A stretch of 64,000 nucleotides of DNA from Actinomucor elegans. Its lineage: Eukaryota > Mucoromycota > Mucoromycetes > Mucorales > Mucoraceae. Position numbers and translations under genes: made by a program. Positions 1 through 64,000 of the stretch are shown piece after piece. The stretch spans positions 124,001 to 188,000 of the forward strand of contig JAMSLZ010000021.1 of NCBI GenBank assembly GCA_026027325.1, in the 5' to 3' direction. Under the pieces are notes generated by a model, which was not told the DNA's origin, did no database searches, and saw only the letters and a list, made by a program, of their open reading frames with translations. Positions within the stretch are counted from its first letter, which is position 1; each line of letters starts with the position of its first letter.

Positions 1-1
1 G

Positions 2-1330
2 GTGTTAAGTCCACACCTGTACTCCTTGTACATTAACTCTCTGCCTGGTTTACTGCGCTCAACTGCCTCTGCTACTGCAAGTAAAGTGTCTCCGCCTGGT
101 ACCATGAGCTATGTTCCTGTCAACTGCCTCTTGTTTGCTGATGATGTGGCAATCTTTGGCTCGAAATATGAGGTGCAAGAAATGCTTGATTTGGCTGCTG
201 ACCATTCAAAATCTCTCGGTTACCGCTGGAATCCTACCAAGTGTGCTGTTCTGAACGCTCCTTCCGTGACATCTTCCACTTCAACAAATTTTAGATTGAC
301 TCTTTACGGGGTTGCTCTACCATCTGTTGACGAGTTCACTTATCTTGGCATGCCCTTTAGCAAGAAAGGTCTCTTTGGTCCCGGTATTCTGGCAAAACGA
401 TCTGGTGGTGCTATCAAGACTATGGCTCTCTTGAACTCTGTCGGTGTGAACCGGAATGGCTTTTCTCTGTTGCTCTGTGCTCGGTTGTATACAGCCTTTA
501 TTCGACCCAAGTTCGAATATGGGCTTGCCATCTCTCGACTGTCCGCTACTGACTTTACTGCCCTGGATCAGCTCCAGAATCGTCTTGTTGGTATGTTCGT
601 TGGCTCTCGCTGGTTCAATGTTGCAAAGCATCTGACTTGTATCCCTTCGATGAAGCACCGCTACAACGTTCTTGTGACCAAGTATGCTTTGCGTTCTCAG
701 TGGCTTCCTGATGACTGCCTGGTGTCCATGCTGAATTCAGGTGATTCTGGTATCCCGTATACTCGGCTGGAAAAGCTTCTAAAATGCAATCCCATGTATC
801 TCGCACTCCCTAGTCCGGTTCCAACAGTCTCGCGTCTCCGCTCTTGGTTTTCACAATACTGGCAAAACTTGTTTGATGACCAAATGGCTGCTGCTGCTAC
901 ATCTGGTAGATCTGTTCTCCTGCGTGCTTGTCGACCATGTACTTCTCGGCCTGATCCAATCTTGTATCTCCCAATGTCTCGCACTGCACGTAGTCGGTTG
1001 GTTCGATGGCGTCTTGGTAGGTTCACCAACCGTGATGAACTGTGTCCCTGTTTCTCTGGCTCCCGACTCTCTCGAGACCATTTTGTCTTTGATTGCCGCG
1101 GTATTGACCCAAGCCTGTTCTCTCAACTGCCTGATACCCCTCCGGATGTCAATGCCATCGATCATGCTCTCAATTGCTTGCCTACCAAAGCCTCTGCTGG
1201 TCCACCTCCTTTCTGGCCTGCTCTTCTTGAACTGCTCTATGTGATTGACACGCTGTGTCATCCTCTTGCCACACTTGTTCATGATCCAGATCCAGGTGAT
1301 GCTTGGTTTGCTGCTACTCCTGCCATATAA
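2..1330 (+). CDS. LINE ORF2, C-terminal part (reverse transcriptase end and Cys/His region)
   Basis: This open frame is cut by the window edge; its first codon is not a true start. It opens at the RT motif ending in SVLSPHLYSLYINSLP and carries the catalytic FADD box near residue 47. After the thumb/connection region it ends in a Cys/His cluster (CPCF...DHFVFDC) of the zf-RVT type found near the end of many LINE ORF2 proteins. No RNase H motif is visible. The sequence equals the last 442 residues of the ORF2 at 19679-23077. The full protein would nick the target DNA and reverse-transcribe element RNA onto it; the endonuclease part lies outside the window. The frame has no internal stop. Confidence 0.9.
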   Translation: MLSPHLYSLYINSLPGLLRSTASATASKVSPPGTMSYVPVNCLLFADDVAIFGSKYEVQEMLDLAADHSKSLGYRWNPTKCAVLNAPSVTSSTSTNFRLTLYGVALPSVDEFTYLGMPFSKKGLFGPGILAKRSGGAIKTMALLNSVGVNRNGFSLLLCARLYTAFIRPKFEYGLAISRLSATDFTALDQLQNRLVGMFVGSRWFNVAKHLTCIPSMKHRYNVLVTKYALRSQWLPDDCLVSMLNSGDSGIPYTRLEKLLKCNPMYLALPSPVPTVSRLRSWFSQYWQNLFDDQMAAAATSGRSVLLRACRPCTSRPDPILYLPMSRTARSRLVRWRLGRFTNRDELCPCFSGSRLSRDHFVFDCRGIDPSLFSQLPDTPPDVNAIDHALNCLPTKASAGPPPFWPALLELLYVIDTLCHPLATLVHDPDPGDAWFAATPAI

Positions 1331-1640
1331 ACCTCTCCTTGGTTTATTGAGCCACTCTTTCTCTCTGTTCTATTGATGAACCAGCCTGTTTGTCTTTCAA
1401 CTGCGCAGCCACGGTGGTAAGTGATTATCAAAGTTCCCAGCTGTTGGCCTGCCTTTTGGATCACTCAGAGCTGCAATAGTCTACTGGTTCTCTAACTTGT
1501 CTTCAACCTTTTTCTCCCTTGTGGGTCTCAGGGTTTTTTATACTTTTTTCTATGTTTACTTTAAACACTTTTCATATAGTTAGGCTAGATGCTCTATAGA
1601 GTTTGCCCATATAACTACTTATAAATAAAATATAATCTTT

Positions 1641-1658
1641 AAACTGAGCTACATCCCC
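1641..1658 (+). repeat. LINE 3' tail matching antisense tRNA-Ala 5' end
   Basis: The sequence is aaactgagctacatcccc. The reverse complement of its last 16 bases, GGGGATGTAGCTCAGT, equals positions 1-16 of eukaryotic tRNA-Ala. Unit B starts immediately after it (one extra C is shared by both sides). Confidence 0.85.
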
Positions 1659-2515
1659 CTCTGCCTGCAGTGAACGAGTTCACGTATCTTGGTATGCCAT
1701 TCAACAAGAAAGGTCTTGATGGTCCGGGTATCCTGGCTAAACGGTCTGGTGGTGCAGTCAAAACCATGGCTCTACTGAATTCGGTTGGTGTCAACCGTAA
1801 TGGTTTCTCTCTCTTGCTCTGTTCTCGGTTATATACTACCTTCATTCGGCCCAAGTTTGAGTACGGTCTTGCTATATCTAGGCTCTCTGCTGCTGACTTT
1901 ACTGCTTTGGATAACCTTCAGAACCGGTTAGTTGGTATGTTTGTTGGCTCCCGATGGTTCAATGTCACGAAGCACATCACTTGTATCCCTTCCATGAAGC
2001 ATCGATACAATGTCCTGGTTACCAAGTATGCCCTACGGTCGCAATGGCTTCCGGATGATTGCTTGATATCATTGCTGAACTCTTCTCGAGACAATTCTCC
2101 TTCTGGTCTTGGCTACACTCGATTGAACAAGCTCCTATACCTCAATCCTATGCATATGGCATTGCCCAATCCTGTACCTACAGCCTCTCGTCTCAAGTCC
2201 TGGTTCTCTGGCTACTGGCAAGACCTCTTTGACAAGCAAATGGCTGCTGCTGCTCACACTGGTAAATCGGTTCTTTTGCGTGCTTGTCGGCCCTCTACTT
2301 CAAAGCCTGATCCAATACTGTACCTGCCTATGACTCGCGCTGCTCGCAGTCGTCTTGTTCGATGGCGCTTAGGCCGTTTCGCTAACCGTGATGAATTGTG
2401 TCCTTGTTTCACTGGTTGCCGGCTCTCTCGAGATCACTTTGTGTTCAATTGCCGTGGCATTGATCCTCGCCTTCTGTGCCAATTACCTGCTGCTCCGCCA
2501 GATGTCAATCGCATT

Positions 2516-3021
2516 TGTTGTAAACGCTCATAATTATATTAATAAGAGAATACTGTACAGATAGAAAATCGTATAGATATCCTTATATATAGCTGCAGAA
2601 GTGTATAAAGCATTATTACCAAGAACCAGAATGTAAATGACTGTATTTGATTATGTTAAAATATCTTTATTTATATATCACTCTGAGCAAGTAGACGCTA
2701 ATTGATAAATACTATCTCTCACACCAAATATTACATTCAATACTATTACCTTTGGATATATTGATCCCGACACTCCTCGCCGCTAATCTTGGTCCGCTCA
2801 TTTGGTTATTATCCCTGGTCTTCTTTATACGCAGTCCAACCTTGTTCCTGGCAAATCGTAATATGAATTTAGAATCAAGTACCGACCGAGAAAAAGTATA
2901 TAAGAGATGCGTTTTATCACCTTTTGACCAGTTAATCAATTCTTGATCTCTAATAAAAAACTATCCACAGTTTTAAAAGTATTTCTATCTTCCAAAATCT
3001 TTATCTACCACCTTTACAACA
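2516..3021 (+). repeat. 5' LTR of Gypsy-1a
   Basis: 506 bp, starting TGTTGTAAACGC and ending CCTTTACAACA. A TATA-like sequence, gtatataaga, lies near 2898. The short open frames inside (about 64 and 75 codons) recur only because the LTR recurs and are not considered genes. Confidence 0.95.
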
Positions 3022-3066
3022 TTTTTTACTTTTAATTACTGTCCTATTTTCCTTACTTTTATCGAT

Positions 3067-6000
3067 ATGGCTTCCAACAACGTTTCTGGTTCTTCTTCTG
3101 CCAACTGTGGTGTTAACCCTGACACCCCCATGTTTGATGAATCGACCTTGTCAAGCAACCTTGATGAGTTTATCAAGTCTCCTGGTGCTAGTTCTTTGTT
3201 GTCTGAGTCGGCTGAGCATGCTGTTGCTGACATGACTGACCCACAACTGATTGACACAAATATCGCCGGGCTCCGTGCAGATATTACCCGATACCTTCAA
3301 GCGTTTAGTCGTGCTCGTGTAGTCAGAGATGACGTAGCGGCTGATGAAGCCTTGTTGGCCCTTGAACGCTCCAAGAGGATGCTCCGTGAGATCCAAGAGT
3401 GCAGTTCATTGATCGGTGAGGTTGATCGTGTTAAGCCACCTACTGGTTTGACATTGAATCGTCGCGACTTGCCCAAGTTCCAACTCTTGACCTCGGCTGT
3501 CAAACCTTTTCCAGGTTACGAAGCCTTCGAGTCTGTTGAGCATTTTTTGAGAGAATTTGAGGATGTAGTTGAGTCTTCTTCCATGTCCATTGATGAGGTG
3601 TGGAAGAACTTCTTACCCCTTTGCCTTCCCCATGGCGATAAAGCATGGGTGAAAGATGAGCTGAGTAGAGGTTGTACCCTATGGGCAGATGCTCGTAGAG
3701 AGTTTAAGAAGCAGCACGGTTCTTCCCTTGTGTTGAGAAGATATACTGACCTTGTGTTTACCATGGTAATGGAAAACAATGAGTCGGTGGGCGACTATGC
3801 TAAGCGTTTTCAAACAGCAATGTTTGATGCAGGCCTACCTAGAGAGTGTCCTAGAGTAGCTGATCGTTTTTTGGCCTCGCTGACTAAACCTGTTCAGACG
3901 CTGATCAGAGTTGCAATGAATTCAGTGAAGGCTGGATCTTCTGGTGAGAATGCTGAATACACTGTCGATCAAATCGCACAGATTGGTCGTGATATTCTTG
4001 GTGACGACCATACGTCGTATAATGAGGCTGTTTCTCTTCTTCCTGGTGCGCCTGTTGTTGAGCGACGCAAAGAAAAGGCCCCCTATCACCATCATCACAA
4101 GAATGCAGCTCGTCGGGTGCAAAAGGCGAGTAAGGTGGCGAAACCCTTTTCGTGCATCCATCATGGTAACAATGCGACCCATGACACCAAGGATTGTTTT
4201 CTCGCTAAGAGAAGAGCTGAACGCCCTCCTTCTGTGAAGAAGGCGAAGGGTAAAGAGTGTTGGACTTGTGGTGTGTCTCCATGGCGTCCTGGTCATCGTT
4301 GTGGTGCTGCTGAAAGCAGTAGTAGCAGTACTGTCTTGGCTGTGATGCCTGCGGCTTCCTCGAGTGAGAAGTCAATTGAGCAGCAAGTTCAAGAGGACTT
4401 GGAGATGGCCGACTCCGAGATTGAGAATCAGAGCTATCAATGTAAGTACCTGAATGAGAACAAGAAGAGTGACAAATTAAAGGCTAATGACGCATTTAAT
4501 TTATGTACACCGTTGATTGTAGAGTCTGAACGTCTCCTGGGACGCGTAGATACAGGAAGTAGTTGTAGCTTTGTTAGTTTGTCTTCTTTGAAGAATAAAC
4601 TTCATATAAATAAAGTACATAAATTACCTGGTTCTTATAATTTCTTGTCTCATCAAAATACTGCAAAGAGAATTGGTATCACCGATCCTTTGGAAATAAA
4701 GTATGCAAATGGCATTAAGTTCAAACACTCATTTGAAGTAATGAACTTTAACGACGGATTCGAGTTTGATATTCTTCTTGGCACAGATATTCTTCCCAAA
4801 ATGAATATCGGATTAACTGGAGTGGCTTTTCGCATCAAAGATGATCATGCACATTCTGACGCTGCCTTGAGTGATGAAGCTATTTTTGAAAACTTGAACA
4901 TTGAACGTGAAAGAAAACATGAACCTGACAATTCGCCTGCTGGTACGCCTGAGCAAAGAGCAGAGTTCATGAGTATAATTAAAGAATCACTAGAGATTAA
5001 TCAGAGCATACCCATAACATCTTCATGTCCTTTGCCTGAATCCATTGTTCGATTACCTACGAAAGAGGGTGCAACGGCGTATAGACGTCAATACCCCATC
5101 CCTTATGCATTAAGACCAGTTCTCGATAAGCAAATAAAAGAATGGTTGGAAACAGGTACAATCATTCGATCCCGAGTAAACACGTCATTCAACAGTCCAT
5201 TACTGCTTGTTCCTAAACGTAACAAAGATGGTGAGATTGTGAGCCATAGAGCGTGTTTAGATGTGAGATCGTTGAATCAAATTCTACCTCCAACATTCAA
5301 TTTTCCCGTACCTTTGGTTAAGGATATCTTTGATAACTTGGCCGGTAAAAAAGTGTTTACAACTTTGGATTTGTCGAATGCATATCATCGATTCAAAGTG
5401 GCACCCGAGGATGTACACAAGTTATCGTTTACTTATAATGGCAATGGCTTTTCCTTTCAAAAAGCGTGCTTTGGAGTGAAAATGCTAACCTCGCAATTTC
5501 AAAAGGTCATGGCAACCTTGTTTGAAGGTATTGATTGCGTTCAGAACTTCGTGGATGACTGTATTGTTGCCAGTGAAAGTATCGAACAGCATGCAAAAGA
5601 TGTAAAGTTTGTGATTGACAGATTAAATTCCGCAAATTTAATCCTGAAAGAATCCAAGTGTTCATGGTTTCAACATTCAGTTCGTATGTTGGGATTTGTA
5701 GTGGACGCTTCAGGAGTTCGTGTGGATCAATCAAAACTTACCAATGTTTCAAAGTGGCCACTTCCAAATAAAAATAAGAAACACATCCAGCAATTTATGG
5801 GTTTGGTCAATTACCTGAGAGAATTCGTTCCGATGATTTCCAGAGTAGCAGAACCACTCACCAGTTTAGTGAATGCAGAGAATGTGGAAGAGCTGTGGAC
5901 CGATCGTCACACTAAGAGCTTTGAAACTATCAAAGAGATTTTGCAGTCGAAGATGATGCTGCATTATCCGGATTTGTCAAAACAGTTTTACGTAGCTACA

Positions 6001-7992
6001 GACGCATCACTTTATGGTGTCGCGGCAGTGTTGTTTCAAAAGAATGAGGCCGGCCAAGATCTTTACATAGGATTTGTATCGAGCTCCTTGTCACCTTCAC
6101 AACGCCGTTGGAGCACTACTAAAAGAGAATTGTATGCAGTCGTGTTAGCATTACTGAAGTTTCGCAAGTATATATGGGGCAAAAAGTTCACTGTATTTAC
6201 AGATCACAAGGCACTAGTATACTTACATACGCAAAAGATCGCAAATCCCATGTTAATTGGATGGATCGAGACTCTTCTGGATTTTGATTTTGATGTAGTG
6301 CACATCCCCGGTATATTGAACAAATTGCCTGATATTCTGAGCCGTTTGTATTCACCTTTAGAAGATGAAAACAAACTGGTGGAGGATAGTGTTACGAGCA
6401 AAATCATCAGACGAAGCCCTAAAAAGAAAGCCATCATTAGAAAAAAGCGATTTAGCCGAGATAAAACGATTAACGTACTCGCGACTAAACTAGTTGAAAG
6501 AAAAGATGAGCTGACTGACTATATGACTCCTCCTGAAGAAGAGAGAGATGCTCTGTTGAAAGAAGCGCATGCATTTGGACACTTTGGATCGCAAGCAATT
6601 GTGCGAGATTTACATTCACAAGGTCTCCATTGGGCGAATATCTACGCAGAAGCAAAAGACATTGTTAGTTCGTGTGTTGAATGTCAAAAGCACAACATCA
6701 GTAAGAGAGGTTATCACCCATTATCTAATGTTGTAGCCAACCGACCATTTGATCATATTGCTATCGACTTGGCTGGACCTTTTGACGTAACTGAAGAAGG
6801 ATATGTTTACATGTTGGTTATAACAGATATTTGTTCGAAATTCGTTATTCTCAGACCTCTGAAGAACAAACAATCCGATACTGTTGCAAAAGAGTTGGTC
6901 AAAGTCTATGGTGATTTTGGTGTTCCACGTATTTGCCAGTCTGATAATGGTCTAGAGTTCAAGAATGCTGTGATGAACAGTATTTCGAAGAACCTAGGAA
7001 TTGATAGAAGATACACTACGCCATATCATCCTCGAGCAAATGGAGCAGCGGAAAATGCAGTTCGTACCGCAACTAACACGTTAAGAAAAATGATGAAGTC
7101 AGACAGTCATAGTTGGGCGTATTATCTTCCTATCATACAGCTCTGCATGAACCGACACATTAAAGCAAAAACTATGAGTTCTCCCTTCTCCTTGATGTTT
7201 GCACGTAGAGTCAACTTACCTGATGACTACGGGAACGAGAAGAAGTTCAAACTACCCATTGAGTCTATGACCATGCGAGAGTTGGAAGAACGCGTAGATT
7301 ACATGGATAAGATCGTATTCCCAGCCATCCTCGAAAGAACTCAGAAGATAAATGAGGAATATAACAAAAAGTTCAATCAAAAGAGTGTTCTTGTCGACAT
7401 TCCAGTTGGAACGCATGTCATGATCAGATTACAGAATCGATCTAGTAAGTTAGCTCCGATTTATGAGGGACCTTACACTGTTGTTCGAAGAAATACTGGT
7501 GGATCGTATGAACTAAAGGATGAACAGAATGAATTATTATCCCGAAACTATGTACCGTCGGAATTGAAAGTAGTTACCCTGGATGAGTCTAGTATCGAAG
7601 AAGAATACTACGAAGTCGAAGGTATCCGTGATCATCGAGGTGAAGAAGGTCATCGAGAATACTTGATTAAGTGGAAAGGTTATTCTGAGAAAGAAAATAC
7701 TTGGCAAAAAGCAAGTGATTTCACCGATCCAACTATCATTCAACGGTACTGGAATAAGCAAAGAGAATTACGACGTTTAGAGCAAACTAGAGTCGAACAG
7801 TCAATTCAAAACTCTGAACCTAACAGACGCAAAAAAGTTGGAACTTCCAAGATTCCTAAATGCAATGGGAATGAGATGTCAAATGTAGCGATCGAGATGT
7901 CGAAAAACAAAAGAGCAAATATTGCAGCCACTACGAGTAGAGAAGAGAGAATACTGAATAGACGTTCAAACAAGAAAAGAAAGATAGAATAA
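3067..7992 (+). CDS. Ty3/Gypsy Gag-Pol polyprotein with C-terminal chromodomain
   Basis: This 1641-residue frame starts at an ATG 45 bases after the LTR. Domain order: Gag with a cysteine/histidine knuckle (CWTC...GHRC, about residue 398), aspartic protease (VDTGSS, about 494), reverse transcriptase (NFVDDC, about 828), RNase H (VATDAS, about 977; TKREL), integrase zinc finger (H...CVECQ) and catalytic core (D in IDLAGPF about 1234, SDNG about 1292, E in GAAENAV about 1328), then a chromodomain (about 1513-1565, YLIKWKGY...ENTW). All catalytic motifs are present and there is no internal stop, so it could be active. Gag and Pol share one frame, as in several chromoviruses. The chromodomain is known in this family to guide integration to marked chromatin; here the target is a LINE. 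Confidence 0.97.
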   Translation: MASNNVSGSSSANCGVNPDTPMFDESTLSSNLDEFIKSPGASSLLSESAEHAVADMTDPQLIDTNIAGLRADITRYLQAFSRARVVRDDVAADEALLALERSKRMLREIQECSSLIGEVDRVKPPTGLTLNRRDLPKFQLLTSAVKPFPGYEAFESVEHFLREFEDVVESSSMSIDEVWKNFLPLCLPHGDKAWVKDELSRGCTLWADARREFKKQHGSSLVLRRYTDLVFTMVMENNESVGDYAKRFQTAMFDAGLPRECPRVADRFLASLTKPVQTLIRVAMNSVKAGSSGENAEYTVDQIAQIGRDILGDDHTSYNEAVSLLPGAPVVERRKEKAPYHHHHKNAARRVQKASKVAKPFSCIHHGNNATHDTKDCFLAKRRAERPPSVKKAKGKECWTCGVSPWRPGHRCGAAESSSSSTVLAVMPAASSSEKSIEQQVQEDLEMADSEIENQSYQCKYLNENKKSDKLKANDAFNLCTPLIVESERLLGRVDTGSSCSFVSLSSLKNKLHINKVHKLPGSYNFLSHQNTAKRIGITDPLEIKYANGIKFKHSFEVMNFNDGFEFDILLGTDILPKMNIGLTGVAFRIKDDHAHSDAALSDEAIFENLNIERERKHEPDNSPAGTPEQRAEFMSIIKESLEINQSIPITSSCPLPESIVRLPTKEGATAYRRQYPIPYALRPVLDKQIKEWLETGTIIRSRVNTSFNSPLLLVPKRNKDGEIVSHRACLDVRSLNQILPPTFNFPVPLVKDIFDNLAGKKVFTTLDLSNAYHRFKVAPEDVHKLSFTYNGNGFSFQKACFGVKMLTSQFQKVMATLFEGIDCVQNFVDDCIVASESIEQHAKDVKFVIDRLNSANLILKESKCSWFQHSVRMLGFVVDASGVRVDQSKLTNVSKWPLPNKNKKHIQQFMGLVNYLREFVPMISRVAEPLTSLVNAENVEELWTDRHTKSFETIKEILQSKMMLHYPDLSKQFYVATDASLYGVAAVLFQKNEAGQDLYIGFVSSSLSPSQRRWSTTKRELYAVVLALLKFRKYIWGKKFTVFTDHKALVYLHTQKIANPMLIGWIETLLDFDFDVVHIPGILNKLPDILSRLYSPLEDENKLVEDSVTSKIIRRSPKKKAIIRKKRFSRDKTINVLATKLVERKDELTDYMTPPEEERDALLKEAHAFGHFGSQAIVRDLHSQGLHWANIYAEAKDIVSSCVECQKHNISKRGYHPLSNVVANRPFDHIAIDLAGPFDVTEEGYVYMLVITDICSKFVILRPLKNKQSDTVAKELVKVYGDFGVPRICQSDNGLEFKNAVMNSISKNLGIDRRYTTPYHPRANGAAENAVRTATNTLRKMMKSDSHSWAYYLPIIQLCMNRHIKAKTMSSPFSLMFARRVNLPDDYGNEKKFKLPIESMTMRELEERVDYMDKIVFPAILERTQKINEEYNKKFNQKSVLVDIPVGTHVMIRLQNRSSKLAPIYEGPYTVVRRNTGGSYELKDEQNELLSRNYVPSELKVVTLDESSIEEEYYEVEGIRDHRGEEGHREYLIKWKGYSEKENTWQKASDFTDPTIIQRYWNKQRELRRLEQTRVEQSIQNSEPNRRKKVGTSKIPKCNGNEMSNVAIEMSKNKRANIAATTSREERILNRRSNKKRKIE

Positions 7993-8163
7993 GTAGGCAA
8001 GTTATGAAACAAGAACCAAGAAAAGCCACGATGCAAGAAAAGACCCTGAATTGGTGCGTAAAAGGAGGTATACCTGAGCGTGTTAATCAAAACTCAGCCG
8101 CATGAATGTACTATTTGGTGGAACTGACGCACTTGCCGAATCAATACAAGTTTGTTTGATTCT

Positions 8164-8175
8164 GGTGGAGGATAA
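8164..8175 (+). promoter_or_regulatory. Polypurine tract of Gypsy-1a
   Basis: The purine-rich GGTGGAGGATAA directly precedes the 3' LTR, the usual place for plus-strand priming in LTR retrotransposons. Gypsy-2 has a similar tract (GGGAGGGGATAA at 38768-38779). Confidence 0.75.
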
Positions 8176-8681
8176 TGTTGTAAACGCTCATAATTATATT
8201 AATAAGAGAATACTGTACAGATAGAAAATCGTATAGATATCCTTATATATAGCTGCAGAAGTGTATAAAGCATTATTACCAAGAACCAGAATGTAAATGA
8301 CTGTATTTGATTATGTTAAAATATCTTTATTTATATATCACTCTGAGCAAGTAGACGCTAATTGATAAATACTATCTCTCACACCAAATATTACATTCAA
8401 TACTATTACCTTTGGATATATTGATCCCGACACTCCTCGCCGCTAATCTTGGTCCGCTCATTTGGTTATTATCCCTGGTCTTCTTTATACGCAGTCCAAC
8501 CTTGTTCCTGGCAAATCGTAATATGAATTTAGAATCAAGTACCGACCGAGAAAAAGTATATAAGAGATGCGTTTTATCACCTTTTGACCAGTTAATCAAT
8601 TCTTGATCTCTAATAAAAAACTATCCACAGTTTTAAAAGTATTTCTATCTTCCAAAATCTTTATCTACCACCTTTACAACA
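8176..8681 (+). repeat. 3' LTR of Gypsy-1a
   Basis: 506 bp, the same length as the 5' LTR and with no difference seen by eye. It is followed by TSD gcatt and then the continuation of LINE ORF2. Confidence 0.95.
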
Positions 8682-9012
8682 GCATTGATCATGCCCTGAA
8701 CTTGTTGCCCTTGAAAGCATCCAATGGTCCACCGCCTTTCTGGTCTGCACTCCTTGAGATTCTCTATGTGATTGACACGCTGTGTCATCCTCTTGCTGCT
8801 ATCGTCCCAGATCCAGATCCTGGTGATGCCTGGTTTGCTGCTACTCGTACTATATAAACCTCTCCTTGGTTTATTGAGCCTCTCTTTCTCTCTGTTCTAT
8901 TGATGAACCAGCCTGTTTGTCTTTCAACTGCGCAGCCACGGTGGTAAGTGATTATCAAAGTTCCCAGCTGTTGGCTTGCCTTTTGGATCACTCAGAGCTG
9001 CAATAGTCTACT

Positions 9013-9032
9013 CACTATGGCGAAAATATTGT
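9013..9032 (+). repeat. CACTA left terminal inverted repeat
   Basis: 20 bp matching the reverse complement of 16372-16391 exactly. The subterminal motif acccataatattat follows at 9037-9050. Confidence 0.95.
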
Positions 9033-10628
9033 GTGCTACCCATAATATTATGTGGTAAAACGACGATTTTATTATCATTTACCTACTAATACTATAGATT
9101 TACCTACTAATAATAATCTGCGAACCAATGAAATTAGAGCAATTATTTTCTATGGCTGCGCAATTAACAGTGCTTTGCTCATTTATTAGTGGTTACTCCT
9201 AATATTAGTGGAAAGCAGACAATAATGTTATGGGTTTAGTCAATATTATAACATAAATTGACAATAAGAAAGAAAAGCCTGAACTCCATTTTATTTGCAA
9301 ACAATTTTTATGTATTCTTGTCTTTTGCCGATGAAAGCCAAATCTTGCAAACTTCTTATAAATGAGTACATGAAATTCTGATGCTTGTACGCAACAACAT
9401 AATCCTCGTTTATTTTATTTACTAAAATGAACTCTGCTTTTCGTTTCAACGATCTTTTATGTAAATTCCTAGAAACGTTTAATTTCAACGTTTGTCAAAA
9501 ATAATGTTGAACAATTGTCTTTCAAATGCGTTTATTATTCGTTGAAAAGTCTCTTATACAGGTCAGGTTGCAAAAAATTCTCTTGTAAATTACTCTTTTG
9601 GAAACAAGAACGAATCGCTAGTTCCATTTAATAAGCTGAGCACTTTCATTGCCGTGATTTAGCCTTTGGCTAATAGCTGTGTATTTAAAATGCTGAATGA
9701 CATTAAGAATGAGCTGCCATTAAGTGTCTAATTTACTCAATTTTATGTTTAGTAAAATTATAGAATAAAGAAAGAAAGAAAGAAAAAAAGAAAATACATT
9801 GCGTTAAAAAAAAAAGAAATACATTGCGTAAAAAAAAAGAAATATATTGCGTAAAAAAAGAGATAAATTATTGTGTAAAAAAAAAAATAGGTCAAGTAGC
9901 GATTATTAATTGCCAGTAATCTTAGTCATTATTGCTAGGCGGTTATTTAACTAGATGATTTATTGTCAAAATCATATATCCACTTCTCAAACTACAAAAA
10001 AACGCGTTCGTTTTTGGACTTTCGAGTAATTGATGATTATGATAGAATTCTTAATGACGATCGAAAGCTTCAAAAACATGCACGTTTTTTTAGGTGCTAG
10101 AAAACTACAATCGATGAACATTTTTGCTGTCTGTTGGAAAATTAATCCGCATTGCTTGATAATAAACTAATTTTACTATAAAGATAAACAAGAGCATTAA
10201 TCATATTTTACATTTGGTTTTAAAGATTAACTGGAGCAACTAAATAGTCAATTAACATTATTGAATGATGAATATAGAACTGTATAACTTGGGTTATCCT
10301 GGTTCTATATTTCTGATATTATGAAATAATTTCTTAAACATCAGGGAAATGGGTTAAATTTTTGATTAAGAAATGTTTTTACATTCTGTTGCAAGATTGC
10401 TAATACCTTTCTCTCGAATTAATAACATGATATATAAAAACGAGTTAAATTATCTATAGTTTATATCTACTACAGAAAGTGTAAATACCTATTTTACTTT
10501 TGCTATATTATGATGAAGTCCTTTTGGAGGGAAGCTTTATATTATTTTCGGTGGTTTAAATACATAATCAATTCAGAGAACAATTTTATTTCAAAATAAA
10601 ACGCTTTTTGCTCTTGTCTTCATGCTAT
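9033..10628. other. CACTA left arm, non-coding
   Basis: AT-rich sequence between the left end and the transposase stop codon. Near the tip it holds subterminal short repeats (ttacctactaata twice near 9080-9110). I see no supported gene; a 65-codon minus-strand frame at 9291-9488 has nothing recognisable. Confidence 0.7.
9770..9892. repeat. Minisatellite in CACTA left arm
   Basis: Four imperfect tandem copies of an about 25-bp unit with the core aaagaaatacattgcgt separated by A-runs. It begins with a short (aaag)n tract. Confidence 0.85.
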
Positions 10629-13600
10629 TTACAAACGACTTAATATGCCAGCATTTTGCTCTAGATCTTGTTTAAATATATGATGAGAGATGATCTTGAA
10701 CTCTTTCTCATTAGATTCACTTGAACGCACAAGACCTACACTGGCAACAATATCTTCAAACCGACAGACAGCGTAACTGTGTGCACCGCTACTGTGCAGC
10801 TCAACCAAAGCAATAGTCTTGTCATATTTGGTAGTTGCATTCTTTTTCGCTAAATCAACCAAAGCCAAATACTGTGGTCTACCATTGAATGAATGCTCGA
10901 AAAAGAAAACGATAGAACCAATGAACCAGCTTTCACGAATGGAATTATTTCGACTATTAACAAAGGTTGGTTAATCAAAGAGGTTTTTGTTCTTGAGCTA
11001 ATTACTTACTTCAAGTAGCTGGCAGTGATCATCACGTAATTGTTTCCTCGACGATATTCATTTATATGGCTTTTATACATGGTAGACGTATATACATTGC
11101 CATATGCCCAGGCACGACCAGCGATGGAAATACTATTCAACGAATCAATTTCAGCAATATTTACACCATTTGCTTCAGTACGGCGATAGTAATGCAATAG
11201 CGCCTTCAAAAAAGTTTGAGTGGAGACACCAAAGGGAAGAGTATCCACTGAAATATTACTAAAGGGAGCCCATAATTGTGGATCACTAGCATCACCAGAA
11301 GGGTTATTCCTGAAAGTGGATTCGCTGTATTTTCGAGGAGTGATCAGGTCAAGCTCAGTATGAACATCCCAAGTCTGGCTGTTTATATGATTACGCGTTA
11401 TGAGTCTTTCCAAGATATTACCAGCGTTTGCGCCAGCATCAACCTTTGACTTGATGAGCTTTTTGTATTTTCCGATGCTTCTTTCCATTGATCGGGCGGA
11501 ATATGCTCTCAACACACCTTGTTGTTTGATCATATAGACTATATGCGAAAGGTAGTGTTGAACAGGCTTGAATACACCGGAATGAATACGCTTTGCCTTG
11601 ATTTCTGCCAACAAAAATTCTTGCCATTCTTTGATATATCTTTGGAAAGTATGTAAGTAAACTAGATTTATGAGTACAAAAAAAATATATTTACCTTTCC
11701 ATCAGAATAAGGTCTTCAATAGAAAGTTCCCATTTAAGAGCCAATGCGACAGCTTTTGTCAGATGAATCAATGGTTTCTTAGCGGATTCTTGAATCAATT
11801 CAGGAACGAACAAGGTGGGAATCATATATAAGAAAATATCAATCCAGTCAACAGCACGTTTGCCACCACTCTTGATAATTGGATCTTCCCATTTGGATGA
11901 AAAGGATGTCGGTACAGTGGCTCTAGAAGCTTCAACAAGTTTACCAATTTTGATGAGCGATAATTTTGGAATATAGAAAGTATACGGCCATTCATCAGCA
12001 GACTTCAATCGGGCATCACTCAATTCATCTTCATTGGGCTTATATCGAGTTTTTCTTGCTGCATTGTACTCTTTACCCATGTCGACTGTCAGCATATTGA
12101 ATACGTGTTGAGCGATACCTTGTCCGAGAAGATGCATTTCGTCTAAACCAAAAAAAGTAGCGCCAGTAAAACTGGGAAGTATTGCAAATGGTGTTGCAGA
12201 CTTGATACTGTAGCTCTATGAGGTAAAAAGAAAAAGAAATGTTAAAAACTTGTAAAGATTAATGCTGATTATAGTACTTACATTCGCTGCATCTGGGGAA
12301 ATGAAATCGTTTCTGCTTCTGATCTCATTGTCGATCGTTAAAAAACAATTATGATAATCATGACGTTCAGCTTGGACACGACAAATACGGCAACCAAACG
12401 TAGCCATATGACCAATATGATTTGCAAGCTCAGCTGCAGCAGGAAGATCACCAGTAGCCATCACCAAGTTGACTTTAGCTTGACAAACAATTACACCATC
12501 CTTTTGTACAAGCATGCCTTTGGTAGACAGAGCATGAAACTCATCAATAATAGGCTTTAAAAAGGTATGCATGTACTTTGGGTAGTTTGGACCTGGCAAG
12601 ATCGCCAATTGAAGCATGTATTCGTCTTGGTAGCGGTATTCTGGGGGAATGTTCATATTCAAGAGATGGATGATTGTTAACTTGTCCCCTTTATGATTCT
12701 TGCTAGTACAGAAACCATCGACAAAAAGAACCATTGCGACATCATCTTCACCGGAAAACAGAATGCTATTATCCTTAAAGTACTTGTATGCTGCACCATC
12801 AAAGTAATCTTTATATTCACCGTCAGTTGATTTATAGTTGTAGCGGTATTTCATCAAGTCTCTTGTCTTTGCATTCGCAAGCATTTGAGCGACTTGTTCA
12901 CCAATAGGAAGCATCTTCATAGAGCGACGAGGTTTACCATGATCATCAAAGCGATTTTCTTTACAAGCAGGGTTTTTACATTGAATAGTCTCTATATCTT
13001 CCTTTTCAAACAGCATGCAACCATTGACGCAGACATCATGAAAATGACATTGAATATTGGTTTTTGCTTTAAGAGTACGATCCAAGGTATCAGGGAACAT
13101 GAGAGTGGATGGTAGGTAACCTATATATAATGGGAATAAAAGCTGATAAGTACTTTTTTTTAACTCTATTTGAATAGATACATACCCAATCCATCGGTTT
13201 TACGGCTCTCTTCATTGTTTTTGATTATGGTACGCATTAGATAGACAAGTTCTCTTTGAGCCTCTCGAGGAATACCATACGTGTCGCAAATATCTCTCAA
13301 TTGGATGCTATTTAATTCCGTATTGGTGAAAAGGTTTTGATCCGAGGATTTGACGTTGTAAGCAATTGGAGTAGGCTCTATTTCAAACAAGGTATATTGT
13401 TAAATTAAAAGCTTTAGTAATATATCTGTTAACTCACCTTGGACAGGAATGCTAGCTTCTTGCGTTTGGACGACCCTTTGTTTTCTATGATCACGATTAT
13501 GGCTATAGTGATTACTCCTAGCTTTAACAGTTTTGAATGGCCTCAAACAAGTAGCGCAAGTATATTTATATGGTGTAGCAGAAGAGGAAACTTTGCCCAT
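10629..13600 (-). CDS. CACTA Tnp2-type transposase, six exons
   Basis: I read six exons: 13600-13438, 13377-13186, 13120-12282, 12215-11695, 11639-11010 and 10953-10629. The introns are 56-71 nt with GT-AG ends. The spliced length is 2670 nt, exactly 890 codons (889 residues plus stop), and every junction keeps the frame, which supports the model. The N-terminus has a C2H2-like motif (CATC...H...H). The middle matches the Transposase_21/Tnp2 family of CACTA elements: an Asp near residue 252 in MVLFVDGF, then ILPGPNYPKY, ATGDLPAAAEL and GCRIC, and further on FFGLDEMHLLGQGI. It would bind and cut the element ends in the nucleus. No internal stop is seen. The exact start and the last exon are the least certain parts. 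Confidence 0.9.
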
Positions 13601-14005
13601 TTAAAGATAAGTAAAAACAAGTAAATATATCGAATTAATGAATAGCGGTTTTGTTGTTTAGAAAAAGCAGGTCTTAAATACGTTTGCTTGGTCTACAATT
13701 GACAGAGTTCTCAATGGTAATTCATTGTTTTAGGCTGTTGAATCCTTTGAACTAATCAGCTTTTCATATTACTCAGCCTTCCAGATTATTCAGATATCGA
13801 ATACATTTTAATGGATCCTTATGATTTCTAATCAAGCTAATTCCTTTCCAAGTCAGTCATACCTGTCAGTAAGCTTACTTTCCAGAAAGCTCTTTGGACA
13901 TTAGTAAGGATTACTAATGGATAAATGGTAAAGTACGCTTATAAAACAGTTAAATAGCTCAAATCATTCAATCACTTTTCTTTATAATATATTTACTTTA
14001 TAGCT
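13601..14005. promoter_or_regulatory. Divergent promoter region of the CACTA element
   Basis: About 400 bp separates the start codons of the two divergent genes. A TATA-like cttataaaac lies near 13940, upstream of the plus-strand gene. I see no clear TATA box for the transposase side. Confidence 0.5.
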
Positions 14006-15088
14006 ATGTCAAACAACAACAACAATAATTGGAGCGTCTACTTTGAGAAGATTGAACAAGAAATCTTAATCAACCGTCGTTTAATTCAAGATTTGATCCA
14101 AATATTAGCACCTCTATTTCCTCGAGAAGCTTCGAGGGTTTCATCTAACGAAGAAATTGAACAAGCACTTGACGATGGTACAATCATATCTGAAGCATGT
14201 TACTACATTCAGTTTTATTAACCTCTTAGCTTGTCATATATAGCTGAACGAGAAGCAATTGCAAATGCTTTGAATCCTAATTTACGTAGTAAACGGTCAA
14301 TCCCAAAAGTGCTAGAAGAAGCAAAAGTGCGTTATCAACAAAAGGCAACCAAGACAAATGTCACCCCTTCTGCACCATTAAGGTTATATGCCCTCTTGAA
14401 ACACCTCAAGTATATAAAAGGCCAACAAAATGAACTGACCGATGATGATGTTCAACCGCAATACAATACGTTGAAATACTTGGCAAGAGATGTCTTGAAA
14501 GACATGGAAAGGGCAAATATAAATATTGTTGGTAAAACTTGGAGTGAAATTGGCGAAGAGGATACCAGCATTCAAGAACGTTATGCTTTGCTTTTAGAGA
14601 AACGTGCTTTAGATGTGGGCTTGCATCTGCATCTCTGTGTAGAGATGTGGGCTGCCAAGTTACTTTTATCTGAAGCACTCAAAAACAAGAAGACTGTACG
14701 TACCAGAAGTAATTCTGCTGAAGAAGGTGAAAGTCAACAAAATCAAGAATCTGTTGAAGACAATGAGATTGAATCGTTCTTCAGGTTAGATGCTTTTTTA
14801 TTTCTGTTTTTATATCTTTATTAATATGCTTGTTATGCAAATAGTGTGGATAATCAGCATATCCTTGTTGATCGTCTAGCTACTTCTGTTGCTCCAGTTG
14901 GTCTTGCATCTCCAATTGCTAGCTTGTTGGATCTACATTCTGCTCGCTCATCAACGAAAAGAAAAGCCATTACGGTTCAACCTGACGTTGGTGAAGATGA
15001 GGAGGCTGGATCTGACAATCGTTCCAAAGAAGCGGATTCCAATAAGCGTAAACCACGCTCTAAGAAAAATACAAAAAAAACGAAATAA
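14006..15088 (+). CDS. CACTA second (accessory) protein, three exons
   Basis: Exons 14006-14198, 14244-14784 and 14845-15088 total 978 nt, exactly 326 codons (325 residues plus stop). The 45- and 60-nt introns have GT-AG ends and both junctions keep the frame. The protein starts with an Asn run, has a central helical region rich in charged residues, an acidic Glu/Gln segment, and a basic Lys/Arg C-terminus (KRKPRSKKNTKK) that looks like a nuclear localisation signal. I do not recognise a family. By position it could be the counterpart of the second protein of other CACTA elements (TnpA in En/Spm), which binds subterminal repeats; that is inference from position only. Confidence 0.8.
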
Positions 15089-16371
15089 ATATAGACGTTT
15101 TTTTATTGGTTTAAGTAGCTGACGTAGCATTTTTCTGCGGCTTTTCAGTATTAAGAAAAACTTTTTTACACCAATCTTGAGTTTCTTTCTTTTTTTTCGT
15201 TTGCTAAATTGGCACATTAAACGTAAGGTTTCTTGACATTTGTCACTCTTATTGCGCACAACACTTTAACTGAAGCTTCTGTATAATAGGAATTAACCTC
15301 AATGTCAGCTTGTAATTGTGTTTTTTTTTCCAAGCTTTCGAATATTTCCCTCGTTCTTAATGTCGTAATTATCTATAAATACGTCGTCATTCATACTGCT
15401 TATATTCTTATACTGACTTGTATTCTTAAATACTTATACCACTTCAGTAATACTTATAGCCAGTAATGCCATATAGCTTTTGAACCTTTACTATTAGTTT
15501 TAAAGCTAATAACCATTAAGTAAGTGCAATGATTACTAATCCATTAATTTCTTTGTATATTAATCTAATACTGTTATAATAGATTTAGTTGTGTATATAT
15601 ACAAGACGAAGACTATTAAAACTGTAGCCCAGTGAATTATAATTGATTGTGTCTGATATAGTGTTGGTAAGTCTGTAGCAATAGCGAGTTTCATTCAAGA
15701 ATCTAATCATTACTTACTTTAGGAAAAGATGATTAAAATATGCTATTATACAAGCGTGGGCCATTCTTCTAAAGGTTAGTTCAAATATACTCTTAAAATA
15801 TTGTTTCATCAACGATAACTGACATTATTTATACAGTTATTTGCTTAATTCATTTACCTGTTACTTGCCAGTGGGACATAAATTCTTTTATACTTGTATG
15901 ACAATAAGGTAAGTTAAATACTGTTCGTGTGTGATAGAAAGCTGGTTATTGTATATTCAGCTATTGAAGGCTAGTGTGTATTAGAGTAATATCTGTTGAA
16001 GTTATATATTATATAAATAAAAAAAATAGCAATTAAATTATTATCTGAATAACCAAAATGACTATAATATTATTAGTAGTGTATTGTGAATATATGATAG
16101 AAAACTAATAATAATATTGATTATAAATCATCAATATGGAGGGATTAATCCATACTATTATTGACTGGAAACCACTACTATTATACAATTTACCCATAAT
16201 AATATTGAAGGAAAACCCTTAATATTATAGTATTTACCCATAATATTATCGAATAAGAGTCACTAATATTATCAACCGCCGAAAAAACACTGCCTAGAAA
16301 TTGACAATAATTATTAGCAGAACTATAGTCGATTTTACCCCTAATATTATCAACTTTTGGGCAAAAAACCG
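15089..16371. other. CACTA right arm, non-coding
   Basis: AT-rich sequence downstream of the accessory gene. Its last 200 bases carry several copies of a subterminal motif resembling acccataatattat (around 16185-16355, also in inverted form), mirroring the left tip. No gene is supported. Confidence 0.7.
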
Positions 16372-16391
16372 ACAATATTTTCGCCATAGTG
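16372..16391 (-). repeat. CACTA right terminal inverted repeat
   Basis: 20 bp, exact reverse complement of 9013-9032, followed by TSD act and the rest of the LINE B 3' UTR. Confidence 0.95.
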
Positions 16392-16549
16392 ACTGGTTCT
16401 CGCTCTTGTCTTTAACCTTTTTCTCCCTTGTGGTTCTCAGGGTTTTTATACTTTTTTCTATGTTTATATTAAACACTTTTTCATATAGTTAGGCTAGATG
16501 CTCTATAGAGTTTGCCCATATAACTACTTATTAATAAAATATAATCTTT

Positions 16550-16567
16550 AAACTGAGCTACATCCCC
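16550..16567 (+). repeat. LINE 3' tail (copy B)
   Basis: aaactgagctacatcccc, the antisense tRNA-Ala-like tail, at the junction with ORF1-only element C. Confidence 0.88.
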
Positions 16568-17045
16568 ACTCTTCTTCCGCTAACCAAATTTTTCTACACT
16601 TGTTGTAGTGAAAAATTTTTTAAGCAGTTTAAACACGACTAACCTCAGCAAAACTAATAACCAATCTATCAAAACAGTACTGGCCAACATTTCTGTGTCT
16701 TCATCTCCTTCATCTGACAAAATCTCGTCAAATTCTGAACACATTTGTCCGATTTCGCCATCTCTCCATTGTGAAAACATTACGAAGCAAGATCGCAACA
16801 TCATCTCTTCCGATCAAGTTCAAACTTTGTCAGAACCTTCCTCTCCGCCCCAAAAGCACGCTGAATTTTTTTCATTGGGTGTTAAAAGGCAGTTTTCATC
16901 GCTTTCACCACCTCTTTTTCAAGCCGATTTATTTTCACTTAAAAAAACGTCGACCAGCTACTCACACCTCAAGCCAACCAAACTACAGACACCACCAGCC
17001 TTCAGTTTGGATTTTTCACCAGCTACTGCTCCCACTACCACCAAA

Positions 17046-18062
17046 ATGACCGGTATTGTTGATCAATCAGCATTACAACCATTCATGCAAGAGGTCAATC
17101 AGCGTTTGAGTCGACTTGAAGACGCTTATAGCGAAATCTTTCGACTGCAAAAGGCTCTTGCAGAATCTGAATCTGCTCGCCGAGCTCTCGAAGCTCAAGT
17201 TGCCTCTCTTTTGGCCCCTAAAAAGGCTAAAATCACCGCCAAGGCTGTTACTCTTCCTCTTCCTTCTTCTGGTGCTGCTGTTGTTGGTAAGTCAACAGCT
17301 AGCTATGCTTCTGTTGCTGCCACCAATGTGTGCAGCAAGAAACCAAAAAAGAAGACTTTGCTTCCACCACCTCGCCGTGCTGCCGCCACAATTGCTCGCC
17401 TCTTTGGCCCTAACACTGGTATCCCTCCAGGATATCAGTTTGTGTACTACTCTACCTCTGTTCGCCGTCCGTTGAAAGAACTGCGTCAGTCCCTTCAGGC
17501 CATTGGCTTGAACAACTCTCGCATTCTGGATATACAATATCCTACAAGTCGTGTTGTTTCGTTCCTGTTGCATAACGACTATACACTTGAATTTACTACA
17601 GCTATGCATGCCAATGGCCGTGGTGGTTCCCCTTGCCTGGATTTTGATCCTTACGACCCTGCCAACCTCAAGGATCCCAAGTTTGCTTCTCTTTCTGGTG
17701 ACTTGCGAGTCCAAAAGGCTCGCGAGGTTGAAAACCTTCGTTGTCTCCGTGCTGTCTCGTTTGTCCGTCGTCCGCTTCGTGTCTCTGTTGCTCGTTCGTT
17801 TCTTGAAAAAGAGCGAATAAACCAAAAGCAATTCGATTCCATTTTGGCTGAAGAACTCGCTGCCCGCTCTGCTTCTTCTCCTCCTGGTCCCACCAGCTCC
17901 TCCTCAAGTCCACCCTCTGATGAAAAGAGGTTAGCAAGGAAACAGCGCTTGTGCTATCTAAGCTATCTCCTTCATCATGACAAGGAAACTGCGTCTCTGT
18001 TGTCTCGCGTCCCCTCTCCGACTGTCTCTCAAGTGGAAGAAGCGGAGATGATGACCGAGTAA
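17046..18062 (+). CDS. ORF1-type RNA-binding protein of the ORF1-only element
   Basis: I start it at ATG 17046 (good aaaATGacc context), giving 338 residues. The same frame is open back to 16608 but has no ATG there. The N-terminus has a heptad-like stretch (RLSRLEDAYSEIFRLQKALAESESARRALEAQ in outline) suggesting a coiled coil, then an Ala/Lys-rich linker. A conserved C-terminal half (YVYLG-equivalent YQFVYYSTS, DFDPYDPANLKDPKFASLS, FVRRPLRVSVARSFLEK) is clearly homologous to the LINE ORF1 at 18735-19679. By analogy with LINE ORF1 proteins it would coat element RNA. The last 50 residues are Ser/Pro-rich and differ from the LINE version. Confidence 0.82.
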   Translation: MTGIVDQSALQPFMQEVNQRLSRLEDAYSEIFRLQKALAESESARRALEAQVASLLAPKKAKITAKAVTLPLPSSGAAVVGKSTASYASVAATNVCSKKPKKKTLLPPPRRAAATIARLFGPNTGIPPGYQFVYYSTSVRRPLKELRQSLQAIGLNNSRILDIQYPTSRVVSFLLHNDYTLEFTTAMHANGRGGSPCLDFDPYDPANLKDPKFASLSGDLRVQKAREVENLRCLRAVSFVRRPLRVSVARSFLEKERINQKQFDSILAEELAARSASSPPGPTSSSSSPPSDEKRLARKQRLCYLSYLLHHDKETASLLSRVPSPTVSQVEEAEMMTE

Positions 18063-18098
18063 TTCCCCCGTTTTTTCTCTCGCTCGCCGCTTTGGTCG

Positions 18099-18133
<35 letters not shown>

Positions 18134-18545
18134 TGATCTTTCTTTTCTTCTGGTCCTAGTACCCTTTCCAACGCTGTTTGCTTTTGCTTCTTGTTCTCTC
18201 CTTTTTTTCTTGCTTTTTTTGTGGATTCCCGGATGTTGGTGTATGTCTTTTGGTTTGGCTGCGGTGTGTCTGTCGAGGTGTTCCCCATGTGAACAGTTCC
18301 CACCCCCAATCTTCTGCTGCTTCTCATCTTTCATCTTTTTTATGTTCTTCTTTTCTTTCCCGTAGTTTTTTGTTGTCTTTTTATAGTTTGGTCTAAACCT
18401 CCATTAGGAGCTTAGGATTTATTGTACAACCTATAATATAGACTTTTTGCTGCTTTGCTCCTGGTATTGCAACTAAATGCTCCATAGAGCGAATGCATAT
18501 AGAATACTATCAATAAACAAAATCTTTAAACTGAGCTACATCCCC
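18063..18545 (+). other. 3' UTR and tail of ORF1-only element C
   Basis: Pyrimidine-rich on the + strand, with a (tc)n microsatellite at about 18106-18134 that is much shorter in copy G. It ends with the common tail at 18528-18545. No gene is supported. Confidence 0.8.
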
Positions 18546-18734
18546 CACTCTTCTTTCGCTTTTGAAAACTTTTTTCAAAAATCCACTTTTTCAAAGCCGA
18601 ATATCTCAACAACTACTATACATCCATCTATAAAAATTGCACATCCATCTTCGCCTCGCCAAGTACTATCTGCAGTTTTTTTTTCAGAACATTCCATCAA
18701 GTTTTCGACATCTTGAAGTTTTCTCCATTTCGAA

Positions 18735-19679
18735 ATGTCCAATGTTCAACATGCATCTGAGCCATCTGGCCTAATTGACCAAATGCAATTGCAGCAAATG
18801 GTCTTTTCTGTCGTTCAACAAGTGCAACAACACCAAACTGTTTTTCAAGAGCTTCAAGCTTTGAAAGACACAATTCAAACCCTACAGTCAGAAAAACAAG
18901 CCCTTGCTGATGAAAACCAGCAATTACGTACCGAGATCTCAAAGCTAATGTCCAAAATCTCAAATCCCATTGCCAATGTCGATCAGCCATTGGTTAATTC
19001 TCAAGTCTCCCCTGAAGTAAAAGTGGCTAAACCCACATTTGCTTCTGTTGCCGCTGCTCCTACTCGCCAAAAGAGTAAGAATTCTGGTTCTGTTTCGCTT
19101 AAGAAACGCATTGCTGCAGCCCGTGTGTTCAAGACCGCAGAAGCCCAAGGCCCACAAGGTTTTACCTACGTGTATCTTGGCCGCTCTCGCAAGTTTGACC
19201 GTTTGGAAGTCCGGTCCCGTCTCCGTCGTGCTGGTGTTGACACTGGCCGTGTGATTGATGTCTGTTTCCCCGCCTCTGGTGTCATTGGTATCTTGTTACA
19301 TACTCAGTATGTAGAAAAGTTCACTGAGCTTATGACTATTGCCGAAGCCGAATTTATCAAGGATTTTGATCCATTGGACCCTGCCCATTTAGCTGATCCA
19401 CGCTATGACTCTCTTTCACTGGATGCTAGGGCTAATGAAATGGCCAAAATCGTTCACTCTCGATGCATCAATACATTGTCCTTTGTACGTCCCTTGCTCG
19501 TCTCCTCTGTTGGTCGCTCCTTTGTTGAGAAAGGATGGATGGATGATGAAACTCTTGACCATGTCATGGTGGATGCTCGTCGCCGGCTTGCTGAACAAGA
19601 TCCTAAGAAGGCTGCTTTTGCCTTCCGTCGCTCTGGTAAAGACATCTCTGGTGATAGCGATACTGAAATGTCACAATAA
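18735..19679 (+). CDS. LINE ORF1 protein (subfamily 1)
   Basis: 314 residues. The first 80 are Gln/Leu-rich with a heptad pattern (LQALKDTIQTLQSEKQAL in part), probably a coiled coil for trimer or multimer formation. A basic linker (QKSKNSGSVSLKKR) follows, then a globular part (YVYLGRSRKFDRLEVRSRLRRAG in outline; FDPLDPAHLADP; FVRPLLVSSVGRSFVEK) that may be an RRM-like or other RNA-binding fold. I recognise it by position before an APE-RT ORF2 and by homology to the ORF1-only proteins, not by a named domain. The stop codon overlaps the ORF2 start (taatg), suggesting that ORF2 is translated by termination-reinitiation. Confidence 0.88.
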   Translation: MSNVQHASEPSGLIDQMQLQQMVFSVVQQVQQHQTVFQELQALKDTIQTLQSEKQALADENQQLRTEISKLMSKISNPIANVDQPLVNSQVSPEVKVAKPTFASVAAAPTRQKSKNSGSVSLKKRIAAARVFKTAEAQGPQGFTYVYLGRSRKFDRLEVRSRLRRAGVDTGRVIDVCFPASGVIGILLHTQYVEKFTELMTIAEAEFIKDFDPLDPAHLADPRYDSLSLDARANEMAKIVHSRCINTLSFVRPLLVSSVGRSFVEKGWMDDETLDHVMVDARRRLAEQDPKKAAFAFRRSGKDISGDSDTEMSQ

Positions 19680-22600
19680 TGACATCTTCAGTCCCTCCTT
19701 TCATTTCTGCTACTCCTGTCACTCCTTTGAACAATCCTGTCCGCTCCTTCTCTCTTGCATTGTGGAATGCCAATGGTCTTCGGGTCACTACCATCCACGA
19801 TGTACTCTCTCATGCTCTCTCTTGTGATATCCTCCTGATTACTGAAACTTGGCTTACCTCTGGGTTGATCCCTACCGATTGGTCTCAATATCATCTGTAC
19901 GGTCAAACTGTCACTAATGCCAATGGACGCGGCTCAGGTGGTGTCACTGCTCTCATCTCTCCTCACTGTCCTTTTACTGTCTCTCAACTTCCGTCTTACA
20001 ATGCATATACTCTGTCGATCAAGGTTGACAAAGTCAATGTGCATTGTGTCTACTTTCCACCCAGTCTCTCGCGTGATCTGGTGCTCTCTTCTCTGAATTC
20101 ACTGCCTCTTCATTCTGATACTATTATCTGCGGTGACTTCAATGCACGCCTTGGTGATGTTACTGGTGATTCTGCAACAAATCCTCGTGGTCTAGCTCTA
20201 CTTCCTTGGATTGAAGAGCGCAGTCTCTCAGTGTTGAACTCTTCCTTGGCGTATGGTATTGATACATACTGTACCTTCAGAAATGGTGCTGTGGCGAGCA
20301 GTATCATTGACTTGTTCTTGACCAACATTGGAGGTTCTGGTATGGTGTCTCCTTCTCTTTCTGTTGCTTCTGATCTCTCTTTGGGCTCTGATCATCGTTT
20401 GCTTCAGTTGGGGTTCGAGTACATTGCTGTTTCTGGTGGCTCTTCTGGTGTAGGTGACTCTTCGGTGCTGGCTCCTCGTAGGACATGGAACCTCAGTCGG
20501 CTGGCTGAGTCTGAGCCTTTGGCTCTGTTCCATACTCGGTTTCGGTGTCTGGTTGCTCCTTTGAAGGATATTCTTGCTGGTCTGGTTGGTTCTCCTCCGG
20601 ATAGTCGTCCACCTATAGATTCACTCAATGCATCTCTGAATGAGTGTCTCTATCAGGCTATGGATGCATCCATTGGGTCTAAGGCTCCCCGTCCTGGTCA
20701 TTGGAAGAAGTACTGGACTGCTGATCTGGAAGCTGCTGCTCGAGAACGCGATCGTCTCTATTGCCGTTGGCGTCATTCGTTTGGTGTTGACAAGGCTTAT
20801 TACTGGCATCTCCATCTACAAGCCCACAAGTCGTTTCGTCGTGCTGTTGCTGCTGCCAAAAGGTTATCCTGGAAAAACTTTTGTGCTTCTCTGGAAAAGG
20901 ATTTCACCAAAGCTACTGCAACCATGGCTCGTCTCAAGCGTCGCAAAGAATCTACTGCTACATATAGCCACCCAGATGGTCCCCAAGCCTCTGTGGATAC
21001 AATGGCTAGTCACTTGGCTTCCGTATATGATGGTTCTCTGTTGGTTACTGCTTCTCGACCTTCTTTTGATTCTGACTTTGCTCTTGAAACACCATACATG
21101 GTTGATGATGAGGTTGCCGATAGCTTGTTCTCCGTGGAGGAATTGGTCTTTCACATCAAGAAGCTTCCAAATCGCAAAGCTCCTGGTCCGGATCACATCA
21201 AGGCTGAAATGCTCAAAGCTGTTGCTGAACTTCTGGCTCCTGTACTCTCTCTGCTGTTTCTGGTATGCTTCCAATGGAGTTATACACCGTTGATCTGGCG
21301 TCAGGCTCAAGTGTTTCCGATCTTCAAGAAAGGTGATGCAGATGATCCAGCCAACTATAGACCCATCTCCTTGACCTCTGTTATGCGAAAACTCTTTGAG
21401 ATATCGTTATCTTCATGTCTGTATGAGCACTCTCCGGCTTTGGATCTTGCACAAGGTGGTTTCCGTCCTCAGCGTAGTCCTCTGGATCAAGCCCTCTGCT
21501 TGCATGACTTGATGCATGACTACTTCTTGGCCCACCATCACTACCCTGTGGTGGCTTTCTTGGATATCAAAGCTGCATATGATACTGTGGATCGACGCGT
21601 TATTTGGGATGCTCTTGCCAACTCTTCTCTGCCTCGTGCTGTTCTTGGTTTGCTAGTCAACTTGTTTGACGATGTATCTATTTCAGTATTGATCAACAAC
21701 CATTCTTCGGCTGCATTTGCACCTGCTACTGGGGTTCTCCAAGGCTCGGTGTTAAGTCCACACCTGTACTCCTTGTACATTAACTCTCTGCCTGGTTTAC
21801 TGCGCTCAACTGCCTCTGCTACTGCAAGTAAAGTGTCTCCGCCTGGTACCATGAGCTATGTTCCTGTCAACTGCCTCTTGTTTGCTGATGATGTGGCAAT
21901 CTTTGGCTCGAAATATGAGGTGCAAGAAATGCTTGATTTGGCTGCTGACCATTCAAAATCTCTCGGTTACCGCTGGAATCCTACCAAGTGTGCTGTTCTG
22001 AACGCTCCTTCCGTGACATCTTCCACTTCAACAAATTTTAGATTGACTCTTTACGGGGTTGCTCTACCATCTGTTGACGAGTTCACTTATCTTGGCATGC
22101 CCTTTAGCAAGAAAGGTCTCTTTGGTCCCGGTATTCTGGCAAAACGATCTGGTGGTGCTATCAAGACTATGGCTCTCTTGAACTCTGTCGGTGTGAACCG
22201 GAATGGCTTTTCTCTGTTGCTCTGTGCTCGGTTGTATACAGCCTTTATTCGACCCAAGTTCGAATATGGGCTTGCCATCTCTCGACTGTCCGCTACTGAC
22301 TTTACTGCCCTGGATCAGCTCCAGAATCGTCTTGTTGGTATGTTCGTTGGCTCTCGCTGGTTCAATGTTGCAAAGCATCTGACTTGTATCCCTTCGATGA
22401 AGCACCGCTACAACGTTCTTGTGACCAAGTATGCTTTGCGTTCTCAGTGGCTTCCTGATGACTGCCTGGTGTCCATGCTGAATTCAGGTGATTCTGGTAT
22501 CCCGTATACTCGGCTGGAAAAGCTTCTAAAATGCAATCCCATGTATCTCGCACTCCCTAGTCCGGTTCCAACAGTCTCGCGTCTCCGCTCTTGGTTTTCA

Positions 22601-23077
22601 CAATACTGGCAAAACTTGTTTGATGACCAAATGGCTGCTGCTGCTACATCTGGTAGATCTGTTCTCCTGCGTGCTTGTCGACCATGTACTTCTCGGCCTG
22701 ATCCAATCTTGTATCTCCCAATGTCTCGCACTGCACGTAGTCGGTTGGTTCGATGGCGTCTTGGTAGGTTCACCAACCGTGATGAACTGTGTCCCTGTTT
22801 CTCTGGCTCCCGACTCTCTCGAGACCATTTTGTCTTTGATTGCCGCGGTATTGACCCAAGCCTGTTCTCTCAACTGCCTGATACCCCTCCGGATGTCAAT
22901 GCCATCGATCATGCTCTCAATTGCTTGCCTACCAAAGCCTCTGCTGGTCCACCTCCTTTCTGGCCTGCTCTTCTTGAACTGCTCTATGTGATTGACACGC
23001 TGTGTCATCCTCTTGCCACACTTGTTCATGATCCAGATCCAGGTGATGCTTGGTTTGCTGCTACTCCTGCCATATAA
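19679..23077 (+). CDS. LINE ORF2: APE-type endonuclease and reverse transcriptase
   Basis: 1132 residues, intact. The N-terminal exonuclease-endonuclease-phosphatase domain shows WNANGL (residue 29 on), the catalytic Glu in TETWL (E56), CGDFNAR (D153, N155) and SDHR (D238, H239). The reverse transcriptase follows: NRKAPGPD, FKKGDADDPANYRPISLTS, AFLDIKAAYDTVDR, GVLQGSVLSPHL and FADD (D737, D738). The end has a Cys/His cluster (CPCF...DHFVFDC, about residues 1037-1056). No RNase H is seen. The protein nicks target DNA and primes reverse transcription of the element RNA. The layout fits APE-type LINEs such as those called Grem-LINE in Mucorales; that name is inference. All key residues are present. 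Confidence 0.95.
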   Translation: MTSSVPPFISATPVTPLNNPVRSFSLALWNANGLRVTTIHDVLSHALSCDILLITETWLTSGLIPTDWSQYHLYGQTVTNANGRGSGGVTALISPHCPFTVSQLPSYNAYTLSIKVDKVNVHCVYFPPSLSRDLVLSSLNSLPLHSDTIICGDFNARLGDVTGDSATNPRGLALLPWIEERSLSVLNSSLAYGIDTYCTFRNGAVASSIIDLFLTNIGGSGMVSPSLSVASDLSLGSDHRLLQLGFEYIAVSGGSSGVGDSSVLAPRRTWNLSRLAESEPLALFHTRFRCLVAPLKDILAGLVGSPPDSRPPIDSLNASLNECLYQAMDASIGSKAPRPGHWKKYWTADLEAAARERDRLYCRWRHSFGVDKAYYWHLHLQAHKSFRRAVAAAKRLSWKNFCASLEKDFTKATATMARLKRRKESTATYSHPDGPQASVDTMASHLASVYDGSLLVTASRPSFDSDFALETPYMVDDEVADSLFSVEELVFHIKKLPNRKAPGPDHIKAEMLKAVAELLAPVLSLLFLVCFQWSYTPLIWRQAQVFPIFKKGDADDPANYRPISLTSVMRKLFEISLSSCLYEHSPALDLAQGGFRPQRSPLDQALCLHDLMHDYFLAHHHYPVVAFLDIKAAYDTVDRRVIWDALANSSLPRAVLGLLVNLFDDVSISVLINNHSSAAFAPATGVLQGSVLSPHLYSLYINSLPGLLRSTASATASKVSPPGTMSYVPVNCLLFADDVAIFGSKYEVQEMLDLAADHSKSLGYRWNPTKCAVLNAPSVTSSTSTNFRLTLYGVALPSVDEFTYLGMPFSKKGLFGPGILAKRSGGAIKTMALLNSVGVNRNGFSLLLCARLYTAFIRPKFEYGLAISRLSATDFTALDQLQNRLVGMFVGSRWFNVAKHLTCIPSMKHRYNVLVTKYALRSQWLPDDCLVSMLNSGDSGIPYTRLEKLLKCNPMYLALPSPVPTVSRLRSWFSQYWQNLFDDQMAAAATSGRSVLLRACRPCTSRPDPILYLPMSRTARSRLVRWRLGRFTNRDELCPCFSGSRLSRDHFVFDCRGIDPSLFSQLPDTPPDVNAIDHALNCLPTKASAGPPPFWPALLELLYVIDTLCHPLATLVHDPDPGDAWFAATPAI

Positions 23078-23387
23078 ACCTCTCCTTGGTTTATTGAGCC
23101 ACTCTTTCTCTCTGTTCTATTGATGAACCAGCCTGTTTGTCTTTCAACTGCGCAGCCACGGTGGTAAGTGATTATCAAAGTTCCCAGCTGTTGGCCTGCC
23201 TTTTGGATCACTCAGAGCTGCAATAGTCTACTGGTTCTCTAACTTGTCTTCAACCTTTTTCTCCCTTGTGGGTCTCAGGGTTTTTTATACTTTTTTCTAT
23301 GTTTACTTTAAACACTTTTCATATAGTTAGGCTAGATGCTCTATAGAGTTTGCCCATATAACTACTTATAAATAAAATATAATCTTT

Positions 23388-23424
23388 AAACTGAGCTACA
23401 TCCCCCAAACTGAGCTACATCCCC
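23388..23424 (+). repeat. Two LINE tails in direct tandem
   Basis: Copy D ends with the tail at 23388-23405, and a second complete tail occupies 23407-23424 with only a C between. The second looks like a LINE insertion truncated to its tail alone, or target-site slippage. Confidence 0.85.
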
Positions 23425-23606
23425 TTTCGCTTTTGAAAACTTTTTTCAAAAATCCACTTTTTCAAAGCCGAATATCTCAACAACTACTATACATCCATCT
23501 ATAAAAATTGCACATCCATCTTCGCCTCGCCAAGTACTATCTGCAGTTTTTTTTTTCAGAACATTCCATCAAGTTTTCGACATCTTGAATTTTTCTCCAT
23601 TTCGAA

Positions 23607-24566
23607 ATGTCCAATGTTCAACATGCATGTGAGCCATCTGGCTCAATGGACCAAATGCAACAGCCAATGCAGTTCCAGCAGCTACAGCAAATGGTGTTTT
23701 CACTTGTTCAGCAAGTGCAACAACATCAAACATTATTTGAAGAGCTCCAGACCTTGAAAAATGAGATTCTTGGACTCAAAACCGAAAACCAGGCTCTGGT
23801 TAATGAAAATAACCAACTTCGAGCACAACTCTCTGCTGCCACCGCTCGTAGTCCACCGCAGGATGTCGCTTCTCCCGCCCAGGAAAAAAATGGTGCCCGG
23901 TCTTTCGCTGCCATTGCTGCAGCCGCTGTAAAAAAGGACAGCCGCCCCTCTCGCCCTGCTGCCGTTTCCCTAAAGAAACGTATAGCCGCTGCTCGCGCCT
24001 TCAAAACCCTTGAGGCCCAGGGTCCTCAGGGTTTTACCTATGTTTATCTTGGTCGATCTCGCAAACTTGATCGTACTGAAGTCCGCTCTCGGTTACGTCG
24101 CGCTGGTGTTGACACTGGTCGTGTGTTAGATGTCTGTTTCCCTGCTACTGGTGTCCTTGGTGTCCTGATACATACGCAGTATGTTGAAAAGTTTACCGAG
24201 CTTATGACTACGGCTGAAGCTGAGTTCATTAAGGATTTTGATCCTTTAAACCCAGCCCATCTTGCTGACCCCAAGTATGCTTCTCTCTCAGCCAATGCTC
24301 GTGAAAACGAGATGGCTAACCTCGTTCACTCTCGCTGTATCAGCACTCTGGCGTTCATTCGACCAGTGATGGTCCCTTCTGTTGGTCGATCCTTTGTGGA
24401 ACTTGGATGGATTGATGATGGTGATCTTGATCAAGCCATTAAGGAAGCTCGCTCTCGTCTTGCCGAAAAGGATCCCAAGAAGGCTGCTTTTGCATTCCGT
24501 AGTTCTGGTGCTTTGCCATCTGGTGAAGACGTTACCGGTGATAGCGATACTGAAATGTCACAATAA
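23607..24566 (+). CDS. LINE ORF1 protein (subfamily 2)
   Basis: 319 residues, homologous along its length to the subfamily 1 ORF1 at 18735. It has a Gln-rich coiled-coil start with a short insertion (MQQPMQFQQLQQ), an Ala/Pro-rich linker, then the conserved half with SLKKRIAAARAFKT, YVYLGRSRKLDRTEVR and FDPLNPAHLADPKYASLS. The linker differs most and the C-terminal half least. The stop overlaps the ORF2 start in taatg. Presumed role: binding and packaging of element RNA. Confidence 0.88.
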   Translation: MSNVQHACEPSGSMDQMQQPMQFQQLQQMVFSLVQQVQQHQTLFEELQTLKNEILGLKTENQALVNENNQLRAQLSAATARSPPQDVASPAQEKNGARSFAAIAAAAVKKDSRPSRPAAVSLKKRIAAARAFKTLEAQGPQGFTYVYLGRSRKLDRTEVRSRLRRAGVDTGRVLDVCFPATGVLGVLIHTQYVEKFTELMTTAEAEFIKDFDPLNPAHLADPKYASLSANARENEMANLVHSRCISTLAFIRPVMVPSVGRSFVELGWIDDGDLDQAIKEARSRLAEKDPKKAAFAFRSSGALPSGEDVTGDSDTEMSQ

Positions 24567-27500
24567 TGACATCTTCAGTCCCTCCTTTCACTCCTTCTGA
24601 TACCCCCGTCCGCTCCTTTTCTCTTGCATTGTGGAATGCCAATGGCCTTCGGGTCACTACCATCCATGATGTACTCTCTCATGCTCTCTCTTGTGATATC
24701 CTCCTGATTACTGAAACTTGGCTTACCTCTGGGTTGATCCCTACCGATTGGTCTCAATATCATCTGTACGGTCAAACTGTCACTAATGCCAATGGACGTG
24801 GCTCAGGTGGTGTCACTGCTCTCATCTCTCCTCACTGTCCTTTTACTGTCTCTCAACTTCCGTCTTACAATGCATATACTCTGTCGATCAAGGTTGACAA
24901 AGTCAATGTGCATTGTGTCTACTTTCCACCCAGTCTCTCTCGTGATCTGGTGCTCTCTTCTCTCAACTCACTGCCTCTTCACACTGATACTATTATCTGC
25001 GGTGACTTCAATGCACGCCTTGGTGATGTTACTGGTGATTCTGCAACAAATCCTCGTGGTCTAGCTCTGCTTCCTTGGATTGAAGAGCGCAGTCTCTCAG
25101 TGTTGAACTCTTCCTTGGCGTATGGTATTGATACATACTGTACCTTCAGAAATGGTGCTGTGGCGAGCAGTATCATTGACTTGTTCTTGACCAACATTGG
25201 TGGTTCTGGTATGGTGTCTCCTTCTCTTTCTGTGGCATCCGATCTGTCTTTGGGCTCTGATCATCGGCTGCTTCAGTTGGGGTTCAAGTACATTGCTGTT
25301 TCTGGTGGCTCTTCTGGTGTAGGTGACTCTTCGGTGCTGGCTCCTCGTAGGACATGGAACCTCAGTCGGCTGGCTGAGTCTGAGCCTTTGGCTCTGTTCC
25401 ATACTCGGTTTCGGTGTCTGGTTGCTCCTTTGAAGGATACTCTTGCTGGTCTGGTCGGTTCTCCTCCGGATGCTCGTCCATCTATAGATTCACTCAATGC
25501 ATCTCTGAATGAGTGTCTCTACCAGGCGATGAATGAATCCATTGGGTCTAAGGCTCCCCGTCCTGGTCATTGGAAGAAGTACTGGACTGCTGATCTGGAA
25601 GCTGCTGCTCGAGAACGTGATCGCCTCTATTGCCGTTGGCGTCATTCATTTGGTGTTGACAAGGCTTATTACTGGCATCTTCATCTGCAAGCTCACAAGT
25701 CGTTTCGTCGTGCTGTTGCTGCTGCAAAAAGACTCTCCTGGAAGAACTTTTGCATGTCACTCCAAAAGGACTTTGCCAAGGCCACTGCTACCATGTCTAG
25801 ACTGAAACGCCGGAAAGAAACCTCTGCTACGTATGCTCATCCTGATGGCCCTCAAGCATCAGTCGATTCTATGGCTACACACCTGGCTACAGTGTATGAT
25901 GGTTCTCTTTTGTCGACTGCTTCTCGTCCCCTGGCTGCTCCTGACTTTGGTTTAGAAGTGCCTTTCCTGGTGTCTGATGAAGAAGTGTCTTGGATTTTCT
26001 CGGTGGAAACCTTGGTTGAGCATATCAAACAGTTGCCGAACCGCAAAGCTCCTGGTCCTGATCATCTAAAAGCTGAAATGCTCAAGGCTGCTGGTGATTT
26101 ACTTGCTCCTGTTCTCTCTTTGCTATTCCAGGTTTGTTACCAATGGTGCTATACACCGGTTCTATGGCGTCAAGCCCAGGTTTTTCCTATCTTCAAGAAA
26201 GGTGATGCTTCTGATCCTGCCAACTACAGGCCAATTTCTTTGACTTCGGTGATGCGTAAGTTGTTTGAGATTACCATTGCACAAAGCGTCTATGACCATT
26301 CGCCTTCTCTAGATCTCGCACAAGGTGGCTTCCGTCCCATGCGTAGTCCCCTCGATCAAGCCCTCTGTCTGCACGACCTGATGCACAACTACTTCTTGGT
26401 TCATCACCACTATCCTGTTGTTGCTTTTCTGGATATTAAGGCTGCCTATGACACTGTTGATCGACGTGTGATCTGGAATGCTCTTGAGAACTCATCTCTG
26501 CCTCGTCCTCTCCTTGGTCTGCTAGTCAATCTATTTGATGATGTATCCATCTCCGTGTTGATTGCCAACCACATCTCTTCCTCTTTCTCTCCTGCCACTG
26601 GTGTACTCCAAGGTTCGGTGTTGAGTCCTCACTTGTATTCTTTATACATCAACTCCTTGCCCGAGCTCCTTCGGTCTGAAGCTTCGGATACTACTGCTGT
26701 GGTGTCTCCTCCTGGATCTGCTGAGGCTGTGGTCATTAACTGTCTTCTGTTTGCCGACGATGTGGCGATCTTTGGTTCCAAACATGAGGTGCAAAATATG
26801 TTGAATCTAGCTGCTGACCATTCAAGAGTACTGGGCTATCGTTGGAATCCAACCAAGTGTGCTGTCCTGAACGCTCCTTCTGTGACCTCCTCTACGTCTA
26901 CCAACTTTAGACTGAGTCTCTATGATGTTCCTCTGCCTGCAGTGAATGAGTTCACGTATCTTGGTATGCCATTCAACAAGAAAGGTCTTGATGGTCCGGG
27001 TATCTTGGCTAAACGGTCTGGTGGTGCAGTCAAAACCATGGCTCTACTGAATTCGGTTGGTGTCAACCGCAATGGCTTCTCTCTCTTGCTCTGTTCTCGG
27101 TTATATACTACCTTCATTCGGCCCAAGTTTGAGTACGGTCTTGCTATATCTAGGCTCTCTGCTGCTGACTTTACTGCTTTGGATAACCTTCAGAACCGGT
27201 TAGTTGGTATGTTTGTTGGCTCCCGATGGTTCAATGTCACGAAGCACATCACTTGTATCCCTTCCATGAAGCATCGGTACAATGTCCTGGTTACCAAGTA
27301 TGCCCTACGATCGCAATGGCTTCCTGATGATTGCTTGATATCATTGCTGAACTCTTCTCGAGACAATTCTCCTTCTGGTCTTGGCTACACTCGATTGAAC
27401 AAGCTTCTATACCTCAATCCTATGTATATGGCATTGCCCAATCCTGTACCTACAGCCTCTCGTCTCAAGTCCTGGTTCTCTGGCTACTGGCAAGATCTCT

Positions 27501-27958
27501 TTGACAAGCAAATGGCTGCTGCTGCTCACACTGGTAAATCGGTTCTTTTGCGTGCTTGTCGGCCCTCTACTTCAAAGCCTGATCCAATACTGTACCTGCC
27601 TATGACTCGCGCTGCTCGCAGTCGTCTTGTTCGATGGCGGTTAGGCCGTTTCGCTAACCGTGATGAATTGTGTCCTTGTTTCACTGGTTGCCGGCTCTCT
27701 CGAGATCACTTTGTGTTCAATTGCCGTGGCATTGATCCTCGCCTTCTGTGCCAATTACCTGCTGCTCCGCCAGATGTCAATCGCATTGATCATGCCCTGA
27801 ACTTGTTGCCCTTGAAAGCATCCAATGGTCCACCGCCTTTCTGGTCTGCACTCCTTGAGGTTCTCTATGTGATTGACACGCTGTGTCATCCTCTTGCTGC
27901 TATCGCTCCAGATCCAGATCCTGGTGATGCCTGGTTTGCTGCTACTCCTACTATATAA
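24566..27958 (+). CDS. LINE ORF2 (subfamily 2): endonuclease and reverse transcriptase
   Basis: 1130 residues, intact. The endonuclease motifs are the same as in D (WNANGL, TETWL, CGDFNAR, SDHR). RT motifs: NRKAPGPD, FKKGDASDPANYRPISLTS, AFLDIKAAYDTVDR, GVLQGSVLSPHL and FADD. The C-terminal Cys/His cluster reads CPCFTGCRLSRDHFVFNC. The first about 390 residues are nearly identical to D, but from about residue 395 (after AVAAAKRLSWKNFC) the two proteins diverge strongly, including the thumb, so the copy looks mosaic. No frame damage is seen and it could supply enzyme to truncated and ORF1-only copies. Confidence 0.95.
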   Translation: MTSSVPPFTPSDTPVRSFSLALWNANGLRVTTIHDVLSHALSCDILLITETWLTSGLIPTDWSQYHLYGQTVTNANGRGSGGVTALISPHCPFTVSQLPSYNAYTLSIKVDKVNVHCVYFPPSLSRDLVLSSLNSLPLHTDTIICGDFNARLGDVTGDSATNPRGLALLPWIEERSLSVLNSSLAYGIDTYCTFRNGAVASSIIDLFLTNIGGSGMVSPSLSVASDLSLGSDHRLLQLGFKYIAVSGGSSGVGDSSVLAPRRTWNLSRLAESEPLALFHTRFRCLVAPLKDTLAGLVGSPPDARPSIDSLNASLNECLYQAMNESIGSKAPRPGHWKKYWTADLEAAARERDRLYCRWRHSFGVDKAYYWHLHLQAHKSFRRAVAAAKRLSWKNFCMSLQKDFAKATATMSRLKRRKETSATYAHPDGPQASVDSMATHLATVYDGSLLSTASRPLAAPDFGLEVPFLVSDEEVSWIFSVETLVEHIKQLPNRKAPGPDHLKAEMLKAAGDLLAPVLSLLFQVCYQWCYTPVLWRQAQVFPIFKKGDASDPANYRPISLTSVMRKLFEITIAQSVYDHSPSLDLAQGGFRPMRSPLDQALCLHDLMHNYFLVHHHYPVVAFLDIKAAYDTVDRRVIWNALENSSLPRPLLGLLVNLFDDVSISVLIANHISSSFSPATGVLQGSVLSPHLYSLYINSLPELLRSEASDTTAVVSPPGSAEAVVINCLLFADDVAIFGSKHEVQNMLNLAADHSRVLGYRWNPTKCAVLNAPSVTSSTSTNFRLSLYDVPLPAVNEFTYLGMPFNKKGLDGPGILAKRSGGAVKTMALLNSVGVNRNGFSLLLCSRLYTTFIRPKFEYGLAISRLSAADFTALDNLQNRLVGMFVGSRWFNVTKHITCIPSMKHRYNVLVTKYALRSQWLPDDCLISLLNSSRDNSPSGLGYTRLNKLLYLNPMYMALPNPVPTASRLKSWFSGYWQDLFDKQMAAAAHTGKSVLLRACRPSTSKPDPILYLPMTRAARSRLVRWRLGRFANRDELCPCFTGCRLSRDHFVFNCRGIDPRLLCQLPAAPPDVNRIDHALNLLPLKASNGPPPFWSALLEVLYVIDTLCHPLAAIAPDPDPGDAWFAATPTI

Positions 27959-28268
27959 ACCTCCCCTTGGTTTATTGAGCCACTCTTTCTCTCTGTTCTA
28001 TTGATGAACCAGCCTGTTTGTCTTTCAACTGCGCAGCCACGGTGGTAAGTGATTATCAAAGTTCCCAGCTGTTGGCTTGCCTTTTGGATCACTCAGAGCT
28101 GCAATAGTCTACTGGTTCTCTCTCTTGTCTTCAACCTTTTTCTCCCTTGTGGGCCTCAGGGTTTTTTATACTTTTTGCTATGTTTATTTTAAACACTTTT
28201 CATATAGTTAGGCTAGATGCTCTATAGAGTTTGCCCATATAACTACTTATAAATAAAATATAATCTTT

Positions 28269-28286
28269 AAACTGAGCTACATCCCC
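28269..28286 (+). repeat. LINE 3' tail (copy E)
   Basis: aaactgagctacatcccc, followed without a gap by truncated unit F. Confidence 0.88.
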
Positions 28287-31246
28287 GTGGCTCTTCTGGT
28301 GTAGGTGACTCTTCGGTGCTGGCTCCTCGTAGGACATGGAACCTCAGTCGGCTGGCTGAGTCTGAGCCTTTGGCTCTGTTCCATACTCGGTTTCGGTGTC
28401 TGGTTGCTCCTTTGAAGGATACTCTTGCGGGTCTGGTTGGTTCTCCTCCGGATAGTCGTCCACCTATAGATTCACTCAATACATCTCTGAATGAGTGTCT
28501 CTATCAGGCGATGGATGAATCCATTGGGTCTAAGGCTCCCCGTCCTGGTCATTGGAAGAAGTACTGGACTGCTGATCTGGAAGCTGCTGCTCGAGAACGT
28601 GATCGCCTCTATTGCCGTTGGCGTCATTCATTTGGTGTTGACAAGGCTTACTACTGGCATCTCCATCTGCAAGCTCACAAGTCGTTTCGTCGTGCTGTTG
28701 CTGCTGCAAAAAGACTCTCCTGGAAGAACTTTTGCATGTCACTCCAAAAAGACTTTGCCAAGGCCACTGCTACCATGTCTAGGCTGAAACGCCGGAAAGA
28801 AACCTCTGCTACGTATGCTCATCCTGATGGCCCTCAAGCATCAGTCGATTCTATGGCTACACACCTGGCTACAGTGTATGATGGTTCTCTTTTGTCGACT
28901 GCTTCTCGTCCCCTGTGTGGTGAAATAGCCACATAATTGAAGTACAGACAGACTAGAGGCCTGTGCGCCCTAGCTGTAGCACATACATACTAAAGCATCA
29001 TTGATTACCTTATACAGCGATACAGTCCTTAAACAGAGATACGTCCTTCTTATACTTCTTATATGAACACAAGTAAATAACCTTCAGTCACAATTCAACG
29101 AGTATAAATACAAGCTAGAAAAACTAGTTAGAAATAACTAATCACATTTAAGTTGAATAAACTATAACCAAGTTATAATCGACTTACTACCTGCTTTTAT
29201 TTTTAATTTTACCGCACCCTGGCTGCTCCTGACTTTGGTTTAGAAGTGCCTTTCCTGGTGTCTGATGAAGAAGTGTCTTGGATTTTCTCGGTGGACACCT
29301 TGATTGAGCGTATCAAACAGTTGCCGAATCGCAAAGCTCCTGGTCCTGATCATCTAAAAGCTGAAATGCTCAAGGCTGCTGGTGATTTACTTGCTCCTGT
29401 TCTCTCTTTGCTATTCCAGGTTTGTTACCAATGGTGCTATACACCGGTTCTATGGCGTCAAGCCCAGGTTTTTCCTATCTTCAAGAAAGGTGATGCTTCT
29501 GATCCTGCCAACTACAGGCCAATTTCTTTGACTTCGGTGATGCGTAAGTTGTTTGAGATTACCATTGCACAAAGCGTCTATGACCATTCGCCTTCTCTAG
29601 ATCTCGCACAAGGTGGCTTCCGTCCCATGCGTAGTCCTCTGGATCAAGCCCTCTGTCTGCACGACCTGATGCACAACTACTTCTTGGTTCATCACCACTA
29701 TCCCGTTGTTGCTTTTCTGGATATTAAGGCTGCCTATGACACTGTTGATCGACGTGTGATCTGGAATGCTCTTGAGAACTCATCTCTGCCTCGTCCTCTC
29801 CTTGGTCTGCTGGTCAATCTATTTGATGATGTATCCATCTCCGTGTTGATTGCCAACCACATCTCTTCCTCTTTCTCTCCTGCCACTGGTGTACTCCAAG
29901 GTTCGGTGTTGAGTCCTCACTTGTATTCTTTATACATCAACTCCTTGCCTGAGCTCCTTCGGTCTGAAGCTTCGGATACTACTGCTGTGGTGTCTCCTCC
30001 TGGATCTGCTGAGGCTGTGGCCATTAACTGTCTTCTGTTTGCCGACGATGTGGCGATCTTTGGCTCCAAACATGAGGTGCAAAATATGTTGAACCTAGCT
30101 GCTGACCATTCAAGAGTACTGGGCTATCGTTGGAATCCAACCAAGTGTGCTGTCCTGAACGCTCCTTCTGTGACCTCCTCTACGTCTACCAACTTTAGAC
30201 TGAGTCTCTATGATGTTCCTCTGCCTGCAGTGAACGAGTTCACGTATCTTGGTATGCCATTCAACAAAAAAGGTCTTGATGGTCCGGGTATCTTGGCTAA
30301 ACGGTCTGGTGGTGCAGTCAAAACCATGGCTCTACTGAATTCGGTTGGTGTCAACCGCAATGGCTTCTCTCTCTTGCTCTGTTCTCGGTTATATACTACC
30401 TTCATTCGGCCCAAGTTTGAGTACGGTCTTGCTATATCTAGGCTCTCTGCTGCTGACTTTACTGCTTTGGATAACCTTCAGAACCGGTTAGTTGGTATGT
30501 TTGTTGGCTCCCGATGGTTCAATGTCACGAAGCACATCACTTGTATCCCTTCCATGAAGCATCGGTACAATGTCCTGGTTACCAAGTATGCCCTACGATC
30601 GCAATGGCTTCCTGATGATTGCTTGATATCATTGCTGAACTCTTCTCGAGACAATTCTCCTTCTGGTCTTGGCTACACTCGATTGAACAAGCTTCTATAC
30701 CTCAATCCTATGTATATGGCATTGCCCAATCCTGTACCTACAGCCTCTCGTCTCAAGTCCTGGTTCTCTGGCTACTGGCAAGATCTCTTTGACAAGCAAA
30801 TGGCTGCTGCTGCTCACACTGGTAAATCGGTTCTTTTGCGTGCTTGTCGGCCCTCTACTTCAAAGCCTGATCCAATACTGTACCTGCCTATGACTCGCGC
30901 TGCTCGCAGTCGTCTTGTTCGATGGCGGTTAGGCCGTTTCGCTAACCGTGATGAATTGTGTCCTTGTTTCACTGGTTGCCGGCTCTCTCGAGATCACTTT
31001 GTGTTCAATTGCCGTGGCATTGATCCTCGCCTTCTGTGCCAATTACCTGCAGCTCCGCCAGATGTCAATCGCATTGATCATGCCCTGAACTTGTTGCCCT
31101 TGAAAGCATCCAATGGTCCACCGCCTTTCTGGTCTGCACTCCTTGAGGTTCTCTATGTGATTGACACGCTGTGTCATCCTCTTGCTGCTATCGCTCCAGA
31201 TCCAGATCCTGGTGATGCCTGGTTTGCTGCTACTCGTACTATATAA
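28287..31246 (+). pseudogene. LINE ORF2 of copy F, truncated and split by a solo LTR
   Basis: The frame is open from 28287 and reads the end of the endonuclease domain (SSVLAPRRTWNLS) and the linker. It is broken after TASRPL by the solo LTR and resumes at 29222 with the RT domain (FADD box near 30039-30050) to the stop at 31246. The RT portion is intact and nearly identical to copy E, but the endonuclease active site is absent. Confidence 0.88.
28916..29216 (+). repeat. Solo LTR, family LTR6
   Basis: 301 bp with matched ends TGTGGTGAAAT and ATTTTACCGCA, TATA-like gtataaata near 29105, and 5-bp TSD ccctg (28911-28915 and 29217-29221) in LINE F. Other copies: 59547-59848 (+) and 63628-63928 (-). 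Confidence 0.93.
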
Positions 31247-31437
31247 ACCTCTCCTTGGTTTATTGAGCCTCTCTTTCTCTCTGTTCTATTGATGAACCAG
31301 CCTGTTTGTCTTTCAACTGCGCAGTCACGGTGGTAAGTGATTATCAAAGTTCCCAGCTGTTGGCTTGCCTTTTGGATCACTCAGAGCTGCAATAGTCTAC
31401 TGGTTCTCGCTCTTGTCTTCAACCTTTTCTCCCTTGT

Positions 31438-31879
31438 AAGCCGCGTCATACATGTCTTCACGAGGCTTCCATTGATGTTCACCTCTCAATTGAAGGAAAG
31501 GAAGACCAGCAGGTACAATCGCAGGGCGATGGGAAGCAGAGACAGGACCCGAAGCGGATGAGGATTCATCCATAATCTTAAGGTAAGAGTTTTGTGCCTG
31601 TTTAAAGTGGGCTAGCTTCTCTTCAGCAGACTTGTAGGCCACATACGCCTCGTTGGCAGCAGGAGAGTTGGGATCTTGACGAACCAAAGCAGCCAAACGA
31701 GTGAATAGCATCCTAGAGTTATCAGTTAGAGCTTGAACCACATCTGAGGCATCATCAGGAGGCGAATCAATAGTTGATTGATCCTCAGGGAAGGCTTGTC
31801 CAACTTCACCAATGGGACCAGAAATGACACCATCCATGGTAGAGACACCAGAATCAGTGACAGGGGCTTGAGCAGACAT
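31438..31879 (-). pseudogene. Gypsy-2 gag N-terminal part, inverted
   Basis: From ATG at 31879 the frame reads about 147 residues of Gag (acidic Asp/Ser/Pro-rich start, then LPFLQLRGEHQWKPREDMYDAAY), then runs into LINE sequence on its antisense strand. In Gypsy-1 the comparable region is followed by the segment that here starts on the + strand near 31989. The two halves would rejoin directly (...DAAY / NDFCVCFEK...) if the inverted block were turned around, so little or nothing was lost at this breakpoint. Confidence 0.8.
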
Positions 31880-31916
31880 AGTAAGTGTAATAAAGCGTTG
31901 AATTCAAAAAGTAAAA

Positions 31917-31988
31917 TGTTGTGTTTGCACAGTGAAATAATAAAGAAGACTAAAAAGAGTACTTTTTGAGACTGTGCTTTATTAACAA
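31917..31988 (-). repeat. Inverted fragment of the Gypsy-2 LTR end
   Basis: About 72 bp matching the last bases of the 3' LTR (gttaataaagcac...gcaaacacaaca) in reverse orientation, followed by the leader of the inverted gag. The first about 240 bp of this LTR are missing. Confidence 0.85.
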
Positions 31989-34900
31989 AAATGACTTCTG
32001 CGTTTGCTTTGAGAAGGTGCTCCGTGCACATGTTCAAGACTTGGATGCCAATTGGGAGCGCTTGTTGCCTATGTGCTTGAACAATGAGCAAAACTCTTGG
32101 TTTGAAGAAGCTCTATTGTCTAAGGGTATGTCTTGGTCTGCTGCTCGTTCTTCCTTGTTGGATCATTTTGATACTCCATATCGTAAGTTCTTGTTGATGG
32201 CCAAAGTTGGTTCCATACGTCAAGAAAGGTATGAAACCAACCGTGAATATGCAAGCCGGTTCCAAAAGTTGCGTCGTGAAGCTGGTATGGAAGACAACAC
32301 GCAGCTAGCTGTCACTTTCTTTGTGTCTCTGCGTGAGGAGGTTCGTGGCCGGTCCCAACAGGCTATTGCTTGTCACTTTGGCAAGAAATTACCTAACTCC
32401 ATTGCTGAGCTCATTGATTTGGTGATCGCTTCAGGTGATGACTCGTCTTTCTTGTCATTGAATGGCAAACGTCCCCGAGTGGACTCTGACTCTGGTTCTT
32501 TGGACAACACTACACCTAATAAGGCCAATTATAAGGTCAATAAAGGTTTTATTCCGTCTCCTTCTCATAAGAATAGCAAGTTTCATGGTCGGGGATCTGG
32601 TTCTGGTTCTAATTCTGGTTCCAATAATAAACTCTGCCATTATTGTAAGCGAGTATGGAACCATGGACATCGCTGTAACGAATTTATAGAGGCTAAGAGT
32701 CATGTGAACTCTGGTGAACCTCGTTTCCAGCCCATAAGTCGCATGTCTGAGCGAACAAACGCTGGAAATATCGATATTAGTGAACAAGTTAATTCGCAGT
32801 TAAATCGGTGTGCCTTAGAATGTAAGTATTCATCTAAAAATACAATAACTAAGGATTTCAAAAATATTAACGATTCTATTACGTTTCCCATTCTCGTCAT
32901 TAGAAGGAACTACATACCGGAACGTCTGGTGTCTATACTAGATACGGGTGCAAATCATAGCGCTATTAATAAAGACGTTGTAAAAAAATTAAACCTACCT
33001 ATACTTCCTATTTTAAATGATGACATCAAGCATATTAAATTAGCTGACTCTAAATCTACTGTAAAAAGAATTGGCACTACAGAAGTCACCTTAAGATGCA
33101 ATAACAAAACACTTACTCGTAAACTGGAAGTTATGGAACTTACAAATAATTACGATTTAAGTATTGGCATTGACTTAATGACTTCTTTTGGAATTGGTAT
33201 AACTGGACTTCCTATAAAGTATGATGAATCCAATTCTGAACATAATAAACTTGACTCCATAAGACGATATAACAATGACAGTGAATTGTTAGAACAAGTC
33301 AAACAAGAACTCAATGAGCTTGGCGATAATCCTACTGGAACCACAGAGGAATATGAACAAGCAATGAGTTATATTCAACCTTTCATAGCAGCAAATGAGG
33401 AAAGAACAAAAGGAAAGTTCTGCACTATTCCCGAAAGCGTGGTATACATTAATACACCACCTAACGTAACTGCTTATCGTAAGCCATATCCTGTACCAAT
33501 TACATATCATGAAGTTGTAGATAAGCAAATAAATGAATGGTTGAATGAAGGTTTTATAAAACGTGCTACTGGTCATTCTGAATGGAATTGTCCTATAACA
33601 GTAGTTCCAAAAACCAATGGTAAAGGCGAAATAACAGGACATCGAGTCTGTCATGATCCTAGACACGTTAATGCACTATTGCAATCGATTGATCGTATGC
33701 CATTACCTATTATCAATGAATTATTTGAAGAGCTTAAAGGAGCATCCATTTACAGTACTTTGGATCTGAAGTCTGCTTTCAATTCATTATTGCTATATCC
33801 TGATCATGCACATAAACTTAATTTCACTTGGCGTGGAATTCAGTATACTCCAATCGGCACTGTGTTTGGTGTTAAGCATGTATCAAGTGTCATGCAAAGG
33901 ACAATGAGTATTGCTCTTGAAGGTATGCCATTCGCTAGATGCTTTGTAGATGATGTAGTAATTAAAAGTAACTCTATCGAGGAACATAAGCATCACTTAA
34001 GCCTAGTAATTAATAAATTGACAGAAGTCAATCTTAAACTGCAACCCAAAAAATGTAAGTTTTTCCAGAATAAGATCAATTTACTAGGTTTCACGATTGC
34101 TCCTCGTGGCATATCGATGGATCGTCGCAAGTTGATCAACGTTCTCGAGTTTCCTCGTCCACGTACTGGTAAAGACATCATGAGATACACTGGATTGATT
34201 TCTTATCTGAGATCTGTAATTCCAAAGGTATCCACTTTAATGGCTCCTCTTGATGCATTACGCAATGAAAAATCACTGGATAAGATCTGGAATATTACAC
34301 ATGAAAATGCTTTTAACAATCTAAAGAAAGCTTTATTAAATGATACAGTGATTTCATATCCTGACTTAAATCATCCTTTCTGTGTAGCTACGGATGCATC
34401 CAACGTAGGAGTAGGTGCTGTCCTTTACCAGATCATAAACGGTGAAATCAAATACCTATCGATGATGGCTAAAAGCCTTTCCTCAAGTGAACGCAATTAT
34501 TCCGCTACTAAACGTGAATTACTGGCTGTTGTGTATGCTTTGCAAAAATTCCATAAATACTTGTGGGGTAACCATTTCACTCTGTATACGGATCATAAGG
34601 CATTAACTTACTTACACACACAAAAAATCGCCAATGCTATGATGATAAATTGGTTAGATATTATATTACAATATGATTTTAAAGTCGTTCATTTGCCAGG
34701 CATCGACAATATTTTACCTGACACACTATCCAGACTCTTCGAATCTGAGCATCCTGAAAATGAACTGGGAGGGGATAAAGCACTATATAATAAGAGCGCT
34801 ACGATCGATAACCTACCCAGTGATGACAGCGGTGAATATATGACACCCGCGGATCCAGAAGAACGCAAGTTGCTCCTAATGAGAGAACACTTAAAGGGTC

Positions 34901-35229
34901 ATTTTGCTTCTGATGCAATCTATTATGGATTAAAACGTAAAGGCATATACTGGGCTAACCTGAAAAATGAAGCTATTGAACTAGTAAAGTCTTGCGTCCA
35001 GTGTCAGCAATTTAATATTGTAAAAAAGGGCTACAATCCATTAAGACCCATAACAGCATCATTGCCAGGTGATAGCTGGGGTATTGATTTAGCTGGACCA
35101 TTTAAAACATCGATTCAAGGTAACAACTACCTGTTGATAATGGTCGACATAGCTACTCGTTACTGCGTATTAAAACCCATTCCTGATAAGTCTTCCTTAT
35201 CTATTGTCAAAGAATTAGTAAACCTCATG

Positions 35230-35461
35230 GAGGGATATCTTTTTTTATATGAATTTAATATATATATTAGTAGAAAACATAAATATAATGTTGTTTTTTC
35301 ATGCATAATGGAACAGTTGCCTTCTTGATAATGTTTATTATACAGAATAATCATTTTAATTTATAAAAAAGGTTATAAAGATATAAAAACTATGGATATA
35401 TTAAAAAGTTTAAATATATATAGAAAAGATAAAAATGATGTAATGTCTGTATATATCCGTC
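35230..35461 (+). repeat. Left direct terminal repeat of element Q
   Basis: 232 bp from gagggatatc to atatccgtc, identical by eye to 37241-37472. Confidence 0.93.
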
Positions 35462-35537
35462 TACTATAATAATAATAACAGATTATTACTAATTTTTTTC
35501 TCTAATATACAAAAATTGAATTTTCTAACTAATAAAA

Positions 35538-36711
35538 ATGGAAACTATTAATATTAAATATAATTTACTAAGAGAATATCAAACTTTAACAAATGAATAT
35601 TGGAAATTTTTAAATTATGGTTTGCCAATTATTAATCAAAAAAAAATATCATACAAAAAGGCCAATTCCTATTAATAAAATCAAGGAAATTAAAAAGGTT
35701 TTATTTGAGAAGTTGGGAATTATACCAGTTTATTTCTTTTTAGTTACATTGTTTGGTGATGGAAACTATAGAGGATATAGTTTATATGTGGAGCCAATAA
35801 TAAATAATTCAGAATTAAATGATTTTAACTTTGTATATCTTATTAGAAAAGATAAAAATATAAATTTAGATGATGTTGAATTAAATTATAATGATCAATT
35901 TGGTAGTTTTAGATCAAAAATGGAGAAAGTTTTTTCTGATATTGGATTCATATTTCAGAGATTAAATAATAAAAAATCATTTTTAACATCTAATATAAAT
36001 ATATATAATATACAATTAAAAATTGCATCTGTACTTCTAAATATTAAAAGATATGTAAAATGGACATGTTTATGTAACATTATAAATCATGTGATTTATA
36101 ATTGTGTAACCAAACATTAATTGTTTTAAATAGAAAATAATAAAAATATAAAACACTTTTTAAAAAGTGTTCTAAATTGTTTTAAGAAGAAAATATAAAT
36201 TATTAAAAAATGTTGACATGAATGGCAACTTTTTAATTTTTATTATTTTCAAATGACAAACAATTTGATAATATTTTTTATATTTTCAGAAAGACAAACA
36301 ATTAAATAATATAGAACATTACAGTTTTCAATCAAATTGGATGAATGATAACTTTGATTTCGAATATAAAAATAATTTAACTAGTAATATAGATAGCTAT
36401 AGTGCACCTCCAAAATTAAATGATAGAATAAATAATTTAGATAAAATGAAATTGTTACAACATCAATTTTTAGGATTACAATTATCAAATGTTATAAATG
36501 ATTTAATAATAATATGGATTTAGAGATAGTTGTAAATGATGATGAAAATATTTATGAGATTGATATTATTTTAGATCATAAAGGATTAGTAGTTGAAGAT
36601 AGTTTTTATCTCATAAAATGGAAAAATTACGATAATAGTGAAAATTCTTGGATACATTATACTAAATTTAATACTTTTGAATGTATTAATGCTTATTGGA
36701 ACAGTAAATAA
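35538..36711 (+). pseudogene. Degenerate DDE (PIF/Harbinger-like) transposase with C-terminal chromodomain
   Basis: Three open pieces follow each other: 35538-35675 (from ATG), 35617-36120, and 36291-36523 running into 36514-36711. A frame change at an A-run near 35640 separates the first two. The second carries FGDGNYRGY (Asp about residue 48) and NDQFGSFRSKMEKVF (Glu about 103), then NIQLKIASVLLNIKRY, the pattern of the second and third catalytic residues and the helix after them in DDE_Tnp_4 (PIF/Harbinger) transposases. A tattttcag before 36291 could be a 3' splice site. The last piece is a clear chromodomain (FYLIKWKNYDNSENSW). The region for the first Asp is not visible. Family assignment rests on motif spacing only. 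Confidence 0.6.
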
Positions 36712-36770
36712 GTAATATTTTCGGAATAAATATCAATGTTGAAAAAAATATTACAATATTAAATACAACT

Positions 36771-37073
36771 TTATTTAAAATCCCATATTTCTTTAATACT
36801 AATATAACCTTTTCTGAGAAACCATGATTTGAAATATGTTTTTCTAATTTCTTCTGTACTTTTCAATGTTGTTTTTATAACTAAATTTGCATGTACATTT
36901 GTATTATTATCACAAAAATCATAAAATGGACCACTATATAAAATATCTTCAATATTCTTAATGTTTTTAATCCAAAATAATATTTTCTTGCTTAAAATTT
37001 CAAATTTTTTTCCATTAACGTCTTTTTTTTCAGGATCGAGTGTCAATACAACAGCGTAATAATGATATGTCAT
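36771..37073 (-). CDS. Unknown 100-residue protein of element Q, possibly Rep/HUH-like
   Basis: ATG at 37073 gives 100 residues starting MTYHYYAVVLTLDPEKKD. The middle has GPFYDF then NVHANLVIK, and the end has RKGYISIKEIWDF. The order (hydrophobic strand, a His-containing strand, then a GYISIK segment) recalls rolling-circle Rep endonucleases, but the double-His motif is incomplete (HAN) and there is no clear tyrosine motif beyond GYISIK. I cannot name it; the resemblance is weak. It converges with the transposase-like gene and ends 60 bp from the chromodomain stop. It may be a gene remnant. Confidence 0.4.
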   Translation of the reverse strand: MTYHYYAVVLTLDPEKKDVNGKKFEILSKKILFWIKNIKNIEDILYSGPFYDFCDNNTNVHANLVIKTTLKSTEEIRKTYFKSWFLRKGYISIKEIWDFK

Positions 37074-37240
37074 TGTAAAAAGATTAAATGTTTTTTTTTG
37101 TAAATATATAATAGAATATGTCAATATTTATATTTTTTTTACAAGATATTTTTAGAAATACCAAGAAATTTATTTTTGTAATGTTCATGTGATTATTTTT
37201 AATTAATATAACAACTTTGTATTCCCTATGCCCTATAGAA

Positions 37241-37472
37241 GAGGGATATCTTTTTTTATATGAATTTAATATATATATTAGTAGAAAACATAAATATAAT
37301 GTTGTTTTTTCATGCATAATGGAACAGTTGCCTTCTTGATAATGTTTATTATACAGAATAATCATTTTAATTTATAAAAAAGGTTATAAAGATATAAAAA
37401 CTATGGATATATTAAAAAGTTTAAATATATATAGAAAAGATAAAAATGATGTAATGTCTGTATATATCCGTC
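37241..37472 (+). repeat. Right direct terminal repeat of element Q
   Basis: 232 bp, identical by eye to 35230-35461; followed by TSD atg and the rest of the Gypsy-2 integrase. Confidence 0.93.
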
Positions 37473-38396
37473 ATGGTAACGTTTGGTATACCTCGAATAA
37501 TCCAATCTGATAATGGAACAGAGTTTGTAAACGAAATGATGTCTTTATTAGCCGAGCATTCTGGTTTCGAGCATAGACTCATAAGTGCATACCATCCAAG
37601 GGCAAATGGCGTTAGTGAACGTTGGGTACAAAGTAGCGTAAATACTATAAAAAAACAAGTGAATGGTATGAATGCTGACTGGGATCTTTATGTTGGACCC
37701 ACACAATTGTATTTAAATACTAAATACAATGAAAGAACTAAAACACCACCATTCACTTTAATGTTTGGTAGAAACGCAAATGACTTTGAAGATTTCAGTA
37801 AAGAAAAAGATAACGCAACGCGAAAGAAAATAAATAATGACCTTCAAGAAAAAGTCAAAATGATGACGGAAATAGTATTTCCTGCCATCTATGAGCGTAC
37901 CAAACTAGTTACACAAAAGCAAAAAGAATCTTTTGACAAAACTCACAAGCTCATTGACATTCCAGTTGGTTCTGAAGTAATGGTCAAAGTGCTTCAAAAG
38001 AATAACAAGTTAGATCCCAATTATATTGGAACTTATAAAGTACTTAGAATAACCAAAGGCGGATCTTATGTACTACAAAATGAAAAAGGTCAGATAGAAC
38101 CACGTAACTATCCACCTTCATTACTAAAACTTGTTAACGGTGATCCCATCAAATCCAATGATAAATTCTTCGATGTCGAAGCCATCATTGCCCATAAAAA
38201 AGTAAATGGCCAATATCTTTATAATGTAAGATGGAAAGACTATACTGAAGAAGATGATACTTGGGAACCCAGTGAGAGTTTTGTTGATCCTAGATTCATT
38301 AAAGAATACTGGAAACGTATTGGTGTAATACCAGAGGATTTCTCTTGGAAACAAAAGTACAAGAATGATGTTATTAATAGAGGAATGATTCTGTAA

Positions 38397-38779
38397 ATAT
38401 GAAATTATATATACATTTGGATTTAATGTTAATTTTTGGAATTAAAAAACAATAAAATTATTATATTTATCCTCCCTATGATTAAGTTACCAAAAACTTA
38501 GTCATGCTTTTTTTAATTAATTTTTTGGAAGAAAAAAAAATTATGAAATATTGATTACCATGAGATATTTCACCTTATTATTATTTTTAAAATTTTAGAA
38601 TATTAGAACAATCCTCATAAATCTCCAAAATTACTATCAGGCAAACGAGAAATACCATCCACTTCTTATAATACTAGTTACCCTAATTCTCAATTAAATA
38701 TGCATAAAAGCAGCAGTAATTACAAGGTAACAAGTAATAAAAGATTTAGACGGTATTAATCATACCTGGGAGGGGATAA
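38397..38779 (+). other. Gypsy-2 3' untranslated region and polypurine tract
   Basis: Non-coding AT-rich stretch between the polyprotein stop and the 3' LTR, ending in the purine tract GGGAGGGGATAA (38768-38779). No gene is supported. Confidence 0.8.
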
Positions 38780-39088
38780 TGTTATAGAATAGAGACTATT
38801 GTATGAATAATAACTTATTCATTATCAATCTCATCTTTACGGAAGCACTTATGAGTTGATATGCTTAAGATTCATGTCTCAGATGGATATATATCTAGAA
38901 CATAGACCTATAACATAACATCTTCTTAAATCCTCTTCACCACACTTAGATAGACGATTAGTATAAATAGGTTCAGTTTAGACATAGTTATAGGATCTTC
39001 ATCTTTATATTCATCTTTGTTAATAAAGCACAGTCTCAAAAAGTACTCTTTTTAGTCTTCTTTATTATTTCACTGTGCAAACACAACA
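38780..39088 (+). repeat. 3' LTR of Gypsy-2
   Basis: 309 bp, TGTTATAG...AACACAACA, with a TATA-like gtataaatagg near 38962. The next bases (acttctcggcc) are LINE ORF2 sequence of fragment I. Confidence 0.92.
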
Positions 39089-39478
39089 ACTTCTCGGCCT
39101 GATCCAATCTTGTATCTCCCAATGTCTCGCACTGCACGTAGTCGGTTGGTTCGATGGCGTCTTGGTAGGTTCACCAACCGTGATGAACTGTGTCCCTGTT
39201 TCTCTGGCTCCCGACTCTCTCGAGACCATTTTGTCTTTGATTGCCGCGGTATTGACCCAAGCCTGTTCTCTCAACTGCCTGATACTCCTCCGGATGTCAA
39301 TGCCATCGATCATGCTCTCAATTGCTTGCCTACCAAAGCCTCTGCTGGTCCACCTCCCTTCTGGCCTGCTCTTCTTGGACTGCTCTATGTGATTGACACG
39401 CTGTGTCATCCTCTTGCCACACTTGTTCATGATCCAGATCCAGGTGATGCTTGGTTTGCTGCTACTCCTGCCATATAA
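39089..39478 (+). pseudogene. LINE ORF2 C-terminal fragment
   Basis: Open frame reading TSRPDPILYLPMSRTARSR and on through the Cys/His cluster (CPCF...DHFVFDC) to the stop at 39478. It matches the end of the ORF2 at 19679-23077 with a few changes. No catalytic part remains. Confidence 0.88.
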
Positions 39479-39786
39479 ACCTCTCCTTGGTTTATTGAGC
39501 CACTCTTTCTCTCTGTTCTATTGATGAACCAGCCTGTTTGTCTTTCAACTGCGCAGCCACGGTGGTAAGTGATTATCAAAGTTCCCAGCTGTTGGCCTGC
39601 CTTTTGGATCACTCAGAGCTGCAATAGTCTACTGGTTCTCTTTCTTGTCTTCAACCTTTTTCTCCCTTGTGGGTCTCAGGGTTTTTTATACTTTTTTCTA
39701 TGTTTACTTTAAACACTTTTCATATAGTTAGGCTAGATGCTCTATAGAGTTTGCCCATATAACTACTTATAAATAAAATAATCTTT

Positions 39787-39804
39787 AAACTGAGCTACAT
39801 CCCC
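39787..39804 (+). repeat. LINE 3' tail (fragment I)
   Basis: aaactgagctacatcccc, followed by one C and then actcttcttt, the same bases that begin a full-length LINE. Confidence 0.88.
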
Positions 39805-40569
39805 CACTCTTCTTTGAAACGTGGTGTAGTAGCGATATCGGCTGGTGAAAATAGCTTCTTTTTTCAATCCCAGTTAGTAACTTTATTGGATAACGGAGGT
39901 ACAAATTTCTTCTAGTGGTTATTGGTTGCGGACGAGCTTTCTATATCTCTGATATCATTGGCTACTGATTTTGAAATAGTTGTTTTTACTACTTTGGTCT
40001 CATCTGTTATACTTTCAACCTTGCTTTATATCGACTCTTTCTGAATACTTTGGTTTCTTTATTTTATATTTTATATTGTTTTATTTTATTTCTTAGTTCA
40101 TTTAGTTTTTGTTAGATATTTTCATTTATTAACTCTTTTATTTATCTTGACATATCTGGACATTTTTTTGGAGGAATCTCGGTCGGTCAAATTCTAAAGA
40201 TCGAAATTCTCAAGCTTATGGTCAATATGTTGTTTTGGAAACATAGTTTTGTCTTAAATTTTAAATCATATATATATCCCAAAAGGTTTATTCAATAAAC
40301 AGAATCATCAGTTTTATCTTATTTTATTTTTTGGAGAAAGTCTACTCAGTGGTTGATTCTTGGAGAAAGGAAGATCTTTTACGTGAAATCAAACGTAGGT
40401 TACAAATTCCGATATTACTATGGATTTGATCAAGAATATTAACTTTGCCTTTTGGTTCTTGGGCTTAATAGGCTGTTATAATTCTCTGATCACATTCATA
40501 TTATTCTTGTTATCGCACACATTTGGTCAAACCGATCAAAAACCCTTATATTCGCTAAACGGCATTACA
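39805..40569 (+). other. Unclassified 765-bp segment between array units
   Basis: It starts actcttcttt like a LINE 5' end but then differs from every other unit in the window. T-rich on the + strand, it ends where ORF1-only element G begins (tcttccgctaacc). It may be a longer 5' region of the ORF1-only element that is absent from copy C, or an unrelated insert. A 61-codon frame at 40420-40605 has a hydrophobic stretch but no recognisable domain. Confidence 0.5.
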
Positions 40570-41043
40570 TCTTCCGCTAACCAAATTTTTCTACACTTGT
40601 TGTAGTAAAAAATTTTTTTAAGCAGTTTAAACACGACTAACCTCAGCAAAACTAATAACCAATCTATCAAAACAGTACTGGCCAACATTTCTGTGTCTTC
40701 ATCTCCTTCATCTGACAAAATCTCGTCAAATTCTGAACACATTTGTCCGATTTCGCCATCTCTCCATTGTGAAAACATTACGAAGCAAGATCGCAACATC
40801 ATCTCTTCCGATCAAGTTCAAACTTTGTCAGAACCTTCCTCTCCGCCCCAAAAGCACGCTGAATTTTTTTCATTGGGTGTTAAAAGGCAGTTTTCATCGC
40901 TTTCACCACCTCTTTTTCAAGCCGATTTATTTTCACTTAAAAAAACGTCGACCAGCTACTCACACCTCAAGCCAACCAAACTACAGACACCACCAGCCTT
41001 CAGTTTGGATTTTTCACCAGCTACTGCTCCCACTACCACCAAA

Positions 41044-42060
41044 ATGACCGGTATTGTGGATCAATCAGCATTACAACCATTCATGCAAGAGGTCAATCAG
41101 CGTTTGAGTCGACTTGAAGACGCTTATAGCGAAATCTTTCGACTGCAAAAGGCTCTTGCAGAATCTGAATCTGCTCGCCGAGCTCTCGAAGCTCAAGTTG
41201 CCTCTCTTTTGGCCCCTAAAAAGGCTAAAATCACCGCCAAGGCTGTTACTCTTCCTCTTCCTTCTTCTGGTGCTGCTGTTGTTGGTAAGTCAACAGCTAG
41301 CTATGCTTCTGTTGCTGCCACCAATGTGTGCAGCAAGAAACCAAAAAAGAAGACTTTGCTTCCACCACCTCGCCGTGCTGCCGCCACAATTGCTCGCCTC
41401 TTTGGCCCTAACACTGGTATCCCTCCAGGATATCAGTTTGTGTACTACTCTACCTCTGTTCGCCGCCCGTTGAAAGAACTGCGTCAGTCCCTTCAGGCCA
41501 TTGGCTTGAACAACTCTCGCATTCTGGATATACAATATCCTACAAGTCGTGTTGTTTCGTTCCTGTTGCATAACGACTATACACTAGAATTTACTACAGC
41601 TATGCATGCCAATGGCCGTGGTGGTTCCCCTTGCCTGGATTTTGATCCTTACGACCCTGCCAACCTCAAGGATCCCAAGTTTGCTTCTCTTTCTGGTGAC
41701 TTGCGAGTCCAAAAGGCTCGCGAGGTTGAAAACCTTCGTTGTCTCCGTGCTGTCTCGTTTGTCCGTCGTCCTCTTCGTGTCTCTGTTGCTCGTTCGTTTC
41801 TTGAAAAAGAGCGAATAAACCAAAAGCAATTCGATTCCATTTTGGCTGAAGAACTCGCTGCCCGCTCTGCTTCTTCTCCTCCTGGTCCCACCAGCTCCTC
41901 CTCAAGTCCACCCTCTGATGAAAAGAGGTTAGCAAGGAAACAGCGCTTGTGCTATCTAAGCTATCTCCTTCATCATGACAAGGAAACTGCGTCTCTGTTG
42001 TCTCGCGTCCCCTCTCCGACTGTCTCTCAAGTGGAAGAAGCGGAGATGATGACCGAGTAA
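41044..42060 (+). CDS. ORF1-type protein of the ORF1-only element, copy G
   Basis: 338 residues from ATG 41044; I see no amino-acid difference from copy C at 17046-18062. It has the same coiled-coil-like start, Ala/Lys linker and conserved ORF1 half with DFDPYDPANLKDPKF and RSFLEKERINQKQ. Conservation of two full frames in separate copies suggests selection or very recent copying. Confidence 0.82.
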   Translation: MTGIVDQSALQPFMQEVNQRLSRLEDAYSEIFRLQKALAESESARRALEAQVASLLAPKKAKITAKAVTLPLPSSGAAVVGKSTASYASVAATNVCSKKPKKKTLLPPPRRAAATIARLFGPNTGIPPGYQFVYYSTSVRRPLKELRQSLQAIGLNNSRILDIQYPTSRVVSFLLHNDYTLEFTTAMHANGRGGSPCLDFDPYDPANLKDPKFASLSGDLRVQKAREVENLRCLRAVSFVRRPLRVSVARSFLEKERINQKQFDSILAEELAARSASSPPGPTSSSSSPPSDEKRLARKQRLCYLSYLLHHDKETASLLSRVPSPTVSQVEEAEMMTE

Positions 42061-42519
42061 TTCCCCCGTTTTTTCTCTTGCTTGCCGCTTTAGTCGTTTT
42101 CCTTTTTCTCTCTCCCTCTCTCTCTTGATCTTTCTTTTCTTCTGGTCCTAGTACCCTTTCCAACGCTGTTTGCTTTTGCTTCTTGTTCTCTCCTTTTTTT
42201 CTTGCTTTTTTTGTGGATTCCCGGATGTTGGTGTATGTCTTTTGGTTTGGCTGCGGTGTGTCTGTCGAGGTGTTCCCCATGTGAACAGTTCCCACCCCCA
42301 ATCTTCTGCTGCTTCTCATCTTTCATCTTTTTTATGTTCTTCTTTTCTTTCCCGTAGTTTTTTGTTGTCTTTTTATAGTTTGGTCTAAACCTCCATTAGG
42401 AGCTTAGGATTTATTGTACAACCTATAATATAGACTTTTTGCTGCTTTGCTCCTGGTATTGCAACTAAATGCTCCATAGAGCGAATGCATATAGAATACT
42501 ATCAATAAACAAAATCTTT

Positions 42520-42537
42520 AAACTGAGCTACATCCCC
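42520..42537 (+). repeat. LINE-type 3' tail (copy G)
   Basis: aaactgagctacatcccc, immediately followed by the 5' start of LINE H (actcttctttcgc). Confidence 0.88.
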
Positions 42538-43667
42538 ACTCTTCTTTCGCTTTTGAAAACTTTTTTCAAAAATCCACTTTTTCAAAGCCGAATATCTCAA
42601 CAACTACAATACATCCATCTTCGCCTCGCCGAGTACTATCTGCAGTTTTTTTTTTCAGAACATTCCATCAAGTTTTCGACATCTTGAAGTTTTCTCCATT
42701 TCGAAATGTCCAATGTTCAACATGCCTCTGAGCCATCTGGCCTAATTGACCAAATGCAATTGCAGCAAATGGTCTTTTCTGTCGTTCAACAAGTGCAACA
42801 ACACCAAACTGTTTTTCAAGAGCTTCAAGCTTTGAAAGACACAATTCAAACCTTACAGTCAGAAAAACAAGCCCTTGCTGATGAAAACCAGCAATTACGT
42901 ACCGAGATTTCAAAGCTCATGTCCAAAATCTCAAATCCCATTGCCAATGTCGATCAGCCATTGGTTAATTCTCAAGTCTCCCCTGAAGTGAAAGTGACTA
43001 AACCCACATTTGCTTCTGTTGCCGCTGCTCCTACTCGCCAAAAGAGTAAGAATTCTGGTTCTGTTTCGCTGAAGAAACGCATTGCTGCAGCCCGTGTATT
43101 CAAGACCGCAGAAGCCCAAGGCCCACAAGGTTTTACCTACGTGTACCTTGGCCGCTCTCGCAAGTTTGACCGTTTGGAAGTCCGGTCCCGTCTCCGTCGT
43201 GCTGGTGTTGACACTGGCCGTGTGATTGATGTCTGTTTCCCTGCCTCTGGTGTCATTGGTATCTTGTTACATACTCAGTATGTAGACAAGTTCACTGAGC
43301 TTATGACTATTGCCGAAGCCGAATTTATCAAGGATTTTAATCCTTTGGACCCTGCCCACTTAGCCGATCCTCGCTATGACTCTCTTTCATTGGATGCTAG
43401 GGCTAATGAAATGGCCAAGATTGTCCACTCTCGATGCATCAATACTGTTATATCCGGTGCTAAAGACGAAGGATATAATTTAAAATACAATAATAAAAGA
43501 ATAGACAGTAAATGGAATCAGCTATCCTGATAGTAAAAGTTATTCTAATCTTTATTCACAATTCAAAATCAAGTCTTTATATACATTTCATCAGAGCTTA
43601 ATAGTGTAGCATTCAATATCTATCAGCACGCATGGCCGTACAACGGAGTCCAATCCCAGCAGCCACT

Positions 43668-43906
43668 GAGGAACAATTATAATTATATGAATTTTAAAAA
43701 AATTTACAAGTGTTTCAAATTATTTTAATTGTATAATTAATTAGAATTAAGAGATAAAAGACGAATTATTTATATTTTCTAAATACTAATTTTTTTTAAG
43801 ATATGTAAAACAAATATATTCTTTTTTTATTTTAAAGCAATTTTATTTTTAGACTATATTTATTACTGTTTTACTTTTATAATTAAAATAATTAGAATTG
43901 ACCCTC
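43668..43906 (+). repeat. Left direct terminal repeat of element P
   Basis: 239 bp, gaggaacaatt...gaattgaccctc; repeated at 45316-45554. Only the outermost ends of the pair share a TSD. Confidence 0.92.
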
Positions 43907-45315
43907 TTGATACGTTTTAAAATGATATACGGATAAATATTTCACCTGAAATATACCAAATTAAATTAATAAAACAAAAAAGATTATTTATAATTGATAT
44001 AACACAAAAGAATAATAAATCTTCCAGATAGGAAGAAAAATAACTTTTTTTAAAATACCTTATCATTGATTATTCTAATAATTATATTTTTAAAATAAAT
44101 TTTAATAAAAATAATTAAATCTTAAAGATGATTTAATATTTAAACTTGAAATATAATAAATTATTGATTTTAAAGAAAAAAACCTTTTAGGTTATTTATT
44201 TCAATCTCAGAATATTGAATTTAATATTTCTATTTAATATTTTACATTACATTCCAGATATAAATAATCATAAAAATTGATATGTTGTGTAACAATAAAA
44301 ATGATTACATAATCATTTTATATTTGTGTAACACAACTAAAATTGTTTTAGAGAAATAAAAATATAAAAAAATAAATATACCTCCAAAATATATTTTGGG
44401 GTATTTTATAATTTTTATTAATTTTTATAAACGAAGAACAATTATAATATATGTAATTTATATTAATAATAAACCTTTATTTATTTTATCAGGGTTATTT
44501 TATTTTTTGTTTGCTATTAATATTTGGTATCATAAACTATACATAAATAAAAATCAGGTATTTTAATTCTAAAATAAATTAATTACTGTTTTTTATTATT
44601 TTTTGACTGAAGAACAAATAAATATATTCGATTATGTCATTTAAAAAATTAAAAATATAGAAATAATTAAGAATCTATTTATTTTAAAATCATATTTTCA
44701 AGATAACAAATAATTATGTTAATAATAAAATTATATTTAAAGATATTTTAAAAAATAAGATTATTTTACAAATGTAGAAATAATTAAAGTCTGAGATGTT
44801 TGTCATTTAAAACAACATTTTAATTCATTTCCAAAAAAAAAGAGTTAAATAATTCCTTTATTATATTATTTATTAATTTTATAATTAATAGTTTTAGTTT
44901 ATATATTTACAATTATATCAATTATTAAAGAATAAATTTTTCTTGAATTAAATAAAACATAAATAATAGATTTTTATAGTGAACTATTATTACAATACTG
45001 AAAATAATCCTAATAAACCCAATATTGAATATGCTATTCCAACTTTATCATATTAATAAATAAAATATTATGGGAACGGTTTTGGATTCAATAATTTGTA
45101 AATCATGATAAATCTTTCTTTATAAATATAATTAAAACTCAGATCATCATCTGATTTTAATTCATTTCTATATGATGTCTTGATCTTTAACCAAAAAAAG
45201 AATGTAGTTTTTATATTATGTTAGAAAAAATGGTTAAACCAAGAATAGTTCTTTTGGGATAAATCCGGAAAAAATTATTCGATCTTATTTTCTGTGTAAC
45301 AATGAAAATAATAAA

Positions 45316-45554
45316 GAGGAACAATTATAATTATATGAATTTTAAAAAAATTTACAAGTGTTTCAAATTATTTTAATTGTATAATTAATTAGAATTAAGA
45401 GATAAAAGACGAACTATTTATATTTTCTAAATACTAATTTTTTTTAAGATATGTAAAACAAATATATTCTTTTTTTATTTTAAAGCAATTTTATTTTTAG
45501 ACTATATTTATTACTGTTTTACTTTTATAATTAAAATAATTAGAATTGACCCTC
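45316..45554 (+). repeat. Right direct terminal repeat of element P
   Basis: 239 bp, one visible difference from the left repeat (gacgaact versus gacgaatt). Confidence 0.92.
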
Positions 45555-45903
45555 ACTGATAAGCCTTTCAACCACGCATTGTTGTAATTGTATAACCCAC
45601 GCGTTATTCGATATTCAGGTCTTATCTTGAGATACACTCGATACTACTCGATAGTATGATGCCGCGTGTTTCTTGTAAGGATTATTGGCTAATAGTTCTA
45701 AGGATGACACATCGCTTGTATTTATGCAGGCCTCGTTAATCTGATTGGGTTATCAGATAGAGTCCGTGTATGACATAAATGAACAGTTGATTCCTTACTA
45801 TTATGTCGATGCAAAATAGTAGGTGGAATACAACAAATACCTTGACTTTTGTACGTCCCTTGCTTGTCTCCTCTGTTGGCCGCTCCTTTGTTGAGAAAGG
45901 ATG

Positions 45904-46409
45904 TGTTGTAAAGGTGGTAGATAAAGATTTTGGAAGATAGAAATACTTTTAAAACTGTGGATAGTTTTTTATTAGAGATCAAGAATTGATTAACTGGTCA
46001 AAAGGTGATAAAACGCATCTCTTATATACTTTTTCTCGGTCGGTACTTGATTCTAAATTCATATTACGATTTGCCAGGAACAAGGTTGGACTGCGTATAA
46101 AGAAGACCAGGGATAATAACCAAATGAGCGGACCAAGATTAGCGGCGAGGAGTGTCGGGATCAATATATCCAAAGGTAATAGTATTGAATGTAATATTTG
46201 GTGTGAGAGATAGTATTTATCAATTAGCGTCTACTTGCTCAGAGTGATATATAAATAAAGATATTTTAACATAATCAAATACAGTCATTTACATTCTGGT
46301 TCTTGGTAATAATGCTTTATACACTTCTGCAGCTATATATAAGGATATCTATACGATTTTCTATCTGTACAGTATTCTCTTATTAATATAATTATGAGCG
46401 TTTACAACA
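45904..46409 (-). repeat. 3' LTR of Gypsy-1b
   Basis: 506 bp, reverse complement of the Gypsy-1a LTR. Confidence 0.95.
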
Positions 46410-46592
46410 TTATCCTCCACCAGAATCAAACAAACTTGTATTGATTCGGCAAGTGCGTCAGTTCCACCAAATAGTACATTCATGCGGCTGAGTTTTGATT
46501 AACACGCTCAGGTATACCTCCTTTTACGCACCAATTCAGGGTCTTTTCTTGCATCGTGGCTTTTCTTGGTTCTTGTTTCATAACTTGCCTAC

Positions 46593-49500
46593 TTATTCTA
46601 TCTTTCTTTTCTTGTTTGAACGTCTATTCAGTATTCTCTCTTCTCTACTCGTAGTGGCTGCAATATTTGCTCTTTTGTTTTTCGACATCTCGATCGCTAC
46701 ATTTGACATCTCATTCCCATTGCATTTAGGAATCTTGGAAGTTCCAACTTTTTGCGTCTGTTAGGTTCAGAGTTTTGAATTGACTGTTCGACTCTAGTTT
46801 GCTCTAAACGTCGTAATTCTCTTTGCTTATTCCAGTACCGTTGAATGATAGTTGGATCGGTGAAATCACTTGCTTTTTGCCAAGTATTTTCTTTCTCAGA
46901 ATAACCTTTCCACTTAATCAAGTATTCTCGATGACCTTCTTCACCTCGATGATCACGGATACCTTCGACTTCGTAGTATTCTTCTTCGATACTAGACTCA
47001 TCCAGGGTAACTACTTTCAATTCCGACGGTACATAGTTTCGGGATAATAATTCATTCTGTTCATCCTTTAGTTCATACGATCCACCAGTATTTCTTCGAA
47101 CAACAGTGTAAGGTCCCTCATAAATCGGAGCTAACTTACTAGATCGATTCTGTAATCTGATCATGACATGCGTTCCAACTGGAATGTCGACAAGAACACT
47201 CTTTTGATTGAACTTTTTGTTATATTCCTCATTTATCTTCTGAGTTCTTTCGAGGATGGCTGGGAATACGATCTTATCCATGTAATCTACGCGTTCTTCC
47301 AACTCTCGCATGGTCATAGACTCAATGGGTAGTTTGAACTTCTTCTCGTTCCCGTAGTCATCAGGTAAGTTGACTCTACGTGCAAACATCAAGGAGAAGG
47401 GAGAACTCATAGTTTTTGCTTTAATGTGTCGGTTCATGCAGAGCTGTATGATAGGAAGATAATACGCCCAACTATGACTGTCTGACTTCATCATTTTTCT
47501 TAACGTGTTAGTTGCGGTACGAACTGCATTTTCCGCTGCTCCATTTGCTCGAGGATGATATGGCGTAGTGTATCTTCTATCAATTCCTAGGTTCTTCGAA
47601 ATACTGTTCATCACAGCATTCTTGAACTCTAGACCATTATCAGACTGGCAAATACGTGGAACACCAAAATCACCATAGACTTTGACCAACTCTTTTGCAA
47701 CAGTATCGGATTGTTTGTTCTTCAGAGGTCTGAGAATAACGAATTTCGAACAAATATCTGTTATAACCAACATGTAAACATATCCTTCTTCAGTTACGTC
47801 AAAAGGTCCAGCCAAGTCGATAGCAATATGATCAAATGGTCGGTTGGCTACAACATTAGATAATGGGTGATAACCTCTCTTACTGATGTTGTGCTTTTGA
47901 CATTCAACACACGAACTAACAATGTCTTTTGCTTCTGCGTAGATATTCGCCCAATGGAGACCTTGTGAATGTAAATCTCGCACAATTGCTTGCGATCCAA
48001 AGTGTCCAAATGCATGCGCTTCTTTCAACAGAGCATCTCTCTCTTCTTCAGGAGGAGTCATATAGTCAGTCAGCTCATCTTTTCTTTCAACTAGTTTAGT
48101 CGCGAGTACGTTAATCGTTTTATCTCGGCTAAATCGCTTTTTTCTAATGATGGCTTTCTTTTTAGGGCTTCGTCTGATGATTTTGCTCGTAACACTATCC
48201 TCCACCAGTTTGTTTTCATCTTCTAAAGGTGAATACAAACGGCTCAGAATATCAGGCAATTTGTTCAATATACCGGGGATGTGCACTACATCAAAATCAA
48301 AATCCAGAAGAGTCTCGATCCATCCAATTAACATGGGATTTGCGATCTTTTGCGTATGTAAGTATACTAGTGCCTTGTGATCTGTAAATACAGTGAACTT
48401 TTTGCCCCATATATACTTGCGAAACTTCAGTAATGCTAACACGACTGCATACAATTCTCTTTTAGTAGTGCTCCAACGGCGTTGTGAAGGTGACAAGGAG
48501 CTCGATACAAATCCTATGTAAAGATCTTGGCCGGCCTCATTCTTTTGAAACAACACTGCCGCGACACCATAAAGTGATGCGTCTGTAGCTACGTAAAACT
48601 GTTTTGACAAATCCGGATAATGCAGCATCATCTTCGACTGCAAAATCTCTTTGATAGTTTCAAAGCTCTTAGTGTGACGATCGGTCCACAGCTCTTCCAC
48701 ATTCTCTGCATTCACTAAACTGGTGAGTGGTTCTGCTACTCTGGAAATCATCGGAACGAATTCTCTCAGGTAATTGACCAAACCCATAAATTGCTGGATG
48801 TGTTTCTTATTTTATTTGGAAGTGGCCACTTTGAAACATTGGTAAGTTTTGATTGATCCACACGAACTCCTGAAGCGTCCACTACAAATCCCAACATACG
48901 AACTGAATGTTGAAACCATGAACACTTGGATTCTTTCAGGATTAAATTTGCGGAATTTAATCTGTCAATCACAAACTTTACATCTTTTGCATGCTGTTCG
49001 ATACTTTCACTGGCAACAATACAGTCATCCACGAAGTTCTGAACGCAATCAATACCTTCAAACAAGGTTGCCATGACCTTTTGAAATTGCGAGGTTAGCA
49101 TTTTCACTCCAAAGCACGCTTTTTGAAAGGAAAAGCCATTGCCATTATAAGTAAACGATAACTTGTGTACATCCTCGGGTGCCACTTTGAATCGATGATA
49201 TGCATTCGACAAATCCAAAGTTGTAAACACTTTTTTACCGGCCAAGTTATCAAAGATATCCTTAACCAAAGGTACGGGAAAATTGAATGTTGGAGGTAGA
49301 ATTTGATTCAACGATCTCACATCTAAACACGCTCTATGGCTCACAATCTCACCATCTTTGTTACGTTTAGGAACAAGCAGTAATGGACTGTTGAATGACG
49401 TGTTTACTCGGGATCGAATGATTGTACCTGTTTCCAACCATTCTTTTATTTGCTTATCGAGAACTGGTCTTAATGCATAAGGGATGGGGTATTGACGTCT

Positions 49501-51516
49501 ATACGCCGTTGCACCCTCTTTCGTAGGTAATCGAACAATGGATTCAGGCAAAGGACATGAAGATGTTATGGGTATGCTCTGATTAATCTCTAGTGATTCT
49601 TTAATTATACTCATGAACTCTGCTCTTTGCTCAGGCGTACCAGCAGGCGAATTGTCAGGTTCATGTTTTCTTTCACGTTCAATGTTCAAGTTTTCAAAAA
49701 TAGCTTCATCACTCAAGGCAGCGTCAGAATGTGCATGATCATCTTTGATGCGAAAAGCCACTCCAGTTAATCCGATATTCATTTTGGGAAGAATATCTGT
49801 GCCAAGAAGAATATCAAACTCGAATCCGTCGTTAAAGTTCATTACTTCAAATGAGTGTTTGAACTTAATGCCATTTGCATACTTTATTTCCAAAGGATCG
49901 GTGATACCAATTCTCTTTGCAGTATTTTGATGAGACAAGAAATTATAAGAACCAGGTAATTTATGTACTTTATTTATATGAAGTTTATTCTTCAAAGAAG
50001 ACAAACTAACAAAGCTACAACTACTTCCTGTATCTACGCGTCCCAGGAGACGTTCAGACTCTACAATCAACGGTGTACATAAATTAAATGCGTCATTAGC
50101 CTTTAATTTGTCACTCTTCTTGTTCTCATTCAGGTACTTACATTGATAGCTCTGATTCTCAATCTCGGAGTCGGCCATCTCCAAGTCCTCTTGAACTTGC
50201 TGCTCAATTGACTTCTCACTCGAGGAAGCCGCAGGCATCACAGCCAAGACAGTACTGCTACTACTGCTTTCAGCAGCACCACAACGATGACCAGGACGCC
50301 ATGGAGACACACCACAAGTCCAACACTCTTTACCCTTCGCCTTCTTCACAGAAGGAGGGCGTTCAGCTCTTCTCTTAGCGAGAAAACAATCCTTGGTGTC
50401 ATGGGTCGCATTGTTACCATGATGGATGCACGAAAAGGGTTTCGCCACCTTACTCGCCTTTTGCACCCGACGAGCTGCATTCTTGTGATGATGGTGATAG
50501 GAGGCCTTTTCTTTGCGTCGCTCAACAACAGGCGCACCAGGAAGAAGAGAAACAGCCTCATTATACGACGTATGGTCGTCACCAAGAATATCACGACCAA
50601 TCTGTGCGATTTGATCGACAGTGTATTCAGCATTCTCACCAGAAGATCCAGCCTTCACTGAATTCATTGCAACTCTGATCAGCGTCTGAACAGGTTTAGT
50701 CAGCGAGGCCAAAAAACGATCAGCTACTCTAGGACACTCTCTAGGCAGGCCTGCATCAAACATTGCTGTTTGAAAACGCTTAGCATAGTCGCCCACCGAC
50801 TCATTGTTTTCCATTACCATGGTAAACACAAGGTCAGTATATCTTCTCAACACAAGGGAAGAACCGTGCTGCTTCTTAAACTCTCTACGAGCATCTGCCC
50901 ATAGGGTACAACCTCTACTCAGCTCATCTTTCACCCATGCTTTATCGCCATGGGGAAGGCAAAGGGGTAAGAAGTTCTTCCACACCTCATCAATGGACAT
51001 GGAAGAAGACTCAACTACATCCTCAAATTCTCTCAAAAAATGCTCAACAGACTCGAAGGCTTCGTAACCTGGAAAAGGTTTGACAGCCGAGGTCAAGAGT
51101 TGGAACTTGGGCAAGTCGCGACGATTCAATGTCAAACCAGTAGGTGGCTTAACACGATCAACCTCACCGATCAATGAACTGCACTCTTGGATCTCACGGA
51201 GCATCCTCTTGGAGCGTTCAAGGGCCAACAAGGCTTCATCAGCCGCTACGTCATCTCTGACTACACGAGCACGACTAAACGCTTGAAGGTATCGGGTAAT
51301 ATCTGCACGGAGCCCGGCGATATTTGTGTCAATCAGTTGTGGGTCAGTCATGTCAGCAACAGCATGCTCAGCCGACTCAGACAACAAAGAACTAGCACCA
51401 GGAGACTTGATAAACTCATCAAGGTTGCTTGACAAGGTCGATTCATCAAACATGGGGGTGTCAGGGTTAACACCACAGTTGGCAGAAGAAGAACCAGAAA
51501 CGTTGTTGGAAGCCAT
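46593..51516 (-). pseudogene. Gypsy-1b Gag-Pol polyprotein with two frameshifts
   Basis: The ATG at 51516 opens a frame equal to Gypsy-1a (Gag knuckle CWTC, protease VDTGSS, RT FVDDC). One A is missing from a run near 48812 (aaataaaataag instead of aaataaaaataag), which shifts the frame between RT and RNase H. The second frame, from about 48787, carries RNase H, integrase and chromodomain. A second missing A near 46757 changes the basic C-terminal tail. Otherwise I noted only rare substitutions (for example KEKAS for KEKAP). Both changes lie in homopolymers and could be sequencing errors. Confidence 0.92.
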
Positions 51517-51561
51517 ATCGATAAAAGTAAGGAAAATAGGACAGTAATTAAAAGTAAAAAA

Positions 51562-52067
51562 TGTTGTAAAGGTGGTAGATAAAGATTTTGGAAGATAGAA
51601 ATACTTTTAAAACTGTGGATAGTTTTTTATTAGAGATCAAGAATTGATTAACTGGTCAAAAGGTGATAAAACGCATCTCTTATATACTTTTTCTCGGTCG
51701 GTACTTGATTCTAAATTCATATTACGATTTGCCAGGAACAAGGTTGGACTGCGTATAAAGAAGACCAGGGATAATAACCAAATGAGCGGACCAAGATTAG
51801 CGGCGAGGAGTGTCGGGATCAATATATCCAAAGGTAATAGTATTGAATGTAATATTTGGTGTGAGAGATAGTATTTATCAATTAGCGTCTACTTGCTCAG
51901 AGTGATATATAAATAAAGATATTTTAACATAATCAAATACAGTCATTTACATTCTGGTTCTTGGTAATAATGCTTTATACACTTCTGCAGCTATATATAA
52001 GGATATCTATACGATTTTCTATCTGTACAGTATTCTCTTATTAATATAATTATGAGCGTTTACAACA
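51562..52067 (-). repeat. 5' LTR of Gypsy-1b
   Basis: 506 bp, same as 45904-46409 by eye. Confidence 0.95.
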
Positions 52068-52365
52068 GGATGGATGGATGATGAAACTCTTGACCATGTC
52101 ATGGTGGATGCTCGTCGCCGGCTTGCTGAACAAGATCCCAAGAAGGCTGCTTTGCCTTCCGTCGCTCTGGTAAAGACATCTCTGGTGATAGCGATACTGA
52201 AATGTCACAATAATGACATCTTCAGTCCCTCCTTTCATTTCTGCTACTCCTGTCACTCTGTCATGAACCAATCATTAGTCCACGTGCTTCCAAGACATCC
52301 ATGCATCACGTCACGTTACCATGACTCATGTTTCTAGTTTCAGACGCGTAATCTGAAACCGTGAG

Positions 52366-52866
52366 TGTTGTAAACGCTCATGATTATATCAGTAAAGAAG
52401 AGGTTGTATAGGCTTTGGTAGCCATATGCCCACCTTTATGAATAGCTTGAAGATGTAACTCATTATTACCCGAATCCAGAATATGAACAACTGTGTAATT
52501 ATTACGCTTTATTATAAAACAAGAAATAGCAGTAAAAGACAAATTCCTAATCGAGTGTTATGCCGAGATAAAATGCTTACCTTTATTTACAGTCCGATAT
52601 GGTACCGCAGTATGTCGGCCATCATCATCATCTTGGAATATCAGCAAGTCACTATGAGCCGCGCAGTCAACAAGCTACTAGCTTACGTATACCCATAATA
52701 TCATTAGTCAACCGCAGCAAGCTGAAAAGTATAAAAGGACGAGCTCTTAGCTGATTAGAAAAAGATTCATTCGAAATTAATTTTGGAAATAAAAAGACTT
52801 ACCACAGTTTTGATATTATTCTTCTGTTCTTCTATTATAATCCTCTTTCTATCCACGTACACAACA
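52366..52866 (+). repeat. Solo LTR, family LTR2, nested in LTR3
   Basis: 501 bp, TGTTGTAAACGC...GTACACAACA, TSD gtgag (52361-52365 and 52867-52871). The first bases match the Gypsy-1 LTR but the rest has diverged, so it is a related family. TATA-like agtataaaagg near 52727. Confidence 0.9.
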
Positions 52867-52956
52867 GTGAGATTGTTTCAGTCAGTGAAACAATCACCAA
52901 TCAGACCCATGTTCCAAGTTGATTAAGTAATCCATGTTTCATCATTGAAAAGGTAT

Positions 52957-53461
52957 TGTTGTAAACGCTCATAATTATATTAATAAGAGAATACTGTACA
53001 GATAGAAAATCGTATAGATATCCTTATATATAGCTGCAGAAGTGTATAAAGCATTATTACCAAGAACCAGAATGTAAATGACTGTATTTGATTATGTTAA
53101 AATATCTTTATTTATATATCACTCTGAGCAAGTAGACGCTAATTGATAAATACTATCTCTCACACCAAATATTACATTCAATACTATTACCTTTGGATAT
53201 ATTGATCCCGACACTCCTCGCCGCTAATCTTGGTCCGCTCATTTGGTTATTATCCCTGGTCTTCTTTATACGCAGTCCAACCTTGTTCCTGGCAAATCGT
53301 AATATGAATTTAGAATCAAGTACCGACCGAGAAAAAGTATATAAGAGATGCGTTTTATCACCTTTTGACCAGTAAATCAATTCTTGATCTATAATAAAAA
53401 CTATCCACAGTTTTAAAAGTATTTCTATCTTTCCAAATCTCCATCTACCACCTTTACAACA
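52957..53461 (+). repeat. Solo LTR of the Gypsy-1 family, nested in LTR3
   Basis: 505 bp, very similar to the Gypsy-1 LTRs with several small differences near its end, so it is older than the two full copies. TSD ggtat (52952-52956 and 53462-53466). Confidence 0.93.
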
Positions 53462-53623
53462 GGTATAAATAAGATCTACATTTGTAGCCATCTTTACCTT
53501 TGTCAATTATCCTAGTCTTAACCCTAGTCTTAACCCTAGTCATATTACTACTCAAATAAACTTACCTTTACCACTTACACTTGTCGATATTCTGTCCACG
53601 CCTTGTATAGCCAGTACCTGACA

Positions 53624-54413
53624 CACTCCTTTGAACAATCCTGTCCGCTCCTTCTCTCTTGCATTGTGGAATGCCAATGGCCTTCGGGTCACTACCATCC
53701 ACGATGTACTCTCTCATGCTCTCTCTTGTGATATCCTCCTGATTACTGAAACTTGGCTTACCTCTGGGTTGATCCCTACCGATTGGTCTCAATATCATCT
53801 GTACGGTCAAACTGTCACTAATGCCAATGGACGTGGCTCAGGTGGTGTCACTGCTCTTATTTCTCCTCACTGTCCTTTTACTGTCTCTCAACTTCCGTCT
53901 TACAATGCATATACTCTGTCGATCAAGGTTGACAAAGTCAATGTGCATTGTGTCTACTTTCCACCCAGTCTCTCTCGTGATCTGGTGCTCTCTTCTCTCA
54001 ATTCACTGCCTCTTCACACTGATACTATTACCTGCGGTGACTTCAATGCACGCCTTGGTGATGTTACTGGTGATTCTGCAACAAATCCTCGCGGTCTAGC
54101 TCTGCTCCCTTGGATTGAAGAACGCAATCTCTCAGTGTTGAATGCTTCCTTGGCGTATGGTATTGATACATACTGTACCTTCAGAAATGGTGCTGTGGCG
54201 AGCAGTATCATTGACTTGTTCTTGACCAACATTGGTGGTTCTGGTATGGTGTCTCCTTCTCTTTCTGTTGCTTCTGATCTCTCTTTGGGCTCTGATAATC
54301 GTTTGCTTCAGTTGGGGTTCAAGTACATTGCTGTTTCTGGTGACTCTTCGGTGCTGGCTCCTCGTAGGACATGGAACCTCAGTCGGCTGGCTGAGTCTGA
54401 GCCTTTGGCTCTG
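53624..54413 (+). pseudogene. LINE H ORF2 piece: endonuclease domain
   Basis: Open frame covering most of the APE endonuclease (from NNPVRSFSLALWNANGL to ESEPLAL). The conserved SDH is changed to SDN, which would remove the catalytic His. It ends at LTR4. Confidence 0.88.
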
Positions 54414-55183
54414 TGTTGTAAACATGACTTGTTCAGTGTCCGTCACCAATCAGGTCAATGTTCGACAATGAGCTACATTACATACCATTAATAATTAATA
54501 TATATATTATAATTATTTTCATATTATTAAATTAAAATTATATAGCTTTCTTTATTTATCAAGTTGTAAGTTGCTAAAAAACTTACGGCGTGCTTTTTAA
54601 TCAATTTTAAAAGAAAAAAATTGTCGCACAACAGGGTTTCGATCTGGTGTGAAATATTATGAAAAAAAAAAGTTTAATTGTATTGAAAAGTAATATAAAA
54701 GTTTAATCTTTATAAGTTTTGCATAATTATTGCAATTTCTTATTTTTACGTTAATTACCAAACTTTCAAAAATTACAATAAAAAAGTGTTAAACAAAAAA
54801 AAAATATAATTACAAAAAACACTATTTAATTTAAAAACTAATTTTTATTTTTTTTTATTTTTAACGTTGCTCAATGCTTATACTCAGCTTGTGCTTTGAC
54901 AGCTTTGTAACGTCGGTTAAGAGATATATATGGAAATCAATGCTTAGTGCAACTAACCTTCATAAACTATCTATCACCGAATATAAAGTCGTACTAGAAT
55001 GGATTACTATAAATCCTTGTTAACTCCATGAGCGCAGTCTTTGACTAACTCAATCGTCTATAATATCAAGTTAAATCCGAACTTCAATTTTGTATAAATA
55101 GCTCATCATTTTAATGCTTTAATAAATCAATTCGTTTTATCAGTCTGGTTATTTTTACAGTCTTTATTATATTCGATATAACA
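54414..55183 (+). repeat. Solo LTR, family LTR4, with a nested MITE-like unit
   Basis: Ends TGTTGTAAACATG and CGATATAACA, TSD ctctg (54409-54413 and 55184-55188). About 364 bp without the inner unit N1. TATA-like gtataaatag near 55093. A second copy is at 61866-62242 in reverse. Confidence 0.88.
54470..54872. mobile_element. MITE-like element N1
   Basis: 403 bp, AT-rich, ends GAGCTACATTA and TAACGTTGCTC (imperfect inverted repeats), 3-bp TSD aat (a 4-bp reading is also possible), inserted in LTR4. The uninterrupted LTR4 copy at 61866-62242 confirms the empty site. No coding capacity. Confidence 0.82.
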
Positions 55184-57397
55184 CTCTGTTCCATACTCGG
55201 TTTCGGTGTCTGGTTGCTCCTTTGAAGGATACTCTTGCTGGTCTGGTTGGTTCTCCTCCGGATGCTCGTCCATCTATTGATTCACTCAATGCATCTCTGA
55301 GAGCTACATTACATATAATTAACAAATAAAGATTAGGTCGGCCCTTTGGGGCCGACTATTAGAATGTATCTTTTGTATGTTTGTAAGGTCATTTTCATTG
55401 TCCCGTGTTATTTTACCAAAATAAAACACCTAGGAATTTATTGTCTTCTTTAAAAAGGCCATTTCTATAACCACTTTTTCTTATTTCATTCGATTTTTAT
55501 CACTACTATTTTTTCAAAATTTTCTTGAAACATGCCACCTGCTAACTCTAATCTTGATGTTAATGTTGAAGTTTCTGTCAATAAACGCTTTATTACGAGC
55601 ATAGAAGTGAAGAATATATTACAAAGGAGGTATGACTGGAACTCACCTTGCCTCAATTTCAAAGGGAAGACTGTTGCGCGAACCACAGTAAGAGGACGTG
55701 ATGGGTATGAAGTCATCTTGGACGATGCTCCCGACTGCAGATTGAAGCTTTCTTCAGGCTGCTTGAAGTATCTTTTTGCCAATAATAGGGCCAGCTCTAG
55801 CCATGGTAGAACCACTGAAAGCCCTACTGCTAACATATGCAGCCCAACTAGAAGTCTGACATCTGAGGACGATGAATCAGAAGAGGAGGTTGATTTGAGC
55901 CAAAGCACCGGATGGACAGCAGGAGAAGTGTATATCGACAGCATGCTAGAAGCAGTTGGTGGTTACGTAGCTACCAAGTCAAGAATCAACATGTCCAACT
56001 CTTTGACAGCTTCACCATTCGATTACTTTTTATATTTTCTACCTGTAGACCATTTCAAAGTAATCGTGGATAATATGAACATCTATGCAAGAAGTGTCAT
56101 AAACTCTTGGACTGATGTGACTTTTCCTGAGTATATGATGTGGATTGCATTACTGACAGTTATGACAGTAATTAAACACTCTGATCGAAAGGCTTATTGG
56201 CATTTAGGCAACAGTCATTTCCAGATTTCAATCAACTTTACTAGCTATATGCCAATGAAAAGATTTAACGACATTATGAGGATGCATGTTTTCGAAGTAC
56301 CTTCCAAAGAAAAGCAAGCCAATGATCCCCTTTACCAGATCAGATCAACACTGAATGCATTCAATGATCATATGAAGGATTGCTTAACACCTGGCAAGCA
56401 TTTGGTTATTGACGAGACAATGAATCAATGGTTAGGAGTCGGAATGCCCAATCTCAAGAAAGTGCCTCGCAAGCTAAACCCAACCGGACAAGAGTTTAAA
56501 TCACTTGCTGATTATTACACAAGCGCAATCATTCGTTTGGATACCGTTAGTGATCCTCGACCAAAGGAATATGACAATGAGCCTGGAATGCGTAACTTGT
56601 TAGCTACAGTAAAGCGCTTAGTAAAACCATGGTTTAACAGTGGAAGAACTATTATTGCTGACTCTTGGTTTGGTTCACCCGAAATGGTTTCAATGCTGAA
56701 CGAACTTGGGTTATATTCAATCATGCAAGTAACGAAGAGAAAATATTGGCCTCGTGGAATGCCTTCTACAGAGATTATTGATCAAGTTGATAAAGCTCGC
56801 GGCAGTCATTATACGATGTATAAAACTTGTGAGAATGGTATGAAAATCTTTGTGTGCGCTTACAGAGATTTGAAGGTCAAAACCTTCGTATCATCTTGCA
56901 GTACTACAACGTTAGAGAACTACAAGAGCGTCTTAGGGCCTAGTGGTGAAACAGTCATGCTGCGTCGCCCTCAAGTAGTTGGAGAGTATGAAACTCACAA
57001 AAGTAAGTCTAAGAATTGTCAAACGAAGAACAAGGGTTTCATTATAATTTGCCCTTTAGGCTCGGTTGATACCACAAATAATCGCAGAGACAATTTAACT
57101 TCATATCATGATATAATCTCTACCGAGCGATGGGAAATGAGATTCTTGGGGTTTATTTTAGGTATTTGTGAAGCAAATGCCTTTAGTTGCTACAAAGTTT
57201 ATGCAGAAGAAGGAAATAGAATTGAGCATAGTGCTTTTAAGGATCGTACAGCGTATTCAATGTTGAAATACTGCGAGAGATTACTCGGTAGCAATAACGT
57301 AGTTATTCCTAATATACCAATAGCCCTTAGAAGCAGCGATGTACATTCGTATGTAGCAATGAAACAAGAAAATACTAACAAAAGAAGAAGATTAGTA

Positions 57398-59058
57398 CAG
57401 TGACTCGCAAAACTGTTCAAATGTTTGATACTTTTTTAAATATCGGGTTCAAACCTGAAGTTCTTCATTATCAACATACCATATAATTAATATCATTCGA
57501 AAGAGAAAAGAGTCAGGAATGTATTCAAAAAAAATTTATTAATAAATTGCTATTTTAAGGAATTTAATCGGACACAGAAAATCAGAATATCATTTGAACA
57601 GTTTTGCACGGATATCAAATATGACAAATATCAGTGTTTAAACGGCATTTAATACTTTGTCCAGTAACCTTTTGCCTTGATACACTGTTGAATACGCTCT
57701 GGCATGCTTTCTATAACCTTTTGGCACTCCTCCTTCTTAATGATGTCATACCAAACTTCCTTCGATCTTTCGAACAGGTCGTTCATACCTTTTGCAGGTG
57801 CTTCATACTCATTTAAGCGCAGTTTCAATAACCTCCACATATTCTCGATAGGATTGAGGTCTGGTGACTGTGGTGGCCAGTCCATGACTTGGTGCTCCTG
57901 TTCTTTAAGGTAGTCTTTTACGAGATTTGAAGTGTGTTTGGGGTCGTTGTCCTGCTGGAATATGATTTGGTCACGCCGGAGACCCAAATTTTCGCATGCA
58001 AAATCGATCGTTTGTCTCTGTTCGTCTTCTAAGATATCCTTATATAGTGTTTTATCCTTGTGGCCTTCAATTTTGCACATCCATCCAACACCAGCGTATG
58101 TAATCGCACTCCAAAGCATAATACTACCTCCTCCATGTTTTACCGTGTAGCATTAATATGTCGCGGTTGCAACGTTTGACCATCCCGAATCCAGGCCCAA
58201 GTGCGTCCATCCGAATTGAAGCGATTTACTTTGGTCTCATCTGACCATACCACACGTTTCCAGTCATCAATTGTCCAATAACGATGAGCTTTACACCATG
58301 CGAGCCTTTTTCTGGCATTTTTTACACTTAGCATAGGCTTCTTCTTCTTTTCAATAGCTCCCAAACCCTCCTTACGGAGAGCTCTACGAATAGTATCAGC
58401 GCTAACATGGATTCCATGATCAATTTGAAGCTGTTTCTTGACTTTAACAGCGTTATCCATTCTGCCTTTAGTATCAAACGTACACAATATCGTTTATCAG
58501 CACCAGACAGGGCCTCGGGTCTACCACTTTTGCACAGTTTTCTTCCAGAACATTCTAATCTACTGATGTTGGATACAGTACCGATGCTAAAACTCCAACC
58601 TTTTCAGATACTTTACGAACACTTTGACCGGAATTTAGAAGAGATATGATTTGGTTACGTTGATCGGTTGATATAGCGCGCATGTCCAACAATATTTAGA
58701 CTTAAATTGGAAAAGTTGATATATAATGTGAGCGTATAATTGTAGTAAAGTCTTCTTCATATGTTAGCCAAGACATATGTTAAATATAAGAGACCTTGGA
58801 ATAAAATCCAACTTGTGGTTCAACGATTTTTCCATTTTAGCTTGTGCATGCAAAACTGTTCAAACGTATAAATCAAATTCAAGTCACAATAACTATTCCA
58901 TAAATGGAAATATTTGACCAAAGTTTTTTTGAATGTAATCTACACGATTTGCTCTTTACAACAATATAAGTGACATCAAAATCAGCGATAGAAAAGTTTG
59001 ATTTTGAATACGATTTATAAAAAAATGTCAAACATTTGAACAGTTTTGCGAGTCACTG
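57398..59058 (-). mobile_element. Tc1/mariner-type DNA transposon inside piggyBac
   Basis: 1661 bp with inverted repeats starting CAGTGACTCGCAAAACTG, perfect over about 31 bp, and a TA TSD (57396-57397 and 59059-59060). It contains one decayed transposase gene on the minus strand. Confidence 0.95.
57649..58683 (-). pseudogene. Tc1-type transposase (DD34E), frameshifted
   Basis: Reading from ATG 58683, the helix-turn-helix start (STDQRNQIISLLNSG, SVRKVSEKVGV) is followed by frame changes near 58590 and 58490. The catalytic core has Asp in VVWSDETK, a further break near 58140, then HGGGSIMLWS, Asp in FQQDNDPKH and, 34 residues on, Glu in LNPIENMW. The ORF ends at 57649. At least three frame changes make it a pseudogene, although all three catalytic residues are still encoded. 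Confidence 0.9.
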
Positions 59059-59546
59059 TATGTCAAATGTGCAAAAAACAAGGCGTTAATGGAATAAGAA
59101 CCGGAAAAAGATGCAGCTGCGATCCCGCCACACCTATGTGCAAAAATTGTCATATTATACATTTACGTGAAGCTTTTCAAGCACAATCACATTAAAATAA
59201 TTATTTATAAGCTATATTTTCTAACGATATAAGTATCGAAAAATAAATTGACTTCATAGTGTACTTATTAGCTATCAAACACTCGGCCTTTTAGTGGCCG
59301 ACTCGTTTTTTACAAAAAGTCTCCTTCCAAAAAAGTCAATTATGGCTTAAAAACTGCTTTTGACGAGAAACAAAAAATATATCCATAAAGACAATAGTTT
59401 TGTGTATTTGAATATTTGTTCACAAGTATATGTATTATTATTTTTTGTAGAGCTATTAACACACAAAAGGTCAGCCCCAAAAGGCCGATCGGGGTAATCT
59501 ATACTTGTTAATAATTAATATATATATATTATAATTATTTTCATAT

Positions 59547-59848
59547 TGTGGTGAAATAGCCACATAATTGAAGTACAGACAGACTAGAGGCCTGTGCGCC
59601 CTAGCTGTAGCACATACATACTAAAGCATCATTGATTACCTTATACAGCGATACAGTCCTTAAACAGAGATACGTCCTTCTTATACTTTTTATATGAACA
59701 CAAGTAAATAACCTTCAGTCACAATTCAACGAGTATAAATACAAGCTAGAAAAACTAGTTAGAAATAACTAATCACATTTAAGTTGAATAAACTATAACC
59801 AAGTTATAATCGACTTACTACCTGCTTTTATATTTTAATTTTACCGCA
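59547..59848 (+). repeat. Solo LTR, family LTR6, in N2
   Basis: 302 bp, nearly identical to 28916-29216; TSD catat (59542-59546 and 59849-59853), confirmed by the empty site in N1. Confidence 0.93.
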
Positions 59849-60322
59849 CATATTATTAAATTAAAATTATATAGTTTTCTTTATTTATCAAGTTGTAAGC
59901 TGCTAAAAAACTTACGACGTGCTTTTTAATCAATTTTAAAAGAAAAAAATTGTCGCACAACAGGGTTTCGATCTGGTGTGAAATATTATGAAAAAAAAAA
60001 GTTTAATTGTATTGAAAAGTAATATAAAAGTTTAATCTTTATAAGTTTTGCATAATTATTGCAATTTCTTATTTTTACGTTAATTACCAAACTTTCAAAA
60101 ATTACAATAAAAAAGTGTTAAACAAAAACAATTATAATTACAAAAAACACTATTTAATTTAAAAACTAATTTTTATTTTTTTTTATTTTTAACGTTGCTC
60201 TGAATGAGTGTCTTTATCAGGCGATGGATGAATCCATTGGGTCTAAGGCTCCCCGTCCTGGTCATTGGAAGAAGTACTGGACTACTGATCTAGAAGCTGC
60301 TGCCCAAGAACGCGATCGTTTG

Positions 60323-60618
60323 TGTGCTGAACTAAGATCTCGCACATAATAAGTTCCGTCTTAAAACATAATCATCATCATAATGTACTCCATTAACAAA
60401 TATATCTCAGCAACCGTCTTGTACAAACAATATAATTCTGCATCCGAGGTCTTTGTATATACTACTAATTATATACCCGACAATAATATATATAGAGCCT
60501 GATTTTATATCTAAAGAAGTTCAGTTAACTAAGAATCATCTTTTACCTTTCTACACAATAAACCATTAGAAGGATTTTAATTGTATTCTTATAACGTTTT
60601 TATATATTTTTTATAACA
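60323..60618 (+). repeat. Solo LTR, family LTR7
   Basis: 296 bp, ends TGTGCTGAAC and TTTATAACA, TSD gtttg (60318-60322 and 60619-60623) in LINE ORF2. The only copy in the window. Confidence 0.85.
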
Positions 60619-61115
60619 GTTTGTATTATCGTTGGCGATACTCTATTGGTGTTGACAAGGCCTACTGGTGGAATGTGTATTTGCAAGTCCACAAGTCGTT
60701 TCGTCGTGCTGTTGCTGCTGCCAAAAGGTTATCCTGGAAAAACTTTTGTGCTTCTCTTGAAACGGATTTCGCCAAAGCTACTGCAACCATGGCCCGTCTC
60801 AAGCGTCGCAAAGAATCTACTGCTACCTATAGCCACCCAGATGGTCCCCAAGCCTCTGTGGATACAATGACTAGTCACTTGGCTTCAGTATATGATGGTT
60901 CTCTTTTGGTTACTGCTTCTCGACCTTCTTTCGATTCTGACTTTGCTCTTGAAACACCATATATGGTTGATGATGAGGTTGCTGATAGCTTGTTCTCCGT
61001 GGAGGAATTGGTCTTTTATATCAAGAAGCTTCCAAATGGCAAAGCTCCTGGTCCAGATCATCTCAAGGCTGAAATGCTCAAAGCTGTTACTGAACTTCTG
61101 GCTCCTGTACTCTCT
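60619..61115 (+). pseudogene. LINE H ORF2 piece: linker and start of RT
   Basis: Open frame from YRWRYSIGVDKAYWW through SWKNFCASLETDF to APGPDHLKAEMLK and LAPVLS, where unit M interrupts. Closest to subfamily 1 (copy D). Confidence 0.85.
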
Positions 61116-61467
61116 GAGTAATGATACAGAATTAAATTATAATAATATATTATAACCTAATTTATATACTTTTAGTTTTTAATATAACTATAAAAATAAC
61201 TTATTGTTTTAAATACCTTAATAAATTATATACTGTATAAAACATTTTATATATCGTTTTATTTTTAATTAGTATTATTTTTGTAAATAATTATAAATTT
61301 ATAAATAGCATTAATTAATTATATTTTAATAATTTTATATATATGAGTGAAATTTTTATTTTTCAAAACAAATTTCATAATTTCTTTTCTTTAAAAAATC
61401 AACTAAAAAAGCACGTAGTAAGTTATTTTTGTAACTTACAACTACAATATACTAATAAACGTGACTC
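61116..61467. mobile_element. MITE-like element M
   Basis: 352 bp, very AT-rich, ends GAGTAATG and CACGTGACTC, TSD tct (61113-61115 and 61468-61470); removing it restores the LINE frame. A strong hairpin gtaagttatttttgtaactta lies near 61420. No coding capacity. Confidence 0.75.
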
Positions 61468-61865
61468 TCTCTGCTGTTTCCGGTATGCTTCCAATGGAGT
61501 TATACACCGTTGATCTGGCGTCAGGCTCAAGTGTTTCCGATCTTCAAGAAAGGTGATGCAGATGATCCAGCCAACTATAGACCCATCTCCTTGACCTCTG
61601 TTATGCGAAAACTCTTTGAGATATATCGTTATCTTCATGTCTGTATGAGCACTCTCCGGCTTTGGATCTTGCACAAGGTGGTTTCCGTCCTCAGCGTAGT
61701 CCTCTGGATCAAGCCCTCTGCTTGCATGACTTGATGCATGACTACTTCTTGTCCCACCATCACTATCCTGTGGTGGCTTTCTTGGATATCAAAGCTGCAT
61801 ACGATACTGTGGATCGACGTGTTATTTGGGATGCTCTTGCCAACTCTTCTCTGCCTCGTGCTGTT
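61468..61865 (+). pseudogene. LINE H ORF2 piece: RT palm
   Basis: Encodes SLLFPVCFQWSY-like sequence, FKKGDADDPANYRPISLTS and, after a two-base insertion near 61622, AQGGFRPQRSPLDQ and AFLDIKAAYDTVDR. It ends at the minus-strand LTR4 and never resumes. Confidence 0.85.
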
Positions 61866-62242
61866 TGTTATATCGAATATAATAAAGACTGTAAAAATAA
61901 CATTTTTTTTTAACCAGACTGATAAAACGAATTGATTTATTAAAGCATTAAAATGATGAGCTATTTATACAAAATTGAAGTTCGGATTTAACTTGATATT
62001 ATAGACGATAGAGTTAGTCAAAGACTGCGCTCATGGAGTTAACAAGGATTTATAGTAATCCATTCTAGTACGACTTTATATTCGGTGATAGATAGTTTAT
62101 GAAGGTTAGTTGCACTAAGCATTGATTTCCATATATATCTCTTAACCGACGTTACAAAGCTGTCAAAGCACAAGCTGAGTATAAGCATTGTCGAACATTG
62201 ACCTGATTGGTGACGGACACTGAACAAGTCATGTTTACAACA
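61866..62242 (-). repeat. Solo LTR, family LTR4, minus strand
   Basis: 377 bp, reverse of the 54414-55183 LTR without the N1 insertion. The left flank ends ctgtt but the right flank reads gttac, so there is no TSD and the LINE does not continue; the right side has been rearranged. Confidence 0.85.
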
Positions 62243-62442
62243 GTTACAATGTTGTTCTCTCATTTCTCAATCTGTTTCTCCGAAAATACTAACGCAGTCA
62301 AAAATCGGAAACATTCTTAATAAAGCCGATAACTTGGGCTTCAGAATAAGCTATTTCTCATTTAGTATGAATGCGATCTTGTGGAGATATAAGCGATTAT
62401 GTTCAAAAACTGAAAACATTGTAACAGTTTTGCTGGTCACTG
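62243..62442. mobile_element. Tc1/mariner-like short non-coding element, left end damaged
   Basis: The right end, cattgtaacagttttgctggtcactg, reads in reverse as CAGTGACCAGCAAAACTG, close to the mariner ends at 57398, and is followed by ta. The left end keeps only gttacaatgtt, the inner part of the same inverted repeat. No ORF. Confidence 0.55.
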
Positions 62443-62446
62443 TATA

Positions 62447-62696
62447 TTAAAAAGACGGGATTCATTTAATAACTATCCATCAAAAGAGGGAGTTTTGAAT
62501 CACCGCTGAAAATACAATTAATGAAGAATGAACATAGATTAAAAAGACGTTTGATTGTTACTAAGAGACCATTTCTTTGGAAGTATAAATACAAGAGATA
62601 CAAGCTAGATAGAAAAACTTAACTCACTTTGAATGAATAAAACCCCATAAAACGGTTCTAACTGATTCACTCGCTTTTTATTCAATTTTTACCGCA
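62447..62696 (+). repeat. Partial LTR related to LTR6
   Basis: The 3' part resembles LTR6 (gtataaatacaag, gaaaaact, then ttttattcaatttttaccgca) but is diverged and lacks its start. It abuts the stop codon of the Gag-like ORF on the opposite strand. Confidence 0.7.
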
Positions 62697-63491
62697 CTAA
62701 GCTTTCTTCGGTTGATTGTTGCTGTATCGAAAACCCCGTTGAGGTGGGTTAGTGTCAAATTCCTTAGCGTTCTTGATCGGGGAATTAGACTCGTTGGCAT
62801 TATTATTATTACGCAAATGTTTGGGTCGAGGCCCATTGTTGCGTTTACGCTGTTGCTGGGTAGCATTATGTACTGACCGTTGCAGTTTAATGTGGTCCAA
62901 CGTTTCCTGAGTGTCAATGAGAAAGGTGTCAGTAGTAGGAGCCGGTGGTTCCAAGTTGCTAGGTAATCCCCTGAACATATTTTCTGTACGAAGAGTAGTG
63001 ATGTGAGAAGCCAGATCAGACAATAGTTCGTGTATGGCATGAGTAAAATCTCTTGCCTGTTGCCGAATTGTAGCAACATCCCAATTCTCTTGGAGTAATT
63101 GGTATGCAAACCAGTCCACTGGGCGAGTGATACCGGAAAGCCTATATTGTAAAGTAGATAGGTGAGCATCGAACTGTTTGTATGGGTGATTGAGTTGCAC
63201 TTTGTTGAGCTTGGGAGGATCATAATTTCGAAGAGAATTCTTAGGACAGTCAAAAAGGAAGCGTCGTCTGTCGCTTTCCGCAAGTGGCCTCTTGAAAAAG
63301 TCTTCCGTAATGAAAGGAAACTCGGCCAGCATGGCATCTGAAGGTGTGAAGTCAGCGCCAGGAGTTCGTACAATAACATTTGGGTCAGTATTGAAGATGG
63401 GCGAAGGCTGCAATCGTTGTTCCATATTGGCGATGCGTTCGAGGAGGGCTGAGGCCCAAGAGGGAGGTTGTTCATGATGATCTTCATCCAT
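62697..63491 (-). CDS. Orphan Gag-like protein
   Basis: 264 residues from ATG 63491. An acidic start (MDEDHHEQPP) is followed by a short coiled-coil-like stretch (LLERIANMEQRL), a compact middle (ITRPVDWFAYQLLQENWDVATIRQQARDF in outline), and a basic, Asn/Gln/Arg-rich tail (QQQRKRNNGPRPKHLRNN). This composition is usual for retrotransposon Gag proteins. No zinc knuckle is present and no pol gene follows; it ends right at a partial LTR in the opposite orientation. It could be the first ORF of a truncated DIRS- or Ty3-like element. TATA-like gtatataaattg lies upstream near 63585. Family assignment is a guess from composition. Confidence 0.55.
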   Translation of the reverse strand: MDEDHHEQPPSWASALLERIANMEQRLQPSPIFNTDPNVIVRTPGADFTPSDAMLAEFPFITEDFFKRPLAESDRRRFLFDCPKNSLRNYDPPKLNKVQLNHPYKQFDAHLSTLQYRLSGITRPVDWFAYQLLQENWDVATIRQQARDFTHAIHELLSDLASHITTLRTENMFRGLPSNLEPPAPTTDTFLIDTQETLDHIKLQRSVHNATQQQRKRNNGPRPKHLRNNNNANESNSPIKNAKEFDTNPPQRGFRYSNNQPKKA

Positions 63492-63627
63492 ATGAATAGG
63501 CTACGACGGTGTAAATTCCAGTAGCGTAGTAAAGTCGAACAAAAAGAAGATGAAGTATTTAGAATAAGAAAAAATTTCAATTTATATACGTAGTACAAGT
63601 TCGAATTTACAATAAAAGATAGATAAC

Positions 63628-63928
63628 TGCGGTAAAATTAAAAATAAAAGCAAGTAGTAAGTCGATTATAACTTGGTTATAGTTTACTCAACTTAAATGT
63701 GATTAATTATTTCTAACTAGTTTTTCTAGCTTGTATTTATACTCGTTGAATTGTGACTGAAGGTTATTTACTTGTGTTCATATAAAAAGTATAAGAAGGA
63801 CGTATCTCTGTTTAAGGACTGTATCGCTGTATAAGGTAATCAATGATGCTTTAGTATGTATGTGCTACAGCTAGGGCGCACAGGCCTCTAGTCTGTCTGT
63901 ACTTCAATTATGTGGCTATTTCACCACA
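63628..63928 (-). repeat. Solo LTR, family LTR6, minus strand
   Basis: 301 bp, reverse complement of the 28916-29216 family; TSD ataac on both sides (63623-63627 and 63929-63933). It sits upstream of the Gag-like ORF in the same orientation but is an independent insertion, as the TSD shows. Confidence 0.93.
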
Positions 63929-64000
63929 ATAACAACAACAAAGATCACCAAGCTCGAAGTGTAATTATCTTTTATAAATTTTATTTCAAATGACTTTATG

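Follow-up and report, generated by a model that had tools for sequence, protein, structure and literature searches.

The LINE array studied here raises the question of why its units end in the same 18 bases, AAACTGAGCTACATCCCC, and what these bases have to do with tRNA-Ala. The window, that is, the whole stretch of 64,000 nucleotides analysed (G000:C14:124001-188000), carries this tail exactly at 16550-16567 on the plus strand. A search allowing up to two mismatches found eight copies in the window, all of them exact and all on the plus strand, while 100 dinucleotide shuffles of the window gave a mean of 0.01 tails and none of the 100 reached eight. Across the 36.5-Mb assembly of 27 contigs, where all counts are lower bounds, at least 73 exact copies were present versus 0 for the reversed pattern. 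The last 15 bases of the tail, searched with at most one mismatch, gave at least 85 matches against 0 for the reversed control, and these comprise the 73 exact tails, one interrupted tail at C1:35261 and 11 sites reading TTGAGCTACATCCCC. The last base of the interrupted tail is part of an LTR-type insertion with ATCCC on either side, and its inclusion brings the total to at least 74 tails.

The 11 TTGAGCTACATCCCC sites are 11 tRNA-Ala(AGC) genes. ARAGORN called a tRNA-Ala(AGC) at each of them, and one of the genes used as query returned the same 11 loci and no others, 100% identical over 73 bases. Based on this 73-base identity and on the 7-bp acceptor stem, counted by eye, the mature 5' end was placed at G1. 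The reverse complement of the tail is identical to tRNA-Ala over exactly 14 bases from G1 (GGGGATGTAGCTCA). The tail is thus composed of AAAC from the LINE and TGAGCTACATCCCC from tRNA bases 1-14, which in the copy at 16550-16567 occupy 16550-16553 and 16554-16567, respectively. At base 15, read on the LINE-sense strand, all 74 tails have C versus T in all 11 tRNA-Ala genes, indicating that the C was copied from the element. The original prediction had placed the tail at this spot and described it as the 5' end of tRNA-Ala read antisense, up to and including the first mature base; the eight exact copies and the comparison with the genes bear out both statements. It had also extended the match to bases 1-16 and staked itself on tRNA-Ala genes that begin with those 16 bases. 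Not one of the 11 does, which contradicts it to the letter, and the match is 14 bases long.

At eight of the 11 tRNA-Ala genes, a LINE that runs antisense to the tRNA starts with the base adjoining G1. The adjoining sequence is the 5' end of an element termed A in four cases, that of a second element, B, in three, and a 5'-truncated A-like copy in one, the first ~107 bases of which have no match to the reference copy. The other three genes are empty, with the AT-rich 5' flanks TTATATGGTAAAGACC, TTATAGTAAGAAAACC and ATATAGTAGTAAGACC. The AT-rich stretch just upstream of G1 is alike in all three empty genes (L036, L039 and L041). Sequence past the tRNA 3' end is different at every locus, demonstrating that the tRNA-Ala copies are separate genes. 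At six of the eight occupied genes, ARAGORN drew the gene one base longer at each end, its 5' end falling one base inside the LINE. The antisense orientation foreseen for these LINEs was found, whereas the disruption of the gene was not, the 73-nt tRNA sequence being intact at all eight occupied genes. With these corrections, the idea of one LINE insertion spot holds: the spot is the first base of the tRNA-Ala gene, and the gene sequence is left intact.

The window itself contains no tRNA detectable by ARAGORN or Rfam, and its array starts 3.2 kb to the left, at a minus-strand tRNA-Ala (C14:120727-120799). Directly after this gene, at G000:C14:120800, begins a LINE A unit whose 3' part enters the window (1-1658, tail 1641-1658), and all units are on the plus strand. 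It is followed by a 5'-truncated LINE unit with other mobile elements inside (1659-16567, tail 16550-16567), by an element B of 1978 bp that encodes an ORF1-like protein only (16568-18545, frame 16584-18059, tail 18528-18545), and by a full-length LINE A of 4860 bp (18546-23405, ORF1 18717-19676, ORF2 19667-23074, tail 23388-23405). Then comes a 19-bp micro-unit consisting of C plus AAACTGAGCTACATCCCC (23406-23424), which may be an insertion cut down to the last few LINE bases and the 14 bp. The next units are a diverged LINE A copy lacking its first bases, 83% identical over 4.4 kb (23425-28286, tail 28269-28286), and a 5'-truncated LINE A unit split by an LTR-type retrotransposon (28287-39804, LTR-type frame 31954-35325, tail 39787-39804). 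A further element B, the first bases of which are set apart by a ~0.76-kb insertion (39805-42537, tail 42520-42537), precedes a LINE A copy in eight separated pieces (42538-61865), after which no tail follows within the window.

Other mobile elements are present as well. A chromodomain Gypsy-type LTR element with 300-bp direct end repeats, 100% identical, occupies 2516-8475, and a frame matching Transposase_21 lies at 12216-13199. Another chromodomain Gypsy-type LTR element, on the minus strand and with its frame split in two, was found at 46697-51606. The broken LINE copy also holds a DDE_Tnp_1_7 transposase frame (55529-57403), presumably piggyBac-like. In addition, at C1:53890, window position 39805 and C22:2131130, a tail is followed by LINE-5'-like bases and then by differing sequences, as if other elements repeatedly entered the first 10 LINE bases.

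LINE A carries ORF1 and ORF2 over its 4860 bp and has no LTRs. In Pfam searches, its ORF2 matched RVT_1 (E 2.1e-27) and Exo_endo_phos_2 (E 2.9e-10), the APE-type endonuclease being N-terminal. Among solved structures searched with phmmer, the best match of ORF2 was LINE-1 ORF2 (71 bits), followed by 8gh6 (66 bits), which we take to be an R2, and a chain labelled R2 (50 bits). Relatives of the A proteins occur in Mucor, Rhizopus, Phycomyces and other Mucorales (for ORF2 in Mucor, Rhizopus and Phycomyces), and no relatives were found in viral contigs by ORF2 or by the tail plus four LINE bases. The protein of a flanking gene likewise has relatives in Mucor (40-42% identity) and one in Pilaira (36%), besides one identical match and two further proteins at 71% and 63% identity. 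The tRNA-adjacent copy on C25 is identical to the window copy 18546-23405 at 4860 of 4860 bases, as is the tRNA-adjacent copy on C14 at all 1658 of its bases inside the window. Judging from these identities, the A copies are young and A has been active recently.

Element B has one long ORF on its strand, without a Pfam domain. Its protein shares 35% identity with ORF1 of A over 185 aa, and the last 52 nt of B and A, the 18-nt tail included, are 86.5% alike. Relatives of the B protein were found in Mucor velutinosus, M. mucedo and M. circinelloides, among others, indicating that B is a lasting ORF1-only lineage. With an ORF1 homologue, a LINE-type 3' end and no reverse transcriptase, B fits an ORF1-only LINE partner, which we take to be HAL1-like. 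B shares its target and 3' end with A, and it is most likely mobilised by the enzymes of A. As a non-autonomous partner it has kept a long open frame (window 16568-18545 and 40570-42537).

The specificity of these elements was assessed from both ends. Counting gave 51 type A 3' ends (at most one mismatch) and 18 type B 3' ends (exact), and all 69 join the tail without a gap, in agreement with the expectation that every unit end carries it. This count omits 34 A-type matches with two mismatches (reversed control 18), taken as background, and one B-type match with two mismatches (reversed control 4). One sequence, TTAATAAATTTTAATCTTT, accounts for fourteen of the 34 and had raised the suspicion of a second LINE family with another tail, but the 10 of these matches that were read are one unrelated repeat without the tail. 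Conversely, five of the 74 tails have no counted 3' end; in four of these the 3' end bears a small deletion, and the fifth is the micro-unit. Solitary LINE copies that keep the tail at unrelated sites, which would have spoken against the original prediction, did not appear among the counted 3' ends.

At the 5' side, 43 of 47 A-type ends lie directly after a tail (39) or after tRNA-Ala (four), and so do 15 of 16 B-type ends (12 and three, respectively). Among the A-type exceptions, three have other sequence directly upstream (C1:41413, C1:54992 and C21:51513), of which only C1:41413 shows an evident cause, an LTR-type insertion flanked by a short duplication of its own; the remaining one is a weak two-mismatch match on C11. 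The B-type exception is the window copy that holds the ~0.76-kb insert. The 5' junctions vary by a few extra or missing bases, with 11 extra in two copies, while the 3' junction is invariant. Of 63 other tRNA genes scored from 2052 candidates, none lies within 10 kb of a tail, and the closest tail is 13.5 kb off. Considering that A combines a reverse transcriptase and an endonuclease with a single site (69/69 counted 3' ends, and the same base of a multicopy gene in 8/11 cases) and a target-site duplication, it is a target-specific non-LTR retrotransposon, and we are highly confident that it targets tRNA-Ala(AGC) genes sequence-specifically at their 5' end.

The array on C27 carries information on the far side of the insertion. 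It begins at a tRNA-Ala (891568-891640) and has tails ending at 893618, 905245 and 910114, the last of which (910097-910114) is followed by ATATAGTAGTAAGACCA, the 5' flank of the empty tRNA-Ala at C27:1133232. Genome-wide, the 16-mer TATAGTAGTAAGACCA is matched exactly at two places only, the end of the C27 array and this empty gene. With up to two mismatches it has 38 matches, fewer than the reversed control (97), so that only the two exact matches carry weight. Such a native-like flank follows the last tail in one of eight tRNA-anchored arrays, and the gene it was compared with is a paralogue in the same genome. The C27 array has the 14 bp of tRNA on both sides, the same 14 bases as in all 74 tails; such an order would result if the element entered a tRNA-Ala gene and duplicated 14 bp of the target site. 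The C is fixed even beside the native-like flank, which means that the target gave at most 14 bases there and the element gave the C. The first nick would therefore most likely fall between bases 14 and 15, which we take to lie inside the A box of the tRNA gene, close to the "near position 16" of the original prediction.

These observations suggest the following pathway. The APE-type endonuclease of A would most likely nick the tRNA-sense strand after base 14 (GGGGATGTAGCTCA^A), and the freed 3' end at the nick would prime reverse transcription of the LINE RNA. The second strand would then be cut just outside base 1, 14 bp from the first nick. Repair would yield an intact tRNA-Ala, an antisense LINE starting at base -1, a 14-bp copy of bases 1-14 and, beyond it, the old 5' flank. 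In keeping with target-primed reverse transcription, several 5'-truncated copies have CATCCCC immediately before their first base. Since each tail repeats the 14-bp site, arrays could grow by insertion at tails, and the arrays now seen would be the product of tandem duplication and of further insertions, whether beside the tRNA or at a tail. The tails themselves may plausibly serve as targets, and an identical order of units would also arise if every insertion fell beside the tRNA.

A 14-bp target-site duplication would be enough to explain the 14 tRNA bases of the tail. These bases might instead be part of the LINE RNA as read-through sequence, whose pairing with the nicked tRNA strand would make priming precise; the tail would then be carried and not only duplicated. 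We give this explanation slightly less than an even chance. It would account for the absence of poly(A) between LINE and target, for a 3' junction that is the same in 74/74 tails, and for the element's C as the invariable first base outside the 14 bp. In both A and B an AATAAA, read by eye, precedes the end by ~15 nt, which would allow RNAs to terminate in the tail or beyond it, and two B copies on different contigs with an extra GCTACATCCCC at the 5' junction suggest an RNA start in an upstream tail or tRNA. However, all targets carry the same 14 bases, and plain duplication therefore leaves the identical sequence at every site; no off-target copy that would tell the two apart was found. The two processes are compatible and may act together. 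Recognition could also rest on the Pol III machinery rather than on DNA sequence, as in TRE5 and TRE3, Dictyostelium elements that insert at a distance from many kinds of tRNA genes. The position at the tRNA 5' boundary and the sparing of the gene would suit this idea, but A has an exact position, with 8/8 occupied genes joined at the same tRNA base and an invariant 3' junction, and only tRNA-Ala(AGC) was found hit, against 0/63 other tRNA genes scored, making guidance by Pol III improbable.

Four LINE copies at G000:C22:701186-718325 have in common a CCCCC 5' junction private to them, and twice in succession the spacing is 4872 bp, which points to a probable tandem duplication within this array. 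If unequal exchange or segmental duplication were the only source of arrays, tails would never act as targets. We consider this unlikely: array units mix A, B, 5'-truncated and 83%-identical copies, and neighbours that differ in family, truncation point and divergence would need many separate insertions. Copies are also indistinguishable, where compared, both beside the tRNA (unit 1) and in mid-array. By position, 51 of the 74 tails belong to same-strand runs downstream of a tRNA-Ala gene, with no gap above ~20 kb, and for the other 23 no tRNA-Ala was found at the array start (C1:15-67k, C7, C15, C21 and C22:2.13-2.14 Mb). The tRNA at the 5' end of eight arrays could invite the reading that the gene was captured as part of the LINE, for example as a promoter. 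The tRNA stands beside the first unit of an array only, the sequence past it differs per locus, three genes have no LINE, and a native-like flank follows the last C27 tail, all of which renders capture extremely improbable.

LINEs specific for other tRNAs are already known. Dewa is a Tx1-clade APE element. It is sequence-specific at one kind of tRNA locus, as A is, but this locus is the tRNA-Leu spacer of a fish, the zebrafish, and the passages of PMC3706591 cited here report no arrays for it. The same work describes Dada-tA, a DNA transposon inside tRNA-Ala (PMC3706591). NeSL-1_TV at tRNA-Pro, LIN15_SM at tRNA-Arg and LIN25_SM at tRNA-Glu are, like A, each specific for one kind of tRNA gene; they are placed among relatives of the NeSL clade, whose members have a restriction-like endonuclease (PMC4640811), whereas the APE-type domain at the ORF2 N-terminus sets A apart from this RLE-type group. 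Dp_NLTR-A of Dictyostelium purpureum inserts 2-6 bp upstream of the first base of the mature tRNA; unlike A, it has an RNase H and a variable position, and the cited passages of PMC5006619 state no restriction to a single tRNA.

For the cleavage pattern, a parallel comes from R1 of Drosophila, in which ancestral-type copies have a 14-bp target-site duplication and the top strand is cut 14 bp downstream of the first nick (PMC2718515). R1 is target-specific, like A and B, and has variable 5' junctions, some with extra target sequence, although its target is the 28S rDNA and that of A is tRNA-Ala (PMC2718515). SART1Bm is likewise specific for its repeat, with possible annealing of the RNA to the target, but its target is the TTAGG telomere repeat and it ends in poly(A), which A lacks (PMC7265360). 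Within Mucorales, Grem-LINE1 of Mucor denotes L1-like LINEs that are numerous in pericentric regions (PMC7377519); the word "tRNA" is absent from the main text of PMC7377519. Among the matches listed in a search with most subscription journals outside its scope, no title or abstract opening named a LINE that targets tRNA-Ala, nor a fungal LINE specific for any tRNA. A, an APE-type LINE of a Mucorales-like fungus, would thus extend the target-specific tRNA LINEs to tRNA-Ala.

A is thus an APE-type LINE with an exact, short and gene-sparing target present in all 11 tRNA-Ala(AGC) genes found, which makes it useful for studying how APE-type endonucleases gain specificity and a lead for safe-site insertion. 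At eight of these 11 identical genes the LINE replaces the native 5' flank and leaves the coding sequence unchanged; the occupied genes offer a natural experiment on the extent to which Pol III genes depend on upstream sequence. The findings also suggest a tRNA gene as the possible starting point of LINE arrays in Mucorales. More tentatively, as a possibility we hold to be somewhat doubtful, the 14 bases may be at once the landing site and the LINE's own 3' end, so that each insertion would leave a working tRNA gene and add a landing site, and tRNA-Ala genes could become the seeds of long arrays, maybe of heterochromatic or pericentric blocks bounded by tRNA-Ala genes. As a separate observation, two arrays at G000:C8:318940-389712, each with an outer tRNA-Ala start, converge on 356.7-365.2 kb, a layout that recalls a centromere flanked by tRNA genes.
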